Source of the DNA: Sweltsa coloradensis
Taxonomy: Eukaryota > Arthropoda > Insecta > Plecoptera > Chloroperlidae
Length of the DNA stretch: 64,000 nt
Reading direction: 5' to 3'
Assembly: GCA_024449915.1 (NCBI GenBank)
Contig: JAMZAV010001041.1
Coordinates: forward strand, 496,001 to 560,000
The stretch's first letter is position 1; each line of letters starts with the position of its first letter. Positions 1 through 64,000 of the stretch are shown in pieces. Below the pieces are notes generated by a model that had not been told where the DNA came from, ran no database searches, and saw only the letters and a program-made list of their open reading frames with translations. The translations under genes were made by a program, and so were the position numbers.

Positions 1-541
1 ATGCAGTTTCTCAAGAAGAGAATAACAACAATAATTCTGACAATGAAAATAGTTTCTTTGTAGGATCATTGTCTAGTGAGTCAAAAACACTTGAACAATG
101 TTGGACTCAATCATTGGAGGTACACTCTAAGAAAATCAAGTTTAAACTAGACACGGGGCAGAAGTGAATGGTGAATTCCTTCCAAACTCATAGACCAACT
201 AGGGTTATCAGACAAAGTGACAGACACTAAAATAGTCCTTCTGTCATATGGAACTTTAAAATTAAGCCTAAAGGCAAAATTGAGCTTGTTTGTTCAAAGA
301 GCAACAGAGAATCAGTTAAATTAAGTTTGTAGTAGCAGACACAGATTCACTACCTATACTAGATTAAAAGCATGTGTAGAACTAAACTTAATTCTCGTGT
401 TGGAACTGTCGCACAGCAGATAAATGCATGTCAGTCAAGTGATGAAAAAGCACATAAGTGTGTAGTGGAGAGTGTAAAGCCTTCACCTAAAATTGTGGTG
501 GTTTAAAACTAGCCTTCCATCCACAACTAACCTAACTAAGA

Positions 542-1120
542 ATGAGTTGCTGGAAAATTATAAAGATGTTTTTCAAGGGGTTAGGTCAATTTCCTAAAGA
601 GTACAAAATAGAATTAAAACCTAATTCTGAGGGTGTAATACATCCACCTAGACGTATACCAATCATGTTAAAGCCCAGAGTGAAAGAAGCACTAGATAAG
701 CTAGAAAATCAAGGTATAATAGAAAAGTTGATACAGCTACTGACTGGGTGAACAATTTGGTAATTGTAGAAAAACCAAATGGGTCACTTAGGTTATGTCT
801 AGATCCTATTGAGTTAAATAAGGCAATAAAAAGATGTCATCATATGTTACCAACTGCTGAAGATATAGCTATGAAAATGGCCGGAAAATCAGTTTTTTCT
901 GTCCTCGATCTCAAGGATGGGTTTTTTCAAATAAAAATAGACCCTGAAAGCTCTAAGCTTTGCACATTCAGCACAGTATTTTGGCCGCTATATGTTCAAG
1001 CGTTTACCATTTGGTATTTCAAGTGCGCCGGAGGTGTTTCAAAAAGCAAATGAAGACATCTTGGTGACATTGCTGGGTGTACACATCATTTTTTGATGAT
1101 TGTTAATTTCAGCAAGTTCA
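542..1120 (+). pseudogene. Reverse transcriptase remnant of gypsy element A
   Basis: Two overlapping open stretches (542-751 and 748-1053) make up the start of an RT domain that would copy element RNA into DNA. Recognisable pieces are the entry region (ELKPNSEGVIHPPRRIP), VEKPNGSLRLCLDP and the first catalytic block FSVLDLKDGFFQIKID. The frame changes at about 745 and again after about 1000. A sequence reading FFDD near 1088-1100 stands where the YxDD catalytic box is expected, but it is in a broken frame. The thumb and connection region to 1296 is also disrupted. Family assignment is firm; activity is very unlikely. Confidence 0.88.
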
Positions 1121-1296
1121 GAAGCTGAACATGATAAAATCTTGCTTGAGGTTTTGGAAAGGGCAAGAACCAACAATGTAAGTTTTAATGAAAACAAAGT
1201 TTCAGTTCAAAGTAAGGGAAGTTCAATATGTTGGACATGTCATATCAGAGGATGGCCTCAAACCTAATGAAAATCGTATCAAGGCTATAACAAAAC

Positions 1297-2094
1297 ATGC
1301 CAACTCCCAAATCTAAAAAAGATCTAATGCGATTTCTGGGCATGGTTAAATACCTAGCCAAGTTCATTCCTAACATGAGTCAGTCGACTAAACACTTACG
1401 TGATCTACTTAAAGATAACGTTGAGTTCCATTGGGATGCAAATCATGACAAAGCACTGTCTGAGCTCAAACTTAAACTGTGTAACGCACCCGTCCTAAGC
1501 TTTTATGATGCGTCACAACCTTTATGCATTCAAACCGATGCCTCTAAAGACGGATTGGGTTGTTGTTTGATGCAAAACAATCATCCAATCGCTTATGCTT
1601 CTCGAGCTTTGACAGATGCAGAAGTTAGATATGCTCAAATTGAAAAAGAATTACTGGCAATAGTGTTCTCTTGTGAGAAATTTCATGAATACATATATGG
1701 TCAGGTAATCGAAGTCCAGTCAGACCACAAACCATTAGAGTCAATCCTAAAAAAAGATATCAATTTGACAACATCGCGCCTGCAGCGTATGCTCCTAAAG
1801 CTACTGCGCTATCAACTAGTTGTTACTTACGTTCCAGGAAAATTGATGTTCCTCGCAGACACGTTGTCGAGAGCGTATTTAATAGAACCAGTAACTTCAG
1901 ACCCAGAAATGGATGTAGTAGTCCATGCTATCAGCAAGTATTTGCCTGTATCTAATGATCGTAGAGTAGCACTACAAGAAGCCACTAAAGATGACCAAGC
2001 CTTGCAAAATCTAATTAGATTAAACGCAGAAGGTTGGCCAGTTACAAACATAAGTGTCCAGAAATGTCAGAATTTATTGGCACAGAAAACATGA
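1297..2094 (+). pseudogene. RT connection plus RNase H domain of gypsy element A
   Basis: This is the longest open stretch of element A (265 codons). Residues 1-60 are the end of RT/connection (RFLGMVKYLAKFIPNMS). Residues 70-200 are an RNase H domain, which removes RNA from RNA-DNA hybrids. Its acidic residues are visible: D81 in CIQTDASKDG, E118 in EKELLAI and D143 in QSDHKPLE. VTYVPGKLMFLADTLSRAY closes the domain, as is usual in gypsy polyproteins. The start shown is merely the first Met after a frame break; the real protein was a polyprotein. The domain itself looks intact. Confidence 0.9.
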
Positions 2095-2738
2095 CATTAC
2101 CGTAGATGATGGTCTAGTTTTTGTTGAAAATAAACTCATAGTGCCTCTGTCTCAAAGACAGATAATTCTCAATGTAATCCATGAAAGCCATCAAGGCATT
2201 GCAAAGTCAAAAGCAATGATTCGACCAACATTGTATTGGCGGGAATCAATGCTGACATAGAACAAACTGTTCTAAACTGTAGGGTATGTGAACAACATCG
2301 GGCTTACAATCAAAAAGAGCCTCTAATACCTCATCCTGTTCCAGAACGATGTTGGGAAACAGTGTGTTTGTGACTATTTGATCTAAATCATAAACAATAC
2401 ATAGTTGTTACTGAATTACTATAGTAAGTGGTTGGAAATATTACAGGTAGTGTCAAAGACAGCACGCGAAACTATTCAGAAGCTTAAATCTTTATTTGCA
2501 CGATTTGGCATACCAGATAAAATCATGTCAGACAACATGCCATTCGCGAGCAATGAGTTCAAAGCATTTGCAAGTTGAGTGGGGCATAAACTTAATCACG
2601 TCTAGCCCTCACTATCCGAAGTCGAACGGATTAGCTGAACGCTCAGTTCAGACGGCTAAGAGCATGATTAAAAAAATGGCAGAAGATGGAAAAGATATCC
2701 ATGTAGCACTATTAAACTATAGAAAACACTCCAGGTAG
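2054..2738 (+). pseudogene. Integrase remnant of gypsy element A
   Basis: Residues of the N-terminal HHCC zinc module are visible: VIHESHQG at about 2180-2205, then CRVC near 2276-2290 in another frame. The catalytic core is partly recognisable. SDNMPFASNEF holds the second Asp, and SSPHYPKSNGLAERSVQTA holds the Glu of a D,D,E core (2496-2738). The region of the first Asp (about 2370-2440) is broken by stops and probably small deletions. The job would be inserting element cDNA into the genome. Non-functional. Confidence 0.85.
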
Positions 2739-3240
2739 CAGGACTTTCTATGTCACCTGCTCAGCTATTGCTGAATAGACGTCTAAAAACTAAGCTGCCG
2801 GTAACATTTCCACTATTAGAGTCTTCTCTTCCCGTTAATGTAAGAGAGGAGATAAAGAAAAAGCAAAACTATCATGAAAACTGTTCATGACCGAGGGGCA
2901 AGAGAGCTAAAGCCATTGTCACCAGGACAAAATGTTTGCATTAGAAAGAATAAGGAATGGCAACCTGCCATTTGTAGTAGATAAGCATAGCGCACCTAGA
3001 TCATATATAGTTAACACATCAGAAGGAAGTATGCTTAGGAGAAATAGAAGAGATATTCTTGAGTCAAGGCATACCATGGTTAACAATAATCATAATGATC
3101 AGTACTTTGATGTTGATGACAATCACGACAGCCTCACTGTTGAGCCAGAGATAGTCCGGTCCTAAACCAACAAAGGTACTCACCTAGGCCCAGACGTGCT
3201 ATCAGGCGTCCTATTAGATTTAATGATTACTTGTTAGTAT
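2739..3240 (+). pseudogene. Integrase C-terminal region of gypsy element A
   Basis: The open stretch 2932-3165 and the frame-broken sequence before it carry the usual tail of a gypsy integrase: a basic linker, a short segment resembling a DNA-binding module (GQNV..RKN..W near 2920-2955) and a polar C-terminus ending in SRPRRAIRRPIRF-like wording near 3180-3225. No catalytic motif lies here. It is assigned from position between the integrase core and the polypurine tract. The frame is shifted several times. Confidence 0.6.
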
Positions 3241-3380
3241 GTATCTTTAAAGTATTCTTTAATATTGTGAACATAGTAGACATTGTGATTCAGTTGAATA
3301 TAAAATAACTTTGTATTTTCAATAACAGTGTACTACTGTAATTTAATTAATATTATAACATGTAATCTGGTGAATGCTAA

Positions 3381-3628
3381 CTCAGAGGGGAGGTGTTGTG
3401 TATTTGAATTGTGTTTAAATTACGAGCCCATCAAGAGCTGCTACCTGGCGGCCGTCTCTAGAACTACCAGGCATCACAGACGAGACGCAATGGCTGACTA
3501 GTAGAAACACACTCAAATTTACTGTACCAAGTAATTAATAAATAATACTGTCGGTAGAATCATATTCACGTGTTAGACTATTTTATTATTCAATATTATA
3601 AACCCACGCGCAATATACGACATACCTG
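3381..3628 (+). mobile_element. Probable polypurine tract and 3' LTR of gypsy element A
   Basis: A purine run AGAGGGGAGG at about 3383-3393 is followed at 3394 by TGTTGTGTATTTG, a typical LTR start. A polyadenylation-like AATAAATAATA lies near 3537. The 3' limit is uncertain: I place it near 3628, before CCTGGTGGCGAAAAC, which resembles the primer-binding-site region that follows a 5' LTR. If so, a second copy may have been joined here, or this may be a recombined junction. The partner LTR lies outside the window, so the ends cannot be proved. Confidence 0.5.
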
Positions 3629-6600
3629 GTGGCGAAAACTGCAACTGTCCGATCAGTGATAGTCGGAGGAGCGCGCTATGTGCTTACCTGAAGAACACAC
3701 GTCATTCCGTGTTTGTCACTTATAAATATGTACAATCACAGGTACATTGTCGTTGCTCTCCCAAAATGTTGTTAATTGATGATAATCAAAAGCATGGGGG
3801 TGCACCAAAATGATAAAATCGCTCTCAAATATGCGGGATTCGAGACCATGTCCACCAGAATAATATTACTATATTCAGACCTGCGCATGCACCCATGAGA
3901 CACCGAGGATGGCATTTGTATCCATATTACAATTCTCTTATTGTAATATCATAATAAATCATTGGTATTTATAGGCTATATACTAAATATAGACTAACAG
4001 GGTACGATAAATACTTAATCAAATTCAAACCGTCAAGAATGTTCACAACTCATAGTAAACACACACATACAATATCGCTCGCTTTATGGCACTTTTAATT
4101 GAGATATACTTCTTAAGTTTTATTATGATAATTTAATATAAATAGTCATAATAATAACAAAACAATACCTAACAAAAATAATAATAATTGTATTAGGGCT
4201 TATGCACTAATCCCAACTCCTTTTCTACCTTACATAATTAATGTAGTCGTACATATACCGTTTACCGTCATTGTCATTTATTACATAATATTATACATAA
4301 TATCATAATAAATACGATTTATATTATAACAAAAGAATAATTAGTATAATGATATGACCTACAAGATTTTAAAGCTGTCTGCAGAATGACGCGTCATGGC
4401 ATTATTGACATACAAAACAATAATAAAAATAGGCCATCAGCTATTCAATAGGCCTACTTTTAATAAAATGTATATTTAAAAAAAACAGTAGTCCTAAGTG
4501 TGTAGCAGATAAATATATATATATATATAGGCCTACTCCGATTGCGTTTACATTGTAAAACGATGTAGAAAACGTGCAAAACAGTGTAGGGCTATAATTT
4601 GCTAGAAGCTCTTTTGATTTTTAGATATCAAGTAATGGTGGGCAACATTTTCTTGGCAAAATATCATCGATCTTCATCATTCAACATTATTTGATACACT
4701 TGTTTGTGTATTTAATAGTTCAACGGTGTGGTTTGATCTTTTCGAGCTAATATCATCAAATAATCTCTATTATTTGTTGTAATTTAAAACGCCATTTAAT
4801 TCCCGTTTTTAATAAAGCCGATCCCCAAAACTTACGAATTTTACTAATAAAATACGCGGAAGATATGACACAATCAACAATGTTTTCGCAAATGATCAGA
4901 AATGTAAGAAAAATCAAGTTGAACCTAACTGAATATACAGCGCCCGCCGTAAGCAGCTCGCCTCTATCACCGATCGGTCCGACATGTTGCGTTTTAGTGC
5001 TGCCATCTATCTTTGCTTGGAAACGCGTATATAACGAATTGAAAGAATATAAAAATCCTCTTTGCTTGTCACGTATGCTTCTAGTTGTAATTACAAGTTT
5101 GTAGTGTTTTAATGATTTATTTATTTAACGTCCTATCATATACCGTTTTATAAAAAAAACTTGCTTACAAAGGAGGTTTCATCTAATATTATAGTATTGT
5201 AGAAGTATTATAGTAGTATTGTCGTAAGTAATATTGTAGTATTAAGAAGAGGAAAAATGATATTGAAAATCGGAAAATTGTATGCATATAACTATATTCA
5301 ACTCAATGCAGAATCAATGCATATTCAACTTTTGAGTTGGGAATAAAAACGACGTTCCTGAAATTATTAGGATATTTCCATCTTACAGGTTATAATAAAC
5401 CAAACATAAAAACAAGGCAGAGGCAATATTTAAGGTAAATGTTAACAATGATGTTCAATCTGTTCTATTTATTAATGAAGAGTTTGTTTTGATGGTTTGA
5501 TTGTTCATTATGCGAAACCCTGCCTTGTTAAGCCGTTGATTTATCTAAACTGCACTGTCTCGTGACATTGCAAAGGCGGCCCACCATTTCCTAGGCTAGG
5601 ATATAGGTAGGAGGCTTTGCCAAGCGAGTACAATATATATCGCCAAGTAGATGTGACACAAGGCTAAATCTCTGTTTCGTGTGTGTATTCTCGATCTTCC
5701 GTCTGTGATGTATATAAGCTTATGCAATAACGGGGATAATAGAGACGATATGAAGATGAAATATTCGCCACTACAACTTTTACTATGAAGGCAACAGGTT
5801 TATAACGAGAAGTACACCCTCACGTGTACTAGTGCACACGAAAATGGGGGCTTGATATAATAATAGTAACATTGTTTTACGTTCTTAATATTTCCGATAA
5901 ATCGAGATCAGTGTCGTTAAAACTCATTTCAAAAAATGTGTTATGGATTTTGACAAGAAAGTTCTAACATATAACGAACTCTTGGATTTGAACGCCTGAT
6001 ATTAATAACACGTGTACATCATTTCATCATTTACATTTTTCTGTATATTAATTTAATAAAAAACAATCTGGCGTACATCGCATACGCTCTTCCGCATAAA
6101 GCCCTATAGTGCGCTTTCGAGTGTTTGAAGCACCATGAAACGCGAGATGAAATGTATTTTTCGCATCTGTATAATCGGTTTATCTCCCCCCTCTCCCAAA
6201 GGTTGCGAAATGCGGGCTGCAAAACATTACTGCAACACAATATCATGGAAAGTAGGTAATGAATATAATACAAAATCTTTTACAGAGCAAAACTTGAAGG
6301 GCTTGTGTTTGATACAACCATTTTTGCTGCAATGTTACGGCTCGGGAAAAGTAAAAGAGATTTACATTTCTTACTACATTTCCATAATTCTGGCCTAAGC
6401 TTCTAAAAGTATGCCTGCTTATAATGAAATTTAAAGTATGAGTGAGCTGAAGGAGACTGATATTAACCCTAGGTATATTTTTCTGTGTTCTGAAGTAGAC
6501 CATTCTAAACTATTTTCTTCTTAACTTCAGTCCAGCATTATATTTCACATGCTTCCAATCATTCTTAGCCAACGTTTCTATGAATTTATCAAACGCAAAC

Positions 6601-7999
6601 ACAACTTTCGTTTGTGCTCACTAAAAACAAACATCGTCTTCTATTTAACGATTTTAGCCAATTATCAAGGAAGTATAAACAGCTGCGCAAATCAGCAGAA
6701 TCCAAGATGTCCGCCGCAAATTTGTTTATACAGCACTTTTTATTCTGCGTCCATGATTTAGCCCCCTCTCCCCGCTCATTACAATAGCCGAGTAAAACGT
6801 CTTATGTTAATTGGAAATTACTACTTGAGATTTATTTAAATACATATATTTGTTTTTGTCACCTAATTCACATATTAATAAATTGTCATTATGGTTAGCA
6901 AATGAGTGGTAAAGTAGACAATGCTCTGTCTTATTCAGGGACTAAGATTGGCGAACCACGATTGTATTTATACATCAACTACTCGGATATGTGCGCGATT
7001 AGCCGTTACTGTGCATCGACTAGTGGGTGCATGCACATAGTCCGTACTGGTTCAGTCGCTATATAGAGTTGTTGTGCCAGTGAGAATTGCATGCCGTGGC
7101 CATACGTAGACATGTCCGTTCTTTCACTAGAGACACGTCAACAAGCCATCACATCGCTCTTACAACCCCTGGGTAATATACCTTGAGTACAGGAACGAAC
7201 CCCTGACCTCAGACTTAAATCTTCTCGTACCATAAAGGGTCGATTTATTAATTCGATTCCACTGAACAATAACTTATTTGTTTTGTAGGCGAAAAGGCGT
7301 GGGAACGATACTATTTTAATTAGAAATGAAAACTAAAAACTCATTGTGGGCCATCAGTTTAGGTTTTGTTAGGTTAGGATGAAATGGCTGAGTGAAAACA
7401 TACACTATGCATACATGATTTCAATTGAACAACACTGTAAACACTTAAGAAAATTACGCTTCTGACATTGGTCCAATCAATATGAAACCAGAGAACGAGG
7501 GTTCGATCTCGCTTGTTGTATTTTCTACTCTTCACTCAACACAAGCTCCCATGTGACTCTTACGGTTCTGGAGCTCAGGCTCAAGGTTTATGGAATCGAC
7601 GCACGAGAGTTTGAATCCCTCAAAAGGCCTATACATTTTAGTAATTGTTCTCACATTCGCGTCTGTTGCCAGCATCACTGAGAGTGCCGAATAGCATAAA
7701 GAAAAAATAATAATACAGCTGCATAACAAACATTTCCACCCTTCAAAGGACTTAGGACGATGCGCTGAAGGCAAATTCCTGTCCGTTCGGCTGACGGCAT
7801 CACTTGTTTGAAATTTTGCACAGCTGCCACGAAGGGGAAACGAAAGTTTTTACAGTCGCTATTTTCTAAAAAAAAAAATCGACATGTCAAAACAATAAGT
7901 TGATTTTCTCGATTTTGGATTAATTGTGATCGATACTCGGTTTCTTAGTCGCCTGTGGTGTAGCTTATAGCTAGTGCAATGTCACCCCCCTCTTTCTCC
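3629..7999. other. Intergenic DNA without recognisable genes
   Basis: AT-rich sequence with a short (TA)n run near 4513-4529 and scattered short ATTT and AATA runs. The open stretches here (for example 4865-5104, 6135-6398, 6549-6761) are under 90 codons, have no recognisable motif and mostly overlap on both strands. A B-box-like GGGTTCGATCTCGC occurs at about 7499-7512 but has no foldable tRNA around it. Confidence 0.6.
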
Positions 8000-8112
8000 G
8001 AGTTGTATATTCATCACAATCGCTCGTCAATCATCATCCCTCAGTCTCAAGCATCGTCTCGTCTCGTCCCGATAAGAACGAGACGTTAAGCCAGATATCA
8101 ATCAACTTGAAT
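8000..8112 (+). repeat. SINE tail, GAGACGTTAAG family
   Basis: The 3' part reads GAACGAGACGTTAAGCC and then ATATCAATCAA, the ending of many invertebrate tRNA-related SINEs as I know them. Two more copies of the same ending occur in this window: one at about 49062-49107 on the minus strand and one at about 55147-55200 on the plus strand. The upstream limit is not clear. Confidence 0.5.
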
Positions 8113-9134
8113 GAAATTAGTGTAATGTTGAAAACCCCCCGTTTGCTACTTCGATTACTAACGAGGCGAGATTTAAAGCACCGACAATCTGGCTCTATAT
8201 CGCCATCGTGGGAAATCTACTTTAAAAACGGTCCAATGCGCGCGCGTCTAATTCTGATCGGGGAGATTACTAGTTCGATTGTTATTAGCTGGAGTTAACT
8301 TTATTTGCAAATTTCGTTCTCGCTAACTTCTTGCTCTACTTCCCATATTATTATGTAAACGGTTGTCTGAAGGACACGGGGGACTGCACTTTATTCTTTT
8401 ATGTATTTTCCAATTAACTTCAATGATGTTGCAGGGTCTATTATATGGCTGTTGATAACTCAAGTATAGATGAAAATGGGAGCTCGAAGTTTATATGCAA
8501 CGTGTATGTTTTAAATAACTTAGTGCATGGCGAGGTAAAGTCATTTATTTGATAAATAATTGCTGTGTTTACCATTCCAGCTTTCAAGCTTGTCCTATTT
8601 ACTTAACATGTCTATACCTGCTTTATCTATATATTTATGTCGTTCTCTTGATATACGTAGTAATTAAGCTAGCTTACACATGATTGTTATACACGACTTA
8701 CTGAGATATATTGCAATAATTAAATGGTATTATTATAAATATTGACTACGTTGTTTTTAGCTCTACTCTGGTGACATCTTTTCAGTTTCACTTCAGGCCT
8801 CTTCTTTGCGTCCATGCAGTGTAGACTGGAGAGCGCAACCGGAATGTACTTTTCCAGTTTCTGAAACAACTCTTCAGGTCCACAATTAACGAGATGTCTT
8901 GTTGTAATATATTTCGTAAGGCAATTACCGCTCCCTCTCCTCCTAAATGTATTTCAGAGATACGGTTATCTAAGAAGTGATCAGGTCTGATGCATTGCTG
9001 AGCAAACCACTCGGGCAGTAACAGGCTAAATTTACTGCAGCAATTATTATTTGTCGTCCGAGAGTGTATCAAACTCGTAGTAATGTGTGTGTAATATGAA
9101 ATTCATATTTAATAACACATATTTTTACTATTTA

Positions 9135-9302
9135 CTATGGCAACCAATGTGTATGTCGGTACATGTCGCCCAAAAATTTCTTTGTTCTTGAAAATAATAA
9201 TAATGTTTATAATAATAATTTTTATTATTATGGAAGATCAAATATACTTTCAAGGCGTTAATCTTTCGGCGACATGTACCGACATACACATTGGTTCCAT
9301 AG
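9135..9302. mobile_element. Small foldback/MITE-like element with 29-bp perfect arms
   Basis: The arm 9142-9170 (AACCAATGTGTATGTCGGTA... to GCC) is exactly complementary to 9268-9296. Six further bases (CTATGG / CCATAG) extend the pairing beyond a single unpaired base. The roughly 97-bp spacer is AT-rich and non-coding. This is the layout of a non-autonomous foldback or MITE. The superfamily is not clear, and I see no convincing target duplication beside the ends. Confidence 0.75.
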
Positions 9303-10180
9303 ATTCCTGTTACTAAAATAATAACACTTTTTGAGTTTACTCTATTAATGCAACCAATGAATTTATAATGAAATTTAGTAAGTTTCGATTGAAAACGTGA
9401 ATAACAATAACAACGCGTAGCTCGTGTGAGCGTTAAATAATAATAATACAATTTTACATATTTACCGAGGTTGAAACAAAGAGGTCATATTCCCCCCCGC
9501 CCCGGACCGTCCCAATCCGTACTTAATTTTTGTTTAATATTGGGTTTTAATTGTCTTATTTTGTTTTGACAAGAGTTAACCAAGAAGAAAAGTAAATTTA
9601 AGCGGGTTGATGTGTGAATCTTGTGAAATCTAGTCTAGGAAACATATTTCTCTTAACCCATTTACACTTGACTCGGGTTTTTCGTCGAAGTTTGTCTCTG
9701 AACAATTTGTCCTGTGTGCATGTACCTGTGGTTCCCTGGTATTGGCCGACGTGGCAGTAACGTCTCCCCTGTGAGGCCAACTACTCTCCATCTCTCGGCT
9801 CGGACACCGAGGGCAATCGCAAGTACCCCACCAGCCCCGAGCTTTCATAAAGCGTTTCTAACAATCTCTCAAACTATTGGAAACCCATTGTTTCTCTCCG
9901 TGGCCGTCGGAAGCCGAGCCGAGCCGGGCTAACCGGGTCGGCTTTACGACGCGATTCCACTGCTGTCATGCTCGCCATAGAGGTAAAGTGAGCGCTCACA
10001 TGCAACCCCTAAATATGGCGGTGTCGTCCACGTCCACGTAGACGTCGTCGGAGTTTTCCTTTTTAATATCAAACTATTTGTATTTTATGTGTCGTGAAGT
10101 TGCCGCGAATAAAATAAACTGCCTGTAACGGCGAACGTAACGAAATTCAGTTTTTATTTTGTGTTGGCACGCATGCGGAA
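9303..10180. other. Intergenic, partly GC-rich, no gene recognised
   Basis: Contains a C-rich run near 9491-9504 and a moderately GC-rich stretch 9700-9960. Overlapping open stretches of 60-107 codons lie on both strands, but none has a recognisable domain or convincing splice context. Confidence 0.5.
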
Positions 10181-10186
10181 GGTTTA

Positions 10187-10494
10187 TACCCTCTCACACG
10201 CCTGGCGGGGGATAAGAAGGGTTAATATAATTACTAGACTCAATTATCCGGAGATAATATGAATTTATTAGACTACAAAGTCTCACTACACAATACAAAT
10301 AATAATAGGACTATGAAAGCACTACAGGTCGTAACCTGGAGGCTGCTCGCAAGAGACTGGCGTGCCCTACACACATGTGTTGGCGCCAACTCTCCCCCTC
10401 GAGCTTGCACCCTCTGGGCCACCCAAGGATCGTCACACACATCCGGCCTCTCAGGACACATTCCATCCAGTGACATGTTACATGATCTGTCACA
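10187..10494 (-). repeat. 3' LTR of gypsy element B
   Basis: A 308-bp direct repeat of 15497-15804 in which I see no difference on direct comparison. In element orientation it starts TGTGACAGATCATG and ends in GTGAGAGGGTA. The flank beyond 10187 is the target duplication GGTTTA. Confidence 0.96.
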
Positions 10495-10512
10495 TCCTCC
10501 CCTACTAGATTT
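10495..10512 (-). promoter_or_regulatory. Polypurine tract of gypsy element B
   Basis: On the minus strand the sequence ATCTAGTAGGGGAGGA directly abuts the TGTGACAG start of the 3' LTR. This is the position and composition of the plus-strand DNA synthesis primer of LTR elements. Confidence 0.8.
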
Positions 10513-10929
10513 TATGAGAACCATTATAACACATTCAATCCTATTACCTAGTTCAACTAAAATCTAAACACACAAAATACATTTAAGTTCTAATGAATGC
10601 GCATTGCACATAAAATCAAGATGAATACAGGACCTCAATACATACAATAGTGGATTCACATAGAAATTATACTATTTAACATGATAACTCAAAGATCATA
10701 GCACATGTTTATTATATATATAGCCGAACTAAATCTAAACACTTACTTCACACTCTTAGTTCGCCACGCCCTATCTAAAGTCTCAACATGCAAAATATTC
10801 TTGCTTCTACTCAGAGAGCCTTGCATAATTATGAACCACACAAATCTTATAATAATATAACCTAGAATGTACTTATCCACAAAACACATTACCAATCACT
10901 GTAGGTATAGTCAGTTTAAAACCTCATCT

Positions 10930-11859
10930 TTATTGTTTATATAATTTGAGATTCTCTATGTTATGGATACCTTTGTCATTCCCTTCTTCGGACATTATTT
11001 GGTATGCATTCATTCCCACCTGACTAAACACCCTATATGGTCCATTATACACTAGGAAGAACTTCTCTATTTCTTTGTTTGCAGCGTTGGACTGATGTTT
11101 TGCTTTTATCAACACTAACGAGCCCGGGGACAGAGTAATGGGCTGCACCCGTTTGTCATGGTTGTTTTTTCTTCTGGCCGCTTTCGACTGCATCCGAGAG
11201 TTGGCTAGTATAACCTTCTGTTGTGAACTCAATGGAGGTGTAAGTGGGGGCGGAATCTCCAGGAGGTCTGCTATTTTTCTAGTGGGACTCTTACCGAACT
11301 GTAACTCGAATGGCGTGAAGCCCGTGGTCTCATGCGTGGTCACATTGAACCACTCTTCCACTAAAGGTAGGCACTCAGCCCATGCTGTATGCTTGTCATG
11401 GCAAAAAGTGCGAAATACTCTGCCCAACTCCCGCATGACGCGTTCCGTTGGATTACTTTGGGGGTGGCGGATGGATGAATGTAATGGGATAATGTTTTCA
11501 CTCTCAAGAGTCCCATACCATTTACGCGCAGTAAACTGACTACCATGATCTGCAAGTAATTTACTTGGCCTACCCACGGTTGGTATGTAATCTGCAGTTA
11601 GTCTCTTTAGGACCGCGTCTGTAGTAGCTCTCTTCAACGCGTACAACTTGACATGTTTCGAGAACGCGTCGAGAAACACTAGGACAAAGTTGACGCCGCC
11701 CCTCCCTTGAGGTAGTGGCCCATACAAATCAATCGTGATTAATTGATTAGGGGCCGTTGCTATCACGTGTCCCATTTCCCCAGATAACCCTTTGTTGGAA
11801 TGTTTAGCCCGCTGGCAAATGTCACATGCGCGCGTCACTCGTACCACGCTACGTCGCAT
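10930..11859 (-). CDS. Integrase domain of gypsy element B
   Basis: The open stretch is 309 codons and forms the C-terminal part of pol, which inserts element cDNA into the host genome. It shows the CC half of the zinc module (C12, C15 in ACDICQRAKH) and a D,D,E core: D44 in ITIDLYGPLP, D104 in LLADHGSQFT and E139 in QSNPTERVMRELG. A GPY/F-type C-terminal module (VYNGPYRVF) follows near residue 270. The His pair of the zinc module must lie upstream, where the frame breaks (11943-12134). The start given is only the first Met after that break. The catalytic core looks undamaged. A 400-bp tail without coding precedes the polypurine tract. Confidence 0.92.
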   Translation of the reverse strand: MRRSVVRVTRACDICQRAKHSNKGLSGEMGHVIATAPNQLITIDLYGPLPQGRGGVNFVLVFLDAFSKHVKLYALKRATTDAVLKRLTADYIPTVGRPSKLLADHGSQFTARKWYGTLESENIIPLHSSIRHPQSNPTERVMRELGRVFRTFCHDKHTAWAECLPLVEEWFNVTTHETTGFTPFELQFGKSPTRKIADLLEIPPPLTPPLSSQQKVILANSRMQSKAARRKNNHDKRVQPITLSPGSLVLIKAKHQSNAANKEIEKFFLVYNGPYRVFSQVGMNAYQIMSEEGNDKGIHNIENLKLYKQ

Positions 11860-12079
11860 ATCGCGCCAATAAAAATGTTACTGACAGCAACTTATAAGTT
11901 TTGTAAGACCCCACATGTCCAAAACTTCATGAAAACCCTTTATTACGTCTGTCTGATCAACTGCGGGAACCATCGCGCGCCAATACGTATCATTCTTCCC
12001 TCGATGGTACAATACGTCCGGAATAACAAATACTTCCGGTCGCCGACCTTACCCACTGCCTCGAGCTGTTGTTGCCGAA

Positions 12080-12585
12080 TCACAGCTGACAACCCTTCAT
12101 CCTTGCGTTGTCGTTCAGGTAGCTGCTCGCCCACTCTTGCAACTTGTTTGACGCGCTTTCTACAAACTGTTTTATTGGGGCTAATCGTAAAACTGTCTCC
12201 TCATGTCCCTGCCTACCATCGGTCGGTGCTCTGCTGAGAGCGTCGGCCACCACATTGTCTTTACCAGGGCAAAATAACACCTCGAAATCGTACTCTTGCA
12301 GTACAAGAATCCACCTAGGCGATCCTAGCACTTGACAACTTACATTCTCTCTATGAAAGAAAGGCTGTGATGATCGGTCCAAATCGTGAACTTGCTACCC
12401 AACAGGTAGTTCCTGAACTTCTGTACAGCATATATAATCGCTAAACCCTCTTTCTCGGTGGTAAAATATCGTCGTTCTGGACCTTTCAGTGACCTGCTCG
12501 CAAATGCAATCACACGTCGCTCGCCCACCTCATCCACTTGAAACAAGTGCGCGCCAATACCGATGTCGGAGCTATCTGTCGACAC
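12080..12585 (-). pseudogene. RNase H domain of gypsy element B, frame-broken
   Basis: Two overlapping minus-strand stretches (12340-12585 and 12080-12382) together carry an RNase H domain. The first has STDSSDIGIGAHLFQ (first Asp region), EKEGLAIIYAVQKFR (Glu) and IWTDHHSLSF (second Asp). The second has FEVLFCPGKDNVVADALSRA, the standard domain ending. The frame changes near 12350. Role: removing RNA from hybrids during reverse transcription. Confidence 0.9.
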
Positions 12586-13577
12586 GTGATATGGAACACC
12601 CGGTAGTGGATGGTGTAAACATCACTGCTTGTAAAAATAGACTTTTCACGTGTATGAACGTGTCTTCCAATTCCTTTGTCCACACCCATTTTACCCCTTT
12701 CTGTAATAAAGTGAGCAACGGGCTGACAGTATGCGCGTATCGATCGCAAAACCGTTTAAAGTAGGTACACATACCTAAAAACCGCCTGAGTTGTTTGATA
12801 TTATATGGCCTGGGATAGTGAATGATTGGTTTTAGCTTGTCTTCATCCACCCTTACCCCTTTTGCCGAAATAATATGCCCGACGAATGTCACTTCGTGTC
12901 GTAAGAACTGGCACTTTTCCAATTTGACAGTCATGTTGACGTTTCCCAATGCATCCAGCACTCGATCTACATGGACCTCGTGCTCGTCATAGGTCCTAGA
13001 TGCCACGATGAAATCGTCTACGTAATCGTCACAAATAGTTTCATATCAGGCGTAATTATGTCATTCAAAACATCTTGTGAGCCTGCTACACTAGATTGGA
13101 GGCCATAGGGAACCACGCAAAACATATACGTTATCCCGCCGTGCACGAAAGCTGTGTATTTACGATCATCTTCTCTCAAGGACAACTGCCAGAACGAATA
13201 AGTCAAATCGAATGTAGTAAAGTAGTTCATACCGTGGAAACTTTTGTAGAATGTCTTCCATTGGTAAACGGAGAGTCATGTGGGGTTGCAAACGACTGTT
13301 TAGGTACCTGGCGTCTAGACAAACACGAACCCCTCCGTTCGGTTTTACAACTGTTACTAATGGGTTAGTGTACGCTGAGGGCGCTGCTTCTATTATGCCC
13401 CAAGCAATCATTTGTTCGATGTTGTGCATCTACTGCCGGTCGCTTTGATAGCGGAATCGGGTACGATTTTTGTGAAAATGGCGTCTTGTCTCGTATATCT
13501 AAGGCGTGAACGTAGTTAGTAACTCGACCAGGAATGTCGGAAAAAACCGCAGCATGTTTCTGCAGTAGCTCTGACAT
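12572..13577 (-). pseudogene. Reverse transcriptase of gypsy element B, frame-broken
   Basis: RT motifs run in order over four overlapping stretches in changing frames: the finger entry HAAVFSDIPG (13365-13577), VVKPNGGVRVCLDARYLN (13166-13429), FTTFDLTYSFWQL with the first catalytic Asp and VPYGLQ (13018-13230), and a YVDD catalytic box spanning the break near 13006-13025. The thumb follows in 12572-13006 (FLRHEVTFVGHIIS, LRRFLGMCTYFKRF). All catalytic signatures are present, but at least three frame changes separate them. Motif order and spacing are normal for Ty3/gypsy. Confidence 0.92.
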
Positions 13578-13985
13578 GCTTCGCTCTTGGGACGTGTGAT
13601 AGGTAGTGTTTCAAGCATTCTTTTTATTTTGGAGGAAAAGTCGTCTTGTGACTGGTCTACCTCTATCGTGTGGTCTTCAAGTTCAGTAATAGCGGGACTC
13701 TCGATAATCGCTGACACCGTCAAACCTGCCTCCGAACTTGCATTTGGATCACTAGCAAAACAAAAGTTATTCTGTGTCTCGGCTGTCCCTGTCCAACTGT
13801 CATGCATCTGTCATCAAAGTCAAGTTCTACTTTATTTTCACTGAGCCAATCTGCTCCTATAATCATGGAGCGATGTAGTAGGGCACTATCAAAACCGTTA
13901 TCTCATACTTTACATCGTTAATGAATGCAGGCAAATAAGTTTGTTTGTTTAACAATTTGACCTCTTTCATTAAATGCCCCTGCAA

Positions 13986-14324
13986 CTAGTACGCTACGTG
14001 CCGGTAACAGTGGCACGTTGGAGTGGTCTTGGATATGGTATTCCAAAATGTTTCCGAGATACAAGTAATGTCACTTCCAGTGTCAATTAAAGCTAACAAT
14101 TGTTGGTTGCAAACACTTACAGTTATTTCCGGCGTCTGTCCACCTACGATGCTGTTGCGTGCGTCGTCTTCATGTCGCAAGTCTTGTTGTGCTACATCAT
14201 CGACTAACCTGTAATCACCTGGGTCCTTGCAGATACTTGATAGAGGCCTACTTGCTGTGTGACACTGTCCTGTTGTCGACGAAACTCCTTGGTTCTTCAT
14301 TAACCGGAAACAGAGGAGTTGCAC
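13986..14324 (-). CDS. Aspartic protease region of gypsy element B
   Basis: The active-site signature ALIDTGSDITCIS has its Asp at residue 81 (14082-14084) of a 112-codon stretch. It lies between gag and RT, where the polyprotein-cleaving protease of gypsy elements belongs. The upstream part is polar linker. The downstream flap and second conserved block (toward 13500-13985) are in another frame. Confidence 0.82.
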   Translation of the reverse strand: MQLLCFRLMKNQGVSSTTGQCHTASRPLSSICKDPGDYRLVDDVAQQDLRHEDDARNSIVGGQTPEITVSVCNQQLLALIDTGSDITCISETFWNTISKTTPTCHCYRHVAY

Positions 14325-14441
14325 TGTCCAGTTAGTGGTAGTTTCCCTCGCTGTTGTTGTTGTTGTGCATCTCGAGATCCGGAGTTGTCTCTGCCACGTC
14401 GTGATCTCCGTCTTCTGATTGTCCTCGCTGCGTGACGCAAT

Positions 14442-15365
14442 TCACACGAGCTGCCCCGTCGCGATGACCCTGAGCGCGTCCACCTCTCTCTTCGCGCCAA
14501 TTCCCTGCAGCCAGTTGAGGACGAGGTCCACCTGCCGCAAAATATGGTCGCCTTGGAGTCGAACCTGGACCGTGTTGCCCGTGGATCCGGTCGGACGAGA
14601 AGCCTCGCGTTCTCGGCGTCGTGCGGCCGCCTCGTCCAGCCCCCTCAGTAAGGACAGCATAGCGTCGGGAGTGCGTATATTGGCCGATAGGATGGCTGTT
14701 TGCACATTCGCCGGGAAGAGATACGATATGCGTCGTATCAACGACGCATCAGACATGTTGTCGGAAACATGTCGAAGCCGGTTCCTCCATGACAGGTAAA
14801 ACCCTGCCATAGAGCCGTGTGTTTTTTTTTCGAAAAAATCCGTAGATAATTTTGCCGAAATCGCGTCTTGGGTGTCCTCGGACCAAAACATTTTTTTAAA
14901 GTCATTCGAAAACTCACCCCACGTTTTCCAAGACTGGTGGAACGAGTAGCCCCAGTCCTTAGCTGCGCCAACTAACTGGCGAAAAACCACACCCAACCAT
15001 AGATTGTCCGGTACACCGTAGTGCCGGAATGCCGACTCCATGTCCGCTAGGAAAATCCATGGGATGAATTTCCCCATCATCCGAAAACTTGGGGTACACG
15101 GGTACCATCCACGGTGCAGGCGAACCGGGTACCGCGGAAGAACCCGACGCCTCATCAAGAGCGAACCGGCGGCGGCGGCGGCGGTGTTGTCGTCGGAGGT
15201 GTATTCCGCACCTCCAACGAATCTAACCTCTGCACCACAACCCGATAACTGAGTCATCATCTCACGTATGAGATTAGCCATATTTCCATCACTATCTCCA
15301 CTTCCCGCACTCGGCAACACGGAAGACTCCTGGCTGTCCGAAGTGTGCGTACGCGTTCGCGGCAT
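14442..15365 (-). CDS. Gag-like protein of gypsy element B
   Basis: 307 codons starting at MPRTRTHTSDSQ. Other Met codons upstream are possible, but this one begins the polar N-terminus typical of gag. Residues about 100-250 resemble the retrotransposon gag core: AFRHYGVPDNLWLGVVFRQL, a W-rich stretch, then FYLSWRNRLRHVSDN. The protein would form the particle that packages element RNA. I see no CCHC zinc knuckle. Instead an arginine- and glutamine-rich stretch follows in another frame (14300-14500), which could serve for nucleic-acid binding. The gag-to-pol frame change here could be natural frameshifting, unlike the many later ones. Confidence 0.85.
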   Translation of the reverse strand: MPRTRTHTSDSQESSVLPSAGSGDSDGNMANLIREMMTQLSGCGAEVRFVGGAEYTSDDNTAAAAAGSLLMRRRVLPRYPVRLHRGWYPCTPSFRMMGKFIPWIFLADMESAFRHYGVPDNLWLGVVFRQLVGAAKDWGYSFHQSWKTWGEFSNDFKKMFWSEDTQDAISAKLSTDFFEKKTHGSMAGFYLSWRNRLRHVSDNMSDASLIRRISYLFPANVQTAILSANIRTPDAMLSLLRGLDEAAARRREREASRPTGSTGNTVQVRLQGDHILRQVDLVLNWLQGIGAKREVDALRVIATGQLV

Positions 15366-15478
15366 AGTCACAATAACACAGAACACTGAAATTTCACTGA
15401 TCAGAAAATATTTCACACGGATGTAAACATGTACAACGAAATGTCACGGGAGCCGTAGCGAACACCGAAGCGGTTCTT

Positions 15479-15494
15479 ATTGTTGGGCGCCAAA
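15479..15494 (-). promoter_or_regulatory. Primer-binding site of gypsy element B
   Basis: Just inside the 5' LTR the minus strand reads TTGGCGCCCAACAATAAG. The TGGCGCCCAAC part has the form of a sequence complementary to a tRNA 3' end (starting TGG, opposite CCA). The specific tRNA cannot be named from this alone. Confidence 0.75.
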
Positions 15495-15496
15495 TA

Positions 15497-15804
15497 TACC
15501 CTCTCACACGCCTGGCGGGGGATAAGAAGGGTTAATATAATTACTAGACTCAATTATCCGGAGATAATATGAATTTATTAGACTACAAAGTCTCACTACA
15601 CAATACAAATAATAATAGGACTATGAAAGCACTACAGGTCGTAACCTGGAGGCTGCTCGCAAGAGACTGGCGTGCCCTACACACATGTGTTGGCGCCAAC
15701 TCTCCCCCTCGAGCTTGCACCCTCTGGGCCACCCAAGGATCGTCACACACATCCGGCCTCTCAGGACACATTCCATCCAGTGACATGTTACATGATCTGT
15801 CACA
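15497..15804 (-). repeat. 5' LTR of gypsy element B
   Basis: The 308-bp partner of 10187-10494, identical on inspection. It should carry the element promoter. The target duplication GGTTTA follows at 15805-15810. Confidence 0.96.
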
Positions 15805-15810
15805 GGTTTA

Positions 15811-17784
15811 CGATGTTTTCTTGATGGTAGTCGAGAAAGGCCATTTCGAAATGCCACATTTTTAAGAAGACGTTAAAGAACAAAAACAAATTCAAAATTA
15901 CCTTTCTACAGAACAACAATAACGGTCGGAAACCGAAATAGTTTCGTGGAATTTAAAAATAAACAACTAATCGGATAATGGTTTGAATGTTAGTGCACCG
16001 TTCCGTACTGGGGTAACGACGATGTGTTTAAACTATTGATTACATGTTATTAACACAGTTTTGAAAATAATTAGAACGCTCTGCATTACGATATTAAAAA
16101 ATATTGCAAACCACAATTACACGTTTGTTGCACATGAATAAAAAACATTTTCCTCAATTTTGTTGTGATTTTTATATAATCTTCTGTGTTTTCATTAATT
16201 AACGTTTGATTGAATTGTTCCGATGTCCAATGCACATAGGTTTACTAGTTTAGTTGGTTGTGTTATGTTTAACGTGCAATGCAAAACAATCCGGAGAAAG
16301 ATGTGTTTAGTTTATATTTCACTATTGTGGCTGTAGCGTGCTGTGAATTTTCTACACTTAGTGTATAAGCTGCCATGCCGTTATTATATATTGCGGGTAG
16401 ACGGCTGAACATACGATCAAATCTTGCCTATATTGTTGTTTTAAAATGATGTTATTAGCTATTTTGATGCATCTTTTTAGGTCCTAACACAGCTTGTATT
16501 TGCAACATAAAATCCACAAGAAAGTATGCCTATAATTCACTTTAATCTTAGGCCAACACAAGTAATAATAAACGTGTTTTCGAGTGTTATCAATTTATAG
16601 CCTCATTTCTCGGGGTTTGGCTTTTTCTCGCGTACAATTCTTGGCTTAAACATTGTTGACATGCCAACGCTTTCAAGAATAAAATAAATTGGTGTTTCTT
16701 ATTTATAATGCCTCTTATCGAACACACAACTGACCACCCAACTTTAATATTTCTTTACTTCTTCCACTAAATTACGGAAGAACTTTCTTTCCGAGCAGCC
16801 AGACGTACCTCTGTAGTTGTAGCAGCCACTTCTTGCTTTCCCATGGTGCTCTATTAGAACGAACATTTACCAATAACCAAATAAGTCGATATATCGATCA
16901 ACGATAATACACGGACTAAAATACAATTACTTTTAAAAATAGTTTCTTGGCACTCTGTAGTAGTAGCCGTCTTCTCCAATAAGCCAGGTTTTCGATGTAA
17001 CACATTGTGAAACTGCTATAGTTCGTTTCAATCTACAAGGACCAGAGTATTCAATCTGAGCTGAGGTCCTACTTCCCGTCTGTGTAGCACCAGGCTTACT
17101 TGTTGGACGGAGGGAGGTGCAAGGTGTGCTGCGCAGTGCGCAATGCCTAGAAAGATGGCTAAATAAAAGCGAAATATACCATGTGACTGATGGACATGTC
17201 TTAAGCCATCACAGTATGTACTTGTCCTTGTCGAATCTTCTTACGATGTGAAGTGATACGTGGCAGCCAGAACTGAAGATATCCCCGATTAATGCTCCCC
17301 CCTCCCCCGCGCCCACGAATATAGAAGTTCAATTAATCTGGTAGTCCAGAGTTGTCATTCATTTTAAACCAAATATAGACAATTGTTGAATAAAGTTAAG
17401 AGGGAATAGGACACATTTGGCAGCTGGCAAATAGCTATTCGCTCGGCCAGGAAGTATCCGACGAATATTTAACTTTGCAAAGTTGTCAATAAAGCATACA
17501 TGGACAGCCGTACAGTCGTGGATTTTCGATATTTTGCGCTAATCGTCTCGAAAAAATTCACGAATATAGTTAATTTGAGACTTTAACAAAACTCAAAATC
17601 GTGTAAATAAATGATTTTTTTAAAAAATTATTTGAAAGCAAATTACGGAGTGTTGCTGTAGAGCCCTTTGTTTTTGCTTCCGTGACAACTGTCCAAAATT
17701 ACTATCATATCTGGTGTCAATGAGCCGAGCGAACAGGATTTTGCTAGAAACGTATATGTCCTGTATGTTCTTAACACACAACAC
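15811..17784. other. Intergenic, nothing recognised
   Basis: AT-rich non-coding sequence with no open stretch of note, no clear repeat and no RNA gene recognised. Confidence 0.5.
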
Positions 17785-17934
17785 GTTATTATTTACTACA
17801 ATTCAGAAATTATAAAAGTCCGCCCCAACCGGGAATCGAACCACGGATCTCCCACATTCCAGGTAAGCGTCTTAACCACTAGACCATTGGTTGGGGCGGA
17901 CTTTTTTAATTTCTGAATTGTAGTAAATAATAAC
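17785..17934. mobile_element. Foldback element with a tRNA-like loop
   Basis: The 46-bp arms (17785-17830 and 17889-17934) pair with one mismatch. On the minus strand the inner arm plus loop read as a tRNA-like module: an A-box-like TGGTCTAGTGGTTAAGACGC and a B-box GGTTCGATTCC inside an acceptor-like pair CCCCAACC/GGTTGGGG. An anticodon-type stem-loop CTTAC-CTGGAAT-GTGGG can be drawn, but the T stem is mismatched and the acceptor stem continues into the long arms, so this is not a normal tRNA gene. Related heads occur near 19700 and 51490. Confidence 0.75.
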
Positions 17935-18419
17935 AATTACACCTACGGGAGTGTTTCCCGACTAAACAGATCGAGAAATATACACAACACGTTCTAAAAT
18001 ATATTCCTGATATTATCAGGGGTAAAATCTTTTGAATTTCAAAACCGTTGTTGTTATTAATTGTTAAATATTGTATCACTCCAAGAAATATAATCAAAGT
18101 TTAATTATTTACCTTTCATATTTGACCTAGATAAAATATGTACGTTTGTGTCACGTGGAATACAAAGTCTTACATGTTATTGTCTTTCCCCCTGTTCCGT
18201 TCCGTATATACCTTTTGAAACATGGCAATTAAATAGAAATATCTTGAGCAGTTTTGTATAAGTTATTACATTCGTCTCTCCGCCGTCATAATTAAACGGT
18301 GATTCAAATCCGAATTATCTTGTTTTCAAGTTATTACAATTTTATGTGCTTGAATTAATCTCAACTTGAGTGAATCCCAAACTCGTTATAGTGACGAAGC
18401 AACGTAATTAATTGGCAAC

Positions 18420-18740
18420 AGCTTACATTTCGCATTTTACTTCGTATATTGAAGTGACGTTCGTAGATTAAAAACAAATCCTTGCACATTTTAATCTATT
18501 TTCGTTTTTCTTACGTTCAAAGATTAAAAATATATACTTAACCATTTTAATCTATCTGCGTTTTGCTTCGTGGAGTAAAGTGGCATTCAAAGATTAAAAA
18601 CATACTTAAACAATTTTAATCCATCTGCGTTTTACTTCGTGGAGTAAAGTGGTATTCAAAGATTAAAAACATACTTAACCAAATCTATTTGCGTTTTTCT
18701 TCGAAGAGTTTTTAGTGCCGTTAAAAAAATATATATATAT
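18420..18740. repeat. Degenerate tandem repeat, unit about 75 bp
   Basis: Four to five diverged units each contain GCGTTTT.CTTCGTGGAGTAAAGTGG followed by CAAAGATTAAAAAC and ATTTTAATC. The middle two units (about 18540-18690) are the closest to each other; the outer units have decayed. Non-coding. Confidence 0.75.
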
Positions 18741-19689
18741 TTTATACTCAACTCATTTTAATCAATATTGAAATAGTTATAAAACTGTGACACGGAAATT
18801 TGTCGACTTTACTGCTAACTTAGGTCATAACCTTAGTGTGCCTCGTGACGCAGTTTGATTAATGACTTGATACCCAATTAACGCTACGCTATTTAATTAA
18901 ATCCTCATCGATCAATATTTCACCAATTTTATCTTCCCCTCCCTAATTTCTCGAAAATCTGACAAGGAAATCGTCCGGGGTGAAGCTAATTTTGACAAGT
19001 CTTGCTCGAGTAACGCACGAATGATGGTGTGAAATTAGCCCTTTCATCAATTGCTACATCTCTCACCATAAGAAGTGAATCCCGACTAACCGAATGAATG
19101 TGTTGGTACCGACTGACTTGGTTTGAACACCATTAATGACAAATCTGCCTATTCGATGTCTTATTTTATTAGAGGTGAGTGAAGCGAATGAGGATTACAA
19201 TTCAAGATAAACGGCGCTTATTCTGTGACTCTGTGCATGTGTGTGCGTGTGTGTACTATAACAATCAGCCGAATCACTGAACAGATTGCGTTGAAATTTT
19301 AAACAGATATCCGGTACGTGTTAACTGAGAACTGCTAACAAAATCAGCTAGATCCATTGTGATTTAAACCTACAAGAAATAATAAATTGAAAAATAGGCT
19401 GTAAATGTGTAGGAATCATTTTAACGATAATGGTTTTGTTTTTGAAAAAAATATTTTTTGTTTGCTATTTGTCAGGCTGTAAAAATTGCATGCAGTGAAC
19501 AAGGTGTATCGAATCTTGCACGCTCAAGGTACCCCAAAATTACTCTCGGGAGATTGAGTATACCTTGCAATCTTTACACGTATTTCGTACTGACTATGTT
19601 TTTCATAGTATTGTCACATATGATAAGACTACACTGCTTTATATGCATTTCAAAACATGTTTGATAATTTTTTAAATTCAATCCAGTAA

Positions 19690-20200
19690 TCACACAATCT
19701 TTCCCGACCAGGGGATTGAACCCAGGTCTCCCACATTCCGGGTATAAGGTCACCTTATCCAAATATACTGGGAAAACGCCAGAGTCGTTGTAAGACGAGT
19801 GAGCGAGTCATGTCATGAGCATGTCATGGTCTACAGGGTTGGTTTGGTCACTTTGATTTAAAGTCCCCCACTGAAAATCAGTTATATAACTGAGTGGGTG
19901 GACTCTAAATACAATTTATTTATTTATTTAATGCGCGGGAACATCTGTATCCAAGTTGATTGATATATAGGTACTATAAATTATAGGGTTTTGAGTTTAT
20001 TTGTTTTTTGAGCGCGTCAACTGTAAGGCCATCGTGCTCCACTCTAGCCTATAATAGGCTAGGGAGGAAAGACCAACGCTGTCTAGATCCAGTCTTAGGT
20101 ATAGGGGAGGAAAAATGGAATGATACCGGGTACTCAACACATTGCTCACTCACTTGTCTAACAATGACTTTGGCGTTTTCCTAGTACATATTTAAATAAC
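19690..20200. repeat. Composite SINE region with inverted duplicate ends
   Basis: A tRNA-like head lies at about 19700-19765 on the minus strand (B-box GGTTCAATCCCC). A SINE-A 3' end lies at about 19830-19925 on the plus strand, with CCCCCACTGAAAATCAG and a tail of ATTT repeats. The segment 19758-19812 recurs inverted and diverged at 20142-20196 (shared core GGAAAACGCC). The arrangement suggests several nested or head-to-head SINE insertions. Confidence 0.6.
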
Positions 20201-20867
20201 TGTTTAGGGGATGTCAACTCTAATTTATCCTAGAAATATCAACGTTACTGAAATTGACAGCCATTTCCGTCATCAAGCTAATGAAAAACAAAAATCATAA
20301 TCATCAAAACTATGTTTGTATGTTAACATCAAGTTAGCTCTGACTAAAGATCCTGCGTCATAATGATATCAACTAGGTGTCCAGTGTAAACAAATAGTAG
20401 AATTAATACACTCATATAGACGATATCAAGTTATAAAGGGCTTTGTGTTGTGCGCTTTGAGTGAGCGTTGCTCTTCTCAGCTCTGAGCTACAGTGGCGCT
20501 CTGGCGCATCTAGCGAGCATCCCTGTACTTAACACGGCACATCATAATGTTAGCACTTCCATTCTCACGGCGGCTCTGATGCCAATCAGTTGTGTTTATG
20601 TTTGAAGAGGTGAAGCGTGGGGAAAAGTTTTAGCCAATCAATTTGCCAGCCTGTCTAATTAATTAGTTACAGTTTCCACCGCTTCGCGCCTCGCTGATCT
20701 CGAGCCCCACTGTTGGAACCGCCTTAGACTTGGATTTACATTTCCCTTTAGCCTCGAAGATGTCGCTGGTTGCTCTCACTATATAGTAGTGATACCATAC
20801 ACCCGACATTTTGTGATATGTACTATTCTGTAGACCAAATATCTCATTGTTACAAGCGCTTGCAAAA

Positions 20868-20908
20868 AACTAGTGTTTTAGATTAATAATTAATCTAAAA
20901 CACTAGTT
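20868..20908. repeat. 41-bp near-perfect palindrome
   Basis: The 20-bp arm AACTAGTGTTTTAGATTAAT is perfectly mirrored around one central base. It can form a cruciform or hairpin. No run of T and no adjacent gene suggests a terminator role. Confidence 0.85.
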
Positions 20909-21771
20909 AACAATTATTGTACAAGCAGTTGACATTCATTTTTGTATTTTACATAAGACCTTCAAATCCTTATTTGAAAATGAAATACATTAGGGGATGT
21001 GTTTGATTGAGAGAAATGCTATATTTCTTTATCAAAAAACATGTTCAGTTCACGTACGTTTGTGAAACTAAGCTAAAAAATGACAGCTCAAGAAATCTTT
21101 GGAAAGAACATTACACATTTTATTTTCAGGCTAACACAAGACACACACTTGAAATTTGGAAAAACATAATACGCTGTTTAAACTTAGTGTCAAACTCTTT
21201 AAAGAGCTGTCGTCCGATTTAAATTTTGATTATATACATCCAACGCACAATTACTACATTCAGTTTTGGGTCACGTTGGTTATTTTCTTTGCAAAACAAG
21301 ATTCCTATAAATAATCACAATCATCGTTAAGAAACGGATAGACCGACCATATCCGCCATTACCTAACCTCAATGGGAAAGTATAGGAAGGTCAATATGCC
21401 CTTAATTGTGCCTGCTCAGCTACTGAGTTTATTAATACTTTAGATCTTTATCACGATCCACAATATCACTTGATTGATTTAAAATTGTTATACTATAATA
21501 TTGGAGTAGATCACGTTAGGTCAATAATTACGTCATTATCCATTTAGGAAGTGGGTAATTGTTGACTATGCGTTTTGGACATGTATATGTCATATACCTA
21601 TTCAAACCCCCACCATTTTGTATTTGGCATCCACCGCCTACTGCATGGTGTAACTGTACCGGAAATGGGACATTTAAAGAAGATGGTGTAGAATTGGGAA
21701 ATCTTGAGTAAAGCTTTCTCATATTTAAATCCTTGTCCTCTCCCTATCTTCACAACATGATACTTATAGAC

Positions 21772-22562
21772 CAGTGGTTCCCAACCTTTTTCCACTCACC
21801 CCATTGCTATATTTAATATTTTCGCGGCAACCCTTTCAACCAAGTAGGTAGTCATTTCGCAAACTTCGTACCTTGTTTCGACTGGTAGGTCAAATGTCGT
21901 CGGTAGTATTCTTCATTTTTGACCACTAGTTGACTATACCTTATGTTTAGAAGATAAAGTACGTTTTAATTTGCTAGGAACTATAGCTTAGTTACTAATT
22001 TTTCACCACAGACAATTTGCACTCGAGGGTAGGCTTTTCTTCTTCACCGCACCATGCAAATTTCATAGCTAAGTAGCTGTCATCATACAAACCGTGTTTT
22101 CACAGATTTCTTAATAGTATCACTGCTCGCGCTTTTAACTAATTTATCCGTTAATTTTGAACATTTATGTTCACTCGTCACTTCAGTCAATTCATTATCT
22201 CCCAATTTCCGTCGTTTTATCACAAAATTATCCATGTATCTCAAAAGCCTCCCGTATTCTTTCTTGATGATGTCGGGCCAGCGAGAAGTGGACGAGGTTA
22301 TTGTGCAGGGCGCATGGGGTAGGCAGATAGAAATCGAGATCAGCATCGTTGCTGTGGATTACGCAATCATCCATTTTTCAATTGGGACCGTTTTGAATAA
22401 AAACTGTTGTCATGAGTCGATAAGAATATTGTTTTCTTGGTGTAAAACTCATTTTTTTTTTACTGTATTTTTATATTTTATAAACTACTTGTTTTTACTT
22501 ATGTAGAAGGATTTTGGGGCACTCCTAAATAAGGTCCGCGGCACCCTGGCTGGGAACCACTG
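21772..22562 (-). mobile_element. Non-autonomous hAT-type DNA transposon with transposase stub
   Basis: The ends are inverted: CAGTGGTTCCCAACC at 21772 and GGCTGGGAACCACTG ending at 22562, a well-known hAT terminal form. Near-matching flanks (TATAGAC at both sides, offset by two bases on the right) fit an 8-bp duplication. An 87-codon minus-strand stretch (22083-22346) holds MDNFVIKRRK. This resembles the N-terminus of ZBED/hAT-type transposases and is followed by a charged, Lys-rich region; the zinc finger and catalytic core are missing. At 791 bp this is an internally deleted copy. Confidence 0.8.
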
Positions 22563-24649
22563 GTATATAGACCTACATAAAACATAAATTTCTGGTTAAT
22601 TTTGGAGTCTTAAAGCCAGTCTGTGAAGCTAAAGGGAAAACACAGATGAATCAACAACAATAAACTGTCCACGTTGGAGAACAAGTTAATTGCATAGGAG
22701 TTGTTGGAGTAGAAGTTTCTGTTCCACCCTAGATTTATGTTTGTCGGCCGGTGTACACCAACATATAACGTAATCCTAAAGAACCATGAGTGTGCACTAT
22801 TTCATGTGCATATGCTACTTACAACTAGCCTGGAATATATTTGAAATCTTGACATTTTAAGTGTTTCTCGCTCTGGCCAGAAACCAACCTCGACGGGTAT
22901 TTAGTTTTTGGCTAATTACCGTATAATTTAAACGTTTTCAAAGTTAACGCAGCACGGTAATCCGTGTTTTAAAATAAACTCCAAGCGAGCGCGTAGTCGA
23001 TGCAGCTTCACTCCTCAGTGCATGCGTTCCCTGGCTCACAGCAGTCATGGGTGGCCGCTTCCTGTGTAAACTTTTAATGCACTTTTCGTTAGAGTTGAAC
23101 GGGTTCATCTTAATCGTTCACCCTACCAAGCCATCCTGATCAGGTTAGTGAACATACGCAGAATCCATTATTAACTAAAAATTCATGGTTAAATACTACT
23201 CCAATTAAGATGGTTGGATGAGCTCGGGCCAACTTACAAAAATGTTCAATGTCCATTTAAAAATTATTTTAGTTAAATTCCACAAATTTCACATACATTT
23301 TGGACTTATTTTCTACCTTCAATTTTTCTAAACATTTCAAATTAATTTCTCCTTTAAACATTTCAAATTTAAATTTCTCCTACTCAAGCTTTGGAAATAA
23401 CTTCATTCTTGGTGACGGTCAAGCAATATTTTATTTTCAAAATGTGTTCTGATAGCTACAAACACACATTCATACTTGACATACTGGTACAAACTAAAAT
23501 CCTATTGGACAATCAGTATTGCTTCAAAGCGTTCCAGAATAAATCCCTGCATTCTCCATCAAAACCTGGTTTGTCCAAGCTCAGCCAACAGAATTAAGTA
23601 AATGTAAATAATTATAAAAGTGTAATACATTTCACTGATAAATTCAATTACACACTTATAATGTAATGCGAAACATCTCAATGGTATACGAACGTTTAAA
23701 GCTAATTATTCGTTTCGCACTCGGCAAGAGTAGGCTACTTATTGTCCTCGGGTTTGACTGCGACGCCTCCGCTTTCTTGATTAACCTCGTTGTGTCAGTG
23801 AGACGTTAGCCTGGCTAAGAAAAGTTTTCAGTTTTCTCCTCGTTGCGTCCGAGACTGCGTTAATTAATAACGAGCTTTTCGAAGTTTAAACCGTTTCCCT
23901 CTAAACTCCCTTCGCCATGCCCTTCACCTCTACTGTGGATTCCCTTTTGCATGGCTCGTATTAATTAGCTTTTCGACGTGCTAAAAGCAAAATGTTTGAA
24001 ACTCTCTAAAGCGTTTTTCACTTCCCACTCTTTGACAATGTTCATGCTTGTGAAGTCCAACAGTGTGGATCTCCGTGTGTATGGGGTCGATCAAGGTTGA
24101 GCGACTTCTTTGTTGGCCAGAACTTTCTTGTGAACAACTCTGTTTGGATCTGTATAGCCCCGGGATCTATGGTGTGTACGCCCACACTACGCTACATACG
24201 CGTAGACCCACCGGCAGTGACACCGAGGAAATAGGTCTTGGCATAACTTTACAGTGCCGAGCTCCATATCGTTCCAGGCTTCTTGCTAACCCAAACCTCC
24301 ACAGCTAAACAAAGCTTTACGTTCTCAGTCTAAACTCAATCCGTCTACCTATAATGTCTGCCGTCTCCACATACTCTCCACTACAAGTAAACAAAATACT
24401 TGCTGCTCTTCTGCCCAAGGCCATATTGATCGTGCAGAAACTCAAGTAACTTGGAGAGCATCTCTCTAGCCTCAACACAAGTTTCTAGGGGATCGTACTT
24501 GTGCCGTAAGTATAAAATATGATGTATTTTTTTTTGTGTGCCCCTTTAATAGTTGATACACAATCTAATTTAAAGGTTGTTTCAACATCATCATTATAGG
24601 AGTAACCTTATTTTTGGTTTTACGTTTTGATAATTCTTTCTATTTTCTG
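22563..24649. other. Intergenic, no gene recognised
   Basis: Short open stretches (such as 24063-24308) show no recognisable motif or partner exon. A moderately GC-rich patch at 22980-23070 has no clear feature. Confidence 0.45.
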
Positions 24650-26575
24650 ATGGCCATCTGTCCAGAAACATTGTAATATTTAAAAATAACTTTATGCAAC
24701 AACACAGGTACGGTAGAACCATAAATAGAGAACGAAGCCTACACGTTATTACCCCTACAAGGCTTGTTCGACTGTGGATGTGATTTTGGTGGAGGTGCCG
24801 GGTCCGAAGTTAAATTTTCTTTGGTTGAGGCTAGCCCCGCCCACTGACCCCCAGGACCCCAGGACAACCAACATAATTATGTATCATTCTTGTTAAGAAG
24901 TGTTATGTCAACCAATTTAGTTGTATGTTTTGATAATAATACAAATAAATTCTTTTAATTTTATCACGTGATGACGATGAGGTTCAATCTGTTTAGAAAC
25001 ATTGAGCTAGTTTAAAATCATATCTTTTTTTTAACAACACGGGTACGGGAGAAAATAATAGGGAGCGAAGCGTACTCGTTATTACACCTACAACGCTAGT
25101 TCGACTGTGGATGTGACTGTGGAGGTGCCGGGTCCAAAGTTAGATTTTCTTTGGTTGAGGCTAGCCCCGCCCACTGACCCCCAGGACCCCAGGACAACCA
25201 ACATAATTATGTATCATTCTTGTGAGGAAGTGTTATGTCAACCAATTTAGTTGTATGTTTTGATAATAATACAAATAATAAATTCTTTTAATTTTATCAC
25301 GTGATGACGATGAGGTTCAATCTGTATAGAAACATTGAGCTAGTTTAAAATTATATCTTTATTTAACAACACGGGTACGGGAGAAAATAATAGGGAGCGA
25401 AGCGTACTCGTTATTACACCTACAACGCTAGTTCGACTGTGGATGTGACTGTGGAGGTGCCGGGTCCAAAGTTAGATTTTCTTTGGTTGAGGCTTGCCCC
25501 TCCCTCTGACCCCCAGGACCCCAGGATAACCAACATAATTAAATATCATTCTCGTTTAGAAGTGTTATGTCAACCAATTTAGTTGTATGTTTTGATAATA
25601 ATGCAAATAATAAATTCTTTTCATTTTATCACGTGATGACGATGAGGTTCAATCTGTCTAGAAACATTGAGCTAGTTTAAAATTATATCTTTATTTAACA
25701 ACACGGGTACGGGAGAAACAAAATAGGGAGCGAAGCGTACTCGTTATTACACGTACAACGCTAGTTCGACTGTGGATGTGATTTTGGTGGAGGTGCCGGG
25801 TCCAAAGTTAGATTTTCTTTGGTTGAGGCTAGCCCCGCCCACTGACCCCCAGGACCCCAGGACAACCAACATAATTATGTATCATTCTTGTTAAGAAGTG
25901 TTATGTCAAACAATTTAGTTGTATGTTTTGATAATAATACAAATAATAAATTCTTTTTATTTTATCACGTGATGACCATGACGTCCAATCTGTCTAGAAA
26001 CATTGAACTAGTTTAAAATTATATCTTTATTTAACAACACGGCTACGGGAGAAAAAAAAATAGGGAGCGAAGCGTACTCGTTATTACACGTACAACGCTA
26101 CTGTTCGACTGTGGATGTGATTTTGGTGGAGGTGCCGGGTCCAAAGTTAGATTTTCATTGGTTGAGGCTTGCCCCGCCCTCTGACCCCCAGGACCCCAGG
26201 ATAACCAACATAATTATGTATCATTCTCGTTAAGAAGTGTAATGTCAACCAATTTAGTTGTGTTTTGATAATAATACAAATAATAAATTCTTTTAATTTT
26301 ATCACGTGATGACCATGAGGTTCAATCTGTTTAGAAACATTGAGCTAGTTTAAAATCATATCTTTTTTTTAACAACACGGGTACGGGAGAAAATAATAGG
26401 GAGCGAAGCGTACTCGTTATTACACCTACAACGCTAGTTCGACTGTGGATGTGACTGTGGAGGTGCCGGGTCCAAAGTTAGATTTTCTTTGGTTGAGGCT
26501 AGCCCCGCCCTCTGACCCCCAGGACTCCAGGATAACCAACATAATTATGTATCATTCTCGTTGAAGTGTAATGCG
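24650..26575. repeat. Satellite array, about 335-bp unit, six copies
   Basis: Units begin with AACAACACGGGTACGGGAG at about 24698, 25033, 25365, 25697, 26033 and 26371 (spacings 335, 332, 332, 336, 338). Each holds GTGGAGGTGCCGGGTCC, a C-rich ACCCCCAGGACCCCAGGA and a TATCACGTGATGA motif containing CACGTG. The first unit is the most diverged and the last is cut short at about 26575. Unit differences are mostly small indels and substitutions. No open reading frame runs through it. Confidence 0.93.
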
Positions 26576-27621
26576 AACCAGAAACGCATTTCAACCGGAG
26601 GGCTTGTAGGTTTTATCGTGAGACGAACGTCTAGTGATGCACACAGGAGCATCGCACTATAATATTACACAACTTATTAACTAATACGAAACTTTCGTTA
26701 GGTCTACATTTGAATAGGAATAATGTATGACTGTAGCAAGTACCCTCGCATAGTTGTGAAGGTCGGGGGATCCAAGGCCAATTACTTAGGGAAAGTTGCT
26801 AGGAGAGTTCTAGGCATCTCATCTACAACTTCTAAGTCCATATAAAATATTTGCAGTTGAAAGGGATTCATTAAAATTCATAAACTTATAATCTGTGTGG
26901 GCCGGGTGCCTACGTCTTCTTCATCCTCTCGATGTAGTATCGCCTAGAGTTCTCAAACTCCGCCAAGTGTTTGCCATATCGTTCAATGCACTGATCTTCA
27001 ATCTTGTTTGCAACTCGACTTTAGCAGACTTTTCCACTCATTTCGCTACAAACTCCTATAACAATTATATTTTTCTGACTTTAATTTGAATATTTAAGCC
27101 TTTTTTCACTGCAGTTTTTTTGTTGAATTTTATTTGAACGGCACAAGAAACTTTTTAACAAGTAAGTTTCTTACAGTGGAGATTTCATATTGAACACTTA
27201 AGTTGAACTTTTTGTTCGGTTCTCGTCGAAATTATTCGTTTCAGTTTATTATTTAGTTACTAGTTCAATGTTAGACAGACAAGCAGAAATTTCAAATAAT
27301 AACAAATACTTATGAGGGCGTGTCCCAGAACTGAGATTATTGTTTGTAAGTGGGTCATTTCCCAATAATACACTTTATTATAAGCAGGTTTTTTAAACTT
27401 TGTACAATTCGTAAAGCATCGTTTCATGTGTCTTGTGTATCTAGTCGTGCTCGTTACCCTTTGCATTTCTGTCGCAACTTACTTGATTTATCATTTAATA
27501 GACTAGTGGAATAACGCATGTACTTGAATAACTGATCGCAATTCTGGTTTATCTAGATAGATAATTTCAACCTGCTGTGAACAATATCTGTGACTAGAAC
27601 AGCACAAGCGAGCTAGGTATC
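26576..27621. other. Intergenic, nothing recognised
   Basis: Non-coding AT-rich sequence following the satellite. Open stretches under 70 codons have no known motif. Confidence 0.45.
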
Positions 27622-27850
27622 AGTTCCACTCCATTTCCAATTATTGTTATTATCATCATTAAAATTAATTGATTGAGGGTTGGGGCATTCATCGTCAAAT
27701 ACAATGTTATTATTTTATTATATTATAATATTATAATATAATAATATAGTTCCGCTCCATTTCCAATTATTGTTATTATCATCATTAAAATAAATTGATT
27801 GGGTTTGGGACATTCATAGTCAAATACAATTATTATTATTTTATAATATT
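27622..27850. repeat. 126-bp tandem duplication around an AT palindrome
   Basis: The segment from AGTTCCACTCCATTTCC at 27622 recurs at 27748 with few changes. At the junction a perfect 24-bp palindrome of A and T lies at 27718-27741. Slippage or hairpin-driven duplication is a likely origin. Confidence 0.75.
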
Positions 27851-30800
27851 ACTTTAAATGCCCCTGTAATTGTAATATTATGGGCCGCGAAAGCTCCAGA
27901 TCTCGACGGTTCTTCGGCTAGGGTTGTATTTGTTTTTGCCATTATCATTTATAAATCCAAAACTATTGCATACTATTTTTAGTATTTCGTTTATAATCCA
28001 CAAGGATTAAGACGTTTGAAAGAATATATTATAAGCAACGCGGTGGCCCTTACGGTTGAAACGCATGTACGTATACCGTAGGAGTTTGAAACTATTCCGT
28101 TGTGTTTTAGGCTCAAATTATTCAATCCAGTCTTTTAACTGCAACCCTCGATACATATAAGTGCCATCCAATATTCCCTAAAAATAAATTGAATATAATA
28201 TGCTTATTATCTTACATTTCCATAACTTTAAATTTACAAAAACATGTATGTTTTAGGTTAATGGAGTAATTATATCTTAACATGGAAGTGTATATTCTCT
28301 TACGCGGTTGTAAATATTGGCTTTTAGTGTTTGCGACGGTGTTTTAGCGGCTACTAGGTAACTAGATGATGGCATTATTGGGCTTTATGAACACATGGGT
28401 ATTTTACCGCTCGTCACACTTTTACAAGGGCAGTCGTTAATGTCTTTTTGTTGTCGTTTATATTTAATTATTTATTGTATCTTTCATTTTATCTTATGAA
28501 ATGTCGTAAGCTAGGAAAATAATAAACCATAATTATTCTATTATGGTCAGCCATAACATTTTTTAAAGTGCAATGCAGATTTTTCTGACTGATATCGGTT
28601 ACTCTAGTATATATTGTTAATGTTGCTTCGTGCGCCAAGGTTTTAAGTTGTTCCATCCACGTAGTTAAAAAAGCTCTTTTTATTTCCTTAGATAAAAGCG
28701 GAACTATACCAAACAATAGTTTGCCTTTTAAGGGGTAATATGTTTTCATAACTTGAGTTAGATTGCTATGAGTGCTCTGACTGTCTTGCATAATACGTTA
28801 CATATTATAGCCCCTAGAGACTAAACGATATTTCGCCATGGACACATGGTTCGAGAAACCCCCGTAAAAAACAACCCGGGCTTTTTTTCGGGGTATTTGG
28901 GGGTGTTTGGTGTTTTTGGTTTGAGCCAGAGAAAGCAAAGAAACTTTATAATGTCAATCGTTTTGCATGCATACAAACGAACTAGTAGTAGACAGATCAG
29001 GAATCTGAAGATTAACCGAGTCTTCAGGTTAAACCTCCTCCAAATCCGATGCAACAACTCTTTTTTAATTTCTCTTTTAAAAAAATTAATAAAAAAAACA
29101 CTTTGTACTGTTTTTACGTTTTATTCATTTTTTTTTAGGACTGGGCTAAATTTCTCAACCCTGCATGGACATCTAGAAAATGTCGATCATAACACCCTAA
29201 TTTTAAATAATTAAATCACGATGTTTAGATAAGTCTAGACGTATGCATTGTCACGCCTTCTCTTTAAAAAATATTATTTTTCTCATCTCTATACTTCTAC
29301 CTGCACTCGCTTGTCAAGTAATTCCTCGTCTTGGCTTCTGATCTAGCCGTCGGGGGTTGAGTGCATTGTAAGCAGCCACTCGAAACTCGCCCCGTCTGCT
29401 TCTGCATCAGCTTATTTGCCGCTCTTCGCCCGCGAGACTTGATTTAAATCAAGTACAAGAACCAGACGGACCTAAGAGGCTAAAGTCACTTCGCCTGGTG
29501 GTAATGATGTAGACTGTTTGTAGGAGGGATTATACAGCACAATTCTGACCAATCGTGAATTCCTAGCCCACCTTATTAATTCATTTTCCACGTAAATACA
29601 AGATATCCACGAAAATTTCCTTACACGAATAAATCGGCGATGTTCGTTTATTTATCAAGAAACCGTATTGTTTTCCAAATTATCCTGCAATAAGAAAAAA
29701 GTTTCTTAATTCATGGAATCTACTAACATACAATACATAAATATATGTTTTGAATCGTTAAAGATTTATTTATAACACGTGATTATTTCCGTAATGTTTT
29801 CCGATAAAGGATACTGAAATCGACGAATAGTATTAGCAGAATCATGCATGTATCATGTGTCTTATTATTATGTCCACGCCACAGATTAATCTTTTCCTGT
29901 AATTTTATGACATTTCGGGTTCTAACTGACGTTGGCAGTGTTTATTCGCACGCTCTAGGATACAAGCGACGCCCTTTTCCAAACATGGTGTCAAATTAAA
30001 CTCGTGCACGAAAAGTTGTCGAAGAAAAGCCCTTCATAAAAGCTTCGCCGACAAAAGGGTTTATTTAAGTGATGTAAATGATTTAGCTTGCGTAGTTTTA
30101 TTTTGCTCAAATACAGTCTTTTGCCCGCAATTTTTATGAAAGCTGCTATATTGGCTGAGCGCTCTACCAAATTAAATATTTTTTACCGTTTTATGTTTAC
30201 CTTTTAATAAGTTTTCTTTTGAGGGTGAAACATCTCAGCGTCATTAAATGTTCACAAAATAAACATTGAGAGTTTAGGTCGTAAACGAGCAATTTCGAAA
30301 GTTGTTTCAAAAGCCAATACTATCGGGTCGTCAACGTTTAATACGTATAAGTTTATATTAGATACATATTTGTCTCGTTCGGCGTATGATGGTTATATAT
30401 TAGTGAAAGCGCTGTCGGAGAACGAATTATTTCGATCATTAATTATTTTATGGCTGCTAATTAATATCACATATTATCGATCTTTCAGTACAAGTTTGTT
30501 TGTTGTGTACAACCCTCAAAGATTGTTGCATTTGATTGGTAGGTGTTCTTAAGGTTCTATTTTATACAATGCTACGGTAATTCATATAAACACTTTTGTT
30601 ACCTTTAACCACATACCTTACTCAAAAGTACAAGTCACACCCCTCTTATACAACGCAATATAACTAGTTCACAGAAAGCTTACAAAGGAAAGTCTTTCCT
30701 ACAAAGTTGCTGAAAAAATAATGTATGAGCTTGAGGTTCTGTTAAAAACATCACAAGTCTTCACGTAACACACGTATGTGAGACGAATGGTCTAGGATTT

Positions 30801-31479
30801 CGGTTAGTTCTTTATCTAAATTTCGCCCACGCAAGCAGCTAAGTTAAGTGTCACGTATTAACGCAGGCCCCTCTAAAACAAACACGCCAGGCATATATCA
30901 TACTTTGTGATTTTATCATTCGCATTTGCATCTTTTACACATTACGGTAATCCATAAGGTAAAATCTAAATTAACGATTTTGTTTGCCCTATAATATTGG
31001 GGCTAATTGAACAAATTACTCAATTGTGGAGGCAAGCCACCAATCAAATTTCTTTTGTTTGTCCTTGATCATTTTTAAATTTACATATTTCCCTACATGC
31101 AATAAGCGCGTATCGACCAATATTTGCTTATAAAATATATTTTTTACACACACGATTATTAATTCACGTTTGCTTTCTATATTGAATCAATACCAGAAGT
31201 TAACAATCAGGGTTCTGTTACAACTGGTGTAATTTTTGTATATTACTTCAAAAGTTTTTCAACTTACATTTTACTGATTTCACAATCTCTCCATTCAGAC
31301 CTGGATAAACAATCATGATTTGTTTTGATGACATTGTGAGTATGCCTTACATTCCGTCATAGCGTAGAGTTTTTGTTTGTACTTTTTGGCTAAAAGTGAG
31401 TCACGTTGTTACTGAAATTTGTTGTATTGTTTATAAAATTAAATTTTTGAGTTACACATATTACGCGGTTGGTAGATAG
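27851..31479. other. Intergenic, no gene recognised
   Basis: AT-rich sequence. A GT-rich stretch at 28860-28930 and a perfect 16-bp palindrome CTTGATTTAAATCAAG (29438-29453) are the only structures noted. Open stretches such as 28846-29214 are poly-A/T-rich and show no domain. Confidence 0.45.
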
Positions 31480-31560
31480 TGAAGCTTTAAAAAAGGTGTT
31501 CACTCGCTTAACAAAATATATTTCATACTGGCTAATTAGTCGTGAATTTACCAAGTATAA
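31480..31560. repeat. End fragment of the TTAA-ended MITE family
   Basis: The stretch from GGTGTTCACTCGCTTAAC through ATATATTTCATACTGGCTAATTAG to GTGAATTTA matches, with changes, the first roughly 75 bp of the element at 32582. The rest of that element is absent, so this is a truncated or diverged relative. Confidence 0.6.
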
Positions 31561-32581
31561 GATAAAAATGTTGTGTTCACAACTGACTTATGAATTAATG
31601 GTTTTTAAAATGTTTCCAATCGTGTCCTCCATACAATGCAATATAGTTGCGATCTCAACGAGTCTTGCGGCTGGTCTGGCAAACACATGGAGTCAGTGGG
31701 GGATCCACGATTAAGAGACGTCAAGCGCTAACGTTAACGTCGCAATCTTCCAGCCTGGTTTTAGCTCCGTTCAATTCTTTCTCAGGGCGGAGGAAGAAAA
31801 TTAAGAGTTAGTTGCTCTCCTGGTGGTGAGTGTCAGCCTAATGCAATGTTAACGTCTATCTTCACCCGAGCTAGATCCTTTCTAATTAAACCGAACTAAT
31901 CACACAAAATGAAGCCTATTACAAGTTGTTGCGTACGTCGCGGAAAGCACGAGTTTATGTGATTAATTTATTCTAGATTCAAGCTCTATTTCAATTGAAA
32001 AGTTCCTAGCTGTCTGAGCTTTTAGTCCCTGACGTAAAAGATGGACTTAAAAGTTACATGATAATCCAGCTGCTGAATTGCAATTTCAGCTTCGTCTCTC
32101 GGTGTTTCCATCTTTATGCTGGTAAGCAGTTTTGACAGACATATCAGTGGTTACAAAGCGCTTCACATCGTGCATGCTCAAAATATCATGCTTATTATGT
32201 CACTATGGCTCTTTCTAAAATGTAGCGCACAACAATGATCTCACATATTTTTGTATGATTCTGAATAAATGTACACTTAGAACATTGTAATCTATTTTGG
32301 CAGAAGTCCATTTTCATCGAAAATTGATTTAGACTCTCTTGTCTTATGTTGCTTACCTCATCCAATACTCATGTTGAAACAATATTACTGCCAAGTTGCA
32401 TAAAATCTCTGACACAAAATAGCGTCCACACTAAATATTTGAACATGTCTGTACATCAGTTCTTTCTTGTAAAGTATTGATATAATGCAGAGTGTCTTTT
32501 ATATTGATCTCTAAATATCAAATTGTACAGTGTTACCCGTTAATAAATTATCATAATTTCGTTAAAATTAAAAATATTACA

Positions 32582-33228
32582 TTAAAGGGGTATTCACCCG
32601 CTAAACTAAAAAAATATATTTAATTCAGGCTATTTAGTTATGAATTTAGAAACTAACAGAAAAAGTATTGGATCCACCCACCTTGACCCGGAAAAAAATG
32701 TCGAACTTGGTATTTTTCGAACTAGGTCCCATCGCCAAAAATCTCCCATAAGAAATAACATGAGGACGATCTTTATGCCTCGTGACCTTGGAGGATTTTG
32801 ATCCGAAAAAATACTGGCCATTATTGACATACTCGACAGCCTTTTCTATAAATCCTCTATATTTTGTTTTGTAATTTGGGGAAGTGGTTCGGTCAAAATA
32901 TGCTAATCACCAAGAAGGGATTTGATTTTGGAATGCATATTTTTGTGTGTTTGAGTGTATATTTGTGCACAGTTTCAAGGCACGATGTAATAAAGGGCCA
33001 TTTTAGGTTGGTTGATGCTCTATGTGGATAAAAAAAGAAGCAAGTTTAAACCGATTTAAGAAATTTCCCAAAACGCCAATTTTCGAAAATTTCATGATCA
33101 AAATTTTTTTTAAAATTCGTGAAAAATCACAGTTACAAAATATAATTGAAAAAAACTGTCATTTTAGTGTAGTGTTATGCTATAGATTATGTGTCAAAAA
33201 TATTTTTTTGGTGTAATAGCCCCTTTAA
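32582..33228. mobile_element. MITE-like element ending in TTAA, 647 bp
   Basis: Left end TTAAAGGGGTATTCAC and right end (reverse complement) TTAAAGGGGCTATTAC form an imperfect inverted repeat. Both ends carry TTAA, compatible with a TTAA-targeting (piggyBac-like) non-autonomous element. The interior is AT-rich with no protein-coding capacity recognised. A related end lies at 31480. Superfamily assignment is an inference from the ends only. Confidence 0.6.
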
Positions 33229-34860
33229 ATGGTATATTCACATTGTTACTTTCGTAAATACGACCTGTTATCTTTGGATAGGACAAAAGCACTTCCAATT
33301 TAGCTTCACACAATGTAGTAATATGACGACGAGGACGACGACGTCGACGGCTACAGTGAAATAGCTATTTTCAGACTCGTTTTCTCAATACCATTCGTCC
33401 TTTTAGAATAGACTTTCCGTGGCAGTGCCAGACAATGTGATTCAACACTAGCTAAGAATTGTCATTCAGCGTCTCAACTGTAAAACGTCAATTATTCTCG
33501 TGTAGAATCTGGAACGTGACATACCTATGTAGGTAGGTTCGATACCCGGCTTAGATGGATTTTGTAATTTCTGGATTGATTTCCATATATCTATGAAGCT
33601 TCATGATCGTATTAGTACATACGGACTTACGTGTGTTTCACATATGCTCGAATACCGCTGTAAATGGTAGATTCTCTTTAGATTTGCTCGCAATGCATAC
33701 TCATGACGGTAATTTATAGCAATACATGTACAAGCTGTAGCTGGCAATTGGTAAAAATTACACATTTTAACATCCGTCTTTCTACCATTACATTTTAACT
33801 TTAATTTGTACTTGGTATCTTTCCTAATACATAATATAATATGAAGTATATGCCCAAGAAGAAGAGAGTTTCGTCAACTGGCGACTCATTAGCAATATCC
33901 CTCTACTGAATTTAGTGGGGGTATGTATTATATTGTAGCGGTTGTGGGCCCCATATTGTGACCAACTATCTCATTAAAGGGACACCACATCGTATCGTGG
34001 TACTTGTAAAGTGACGGGTGGCGTAGGTGACGAGTTATCACTCTTCATCTCAGCTCGCAACCAGTCAAGATTCACGTTTGGTAATTTGACACAATACTGG
34101 TGTAGGTCACGAGGCTCAATTCAATTAACCCACGATAAATTACATTCAGGATGAAATAGCTCACGGAAATTAATTAACATGTAGGATAGCTTGATTAGTT
34201 ATCCGACGTAATGCAGAGGAATAATTAAAGCGTTGATAGTACATCTTGTCGTATTAAGACTAATGTAGGGTGAGATGGGTAAATTTTTAGGAGGCACATT
34301 TAACAAGTGTAATACTGTGTTAATTCAATTCACCCGTGATTGTAGAACGTTGCGCTCTCAACGATACCGAGTAGTCGCCATTCTTAAAATTTCTATTAGC
34401 CTGTATAGGCAATATTAATAACAACAACAATAGTTATAATATATTTAGTAATTATATAATAGAGCAATGCGAGTGGTTCCTGCATGAGGCCTGAAAGGTA
34501 AGTTTTCCTCGCATGGCCGTACTATCATCTCCGGGAGGTTTCTGTTTGCTTGCCACCATCTCAACGCCGTGATTGTCTTGAACCCCTAGTTTATGATAGC
34601 CTAATACAATCCTTCATACAGTGATTATCTCAAACATCTGAAGTTTTCTGTTCCCTGTTACAATGGTATAGCTTTGCGAGTGATGACTGAAGGTTTCTGA
34701 TTACCTTACAATACTCGAGTTGGGGTGATCCCCACAATTACAGGAGGTTTCTGGCCGCCAGGTAACACCAGAGTGCCATAGATTTTCCAAACTCTTGAAG
34801 GTATCTGCTTTCCTGGTACCGTCATGCTTTTATACTGTGTTTGCTGCAATTCCTGTGTCT
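33229..34860. other. Intergenic, no gene recognised
   Basis: Contains a GACGACGAGGACGACGACG purine/CG repeat near 33324-33345 and a tRNA-B-box-like GGTTCGATACCC at about 33537. Just before the minisatellite several loose GGTTTCTG-containing phrases (34530-34830) may be decayed repeat units. Confidence 0.45.
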
Positions 34861-35118
34861 GCACTGGTGGATGCAGAAGTCACCTCAAGGTTCCTGTGTC
34901 CACGGCACTGGTGGACGCAGAAGTCACCTCAAGGTTCCTGTGTCCACGGCACTGGTGGACGCAGAAGTCACCTCAAGGTTCCTGTGTCCACGGCACTGGT
35001 GGACGCAGAAGTCACCTCAAGGTTCCTGTGTCCACGGCACTGGTGGACGCAGAAGTCACCTCAAGGTTCCTGTGTCCACGGCACTGGTGGACGCAGAAGT
35101 CACCTCAAGGTTCCTGTG
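34861..35118. repeat. 44-bp minisatellite, about 5.9 copies
   Basis: The unit begins GCACTGGTGGACGCAGAAGT and recurs at 34861, 34905, 34949, 34993, 35037 and 35081. Only the first unit differs (ATG for ACG), and the last ends after CCTGTG. Because 44 is not a multiple of three and all three plus-strand frames are open, the long open stretches here are a by-product of the repeat, not evidence of a gene. Confidence 0.93.
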
Positions 35119-38100
35119 AGCGTGATGGGCCTACCGCCTCACAACAGTGTAGTGAATGGCGCACCCGAATGTTTGACTACTGTTTTTCGATGATCGCGAC
35201 TTTACATATATTGCCGGGAATTCTGGCTCTTGGTTAAAGGCAATTTCCTCTCCCGCTAGGTTTTAATGAACAATTAGCAAACCTGGCGGGGCGAAGATTC
35301 AGATTCATTCTGTACCCCCGAGGCGGTGAATCGCGTTGGGCACGTCCGCCATTGCCAGCCGTCTAATGATAATTACACAATTAGCTAATTGAGAAATGCT
35401 GCCTTCCAATAGTGACTAGTGAACTACGAATATCTTTTGATTATGTTTTGTTTCTTTTATTATAATTTTAAGCTGTAGTGATTTGTTCGACGCCGCTGTC
35501 TCGTATTGGGAACACACCTTAATTCCATTTAATTGTTACCAGTGCGTGGATGTCGTGTGAATTAGTAGCTGATCATACAAACGTCGGAGCTTTTTGTTAC
35601 TATAGTGAGAAGATGATTCACTCTTTACAAATCGTCTGCTCGTACTTACGGCTCGTTATTCTCTCCTCAAAATAGACAATTGTTTTTGTTTCGTTCTGTG
35701 GGTTGACGATTGTTATGAAATGTTCTGGGATTTGAACACGGGACGTTTGGTTTTAATTAATGGTTTCTAAAGTCAGCCCTTAATCGACTCTCAGACAGCG
35801 GGTGGTACGAAGTTTTGAATGTTTTTCGTAGTTGGATTTGACTCGGATGGATTCTTAGCCATAATCTATCTAAAAATTAAGGAAGCTTGGCAATTTAAAA
35901 AAATGTTTATTTCTGAAGTGACTCGTGTTGCCTGCCACTATAAGCTGTGGGGGGCGTAATCGCGATCTGCGTGTTGCGATTATAGAAGTTTCTCCCTCTA
36001 ATTATTTAGTTCACAAATATTGATTTTACGTCCGCCTCGAGGTTGACGTGCGTTTAAAACCTGACACTGGCTACGACAGTGCGCCCATGCTCAACTTTGT
36101 GCTGTTATTGTTATTATTTGCTGCTGCTTTTTATTTTTAAGTGGTTTACTTTTGTCACATGTTTTGTTCACATTTAGGAGTTTGTTCCCCTCTTTGAAAC
36201 TAAATCATATGTCTGGTTATATTCGTGACGTAGCAGTATCTTATTCGTGCTAACTTCGTTTCAACTTTTAATCCTCTAGTGCAATACCAAAGATCTACTT
36301 GTCTCTAACTCTTAATGAAGAACTTGAGCAATGCAACCTCTCTGTACATGCAATGCAACCACGTGTGAAGAGCAACGAAGCAACTGCATTTCCACTCTTT
36401 GGTTTTCAAGCTTAACAGTGTGGAGGCAAAACAAACCACGATTAAAACATGGTATAATCATAACAGGTGCAGGCTTTGCATGGTTAGTTCTGAGCGCAAG
36501 TAATGGTTTTGATATTGCGTTTTTTTCGAGGTATAAGAGAACACATTTAAACTAAAAGCACAATATGTAAAATCTTCGCTTAAAAGCATTTAAAGCAATT
36601 TATATGTAAATCGTAACGTTGTGCATACTTTGAAATGTCATACGTTTTATGTTTATATTATAGTTATATTCCGAATTATTATAGTTTAAGCAGATTAAAT
36701 GACTGGTATTTTTTTTTTCTATTGCAACTATATTTGCGATGGTACAAACGTTCCACAAAAGCACAGTTTTGTCTACTACACGCCAATTGTAACGAAATCT
36801 GCTACCCATTTCTTTGATTAACAAAGACTTTAATCGTAACATATATATCTACAATACTAATTGAGGAACACAGTTATAATCTCTAAAACGAGACACAGTA
36901 GCAACATGTTAACAATGTTGCCGTGTTTAATTTGCAGTATACCCTGTTCCAAAACAATTGGTATCGAATGCAAATTAAAAGTCAATTTCCTGAGGGGGCT
37001 AAGGTTCACGTTCCATGCGTTTAATTTTGAATTTAAAGTACAACTATATCGTTATGGACCCATGTTTCACTATAGGCTTTAAATTCTTGATTTTAAGCTT
37101 GAATTCTCTATTTATTATTAACCTAACCGCAATTAAATTGAAATACAGTTTGTGGACTATACTCATGTTTTTCATAACAAAACTAATTAATTAAAGCGAT
37201 ATTAAAGCTAGCAGAACATGTTTTTGAACACCATCATTATGTGAAGTGGAATGACGCTTCATTTATTCTACATGAAGCAAATTCACATAAACAGAGGGTA
37301 AAGGATGCTGCCTTGATGTCTATCAGCACTCCCAGCATTGATTTCCCGGCTATTTGGAAGGGGTTTGTCACCAACGTAGCATCGAAGACATAGAAGTTAC
37401 TATTGTGGTACAACTTTTGATTTGTTTAGTAGGGTATTGAAAATACCCGAAATATTGCTTTAAATTATTAGTTTTGTTATAAAGAACATGATGTCCTAAA
37501 GTATTTCAATTTTCAACTTATAAACTGTTCTAATAATCCCAGTATTAATATAACTGCAATTATTATACATTTTACACGAATGACATTTTTTTTCAATATG
37601 AATTAAATACCACTCAAGTGAATCTTTTATTGGTAATATAGTCTTCCCTTTTATATGGTTTCAATTTACATTATTCAAAATACAACGTGAGTGTGACAAA
37701 GAGTCCTTTGTGTCAAACTCAACCCCTGAAGCGGAACCTTTGATCTCTTTTATTTAACCCAACATTCGCGGCAGTTATAAAGCTATGCTCGTTCTGTCAA
37801 TCGCTATTTCGATTGTTCATGGTTCACGCTGCATTTATTTGTAAGACAACCATATTTCTTGAACATGTCTACTGAACACACTGTGTAGCCTATAACATGG
37901 TGTAGTGTCTTCATGATTAATGATGCATTGTTTTTATTGCCAGCATGTAAAAAGTTGGTCGGGTTCAGTGAGTCGATGCCGGACGTCGTTCAAAGCGTCG
38001 CGACGCCGAGTGACACCTCCAGCATTAATAACCTGGCTGGACCGAACCGAACATAAATTACCCCTGCGTGGTCACGGTCGCGCGGTAATGGTCTAGGCCT

Positions 38101-38681
38101 GCATTTATCGTCCTTTGTGACAGCTTTGTTCAGACGCATTGCCTTGATTCACATAATTTATTAGCTATAATCTATTATTTACTGTATATCATTCAATTAC
38201 GTTATCTCCAGGATAATATACCTGCACGTATCGTTCTTTTATTACAGCTAGACTTAGACAAATATCCGAGCATGGTCTAGTTTCAGTGTAATGTTCTTTT
38301 TACCTTAGTTTATTCGATCAATTCGAATGAATCAAGCTAGTCTCGCCTGAATTATATTTGAAAATGGCAACATTTACAATTTCTATTCAATTCTCACACA
38401 ATTCAGTTACTGGATGCAATGAGGACATGATAAAACACCTTTTTAACACAATTCTCCATGTCCTACTGAAACATAGTGAATAGACTAATAGTACACGTAT
38501 CCTATTTCCATTATATTTATAACATTATTATTGGAAAGTTTTGCAAGCCCGAGGCTATATAAAATCATTAAAACAATAGAATATTATATTATCGATGTTA
38601 TTTGTGTTTGCCTTAATCGAAAGTACATACGCTATATACACAAAATAGAAATAGGAATCCTGTTTTGCGTATGTTGATTTT
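35119..38681. other. Intergenic, no gene confirmed
   Basis: Mostly AT-rich. A local GC-rich island at 37960-38105 contains a 26-codon open stretch starting MPDVVQSVATP with GC-rich third positions, too short to call. Other open stretches (36331-36555, 36861-37082) show no motif. Confidence 0.4.
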
Positions 38682-39129
38682 TGGATGAGCGTAGCGAGCG
38701 TAGCGAGCGAAGCGAAGATTCCATTTCACTACACTGGAGAAAAAAATCCGGAATGTTTTTTTTTTTTTTCTTTCTTTTTTTTGTATTTTTGTGTGTCTGT
38801 GAACACGATTCCGGCTTAACCAATACTCCAATTGCGATGAAATTTTATGGAGGTCTATAAAATCTCTGAACGAAGAACTGCACGGAGGGAAAAATCGATC
38901 AAAAAATTATTTCTCATGAAAATCGCAATTGTACGATTTTTTTCGATTTTTAAAAAAATTCTTCGACTTATAACATCTACATGCTTTATCCGATTGTAAC
39001 GATTTTTTCACAGAACCTTAATTTTATGAATTAATATATTCGTGTGAAATTTGAGCGCAATCAAAAAATTATCTATTAAAAAATCGCAATTTTACGCTTT
39101 TTTCGTTTAAAAAAAATTACGCTCATCCA
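38682..39129. mobile_element. MITE-like repeat ending in TGGATGAGCG
   Basis: TGGATGAGCGTAGCGAGCG opens the element at 38682, and the inverted CGCTCATCCA closes it at 39120-39129. Inside are a GCGTAGCGAGC-type short repeat, a T-run (38754-38790) and paired phrases of AAAATCGCAATT with TTTTTTCG. The inner phrases AATCGATCAAAAAATTAT and AATCAAAAAATTATC are near-duplicates. No coding sequence. Family unknown. Confidence 0.5.
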
Positions 39130-39599
39130 TCAACGCGGCGGGACTTAAGCGTTTTCCTAGTTTTAAATATCGTGAAGCTACTAACATATGCCTCAATCAC
39201 ACGGTATTCAATCATCTGAAATAAAATAAACTTAATCCAGTTGTTCTGTGATCCCACTCTATTAGATACCCATTGGCAATCTATCTTTATATTGTACTAC
39301 AATTTCAAAGAAATATTGCAAGTCGCGAATTAAACTGGTAAATATTTTGAACAAGTGATCCGAACAATCAATCATGCACGACTCCTCCCTTTTAGGTATA
39401 GCAGCTAGACAATGTAACAAGGCGCGCTCAATTTGCGAGGTACGAGCGTTCTAAAAATAGATTACTGCTTTAATATTTCAAATTATCTCATGTTAATTAA
39501 ATACAGACGGCTGTGTAGGTTTTGCAGTTTACACGTTGTGAATAAAATAAATGTAGGTTAATTGTCTAGTCCAACATAACTACAGTGAGCGAGTGAATT

Positions 39600-39690
39600 T
39601 TAACTCGACTTCCCCCACTACTGAAAACCAGTTCTGTGTCAGAGTAGGTGGACTCTTTAGAAACGAATTTAATTAATTTTTTCTTATTTA
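39600..39690 (+). repeat. SINE-A 3' end fragment
   Basis: CCCCCACTACTGAAAACCAGTTCTGTGTC, AGAGTAGGTGGACTCTTTAGA and an AATTTAATTAATTT tail match the ends of the SINE-A copies at 19830, 51130 (minus) and 57480. Confidence 0.65.
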
Positions 39691-39934
39691 TTGATAATCC
39701 TTTTCGAAACCTGCGTGGAAGTGATTTGGGGTCGGGGAAATTTTTCAATTATTGATCATGTACCTTGTTGAGTATTTTGAAGTCGTCTCGTTTACAGAAT
39801 GTTGTGTTCCTATATTTGGAAAGGATGTTGATGTTTATTAGGTTTAAGGGCGCTTCAACCGTTGGTCATATTGTGCCTCCTGTGATAATCTAGTTGTTTA
39901 TTAGTTAGTTTGTAACTATATATTTTCCAAAGGG

Positions 39935-40460
39935 GAGGAACGTAAGGGCTGACGTGGGGAGACGCGAGGTGGACAGGCTTGTGCTGGTCAGAACCAGCCA
40001 CAAGCAAAGGGTGGGCATGGGAGTAGATGGCCGGGGGCAAGGGGCCGGGGCGGGAGCTTGGCCGGGGTCGGTCTGTGGCATGTGACGAAATCAGGCCGGG
40101 CTCTGGCAAAGGACAGAGGGAAAGGAAGGGTATGGGGAGGGCAGGGGTTGGTGGTTCCCCCACCTCATGGTCGTCTTCGTCTTTGTCTTTGTCACCGTCC
40201 GTGTTGTCATTTTCGTCGTCGTCGGGGAGGTTGTCAAAGGGAAGGGGAATGTTCCCCGACGACGACCGCCAGAGCTCGCCTCTAGATTCGGGGGAGTAAT
40301 ATACTACCTCTCTTGCTAGAGCTCCCTTCTAGCTTCGAGGAGTAATATACTTCCCTCTTACTAGCTGCTGTTTGCGAGGTGGACTTTTCTCTTGAATCGC
40401 CATGTACGATTAGCAGAGCCATGCTGTGGGCCAATTCTACCCCGGGCCCACCTTGACTTC
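39935..40460 (-). repeat. SINE-B copy, GC-rich, longer form
   Basis: Shares with 49085-49375 the phrases GTGCTGGTCAGAACCAGCCA, CGGGGAGG(T/A)(T/A)GTCAAAGGGAAGG and GTTCCCCGAC. On the minus strand it begins near GGGCCCGGGGTAGAATTGG, a tRNA-related SINE head as I know it from invertebrates. It carries extra G-rich sequence (40020-40130) that is absent from the other copy. Open stretches on both strands here are compositional. Confidence 0.65.
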
Positions 40461-41235
40461 CTTCTCATTTCTGATCAACGAGCTGCACAGTCAAAATTAA
40501 TCTTCATGGATACAAATTTTCCGAAATTAAGATGAGTTAATCTAATCTTTCCCTACATTTTTCTACTTTTAGATTATAATTGAACATTTCAGAAGTAATG
40601 AGCGGAACGTTCGTAAACGCTTCGTTCACTTTTTATTGAGCCGTAGTTTCTTAAAAGTTCAGGCCTGTGGAGATGCGCTATGGTTGCCGACTACTCGACC
40701 AGTATTCACAGGCGTATAGCCCGCATCTCCGTCATATTGAGATGCGCGGAGCAATTAATTCCATCTTCTTGTAGTCGGTTGTAAATATTGACACAGCAAT
40801 CTTGATAGACGTTCCCTTCAGACTCGAGCGCTACTTAAAAAGGGCCCATAAGGTCTGAAATATGGTAGATTGTTGGCGGAAGATAGTCGGGGATAAGGGC
40901 CGTAGAAATGCGCTGGTATTGAGCTGGAAAACGGTGGGAGACGCTTCAAAAGTCTATTCGAATACTGAAATTATGATAATGAGGTGAGTATTTCTACGTA
41001 TTACTTGCTTAGAGTCTGCAAGGCATTGTGCTGATCAGCAAGTTATAAACGTGGGTTCACGTATGCGTCTAGTAATGTAATTATGTATACCCTCAGACAG
41101 AAACAAACATACACAACAAATAATCATAACACATCCTTAGTCTGCCCACTCTGTTGCTCCTATTTGCTATTTCTAGACTCAATCTATATTCGTAGATTAT
41201 TAACAGTAATCAGCACTCACAGCGGATATCAAAAT
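40461..41235. other. Intergenic, nothing recognised
   Basis: No open stretch, repeat or RNA gene identified. Confidence 0.4.
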
Positions 41236-41470
41236 ACGAGCACGGGCACGGGAATTCCCGAAATAGGGAGCGAAACTACTTAATCGACAGATCGTTGAAG
41301 AAGAAAATTATTTAATTAAACTAGCCACATCATTATTTCAGCATTCAAAATGGTGGAGGCGCCGGGTTATAAATTTTAGGCTTTTTGGGGGGCTAGCCAC
41401 TCCCCCGTTACCCCAGGGTCATCAAAATCATTCTGTATCATCCTTTTATGGGCATTACAAACAAAACTAA
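41236..41470 (+). repeat. Diverged single relative of the 24.6-26.6 kb satellite unit
   Basis: GAGCACGGGCACGGGA, ATAGGGAGCGAAACTAC, GTGGAGGCGCCGGGTT, GGCTAGCC then CCCC..TACCCCAGG, and ATTCTGTATCATCC occur in the same order and spacing as in the satellite monomer but with much divergence. Confidence 0.7.
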
Positions 41471-42185
41471 AACGCAACGCATGTCAATCGAACGTCGTCT
41501 TCGTTTCTAATCAAGAGACTGACACACGTACAGGCGGACGGACAGAATGTGAAGCTTGTATGGGAGCTTCGATCCCTAATAATTTTTCCGACCTACCCTT
41601 GATTTACTCCACTAATCTCTAAATACGCTTTGCGTGGATAGCGGGATGCATACCTGCCAGATGTTGAGAAGTGAAGTCGGACTAATTTAGAGGGTTTTCT
41701 TACTGTTAAATAAATAACAACACGTTACTAACGGAAAGATTCCCGCACTGAGAATGTTTTGTGCACTTAAACGCAACGCACATAGGGATGTTTGCCGTAA
41801 ATAGGTATGTTAGTACCTCCAACATGGCCGCTGTAAGCATCTCCAACATGGCCGTCTCATATGAAATAACCAAGTAGCTTTGGCCCTAGTCGCAAGGTTA
41901 TAGTATAGCTTGCGCAATCCACGTAAGTATTTAGAGATCGGTGATTTACTCTCGTCTACCAATACATGGGAACCACCTATAATAATTTTTATGCTACAGT
42001 CGCCAACATACATCAAAAGGTCAGATATTCTTCTGTAATAAGACAACAAAAAACCGTACTCATATAATTTTTTGCTTGTTGGTAATTAAAGAGATTGGAT
42101 TAAGGCAAGAACAAATTACTAAACGGTTAAAAATATTTCTTCTTCAGGTACCATTACACAAACGGTGGGCATGAAGGCAGGGATG

Positions 42186-42264
42186 TGCGCTGTACCAAGG
42201 TCTACTAGATCTACGCGAGTCGACCTCCGCTAGGCGGAGATCTAGTAGACCTTGCGCTGTACCA
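42186..42264. mobile_element. 55-bp hairpin insert flanked by 12-bp direct repeats
   Basis: The direct repeat TGCGCTGTACCA lies at 42186-42197 and 42253-42264. Between them a 55-bp segment has perfect 15-bp inverted ends, AGGTCTACTAGATCT and AGATCTAGTAGACCT. This looks like a tiny foldback insertion with its target duplication. Its inner GCTAGGCGGA also occurs at the right outer edge of the large element (50451-50460, minus strand). Confidence 0.75.
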
Positions 42265-42291
42265 TGCACCATCATCATCGCCAATAGTCAA

Positions 42292-43464
42292 GCGGATAAG
42301 AGGGCAATACAAGAACAATTAGGGGTTTTGTGGTAGAGGTCTGAATTTTGGACTGTATACTCAGAACAATATTCTAAGAAAATTGCCTCGAGGTGCCATG
42401 ACAAAATTCGTCGGTTAAGGGGTGGAAGCGGTTGAAATAATGGCATTTTTAAAAAATTCGCAAAATTCAAATATCAAACTAAATTTAATCCTAATATTAC
42501 AAAATTAATACATATTGTAGATAAAAGTCCAAAATTTAATAAAAAAAATACATATTACCATATATGTATATCTAAGCAGATTTTACACCCTTTGACTTTT
42601 ATTAACAAATTTTCGCACTGTGCTGGGAGGATTGGCCTACCAGACGTGGGTTTTGTGATAGGGCCGTGAATTTTCCCTAAAATACTCAGAAGAATGTTCT
42701 CTAAAAAATGGCTCGAGGTGCCCTCAAAAAAGTTGCTTGCTTATAGGAGAAAGAGGGGGTGTACTAAAAGGGGTTGATAAAACTAAAATAAATAAATCTG
42801 TATTCAAATATAATATTTAGAATGCCAAATTAACATTTATTGTAGATAAAGATCTAAAATTTAGTTAAAAAAATTAAAATTCCAACATATATGTAAATCT
42901 GATCAGATTATGCACCCTTTGGCCACTTTTCATAAATTTACTCAATATTAACGAAAGTGTATCGTGTGACCACTTGTTTTGTCCCAAATTATTCCAATAT
43001 TACGAATTAGGACGAAAAGAACATTTTGTCATGCCTTGGGTACATTTTCATACAATGGACTTTGACCCATTTTCACACATTTACTCAAGATTAACGAAAG
43101 TGTATAGTGTGACCACTCGTTTTGTCCCAAATTATGCCAACAATACGAATTAGGACGAAAATAAGTTTTTAACACCTTGGGTGGTACATTTTCGCGCAAT
43201 GGACTTTGAACCATTTTCTAACAATAAGCGTCAAATAGCCTATTTAGAGTAACCTAACAATTTGGTTGTTTTGTAGTCGAGTGTCAACACACATATTGGA
43301 TCAAAATAGTACATTCATGATGTGTGAATCATGTACAGTGTGAATACTGGCCACTTTGTTAACGTTATAATAATATAGCCACGTTGATGGATGAGTCTGT
43401 TTTGGTCAATCGATCCTCCCGTTTATATGGTCTTCATACTGTTTTATTGTTATAAGTATGTTTT
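42292..43464 (+). repeat. Left terminal inverted repeat of the large element
   Basis: Matches the reverse complement of 49436-50455 almost throughout. It is longer than the right one mainly because a unit of about 145 bp (TTTACTCAA.ATTAACGAAAGTGTAT to CAATGGACTTTGA.CC) is present twice in tandem here (about 42920-43070 and 43075-43215) but once on the right. Open stretches inside on either strand are not genes. Confidence 0.9.
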
Positions 43465-43668
43465 GAATAAAAGATCAGTGAATTAATAATTAGTTTTATA
43501 AACTTGTCAAAATATCTTCTTTAAAAGCACAGTTATTGATGTTGTACAAATAGGTACAGTATATTTATTTTATTAGTGCACGGGTAGCCGTAGATTTGTT
43601 CCATAACACTTTCCGAATTTAATTTTTATTTAGATTTTTATTGAGTTATTTACACAAGGACTATTCAC

Positions 43669-43773
43669 AATAGCCCGGGAACGAGGCCCTGCAATGGTAA
43701 CGGGAATATTGGTTATTATTTAACATTGCCTGGTAACTGTGTTACGATAACGGGAAACTATTGCCGGGCTATT
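43669..43773. repeat. Small inverted repeat inside the large element
   Basis: AATAGCCCGG at 43669-43678 is matched by CCGGGCTATT at 43764-43773, with the related phrases GGTAACGGGAATA and GATAACGGGAAAC between. A hairpin of about 105 bp is possible. It lies between the left inverted repeat and the gene. Confidence 0.6.
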
Positions 43774-44096
43774 ATAGAGAAGCCCTAAATTTGACAAATT
43801 ATTTACGAGTATGTTGCCTTGTGCGCGTTGTACGATTTAATAAAATAAAACTTCAATGTTGTAAACATTTGTATTTGAAAATGTGATTGTAGCCTATTTA
43901 AATTTCACTTTTAAATTTTTCACCAACCGCCCAAATCTTGTCAAATCTGCGCTTCCACGGCCTTCCTGAACTCTAGTATCGACGCAAATTTTGTGAAAAA
44001 ATAACTAAAACCTATGGAAGGCAGTGGTTTTATCGTACATTTGTGTTTTGTTTCTTTGTAAGACAACAATTTGCGTTGTATAGGTTGAGTGGCTTA

Positions 44097-44297
44097 TTTC
44101 ACTATAGCAACTGGAGTGATTCATTCACGGCGCATGTTGTATAGTTTGTGGGGCCAATTTCACTATAGCAACTGGAGTGATTCATTCACGGCGCATGTTG
44201 TATAGTTTGTGGGGCCAATTTCACTATAGCAACTGGAGTGATTCATTCACGGCGCATGTTGTATAGTTTGTGGGGCCAATTTCACTATAGCAACTGG
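44097..44297 (+). repeat. 61-bp tandem repeat upstream of the transposon gene
   Basis: Three full units plus a partial one of TTTCACTATAGCAACTGG, AGTGATTCATTCACGG and CGCATGTTGTATAGTTTGTG. The units appear identical. A decayed partial unit precedes (44070-44096). It ends about 100 bp before the start codon at 44398, so it may sit in the promoter or 5' UTR. ATTCATTCACGGC could be a bound site, but that is only inferred from position. Confidence 0.88.
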
Positions 44298-44397
44298 CAC
44301 AACTTAGTAAATGATCTGATTCATTTCCAATCACTTGTCCGCATGTGGCGGTTATATCCAGCAGGGGCCTTAACCCTATAACAGACTCTATGACACT

Positions 44398-47300
44398 ATG
44401 ACGTACGTTCCGGGAATCATTGATTGGGATACGTGCGTTTTCTGCCAGTCACACACGAATGAGTCATTACAGTGTCCGATTAACAATACGATTTCAACAA
44501 GGGCCGAGTATGGATACAAAAAATTGGCTGATGTTATTGATAGTTTTCATGATCTATGTACTGAGGAATTCCCTATTACGTTAAATGTGAAAACATTGGA
44601 CGATGGAAGTGGAACTGAAAACACTCTCAGTAAAAATGTAGCTAAGTGGCATAAATCATGTCGTTTGAAGCTTTATAAGAAAACTTTAAAACGATCTCAG
44701 GATCGTATCGCAGAGAGTCCGCTTGATGAGACTACCCAGGAAGGTCCGTCAGATACCAAAAGACTATTAACGCAGCCAGAAGTGAAATCAGAATGCTGTA
44801 TATCTCAATGCTTCTTTTTATGTGGATCCTCGGACGATTCGGATATTCTGCACAAGGCTTCAACATTAGAAATTGATCAGAAGGTTCGTTCATGCGCAAT
44901 CGATCTGAATGATCAACGGATACTTGCTGCATTGAGCCAAGGAGACATGGTTAGTTTAAATGCAACGTATCATTTAAAGTGTCTTGCTCAGTTTTACCAT
45001 CGCCGGAGAGCCATTCAAAGAGATTTGAAAGACGAAGAGCGGCTTATAAAAGTGCACGAAAGCTTTGCATTAGCAAAGCTTCTGGGTGACATACAAGAAA
45101 TGCGTGCATGTAGTACTTCATCTCCAATACTTAAACTTTGTGAAATTGGTAAAATGTACGCAGGGAATCTAAACCAATTTGGTCATGAATCAAAATTAAG
45201 AAATACCGATCTTAAGAACAAAATACTTGCTCACTTTCCGTCAATGGGCGCCTTTAAGTCAGGAAGGGATGTTTTTCTGGCATTCAAGGACGACGTAGGT
45301 GAAGTTCTATCACAAGCTTACGGGATTGACTACGATCAAGAAGCATTATGCATAACAAAAGCAGCTTCTTACATTCGCAGAGATATACTCGACAAGAAAA
45401 TTGAATTTACTGGTAAATTTGATAAAGGGGCCCAAACTATTTCAGTTCCAGATTCATTGAACTTTCTTCTCTCATTCATACACAAAGGGTTATTAAATCA
45501 ACACAAACCTTCAGAAGCTGATTCGAATGAACCAATTCCGAAGTCAGTTAGCTCTATTGGACAACTTATTGTGTATAATTGCAATGTAGGGAAGAGACAT
45601 CAGAAGACGCGAGAACCTCCTCTACCTGTATACATTGGATTGTCAATTCACTCCCTAACACGGAAGAGAGGAATAATTGATGAATTGTTTCACCTTGGAC
45701 TATCGATATCATATGACCGGGTACTGGACATATCAACAAGACTTGGTATAAGCATATGCAATAGGTTCAATGAAGATCAAGCTGTATGCCCCCCTAATCT
45801 GTTAAAAGGTGTTTTTGTTACGGGGTCTGCAGATAACGCTGACCACAATCCATCTTCAACGACATGTAAGGAATCGTTTCATGGTACCGTCATTCAGATG
45901 AATTCTCACCCAACGGTACACAACATAGGCAACACAAGACCTGCTATCAACTTGTATATGGGTGAAGTTAAATCAAAAGCTTTACCTAAACTACCAGAGT
46001 TCTACACAGAAATCACACCAATGATGAAACTAAAAGATAACGTATCAGCCCCTCCTATACACTTTGTTATTCCTGAAAGAGACAGCACCCGTTTACTCCA
46101 GAGTGAAAATGAGTGGATGAACCATGTGAAAGTGGTGGTTGAGGAAGAAATTCCCATTACCAATTCAAACACGAATGTGTCCTGGTCAGCATTTAATGCC
46201 AGTAAAATACAGAGTTCTAATGATGTTCAAACAATAAGTGGAATGCTTCCATTGTTTGAAGAGCCGGCTCATAGCGTTTCAATGATACGCCATGCAATGG
46301 ACATAGTAAAAAATGCTACAAACGTACTTAACCCAGGACAAACTGCAGTCATTACTCTCGACCAACCACTCTTTGCAATAGCCAAGAAAATTCAATGGAA
46401 CAATCCCAACGACTACTCTGAGCCCAGTTACGTTATTATGTTTGGAGGACTTCACATAGAGATGGCGATCTTAAAGATACTTGGTTGTTGGCTAGAAGGA
46501 AGTGGGTGGGTCGAGACTTTAACACGGGCGAATGTCGCACATCAAGGTACAGCGCAGTCTTTCATTAAAGTGTCACATGTAAAGAAAACAAGAAGAGCTC
46601 ACCAGGTAACAGCTGCTGCGTTAAACATATTACAGCATCGGGCATTCCTTGAAGCAGACGCTTTGGAAGAAAATGCTAGTTTTGAATCCTGGTGTTCTAA
46701 GCAGGAAGAACAAGAACCACAGTTTCAGTATTGGTCCTTAGTTCTACGTCTTCAGGTTATACTCCTCGGATTTATTCGCTCCATACGCAACGGCGATTTT
46801 TGTCTGTATAAGCAAATGCTCAATGCAATTATCCCTTGGTGTTTTGCAATGAATCGAACCAACTACTCTAGGTGGTTGACTGTTCATCTTAGGGATATGC
46901 TTGCCCTCGAAAATACCTGCCCGGACGTTTATGAGGAATTTGCAAAGGGTAATTTCGTTGTGAGAAAATTTAATAATCGTTTCTCAGCAATGGCTATAGA
47001 CCAAGCTCTTGAACAAACCAATGCCATAATTAAAGGAGACGGAGGTGCTATTGGGATTCTTCAAAATCCAGAAGCGATTCAAAGGTGGATGATTGTAGGA
47101 CCTGAGGTAGCACGCATAGTTTCAGAGTTTACAGACAATTGTACAGATGATGATCGTCATCACGAACAAACTGGAAGCTTCCAACGTAATTTTCTATCAG
47201 ACGTTATTCAAATGGTAACAGTTTTCGAAAAAGAAGGAAATCCCTTCAAAGAGTCTAGTGGGGACCTTATCCGTATCCATAATAAAGAAATAATGTCAGA

Positions 47301-47709
47301 AGAAACTGTAAAAATGGTGAAAAATATTGAAAACCTTGGGATAGAAAACATGAACGCATTTGTAAACTCTCGTCTACATTCTCAAACTCAACTCGTATCC
47401 CATGTTATAACAAAGAATAAATTACATCTGTTTAGCACCGCCCCTACCAAAAAGAAAACGAACCAAAGTCTTAAAATAACATTTCTCTTAGGACTGACTG
47501 CGCTTTATTTTCCCGCTTTTACATCGGGTGTCAAACCCGCAACGGTGATCTCAATAAATTCTTCCAACATGAAAATAATCCATGTCCTCCATCAATTTCT
47601 CAAGATGGACAACTCAGGTTTGGAAAGAAGTCCGATATACTTGCGTGTCTCGAAGATCCTAAAGAAAACTGTAGCTCTGTCTTACACCATGTTGGTGCAG
47701 TTCTTTTAA
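44398..47709 (+). CDS. Transposon protein, N-terminal and central part (putative RNase H-like transposase)
   Basis: 1103 codons open from MTYVPG; an in-frame ATG after the 61-bp repeats makes this start plausible. Residues 13-88 (C13, C16, H85, C88) and 133-195 (C138, C142, H192, C195 in YHLKC) look like two zinc-binding modules. Residues 250-900 form a long conserved domain. VTGSADNADHNPSSTT holds D479 and D482, VITLDQPLFAIAKKIQW holds D655, FGGLHIEMAILKILG spans 682-696, and AIDQALEQTNAIIKGDGG holds E872. Spacing and context resemble a D,D,E RNase H-like transposase, but that fold is inferred, not shown. From about residue 1028 the frame is wrong: the conserved reading continues in the third frame near 47485, so the last roughly 75 residues here are spurious. 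Confidence 0.88.
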   Translation: MTYVPGIIDWDTCVFCQSHTNESLQCPINNTISTRAEYGYKKLADVIDSFHDLCTEEFPITLNVKTLDDGSGTENTLSKNVAKWHKSCRLKLYKKTLKRSQDRIAESPLDETTQEGPSDTKRLLTQPEVKSECCISQCFFLCGSSDDSDILHKASTLEIDQKVRSCAIDLNDQRILAALSQGDMVSLNATYHLKCLAQFYHRRRAIQRDLKDEERLIKVHESFALAKLLGDIQEMRACSTSSPILKLCEIGKMYAGNLNQFGHESKLRNTDLKNKILAHFPSMGAFKSGRDVFLAFKDDVGEVLSQAYGIDYDQEALCITKAASYIRRDILDKKIEFTGKFDKGAQTISVPDSLNFLLSFIHKGLLNQHKPSEADSNEPIPKSVSSIGQLIVYNCNVGKRHQKTREPPLPVYIGLSIHSLTRKRGIIDELFHLGLSISYDRVLDISTRLGISICNRFNEDQAVCPPNLLKGVFVTGSADNADHNPSSTTCKESFHGTVIQMNSHPTVHNIGNTRPAINLYMGEVKSKALPKLPEFYTEITPMMKLKDNVSAPPIHFVIPERDSTRLLQSENEWMNHVKVVVEEEIPITNSNTNVSWSAFNASKIQSSNDVQTISGMLPLFEEPAHSVSMIRHAMDIVKNATNVLNPGQTAVITLDQPLFAIAKKIQWNNPNDYSEPSYVIMFGGLHIEMAILKILGCWLEGSGWVETLTRANVAHQGTAQSFIKVSHVKKTRRAHQVTAAALNILQHRAFLEADALEENASFESWCSKQEEQEPQFQYWSLVLRLQVILLGFIRSIRNGDFCLYKQMLNAIIPWCFAMNRTNYSRWLTVHLRDMLALENTCPDVYEEFAKGNFVVRKFNNRFSAMAIDQALEQTNAIIKGDGGAIGILQNPEAIQRWMIVGPEVARIVSEFTDNCTDDDRHHEQTGSFQRNFLSDVIQMVTVFEKEGNPFKESSGDLIRIHNKEIMSEETVKMVKNIENLGIENMNAFVNSRLHSQTQLVSHVITKNKLHLFSTAPTKKKTNQSLKITFLLGLTALYFPAFTSGVKPATVISINSSNMKIIHVLHQFLKMDNSGLERSPIYLRVSKILKKTVALSYTMLVQFF

Positions 47710-47894
47710 ATGGTGCAGCAGTTATTAACATGCTTAAACCCTATTTGCACTTGAAAACGTTTGAAGACTATGCAACGCAAGTGTTCACACCATATGTGTT
47801 GTCACAGTTTAAGATAACTAGTGAAGTTCACGTTATCTGGGATGTCTATCGTGATGATTCACTAAAAGCATATACCAGAGATAAAAGAATTTAG
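47485..47894 (+). pseudogene. Transposon protein, middle part with start of FEN1/XPG-like domain (frame +3)
   Basis: After the first frameshift the conserved reading continues as TDCALFSRFYIGCQTRNGD to a TAG at 47892. It carries LLNGAAVINML, which corresponds to the first FEN1 motif (AIDASM, catalytic Asp34). Here the acidic position is Asn (codon AAT at 47709). HVIWDVYRDDSLKAYTRDKR follows and aligns with the FEN1 region around Asp86 (FDG.PP.LK..E...R), with its Asp kept (47841-47843). The frame then shifts again near 47885-47894 and the reading resumes in frame two. No splice signals explain the two shifts well. Confidence 0.78.
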
Positions 47895-48910
47895 GAATCA
47901 GGCGACGCGTTGATGCTTCAAACACTTTACCTAAAAACTGGCACGAGTTCCTGCGAACAAATGAAAATAAAGCAGAGCTATTCAATTTGTTAAATACTTT
48001 TCTTCTCAATGTCAACAGGTCAATTGGTATAGTAATTGTTACAAACGGAGAAGAATCAATGTGCAATGACACAAATGTGTGCTTGAAAGCCATTAAACCA
48101 TGTAACCACGAGGAAGCAGACACAAGACTCGTTTTACATTTGTGTAATGTACTCCATGAAAATAATGAAGTTCTTGTGCGGACAGTTGACTCTGATGTTG
48201 TTGTACTTTGTATTGCCGCAGCCAACAAGCTTACAGAAAAGAAGGTGTGGGTACAGTTTGGAGTGGGGAATTATGTAAGAATAATACCAGCACATACGAT
48301 TTCCCAAACACTTGGACCAGAAAAGTCTGCTGCTCTTCCATTCTTTCATGCCTTCACGGGCTGTGACACCTGCTCCTCGTTTTCAGGTAAAGGGAAAAAA
48401 TCAGCTTGGAAGACATGGGCTGTATTTCCAGAAGTAACAGCGATTTTCAAAATGCTTTCCGGGCCTATAGATACAGTGGATGAATATGCTCTAGCAACAT
48501 TGGAGAAATACATCGTTCTTCTATATGATCGAACTAGTGATTGTGCAACCGTAAACGAATGCCGTAAGGAGTTGTTCACGCAAAAGGGAAGGCCAATGGA
48601 GAGCTTGCCTCCAACTCAAGATGCGCTGCGTCTACATATTCGACGTGCTGTCTACCAGGCTGGATTCATCTGGGGATCATCAGCAATCTCTTTCCCAATA
48701 ATTCCAAATCCTTCTGCCTGGGGTTGGCTTAAGGACGCATCTGGTGTATGGAAACCACATTGGACTACACTTCCAGACGCAATGCAGTCATGTAATGAAG
48801 TTATTGTATGTAAATGTAAGAATGATTGCAATGAAGATCAATGCACGTGCCATACCAGTGGGCAACCATGCTGTGCTTCATGCAAATGCAGAGGAAGATG
48901 CAATGAATAA
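47894..48910 (+). CDS. Transposon protein, C-terminal FEN1/XPG-like nuclease and CXC domain
   Basis: The conserved reading begins at GIRRRVDASN (47894); the Met at 47987 is internal. Numbered from that Met: EEADTR (E42, E43, D45) matches the Glu pair motif of FEN1/XPG nucleases, RTVDSDVVVL (D68, D70) matches the Asp pair, and FTGCDT (D127) matches the last metal-binding Asp. SGKGKKSAWK (133-142) stands where FEN1 has its helix-turn-helix GIGPKRA. These enzymes cut branched or flap DNA using two metal ions. Residues about 268-307 are Cys-rich (CKCKNDC, CTCH, CCASCKC), a tesmin/TSO1-like CXC zinc domain that probably binds DNA. The stop is at 48908. Confidence 0.86.
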   Translation, partial: GIRRRVDASNTLPKNWHEFLRTNENKAELFNLLNTFLLNVNRSIGIVIVTNGEESMCNDTNVCLKAIKPCNHEEADTRLVLHLCNVLHENNEVLVRTVDSDVVVLCIAAANKLTEKKVWVQFGVGNYVRIIPAHTISQTLGPEKSAALPFFHAFTGCDTCSSFSGKGKKSAWKTWAVFPEVTAIFKMLSGPIDTVDEYALATLEKYIVLLYDRTSDCATVNECRKELFTQKGRPMESLPPTQDALRLHIRRAVYQAGFIWGSSAISFPIIPNPSAWGWLKDASGVWKPHWTTLPDAMQSCNEVIVCKCKNDCNEDQCTCHTSGQPCCASCKCRGRCNE

Positions 48911-49061
48911 TTTGTACATCTTTGTATTAATAACTTGGTTCAGGGTGTGAGGACAATTGAAACTGTTTACAAACCATTTAATTATATTCCTCTACTCACG
49001 CCAACGTTAACGAGAAGAACCCTGCCTTCTTTGTCGTCTTATATTAATTAATTGGATATTG

Positions 49062-49375
49062 CTTAACGTCTCATATTTATGCAACTGGGCTAATCGAGAC
49101 GAAGGGATGGACGTAAGGGATGACGCGGGGGGACAAGGGGTGGACAGGCCTGTGCTGGTCAGAACCAGCCACAAGCGTATGGGGAGGGCAGATGTTCCCC
49201 CACGTCGTGGTCGTCTCCGTCTGTGTCATCATCCGTTCGTGTTGTCATTGTCGTCGCCGTCGGGGAGGTAGTCAAAGGGAAGGGGAAAGTTCCCCGACAA
49301 CAACCCAGGTGGTCTTTTATGATCAGCAGAGGAATACACTGGGCCACATTGTACCCCGGGCGCAGGCGGGGTAAA
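49062..49375 (-). repeat. SINE-B copy inside the large element
   Basis: Read on the minus strand, a head near CGCCCGGGGTACAATG leads through the GC-rich body (shared with 39935-40460) to a tail CGAGACG...ATGAGACGTTAAGCAA at 49107-49062. The tail matches the SINE ending at 55147-55200. It sits between the gene's stop codon and the right inverted repeat and is probably a later insertion. Confidence 0.7.
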
Positions 49376-49435
49376 TTTGTTAGAGTTGTTGGTTGATATT
49401 GAAATTTATTAATTTTTGTTGCTAAATCTTACGAA

Positions 49436-50455
49436 ACATATACTTATAACAATAAAACAGTATGAAGACCATATAAACGGGAGGATCGATTGACCAAAAC
49501 AGACTCATCCATCAACGTGGCTATATTATTATAACGTTAACAAAGTGGCCAGTATTCACACTGTACATGATTCACACATCATGAATGTACTATTTTGATC
49601 CAATATGTGTGTTGACACTCGACTACAAAACAACCAAATTGTTAGGTTACTCTAAATAGGCTATTTGACGCTTATTGTTAGAAAATGGTTCAAAGTCCAT
49701 TGCGCGAAAATGTACCACCCAAGGTGTTAAAAACTTATTTTCGTCCTAATTCGTATTGTTGGCATAATTTGGGACAAAACGAGTGGTCACACTATACACT
49801 TTCGTTAATATTGAGTAAATTTATGAAAAGTGGCCAAAGGGTGCATAATCTGATCAGATTTACATATATGTTGGAATTTTAATTTTTTTAACTAAATTTT
49901 AGATCTTTATCTACAATAAATGTTAATTTGGCATTCTAAATATTATATTTGAATACAGATTTATTTATTTTAGTTTTATCAACCCCTTTTAGTACACCCC
50001 CTCTTTCTCCTATAAGCAAGCAACTTTTTTGAGGGCACCTCGAGCCATTTTTTAGAGAACATTCTTCTGAGTATTTTAGGGAAAATTCACGGCCCTATCA
50101 CAAAACCCACGTCTGGTAGGCCAATCCTCCCAGCACAGTGCGAAAATTTGTTAATAAAAGTCAAAGGGTGTAAAATCTGCTTAGATATACATATATGGTA
50201 ATATGTATTTTTTTTATTAAATTTTGGACTTTTATCTACAATATGTATTAATTTTGTAATATTAGGATTAAATTTAGTTTGATATTTGAATTTTTGAATT
50301 TTAAAAAAATGCCATTATTTCAACCCCTTCCACCCCCTTAACCGGACGAATTTTGTCATGGCACCTCGAGGCAATTTTCTTAGAATATTGTTCTGAGTAT
50401 ACAGTCCAAAATTCAGACCTCTACCACAAAACCCCTAATTGTTAGCCTTATCCGC
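49436..50455 (-). repeat. Right terminal inverted repeat of the large element
   Basis: Reverse-complement partner of 42292-43464, with one instead of two copies of the roughly 145-bp unit and otherwise only small differences. It ends CAATTGTTAGCCTTATCCGC-like, matching the left edge after a small indel of the left end (extra GGGCAATACAAG on the left). Confidence 0.9.
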
Positions 50456-51099
50456 CTAGCTACAATGAACAATAATTATACAAATAAATAATTCTCCCGT
50501 GGAAAATCTTACTTTCGCACTCTCGCTTTCATTGTGTTAATGTTATAATTTATTCCATCTCATTTCTAGTGGTTTGTGCGGTGCTGTATTAATTAGGATT
50601 ACACATTGCAAATAGTAAAATATGCATGGAGCTTGCTCGCGGGTTTACCGCGGACTTACACCAACCTAATGTAACGTTGTACTTTGCGATGGTTTCGGCA
50701 GACAATACCAACCTACACGGTCAGGTTTTCTATGTAGCCGCAGAAGCCAACTGAGGAGGTATGTGCATACTGGGTTCGAGTCCTGGTCAGATCTTACTTT
50801 GTGATTGCTGTCATATTATAAAACGCGATATAATTGGGTCTATTGTATACTAAGGCTTCGCGAAACCATTTATATAGGTGCGTTGAAGTTAAAAAGGTTT
50901 CCTGAATTTTTATCCTAACAAAAGAGGAGAATAAGGGCAATTTTTTGTTTCGAAGGTTTCCTGAAATTTTATCGATTGATGTTTACATTTGCTCGATAGA
51001 CAGTGAACAAATAAAAAAAAGTAGGAACAGACAGACGCCAATGGTTTACATATTTGTAATTTTATAGATTTAGATAATTAAGTGAATCAAGAGGTCTAG
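50456..51099. other. Intergenic with a B-box-like site
   Basis: GGGTTCGAGTCCTGG at about 50773-50787 resembles a Pol III B box. No complete tRNA folds around it, so it may be another SINE head remnant. Nothing else recognised. Confidence 0.4.
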
Positions 51100-51540
51100 T
51101 TGTATATCTAAATAAATAAATAAAATAAATAAATTTTATTTAGAGTCTGCCCACTCAGTTATATAACTGATTTTCAGTGGGGGACTTTAAATCAAAGCGA
51201 CCAAGCCAACCCTGCAGGCCCCGACGCAATCGACGAGTGAGCGATAACCAACCAAAGATCGATATTTTTAATAGGAAATATAGCAATCAGTGGTATGGAC
51301 AGTGCGAACACCCGCGAATCAACGCCAGAATCAACAAGGCCAATTCAGAACAACTCTCGACAAATTTATTATGTGCTTCGTTGCTAGGACGGCTCCAAAG
51401 TCACCGTTTACAAACTCCTAAGATATGAACTGATGGACTTAAGTCCAAATCAGAAGTTAAAAATCTTCTGACTATAGCGGGAATCGAACCCTGGCACCCA
51501 TCTCCTGATTTCCACATTGATTTATTTTTCCAATCAGTAT
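51100..51540 (-). repeat. SINE-A, near full-length copy
   Basis: On the minus strand a tRNA-related head (GGGTTCGATTCCCGC near 51495-51481) leads into a body. The body includes GGACTTAAGTCCATCAGTTC, TTTGTAAACGGTGACTTTGG and AGCCGTCCTAGCAACGA. It then continues into CCCCCACTGAAAATCAGTTA and a tail of ATTT repeats (51140-51105). The body and tail are shared with 57190-57545. Length about 430 bp. Confidence 0.82.
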
Positions 51541-54112
51541 GAATTTAGTTAATAGTTGGGTTACGTCGCGGTAGAGGTTCGGAAAATGATTGTTTTGCTT
51601 ATAGCTTTAATGCGAATACAATTTACATTTATGAATTATGGCTTTGAGGATTAGAGAAGTGCGTATACGTAGCATAGTTCTGTTGAAAGGGACCATGCGG
51701 CCACTAAGCTGCTAGGATCTGGTATCATCGCAACCGATGCACAGTCCACTCAATATCGGAAACCTAGTATTAGTACCATATGTTGTTGTAGTATTGCCTA
51801 CAGTAGTGATACAATCATGATACATTGTTTTTTGTCTGTATTGTCACTTTCTTATAATTAATTAATCTAGCGGTTACATCCTACAGTTAAGCCATGTTTT
51901 GGCTTTAAAGTGTTTTTTTTTTGCTGATACTAATTATATTTCGTTTAGTATATAACGGGCTTAAAAAATGGTCAGTCTAAGCTTGATAATGATACACAAA
52001 ACGAGACACAAAAAGAAGTGCAACCATTCCACACTTTTGTTTCATACTCATGCGTGGAATTGAAAATTTTGATTGATTTCTCTTCCAATTATCAGTTTAG
52101 CACATGTTTTTGGCTTAAGTTTATAATTCCATACTGAAAATAATTTGATACAAATGCGATTCATTAGCCACGTGGCCTAATTGACTTTTTGATTGATTAT
52201 TTTACGTTGGCGCTCGTTTTTAGCTGGAGTTATTAATCTCGCAATGGAAATAATGCAATTAGTTTGGTGCAGTCTCTACGTTGAATGTTCCACATTCTGA
52301 AGTTTAATAGAAATATGCATATTTCCAAAGTATAGGAAAGCGCTTTAATGATCATATGAACATACTGCTTATTAGGTAATAAGGTAATCTTCTTTGTTAT
52401 AAATGGAATGTTTAAAAAAACTAAACTATTTATTAAGTATTAATATATGTTAATTAATATGAAAAGGTGAATGCAAAATATTAATAAAATAACATTAATA
52501 ATTAATATTATTATTATATCAATAAATTAAATAATAAATAATACGTTTGCCTCATCGAATGTGTTGGGTTGCCTCTGGGTACAATACCGCGGTTTTGTAC
52601 TGTCCAACGACTCAAAAATATCAAGACTAATTTTGAAAGTTTAGATTTAGTTAGCTGATTGTGTAGCTAGGCGAACGATAAACTATACGTAAAGGCAAGC
52701 ACACCTTAATATAGTCATGTCGCATTTCGTAATTATCAACATTAATATGGTTTGTTAAATTATAATAATTACCAACACGTTATTAAAATGATCTTGAATA
52801 ATAAAGTTTCAATAGGTATTTATGACATAATTATTGTACTCGCATATTTTCAACATTTTCCTCGCGAGCACGATTTGTTACGGCATTAAAGGATGAATGT
52901 AAAGTTGGACCAATAGCCAGCTTCGCTCGCCACACTTATCTTTTTAACAACCTCTTACAGTCGTCTGCAAACAACCTTGCATGTAGCTCCGAAGAACGGA
53001 AGCGAAATATCCCTAGTACCTGGTGAACAATAATTGTACAAACGGATTATTTTTCTTTTCTATTTAGATGTCTGTACAAGATACTATTTTATAGTCATTT
53101 GTTTTAGTCTACAGTACATTTGCAAATTTAAATTCGTGGCGTCGCATAATTGCTTATTTTAATTCCGCAATGTTTAAATAGTCTTTTTATAATTTAGAAT
53201 GTGCTGCAAAAGTGTTTGGTGTGACAGATTTGACTCGCGGTTCCGCGTCCTCAAATAAGGCCAGTTTGCTCAGGAGGCCGGGCCCTCATAACTCTGCAGA
53301 AGGTACCGTACATTCCAGTCTTCGTATCTCGCCATCTGGGACCGGTAACTGGTTCGTTTTTATTTCACCGTATCGCGTCTTACAGCACATCCCGCTTCAT
53401 CGTACATACTAAGTTTAACTGTACAAATTGTCAGGTGGTATAATTTGGTGATATGAATAATTATTGCAATGGACTTAAATGAATCACAATCAATATGCCA
53501 GTTTATAGCCTCAGTGTTTCAGTTATTGAGTTAATATTTAATATTCTTGTTTGTCATATTTACAATTTTAAAACCAATTTATTAAATTGTTAGCTTATTG
53601 ACTTTCAATGTTTTACTTTTTACTGTGCACATATTTACTGTTTTCACATTCCGTGTTGTTGGTGATATTCATATTATGAGTTGTAATATTTATTGTAGTC
53701 ACAAATAAATATAATTGCCACTATAAATATTGAATAAAAAGCATACCGATGAATGATTTTTTTTAAATTAGAAATTGGTATAAAATAGTAAACCGTATTG
53801 TAGTAGGCCATTGAGTTAAAATACATTTTTCTCAGGTCATCCCCTCTCCGAATAATTTGTGATAATGCTTTCTTTATTCTCCACGAGGTGGTTTGTATAA
53901 AAATAGTAAATCCATATAAATGAGTGTAATAAACCCCTTCGCGGAGCGTTTAATGTGTAGCGATAAAAGAAATGCACTTACAAACCACGTCACAATGAAT
54001 AATGCACCGACAATCCGGCTCGGCGGTCACAAGGCTACGGGAGACCCAGCCAGAGCGGGAGTTTTAGATTCGGGATTGCATTACATATTAACCGTTTTAT
54101 AATTGAGGGCTT
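51541..54112. other. Intergenic, no gene recognised
   Basis: AT-rich, including a very AT-rich block at 52400-52545. An open stretch at 53212-53412 and one at 53920-54102 have no recognisable motif. No repeats noted. Confidence 0.4.
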
Positions 54113-55145
54113 GACTCTATAAACATACACACATCGAACCACTTAATTTCGCTTGCAATATCGATAAGCGTGGGTTGTTTATGCACTCCATTGCTTTCTT
54201 CCACTTTATTATTAAACTGATCAGTGAACCTGTGCAAAGCCGAAACTAAAAGCAAATTCTAAGCATAAAACCATCATCGGCCTACGACCTCGAGATATGA
54301 GTAGCAACAAGTGTCGCCACCACGAAAAAATTAAGGGTCCGAATTTATATTTTTGTTATCCTTATTTAATTCTTCCAAGCGTATGGCTCTAAAACGACGT
54401 TGGTTCGAGTCCCGCATAAGGCATGTTTTTTTTGATCGTCACTTCTTTATTCATTATACACATACACACATCGAACCACTTAATTTCGCTTGCAATATCG
54501 ATAAGCGTGGGTTGTTTATGCACTCATTGCTTTCTTCCACTTTATTATTAAACTGATCAGTGAACCTGTGCAAAGCCGAAACTAAAAGCAAATTCTAAGC
54601 CTAAAACCATCATCGGCCTCCATACCACCTCGAGATGTGAGTAGCAACAAGTGTCGCCACCACGAACAAATTAAGGGTCCGAATTTATATTATTGTTATT
54701 CTTATTTAATTCTTCCAAGCGTATGGCTCTAAAACGACGTTGATTCGAGTCCCGCATAAGGCATGTTTTTTTTGTAATCGTCCTTTTACTTCATATATCA
54801 CCACACATACACACATCGAACCACTTAATTTCGCTTGCAATATCGATAAGCGTGGGTTGTTTATGCACTCCATTGCTTTCTTCCACTTTATTATTAAACT
54901 GATCAGTGAACCTGTGCAAAGCCGAAACTAAAAGCAAATTCTAGGCATAAAACCATCATCGGCCTACGACCTCGAGATATGAGTAGCAACAAGTGTCGCC
55001 ACCACGAAAAAACTAAGGGTCCGAATTTATATTTTTGTTATCCTTATTTAATTCTTCCAAGCGTATGGCTCTAAAACGACGTTGGTTCGAGTCCCGCATA
55101 AGGCATGTTTTTTTTGTAATCGTCCTTTTACTTCATATATCACCA
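54113..55145 (+). repeat. Three-copy tandem array, about 340-bp unit, containing a SINE-like B box
   Basis: ACACATCGAACCACTTAATT begins the units at 54129, 54466 and 54811 (spacings 337 and 345). Each unit includes CGCTTGCAATATCGATAAGC, GTGTCGCCACCACGAA and, at the end, GACGTTGGTTCGAGTCCCGC followed by AAGGCATG and a T run. The first copy lacks little; small indels separate them. GGTTCGAGTCC is a good Pol III B box in the second half of each unit. Confidence 0.9.
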
Positions 55146-55146
55146 T

Positions 55147-55200
55147 TCATCGTCTCGAATAGCTTTAGTACATTAATATGAGACGTTAAGCAACAAAAAT
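55147..55200 (+). repeat. SINE tail, GAGACGTTAAG family
   Basis: CATCGTCTCGAATAGC then AATATGAGACGTTAAGCAAC directly follows the last tandem unit. It matches the inverted tail at 49062-49107. With the B box of the preceding unit it completes a tRNA-type SINE. Confidence 0.7.
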
Positions 55201-57189
55201 CAAATCCTTTCTTGTTATTTCGAATTTGATCGAGTAAAACCTAGTGTAATAAAGGGGCCAGTAAATAAACACATTTTATACATTATGTGAAAGAGGTAGA
55301 GAATTCAAGTAAAGCAACTTTTTGGATAGATGAAATTGAAATGTTTATTAACAAAAAATGTTTCTTGATCAATGTAACCAAGTTGCTATTGCGCTGCTTA
55401 TATTGGATATGGTTATGGTGCTTTCTTTAAGTCCTAGTCTTTTTGTAGTAAGACGCCCTCATTATCTAGAACATTATTCCTACCGTTGGTTCTTCTAATA
55501 ACATAGAGCGAGTTCGAGAAAAAAACTAGCCTGGAAAAGTAAACTTGTCCATCTTGTATTCGATAAAGTAAGATTAGAATAATGTTCCAGCAGTTTCCAA
55601 TAAAATTGTCGACTTTCTTAACCTTGCGACGTCACAAGTTCTTCGTCCTGTGAATTATCTTCCCTCTGCGGAGCTAAGCTCCTAGGCTAGAGCATGCAAA
55701 GTAAGGCTATATATTATCATGCGCTGACGAAGAAGTGCTACAGGGGTTTTCCACTGTTTTTATTCCTATTCCAACGAGCTGAATGCATTATAAGAATGGT
55801 TAAAAACGAAAATAAAAAAAACCGTACGTTCATTAATTCCACAAATAGCCTAAAATTAAACTTGAAGTGAGGGAGTTAATTGGATATACTTTTTGACCGC
55901 ATACGAGGAAGAGAGAACAAATAACGACTTGTTCGTCGTGTTATATTGTCGCATGGGACAACACGATGTACTCAACATGTCATGTTGCATGTATTCCATG
56001 CACATGTCTCAATATATGGTTTGATTCTGATATCTGCTTACAATGAAGCTATTTACCTACTACATACAGTACTTATCGTGCTACTACAGTACATACCTTC
56101 TGTTCTGTCGATGTAATACAGTGCAAACCTTACATCGTTCTACTACATTACGATACCTACTATTGTGCTACTCTAGTACATACCGTTATCATCGTGCTAC
56201 CACTGTACAAATTAACTTTCGTAGTACATAAAGTACAAACGTACTAGCACAGGTGGTACTAGTGTGCTTCCACATTGTACCTACTATGGTGCTTGATTAC
56301 AAAATAAATACGCACAATATTCACTAATCACGAATACAAGTACTGTTATATGGGGGTATTTTATGCGCTTGTCGCTGTATCAATAAAGTAATAAACATAT
56401 AATTATGAAACATCAAACCTATTGTATTTAAGACGGAATCATTATACTGTATATAAACTTCAGCACAATTGTTGTTTTTGTGTGTTATCTAGTTTAACGA
56501 TACCAGCTAAATAGCTACTACGTCGTGATAACACTTTCAGTGAACCTTCTGCCATCTTTAAAAGCAATCAAAAATTTTTCCTCATAAAAATCACACTTGC
56601 ACGATGGTCATACATTCGCAGTTCAAAGAAAAAGAATTTTGTGAGATATTCATGAATGTTGTGACGTAAATAGGAAATAATAAAATCATTTGTATTTGAG
56701 TGTATAAGCTCTGGCACAGAACTGATTTCAATTAATTCTAGATACATTATTTCTAAATAATATAACAAGCTTTCAACAATTTAAAAAAAACTTCTATTAT
56801 GACCGGTTTAAAAAATAAGCCAAAACAACTCTTGTGTGAAAAGCCTATTATTCATTGAATAATTTTTTGCAATATACTACAATGATTGTTATATTTTACA
56901 TGTTACTGTGAACTGGGATCATATTAATATTACTGCATGTGATTTTCTACCAATCATTAATTTGGACTCGACAGGCACATACGAATCATAATATTTTATG
57001 TCTTATCATATCTATGTGTTACCTAACAATGTAGAATTTAAATACGTCTTATTAGACATACATATAATTATACACATTCTTCTTTCTGATTTCATTCTTA
57101 GTGTTATTTAATTAAAATTATTTTACTAACTCTCTATTTCAACTTTTGAGGTTCGTGCAGAAGGTCCAGGGGAAGAAGTTTATCTAACT
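55201..57189. other. Intergenic, no gene recognised
   Basis: Includes an imperfect TACTACAGTACATAC-type reiteration at about 56050-56250 (CTACTACAGTAC, GTGCTACTCTAGTAC, GTGCTACCACTGTAC), a loose short-period repeat. No coding sequence identified. Confidence 0.5.
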
Positions 57190-57545
57190 TTAATCTTTTG
57201 TTACTGATTTGGGCTTTAAGTCCATCAGTTCTCGACTTAGGTATTTGTAAACGGTGACTTTGGAGCCGTCCTAGCAACGAGGCACATAATAAATTCTAAG
57301 GTTTTTCCGAATCAGCTTTGTTGATTCTGGTTCTGTCCGCGGGTGGAATCGTGTTCAACTTGATTGATCGGTGTTTCCAACTAAAATTATCCGGTCTCTA
57401 TAGTTGGTCATCATTGTTCGCTCATCGATGGTGTCGGCGCCTACAGGGTTGGCTTGGTCGGATTTAAAAAATGTATGTCCCCCACTGAAAATCAGTTCTG
57501 TGGCTGAGTAAGTATAGACTCTAAATATAAATTTATTTATTTATT
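57190..57545 (+). repeat. SINE-A copy lacking the tRNA-like head
   Basis: Runs from TTAAGTCCATCAGTTCTCGA through TTTGTAAACGGTGACTTTGG, GTTGATTCTGGTTCTG and CAGGGTTGGCTTGGTCGG to CCCCCACTGAAAATCAG and an AAATTTATTTATTTATTTT tail. The same modules occur in the same order as in the minus-strand copy at 51100-51540. The 5' head is missing or unrecognisable. Confidence 0.82.
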
Positions 57546-59360
57546 TTAATATTGATGTTTGATATGTATTTTTAGATATTTATGATAGATACGTATACAT
57601 CGTGCTTAAAGGGCCAAGACAAATCTGTAATATATCATGTAAAATTGTAACATATTATGTAATTATTTGTTTGGAAGTAAAACTATGAATCTATGAAATA
57701 GTTGTTCTAGCGTTTTGCTAAGTACAAGTGAATGTTTATCACGACATAACGAGTAAGATGCAGGTTGACTTGTATCTGGAAGCGCCTTGTTATAAATCTC
57801 TTGTTGTTTAGTAAGTTCCAATATAGTTTCGATAGTTTCCTAAGCGTAATACATACATACATTTACTTCGGAATATTCAACATAAACCATTGAGCTAGCA
57901 ACAGAAACAAAACAACATGGAGAGTACAAGTCACTAGAGAGCGGAACAAAGCTAATCGAGACGAGATGTTATATAATGAAGAATTGGTTGTAGCATGTGT
58001 GTTCTGAGCTTTCACTTGGTCAAGTTGACGGGCAATATCATATCCGAGTCATCGTTACAGGCAATGACTGTGCGGATACCTCATCTCGTTGGTCCTTTGC
58101 GTTTATTACTGCTTCCATTGCAGATGGCCCAGAACTCAAATACCGTTTCAGATTTTCAATACAGTTTTCTTAGATTCTGAAATGAACGTTAATCCATCAA
58201 TGTGATGTTTTAGGCCAGGGTGTTTAGTTGTGGTTACTTGCGAGTTTTCCCAGCAACTAAGTACCTACCGAAATTCAGTTCTTGTAAGTTCCTGTGACAC
58301 TCGTGTATTGTAAATTGTTATTTCATTTGGAATTGATCACATTGGCTTCGAATACCTGATGTACTGCTTGCGTCTCTTCGTACAATTAGTTTCTAATGTA
58401 AGTTATTAGTGTTTGGTTTGATGTGTTAGATTGTTCTTTTTACTTAATTGAAGTTCGGCTGCAATTAGATATAAATAACATGATTAATAGGTGCTTTTAT
58501 CGTCGAATTAGACTTGCCAACTAAAAGTTATTCCTTGAAAAATCTACTGGGTTTTGATTTGAACGTTGTAATGAAACATGCAAAAACATTTGTACTGGTA
58601 ACTGAAAAGAGCAAACTTGCACCTTCGTCGAGCGGTGTACGTCTAAAGTGCACGCTGATTACAGCATTCAATCACAAAGTGGGTCCGTGTTTTGTGACAA
58701 AAAACAAAAACAAAAACGGACAAATCTGTAAAGTTTCTATAATGTTACGCTGAAATAGTGTTTTGTACCGGAAATTGCTCCATCATTGACACAAATAACG
58801 TAGACAACTGAGAAGTAACCTTCGTGGTAGGGTAACCACTAATAGTCGATTCTGGCAGATCTTCAAAGTTGTCGTTTTAGATTTACGTTCGGCAATTAAT
58901 ATTGGTAGAAAGAAAAAAGAACTTCCTGCGAGTTAGTCAACTGTTATGGCTTGTAGTCCCCCCCCCCCCCCTCCTCCTCCCAATGATTCGATACAAGGCC
59001 GTCATAATAATTCTCACCTGTAATAAGCTCGTTAGGTTCACATGGAGTTTATGTAACTGTATTGTCATTTGATGTCTGGGGATAGATATTTTTACACAGC
59101 AGTCGTTCGTATTGGTAATATGTATTTCAACATGTTGAAAGCACAAAACGCAATTCCAATTTTGTTTTAATTTCAAGACAAAACAAACTACGACAAAGTT
59201 GAACGGTTGCAGGCTGCAGCTGTTGGAAGTTTCTACTTGGACTTACATTGGTTCGGACAGTGGTGGACAAATAATAAACCATCACTTCGAACCTGCGAAC
59301 AAACACACAGTAGTATTACGTTGGAAGTTTGCTAGTTTGCCAACGCGACTACAATGGTGG
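57546..59360. other. Intergenic, possible upstream region of the 59.7 kb exon
   Basis: No gene recognised. A C run lies at 58959-58970. Open stretches 57995-58180 and 58514-58753 have no known motif. Confidence 0.4.
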
Positions 59361-59389
59361 TATTCTGTCAAGATAAGTTGTGCCAACTC

Positions 59390-59650
59390 TGTTAATGGCT
59401 CATCGCCTGTGTGTATGGCTCTGTCAATCCTGTGCGCGCCAGCGTCCTCCATTCCACCCGTGGTGGAGACTGCGCCGGTGGGTCGGCGTCGCGGCGCTAT
59501 ATTACACCTCTCTCTCGCACAGGACGGCAGTCTGGGAGCGCGAGCCACTCAGTTGCTTGGCGTACGTCAACACGAGCGCTCTAGCTTTCTCACGCGGACG
59601 TGTTACGAGACTGCCTACCTGACACGCTTGCGACGCGCATGTGAAATAAG
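59390..59650 (+). promoter_or_regulatory. GC- and CpG-rich block, possible promoter/5' UTR of the candidate exon
   Basis: A local rise in G+C with many CpG dinucleotides (GGTCGGCGTCGCGGCGC and similar) stands out from the AT-rich surroundings, about 100-350 bp before the ATG at 59748. An initiator-like TCAGTT occurs at about 59549. Open stretches on both strands here are compositional. A promoter is an inference from position and composition only. Confidence 0.3.
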
Positions 59651-59747
59651 CAACACTTCAGATCTGTTCTCTATATTGAAATATTAAATAAAATAAAATC
59701 TAGTAATAAAGGTCGGGTGATTTGTTGGACTTGTTGTTGAACGGTGT

Positions 59748-60021
59748 ATGGCCGAGACATCCCCTGCGATGCAGCACCACCCGTGGATCCTACCGTGGGG
59801 GGTACCCCTGCAGAAGATGGTGGCCGTGCCTCTCCACCACCCTGGCTTGCACCAGCAGATGCACCACCCGGGCCACCACCCTGGCCACCCTGGTCACCAC
59901 CCCGGGGTCCACGTGCCGGCGGGCGTGTTGGGCCTAGCGCCGGCACCACTGGCCGCACTCCGCACCTTCGTTACCGCCACACAGCAGCACGTGCGACACC
60001 CGCCGCGTCAACAACCAGTCA
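59748..60021 (+). CDS. Candidate first coding exon of an unidentified host gene
   Basis: From ATG 59748 the reading MAETSPAMQHHPWILPWG continues through a His/Pro/Gly-rich run (about residues 30-55: LHQQMHHPGHHPGHPGHH) to QQPVK. There a good splice donor, AAG|GTACAC, stands at 60019-60024; 91 codons precede it. Third codon positions are strongly G/C, unlike the surroundings. Two other frames are also open over much of the block, so composition alone could explain it. His/Pro-rich low-complexity N-termini are common in animal transcription factors, but no domain is visible and I cannot name the gene. Later exons would lie beyond the window or were not recognised. Confidence 0.4.
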
Positions 60022-60024
60022 AGG

Positions 60025-63000
60025 TACACACACAACAATCATGTGCTTGATCTTATGGTTATTATTTGCTTGATTTTACATATTTTCACTATATAACTTT
60101 TCAATTCGTGCGTTATCGAAACGTAAACACGGTCTCACAATGAAACGATTGTAAAAGCAGTGCAGATTACCACGTTTTGTAAGTTATCGTTATTATAAAT
60201 TATATTTTTATCGCGTAAGAAATTTGAAAGTAAACGTTTGTAATAGCGAACCCACCGGCGCGTGGGGAATACAATGCATATGCCTACAGTGATTTAATAA
60301 GAGCAAAGAACACACAATCAAAAAGCCAATTTCATTTTAAAATGGAGAACGCTTTTTCTTACTGCTATACATTATTTCCGAAAATATATTTTTAAAACTA
60401 CGATACATTTAAAGCCAAGAGTTGTGCGGTATATTTTAAACAATAATATTAAAAGTTCATCGCCATTTGAATCTTAAAACTTTTACGACGAATCTTGATT
60501 TTCTTCTCGCAAGAAAAATGTGTGCCGCGCGTAGTGTTCATTTACCCATAATAGAACGCATTCAGTATATTATGTGGTTTGAATTATGATTAATCGGCCC
60601 ACCCGCCAGCTGTGTCTGCTGCGTGCGTTTTCTGGCAATGTCAGCCACGGGCGGGCGACCCCTGTTCTCGTGGAGCACTTTTCTACCAATATTAAATCTA
60701 ACTTCCTCTTTAGATCTTCTCGTTAAATCTCCCTGTAAGTTTTCCCGGTGCCATCAAAGCCTGCCCTGTCAACTTAATTTCCGCATAAAAATACCATTAC
60801 GATGTTTATAATTGGATGTCTGGATCGATTGTGATGTCCCATTGTGGACAGCTGGAGCAAGTTGGTAAATGCTTTCCATTTCCAAACTTGTCGACATTTT
60901 TAATCACAAAAGTTTTCCCACGCAATACAATTTTGTGAGCTTTGATTTCTGGTCATGCGTATCTAACCAGCTGCTGAAAGTTTGACGTTTACGTAAATAC
61001 TGCGCCCGTGTCTGTTCAGACTGATAGGACTGGTGCACGACACCCTGCCAAGTAGTTTCCCTCCTAATCACCGTTTATATCCGAACCATATGATTCGGGC
61101 AGTCCTCACATTGTAGTTTCACTAACTTCTAGTTCGTCGCCTAGTCGTTCATTTAAGTTCTAACACTTTTTTGTTACACATTTTTACGTTTACTAGCTTT
61201 TGCTAATGAATGTGTTAATAATTCTATTCCCATGTTCAAGAATGCCATAATTAATATTACCTCATAGAATGACCATGACTTTCAAAACATCCTTCATAAC
61301 AAGCAATTGGAAGGAAATGAGTTGTAAAGCTGATATAAACAGCATGCTCGCGTAGCGGTGCATGTTGTAAAACATTGCCAATGATTTATGCGAACTAATC
61401 TCTACCGTTTGCAAGCATAATTTGTATTTGTCGACTTATTTTTGTGGCCGCATTTCGTACTCTGGCGTTTTCGTTAGTCCATTAACTTATTTTGTGACTT
61501 TTTGGTTTGAAAATCCATTCAAAAGAGCTGAAATTATCTCGGATTTGCATAATAATTTCCTATAGCGTTGACCTACAGGGGAAGGGAATTTGAAACCATA
61601 TTGTTGTCGTCCCACTAAGACCTATATGGAGTCGTGCGTTCGTTCACACGACGCGACACTTGGTTCAAGAGCGCTAGGCCCCAGGTGAAAGTCATTACAT
61701 TACGTGTTTTTAGTGTTCCACATTGCGCATCCATACATACCGCCGGAGGTGTCTAGCCGTCGCACGATGTCACATGTAGTATATACTTACTTGTTGATAC
61801 TTGGCCGAATAGCGCAACAGGCTAGCTAGTAGCTGATCAGAGTGTTGATTTCAAGAATCGTGTTTTTGGACTTGGAAGATCCGGTTCTCGGTCGGTTTGC
61901 GTGCCAGTGAGAAGTAGGCTATCTTTTGGCTGTAAATCCTCAATATCGCCAAACCTGTTCAATGAATACAGTTTGTAACCAGCAATCATCGTCGAACGAG
62001 AAGGAAGTAGTGCTCCGTATGAGCGCTCTCGACTGGTTTTGCCACCAAATAAACAAACAACTTTAAAAATAGACCCAAATGACTAAATAGTACAGCCGAA
62101 AGTATAATTACTCGCATTATCTCTAAGGAAAGTAGGAAATGAGTCAAAGTATAAACGGATCAATAAATTTCAATAAATAATTACACAATGGTACTAAAGC
62201 TAATATTACAACACATAAAAGTACATTGTTTTGTAACCAGCAATTGTGTTTAGTGGTGCATGTTCTGTCGTGTATTTGTGTCTATGCAGAGCCGCCTCGG
62301 CTATCTAATTCTTTGAATTGTTTGCTAGACATACAGTATATATAGCAGTTTAACGTTTTGACCATCACGCTATCATTCAATAAAAGTAAAACACAGGGCA
62401 AACTAGTACATTGTGGATTGAGTAACATTATTTAGTTAGCCCTATCCACGCTATATTGTTAATCAGCTTAGTAAAAATAAAAACTCAATTTACGTGACAT
62501 TGATCTAAATGTAATGAGGTACATACCAATCTATAGTCGTCGGTTTGAGTGAATTCAGCTATGGCCGTGCAGCGTGCACGCACTATTCCTCGCGATTAGC
62601 CTTGCTGGTGCTGAGTTCAGCATGCACCATGTAGACCCAAAGCTGCCGCTAATTTATATAAGCGCGCAAATCCACGAGCACCAAAGGGCTTTCGCTCATC
62701 ACCCCACTGGCAATAAATAACCAACGGTCGAGGTTAAACATCACCATGAGCTCGGTAACATAATTTACATTTTGGTAACTATTCGTCAAAATTACATGTT
62801 AGCCTGACACCAACTTTATTGGATATAGCCTCGGGCTGGCTAGTCTATGCTCACCTAATATGAGAGTTCGTTGTAAATGCCACGTGTCGATCAACCAGAT
62901 CGAGTCTTTATGCAAACAATAATCAAATAAACAACTCAACAACTCAACTGCTGCACTAAAATAAAAAAAGTACGGTTTCTTAGTGGAGTAGGTAAAAGCT

Positions 63001-64000
63001 TTGGTATTATTGCCTTGTAAAAGTCAACATAATCTTGTATTTCGAGGTACTTGCACGCATTTCCTTTCATCACATTGTAAGTTCGAGATAATTATTTCAA
63101 TTACATGCATTGCAATTACATATAATTAGATACACATGCCTTACATTACTTGCCTAAGGTAAGTACACCAACGTATTGCTGCACAAGTTTAATCCCTAGC
63201 CCCCCTTATCCTTTGCCGTCCGCCGAGCATTATATTGTTTGTTGCAATTCTTTCGAACACACTTATAATAGGTTTATACGAGTGGGCTTTGATACATCGT
63301 TTGTAAAGTCTGATACGACTGTCGCTAACATGGCTTTGTGGGGTACCATTCAACAAAACTGATATTAACGTTTATTATACTTTTTGTTACACTTGGCTGT
63401 AAATAGCACATTGTAAAGATTCGAATCAAAATCATTTAGTTTTTTTGCTATTATTCCCCGTTTAGCAACACACAATGTATGCATCTGTCACTTGATTGAT
63501 CGATTTATGTCGGGTCACATTTCTGAAATAAAGTACTTGAGATCCAGATAACAACGCTGCAAAGTGCACGCTTACCAAATACATCACTTATGATTTCTTT
63601 ATGCCTATTGCTGCGTGAATGATCGAGATAGATACAGCTGTTATAGCCAGGTAAATATAATTAAGCCACTGCACGCAAAACAAAGAAAATTGCACGACTA
63701 CGACAGTCAATATATATGCCAGTACACGTGATACATGATTAAGGTTGTGCCAGCCAATATGCTAGTAGACGTAAAAGCAAGAAGCACAGATATATTACTG
63801 ATTCTGTAACTGTGCTAGACAGTTTTAACTGTCTTAGCCAATAAAGAAACATTTGCCTAGCCTAATATGCAATGTGCAAGCAGACATGACAGCCATGATG
63901 ACATGATTGCTTCAACAGCAAATACAGGCCAAAAGCCAAGCAGTATTTATGTCGGCTAAAGTCAGTAAATCGGCTATAGTCAGTAAATGAAGGAACGAGG
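60025..64000. other. Non-coding, possible intron or intergenic
   Basis: AT-rich with no recognised exon, RNA gene or repeat. If the exon at 59748 is real, this is the start of its first intron. A somewhat GC-richer patch at 60595-60780 has an open stretch of 62 codons without a motif. Confidence 0.4.

Follow-up and report, generated by a model that had tools for sequence, protein, structure and literature searches.

What kind of element is the 8.2-kb stretch of Sweltsa coloradensis DNA in which a transposase-like core is found next to a FEN1/XPG-like nuclease, and what would such a nuclease do there? It lies in a window of 64,000 nucleotides, the whole stretch that we analysed. The initial annotation proposed a transposon whose protein combines a transposase core of RNase H type with a FEN/XPG-like nuclease and a terminal CXC domain. 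This reading holds up, and neither outcome named there as refuting it was observed, these being a predicted structure lacking a FEN/PIN fold, and intact homologues that are single-copy host genes without inverted repeats. We are confident that this is an Academ-type DNA transposon of the AcademX nuclease lineage (the X stands for XPG), young by its repeats and with an already broken gene; it is filed there by its architecture and duplication length, as compared with a published description.

Comparison with other copies in the same genome (assembly of 1.45 Gb, 16,871 contigs) places the element at 42285–50462, about 8.2 kb with ends TAG...CTA, flanked on both sides by CAA. The element itself had been recognised at 42292–50455, but each of these bounds stops 7 bp inside the TAG...CTA ends seen in other copies. 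Inverted repeats of about 1 kb had also been described, and they are indeed long and near-identical. The two arms, aligned with gaps inward from 42314, give 1154 columns: 1006 are paired, with 1002 identities (99.6%), and 148 are gap columns, 143 of which are a single tandem unit present twice in the left arm and once in the right. Within each arm one end module occurs twice, the two versions having diverged to about 69% identity. So close a match between the arms suggests that the element inserted recently, provided that gene conversion has not acted. The non-coding features are the following:

42282–42284, no strand: left target-site duplication CAA, equal to 50463–50465
42285–43464, plus strand: left terminal inverted repeat, beginning TAGTCAAGCGGATAAG, with the 143-bp unit twice inside
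42323–42600 and 42648–42930, plus strand: left-arm end module and its second copy, about 69% identical
44075–44297, plus strand: 61-bp tandem repeat, 3.7 copies, directly upstream of the coding region
49435–50462, minus strand: right terminal inverted repeat, its minus-strand end reading TAGCTAGGCGGATAAG
50463–50465, no strand: right target-site duplication CAA, equal to 42282–42284

Another placement of the ends, at AACAATTAGGGG, with AATT as the duplication and a palindromic target, was considered and was dropped once other copies were compared: a short segment inside the ends distinguishes the left one from the right, and the true start is TAG.

The terminal repeat has at least 63 matching stretches in the genome (the best 40 of 1663 candidates were scored), a number that counts some copies in more than one piece. 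Twenty copies were retrieved, which makes 21 loci with the window copy; the excerpt of one, L015, is too short and has a single visible end. An exact 3-bp duplication surrounds TAG...CTA in 17 of the 20 two-ended copies (19 plus the window copy), although L022, L024 and L029 have one terminal base altered. The exceptions are L020 and L027, in which two of three bases agree, and L026, whose right end is altered. These ends and duplications were found in 17 different sequence contexts. All 17 exact duplications have A or T as their middle base (the window is 62% A+T), and C or A was observed two bases before it at 16 of these 17 sites, to which 42282–42284 belongs; this base bias is possibly a weak target preference. 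The other 19 two-ended copies are 2.2–5.9 kb long, and within their own ends none matches bases 1301–7049 of the window element over 100 nt or more, so they look non-autonomous. Such shorter copies with the same ends were probably mobilised in trans.

Several further repeats were observed in and around the element. A hairpin with 21-nt arms, 95% complementary, lies at 42196–42254, about 30 bp outside the left end. The segment 49029–49308 in the 3′ part of the element recurs at 39933–40005 and 40126–40267, and outside elements in L012, L015 and L024; it is an interspersed repeat, perhaps one that inserted into the element. At 5511–6843 of L028, a non-autonomous copy has beside it a fragment of another member of this protein family, a more distant one. 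Elsewhere in the window, open frames at 10930–15443 (minus strand) and 1291–2094 (plus strand) resemble, by eye, pieces of Gypsy-type retrotransposons (integrase, RT/RNase H, gag-like). There are tandem arrays at 24656–26580 (332-bp unit, 5.8 copies), 54123–55145 (342-bp unit, 3.0 copies) and 34861–35118 (44-bp unit, 5.9 copies). One tRNA-like match (17825–17890, minus strand) is the only Rfam family above gathering score.

The initial annotation saw one long gene between the repeats. This is not borne out in the window copy, where the coding region is split over three overlapping frames; when five long relatives served as tblastn queries, their matches passed through the three frames in sequence. 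The coding features, all on the plus strand, are as follows:

44398–47709 (open frame 44374–47709), plus strand: ORF1, N-terminal Cys/His modules and transposase, off the relatives' frame after about 47490
44425–44997, plus strand: N-terminal region with two CxxC...HxxC modules by alignment, the second being CxxxC in the window copy
45715–47142, plus strand: RNase H-like transposase core, residues 440–915, by predicted fold and conserved residues
45832, 45841, 46360 and 47011, plus strand: transposase acids D479, D482, D655 and E872, respectively
47475–47894, plus strand: ORF2, first part of the FEN-like nuclease, ending at TAG
47885–48910, plus strand: ORF3, rest of the FEN-like nuclease and CXC tail
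48110–48121, plus strand: EEAD, within ORF3
48188–48196, plus strand: DSD, within ORF3
48359–48370, plus strand: GCDT, within ORF3
48386–48400, plus strand: GKGKK, within ORF3
48800–48907, plus strand: Cys-rich tail of Tesmin/TSO1-like CXC type, by sequence and by the PF03638 matches or names of relatives

The proposed zinc clusters are present as Cys/His pairs in the N-terminal part, and these modules may bind zinc. The proposed D/D/E-bearing central domain is also there, with a D-D-E core conserved in relatives; the RNase H fold sought in residues 450–900 is predicted at residues 440–915. Foldseek searches with the transposase model did not rank transposases high: the best match (E 0.19) was an unrelated protein, and RAG1 reached E 0.51. 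Against the Pfam family DUF6589 the window transposase scored 22.4 bits, below the 27-bit cut-off, and the literature searched on this family yielded nothing of use. An excerpt of PMC9587614 describes a C/DxxH motif between the second D and the last E in the hAT/P/MuDR/Kolobok/Dada group. The invariant His of our family (H686, 112/112 relatives) is preceded in the consensus by GGL and not by C/D, in a comparison by sequence.

The FEN1/XPG motifs are found in the window in the order first described, namely EEAD, DSD, GCDT and GKGKK. The PIN/FEN fold, predicted over the whole core, comes from a relative, P0037 (502 aa, alignment of 59); the window nuclease pieces were covered by alignment. AlphaFold2 modelled the nuclease of P0037 with a mean pLDDT of 84.4 and a pTM of 0.80. 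The best Foldseek match of this model was XRN2 (E 2.8e-5), with Rad2, XPG and FEN1 lower; VIA-align over residues 90–442 gave 15.2 for Exo1, 13.7 for FEN1, 12.6 for XPG and about 12 for XRN. With residue equivalence assigned by motif order, the acids corresponding to FEN1 D34 and D86 are conserved in 193/195 and 195/197 relatives, those corresponding to E158, E160, D179 and D181 in 191/191 each, and that corresponding to D233 in 185/186. Aligned by hhalign with human FEN1, the 59 relatives gave a probability of 0.4%, and the region matched was an unrelated one; sequence-profile searches of the PDB returned nothing credible, and none of the XPG Pfam families matched among the 59. Sequence methods alone fail to reach FEN1, and the putative FEN/XPG link is one of predicted fold and conserved acids. 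The domain resembles the FEN1/Exo1/XPG 5′-nucleases in its fold, in the seven acids of the family and in a GxGxK motif after the last Asp; it differs from them in being fused to a transposase and in having no detectable profile-level sequence similarity.

A Cys-rich C-terminal tail is confirmed as well. PF03638 is precomputed in 6 of 81 relatives, and the source names of others carry "Tesmin/TSO1-like CXC"; PF03638 itself had no match among the 59 aligned relatives or in the window pieces. A model of the tail matches 36 of the 50 long relatives and not the other 14, and a stricter Cys pattern is found in 22 of the 50. The last approximately 300 bp of the coding region, tail included (48609–48910), were also observed as separate short pieces (83–87% identity) in at least 19 places, possibly deletion derivatives retaining the 3′ end.

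The window copy is unable to make the whole protein from one frame. It keeps six of the seven metal-binding acids, and the seventh, equivalent to FEN1 Asp34, is Asn (47709–47711). The coding region has at least 47 matching stretches in this genome (the best 40 of 71 candidates were scored). Eight of the ten listed coding loci were translated (the other two being the window copy and the partial L037), and none of the eight is an intact full-length copy. The best full-length one (L032, 98% identical) has more breaks than the window copy, and L034 (79%) and L040 (66%) are also broken. A partial copy, L033 (95% identical), has an 867-aa open frame that spans both break points and retains every one of the seven nuclease acids. 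Because L033 is open there, we take the frame breaks, like the change from Asp to Asn, to be peculiar to the window copy; the breaks may reflect assembly error as an alternative to decay. Programmed frameshifting at the two breaks was set aside in view of L033 and of relatives that are single predicted proteins (1480–1566 aa in 8 of 30). The DNA of the relative L001 is likewise open over 1445 aa.

At least 231 relatives were gathered with transposase or nuclease queries, 50 of them of 1400 aa or more. Transposase and nuclease occur together in 49 of these 50, always with the transposase first, as counted with domain models built partly from the same proteins. The exception, P0026, is named Nephrocystin-4, carries several unrelated Pfam domains and looks like a prediction chimera. 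A tree of 45 transposase cores of sufficient length has two deep groups, one including the window copy and the other with many echinoderm names; one row on a long branch (P0231) was flagged. Each group includes long proteins that have both domains. Named hosts are sponges (Amphimedon, Sycon), corals, molluscs, arthropods, echinoderms, a hemichordate, a tunicate, hagfish and a fish, and there are several distinct proteins per genome, e.g., three each from Apostichopus and Sycon. L001, on a contig labelled as a Planctomycetota MAG, is a full-length member that shares 82% identity, in the region searched, with a protein of the sea cucumber Apostichopus, and is most probably animal DNA that was binned with bacteria. 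A search of viral contigs for the family gave nothing useful.

The element has moved in the past, its ends and duplications are defined, and one protein carries two conserved sets of active-site residues. It is reasonable to propose that the DDE domain would cut at TAG...CTA, on the 3′ strands that are transferred, and would join these strands to target positions staggered by 3 bp. The FEN-like domain fused to it, in turn, would cut or trim the other (5′) strand, or 5′ flaps arising on the way, while the Cys/His and CXC modules would bind transposon ends, DNA or chromatin. Flap or branch processing by the putative nuclease, as first suggested, is plausible. We hypothesize, tentatively, that the FEN-like domain may be an obligatory second active site, the DDE domain cutting only the transferred 3′ strand and the FEN-like domain the other strand or 5′ flap. 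The labour would be divided much as between TnsA and TnsB of Tn7, although here in a single eukaryotic polypeptide that carries a flap nuclease. Alternatively, and in our view rather unlikely, the element is as described and its nuclease serves donor-site repair or counters host responses, not transposition itself. The resemblance of the fold to Exo1 and XRN enzymes would suit such a role, but the fusion to the transposase and the joint conservation of both domains suggest a direct one.

The initial annotation knew of no described transposon type with this combination, which is contradicted by AcademX. According to an excerpt of PMC10045372, AcademX elements encode a nuclease and have 3- or 4-bp duplications, whereas AcademH, of the same superfamily, encodes a helicase and has 9- or 10-bp duplications, a difference that seems tied to the helicase and nuclease encoded. 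The present element shares with AcademX a transposase (DDD/E, with terminal inverted repeats), a FEN/XPG-fold nuclease and the duplication length (3 bp in 17 of 20 copies). Unlike AcademH, it duplicates 3 bp, and Pfam searches with the window pieces and with six long relatives gave no helicase family. The P element transposase shows 8% identity; P elements have 8-bp duplications, against 3 bp here, and are not known to have a FEN domain.

An undescribed superfamily, convergent with AcademX in nuclease and 3-bp duplications, is quite improbable. The likeness to AcademX is known from a description and not from Academ sequences, and in the literature searched we found no paper linking Academ with XPG by name or combining a PIN/FEN1-like nuclease, a transposase and a CXC domain. 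However, the nuclease and the short duplication are printed AcademX features (PMC10045372, excerpt), bivalves are reported to have 100 curated Academ elements (PMC10294476, excerpt), and a family whose named members range from sponges up to hagfish and fish would hardly have been missed by Repbase. The very well conserved nuclease acids would also suit a captured or domesticated host gene (a FEN/XPG relative) with incidental inverted repeats, a reading with almost no probability left, and a single-copy host gene is rejected, given these ends with 3-bp duplications in 17 different flanks, several distinct proteins per genome, and both catalytic domains in 49 of 50 long proteins.

The locus belongs to a well-delimited family, with exact ends, 3-bp duplications, many copies and many full-length relatives in which both active sites are conserved. 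Our results suggest that an animal protein whose sole label is "Tesmin/TSO1-like CXC domain-containing" (seven labels of this kind were seen) can be a transposon protein. The family offers a test bed for the role of a flap-type nuclease inside a transposase.
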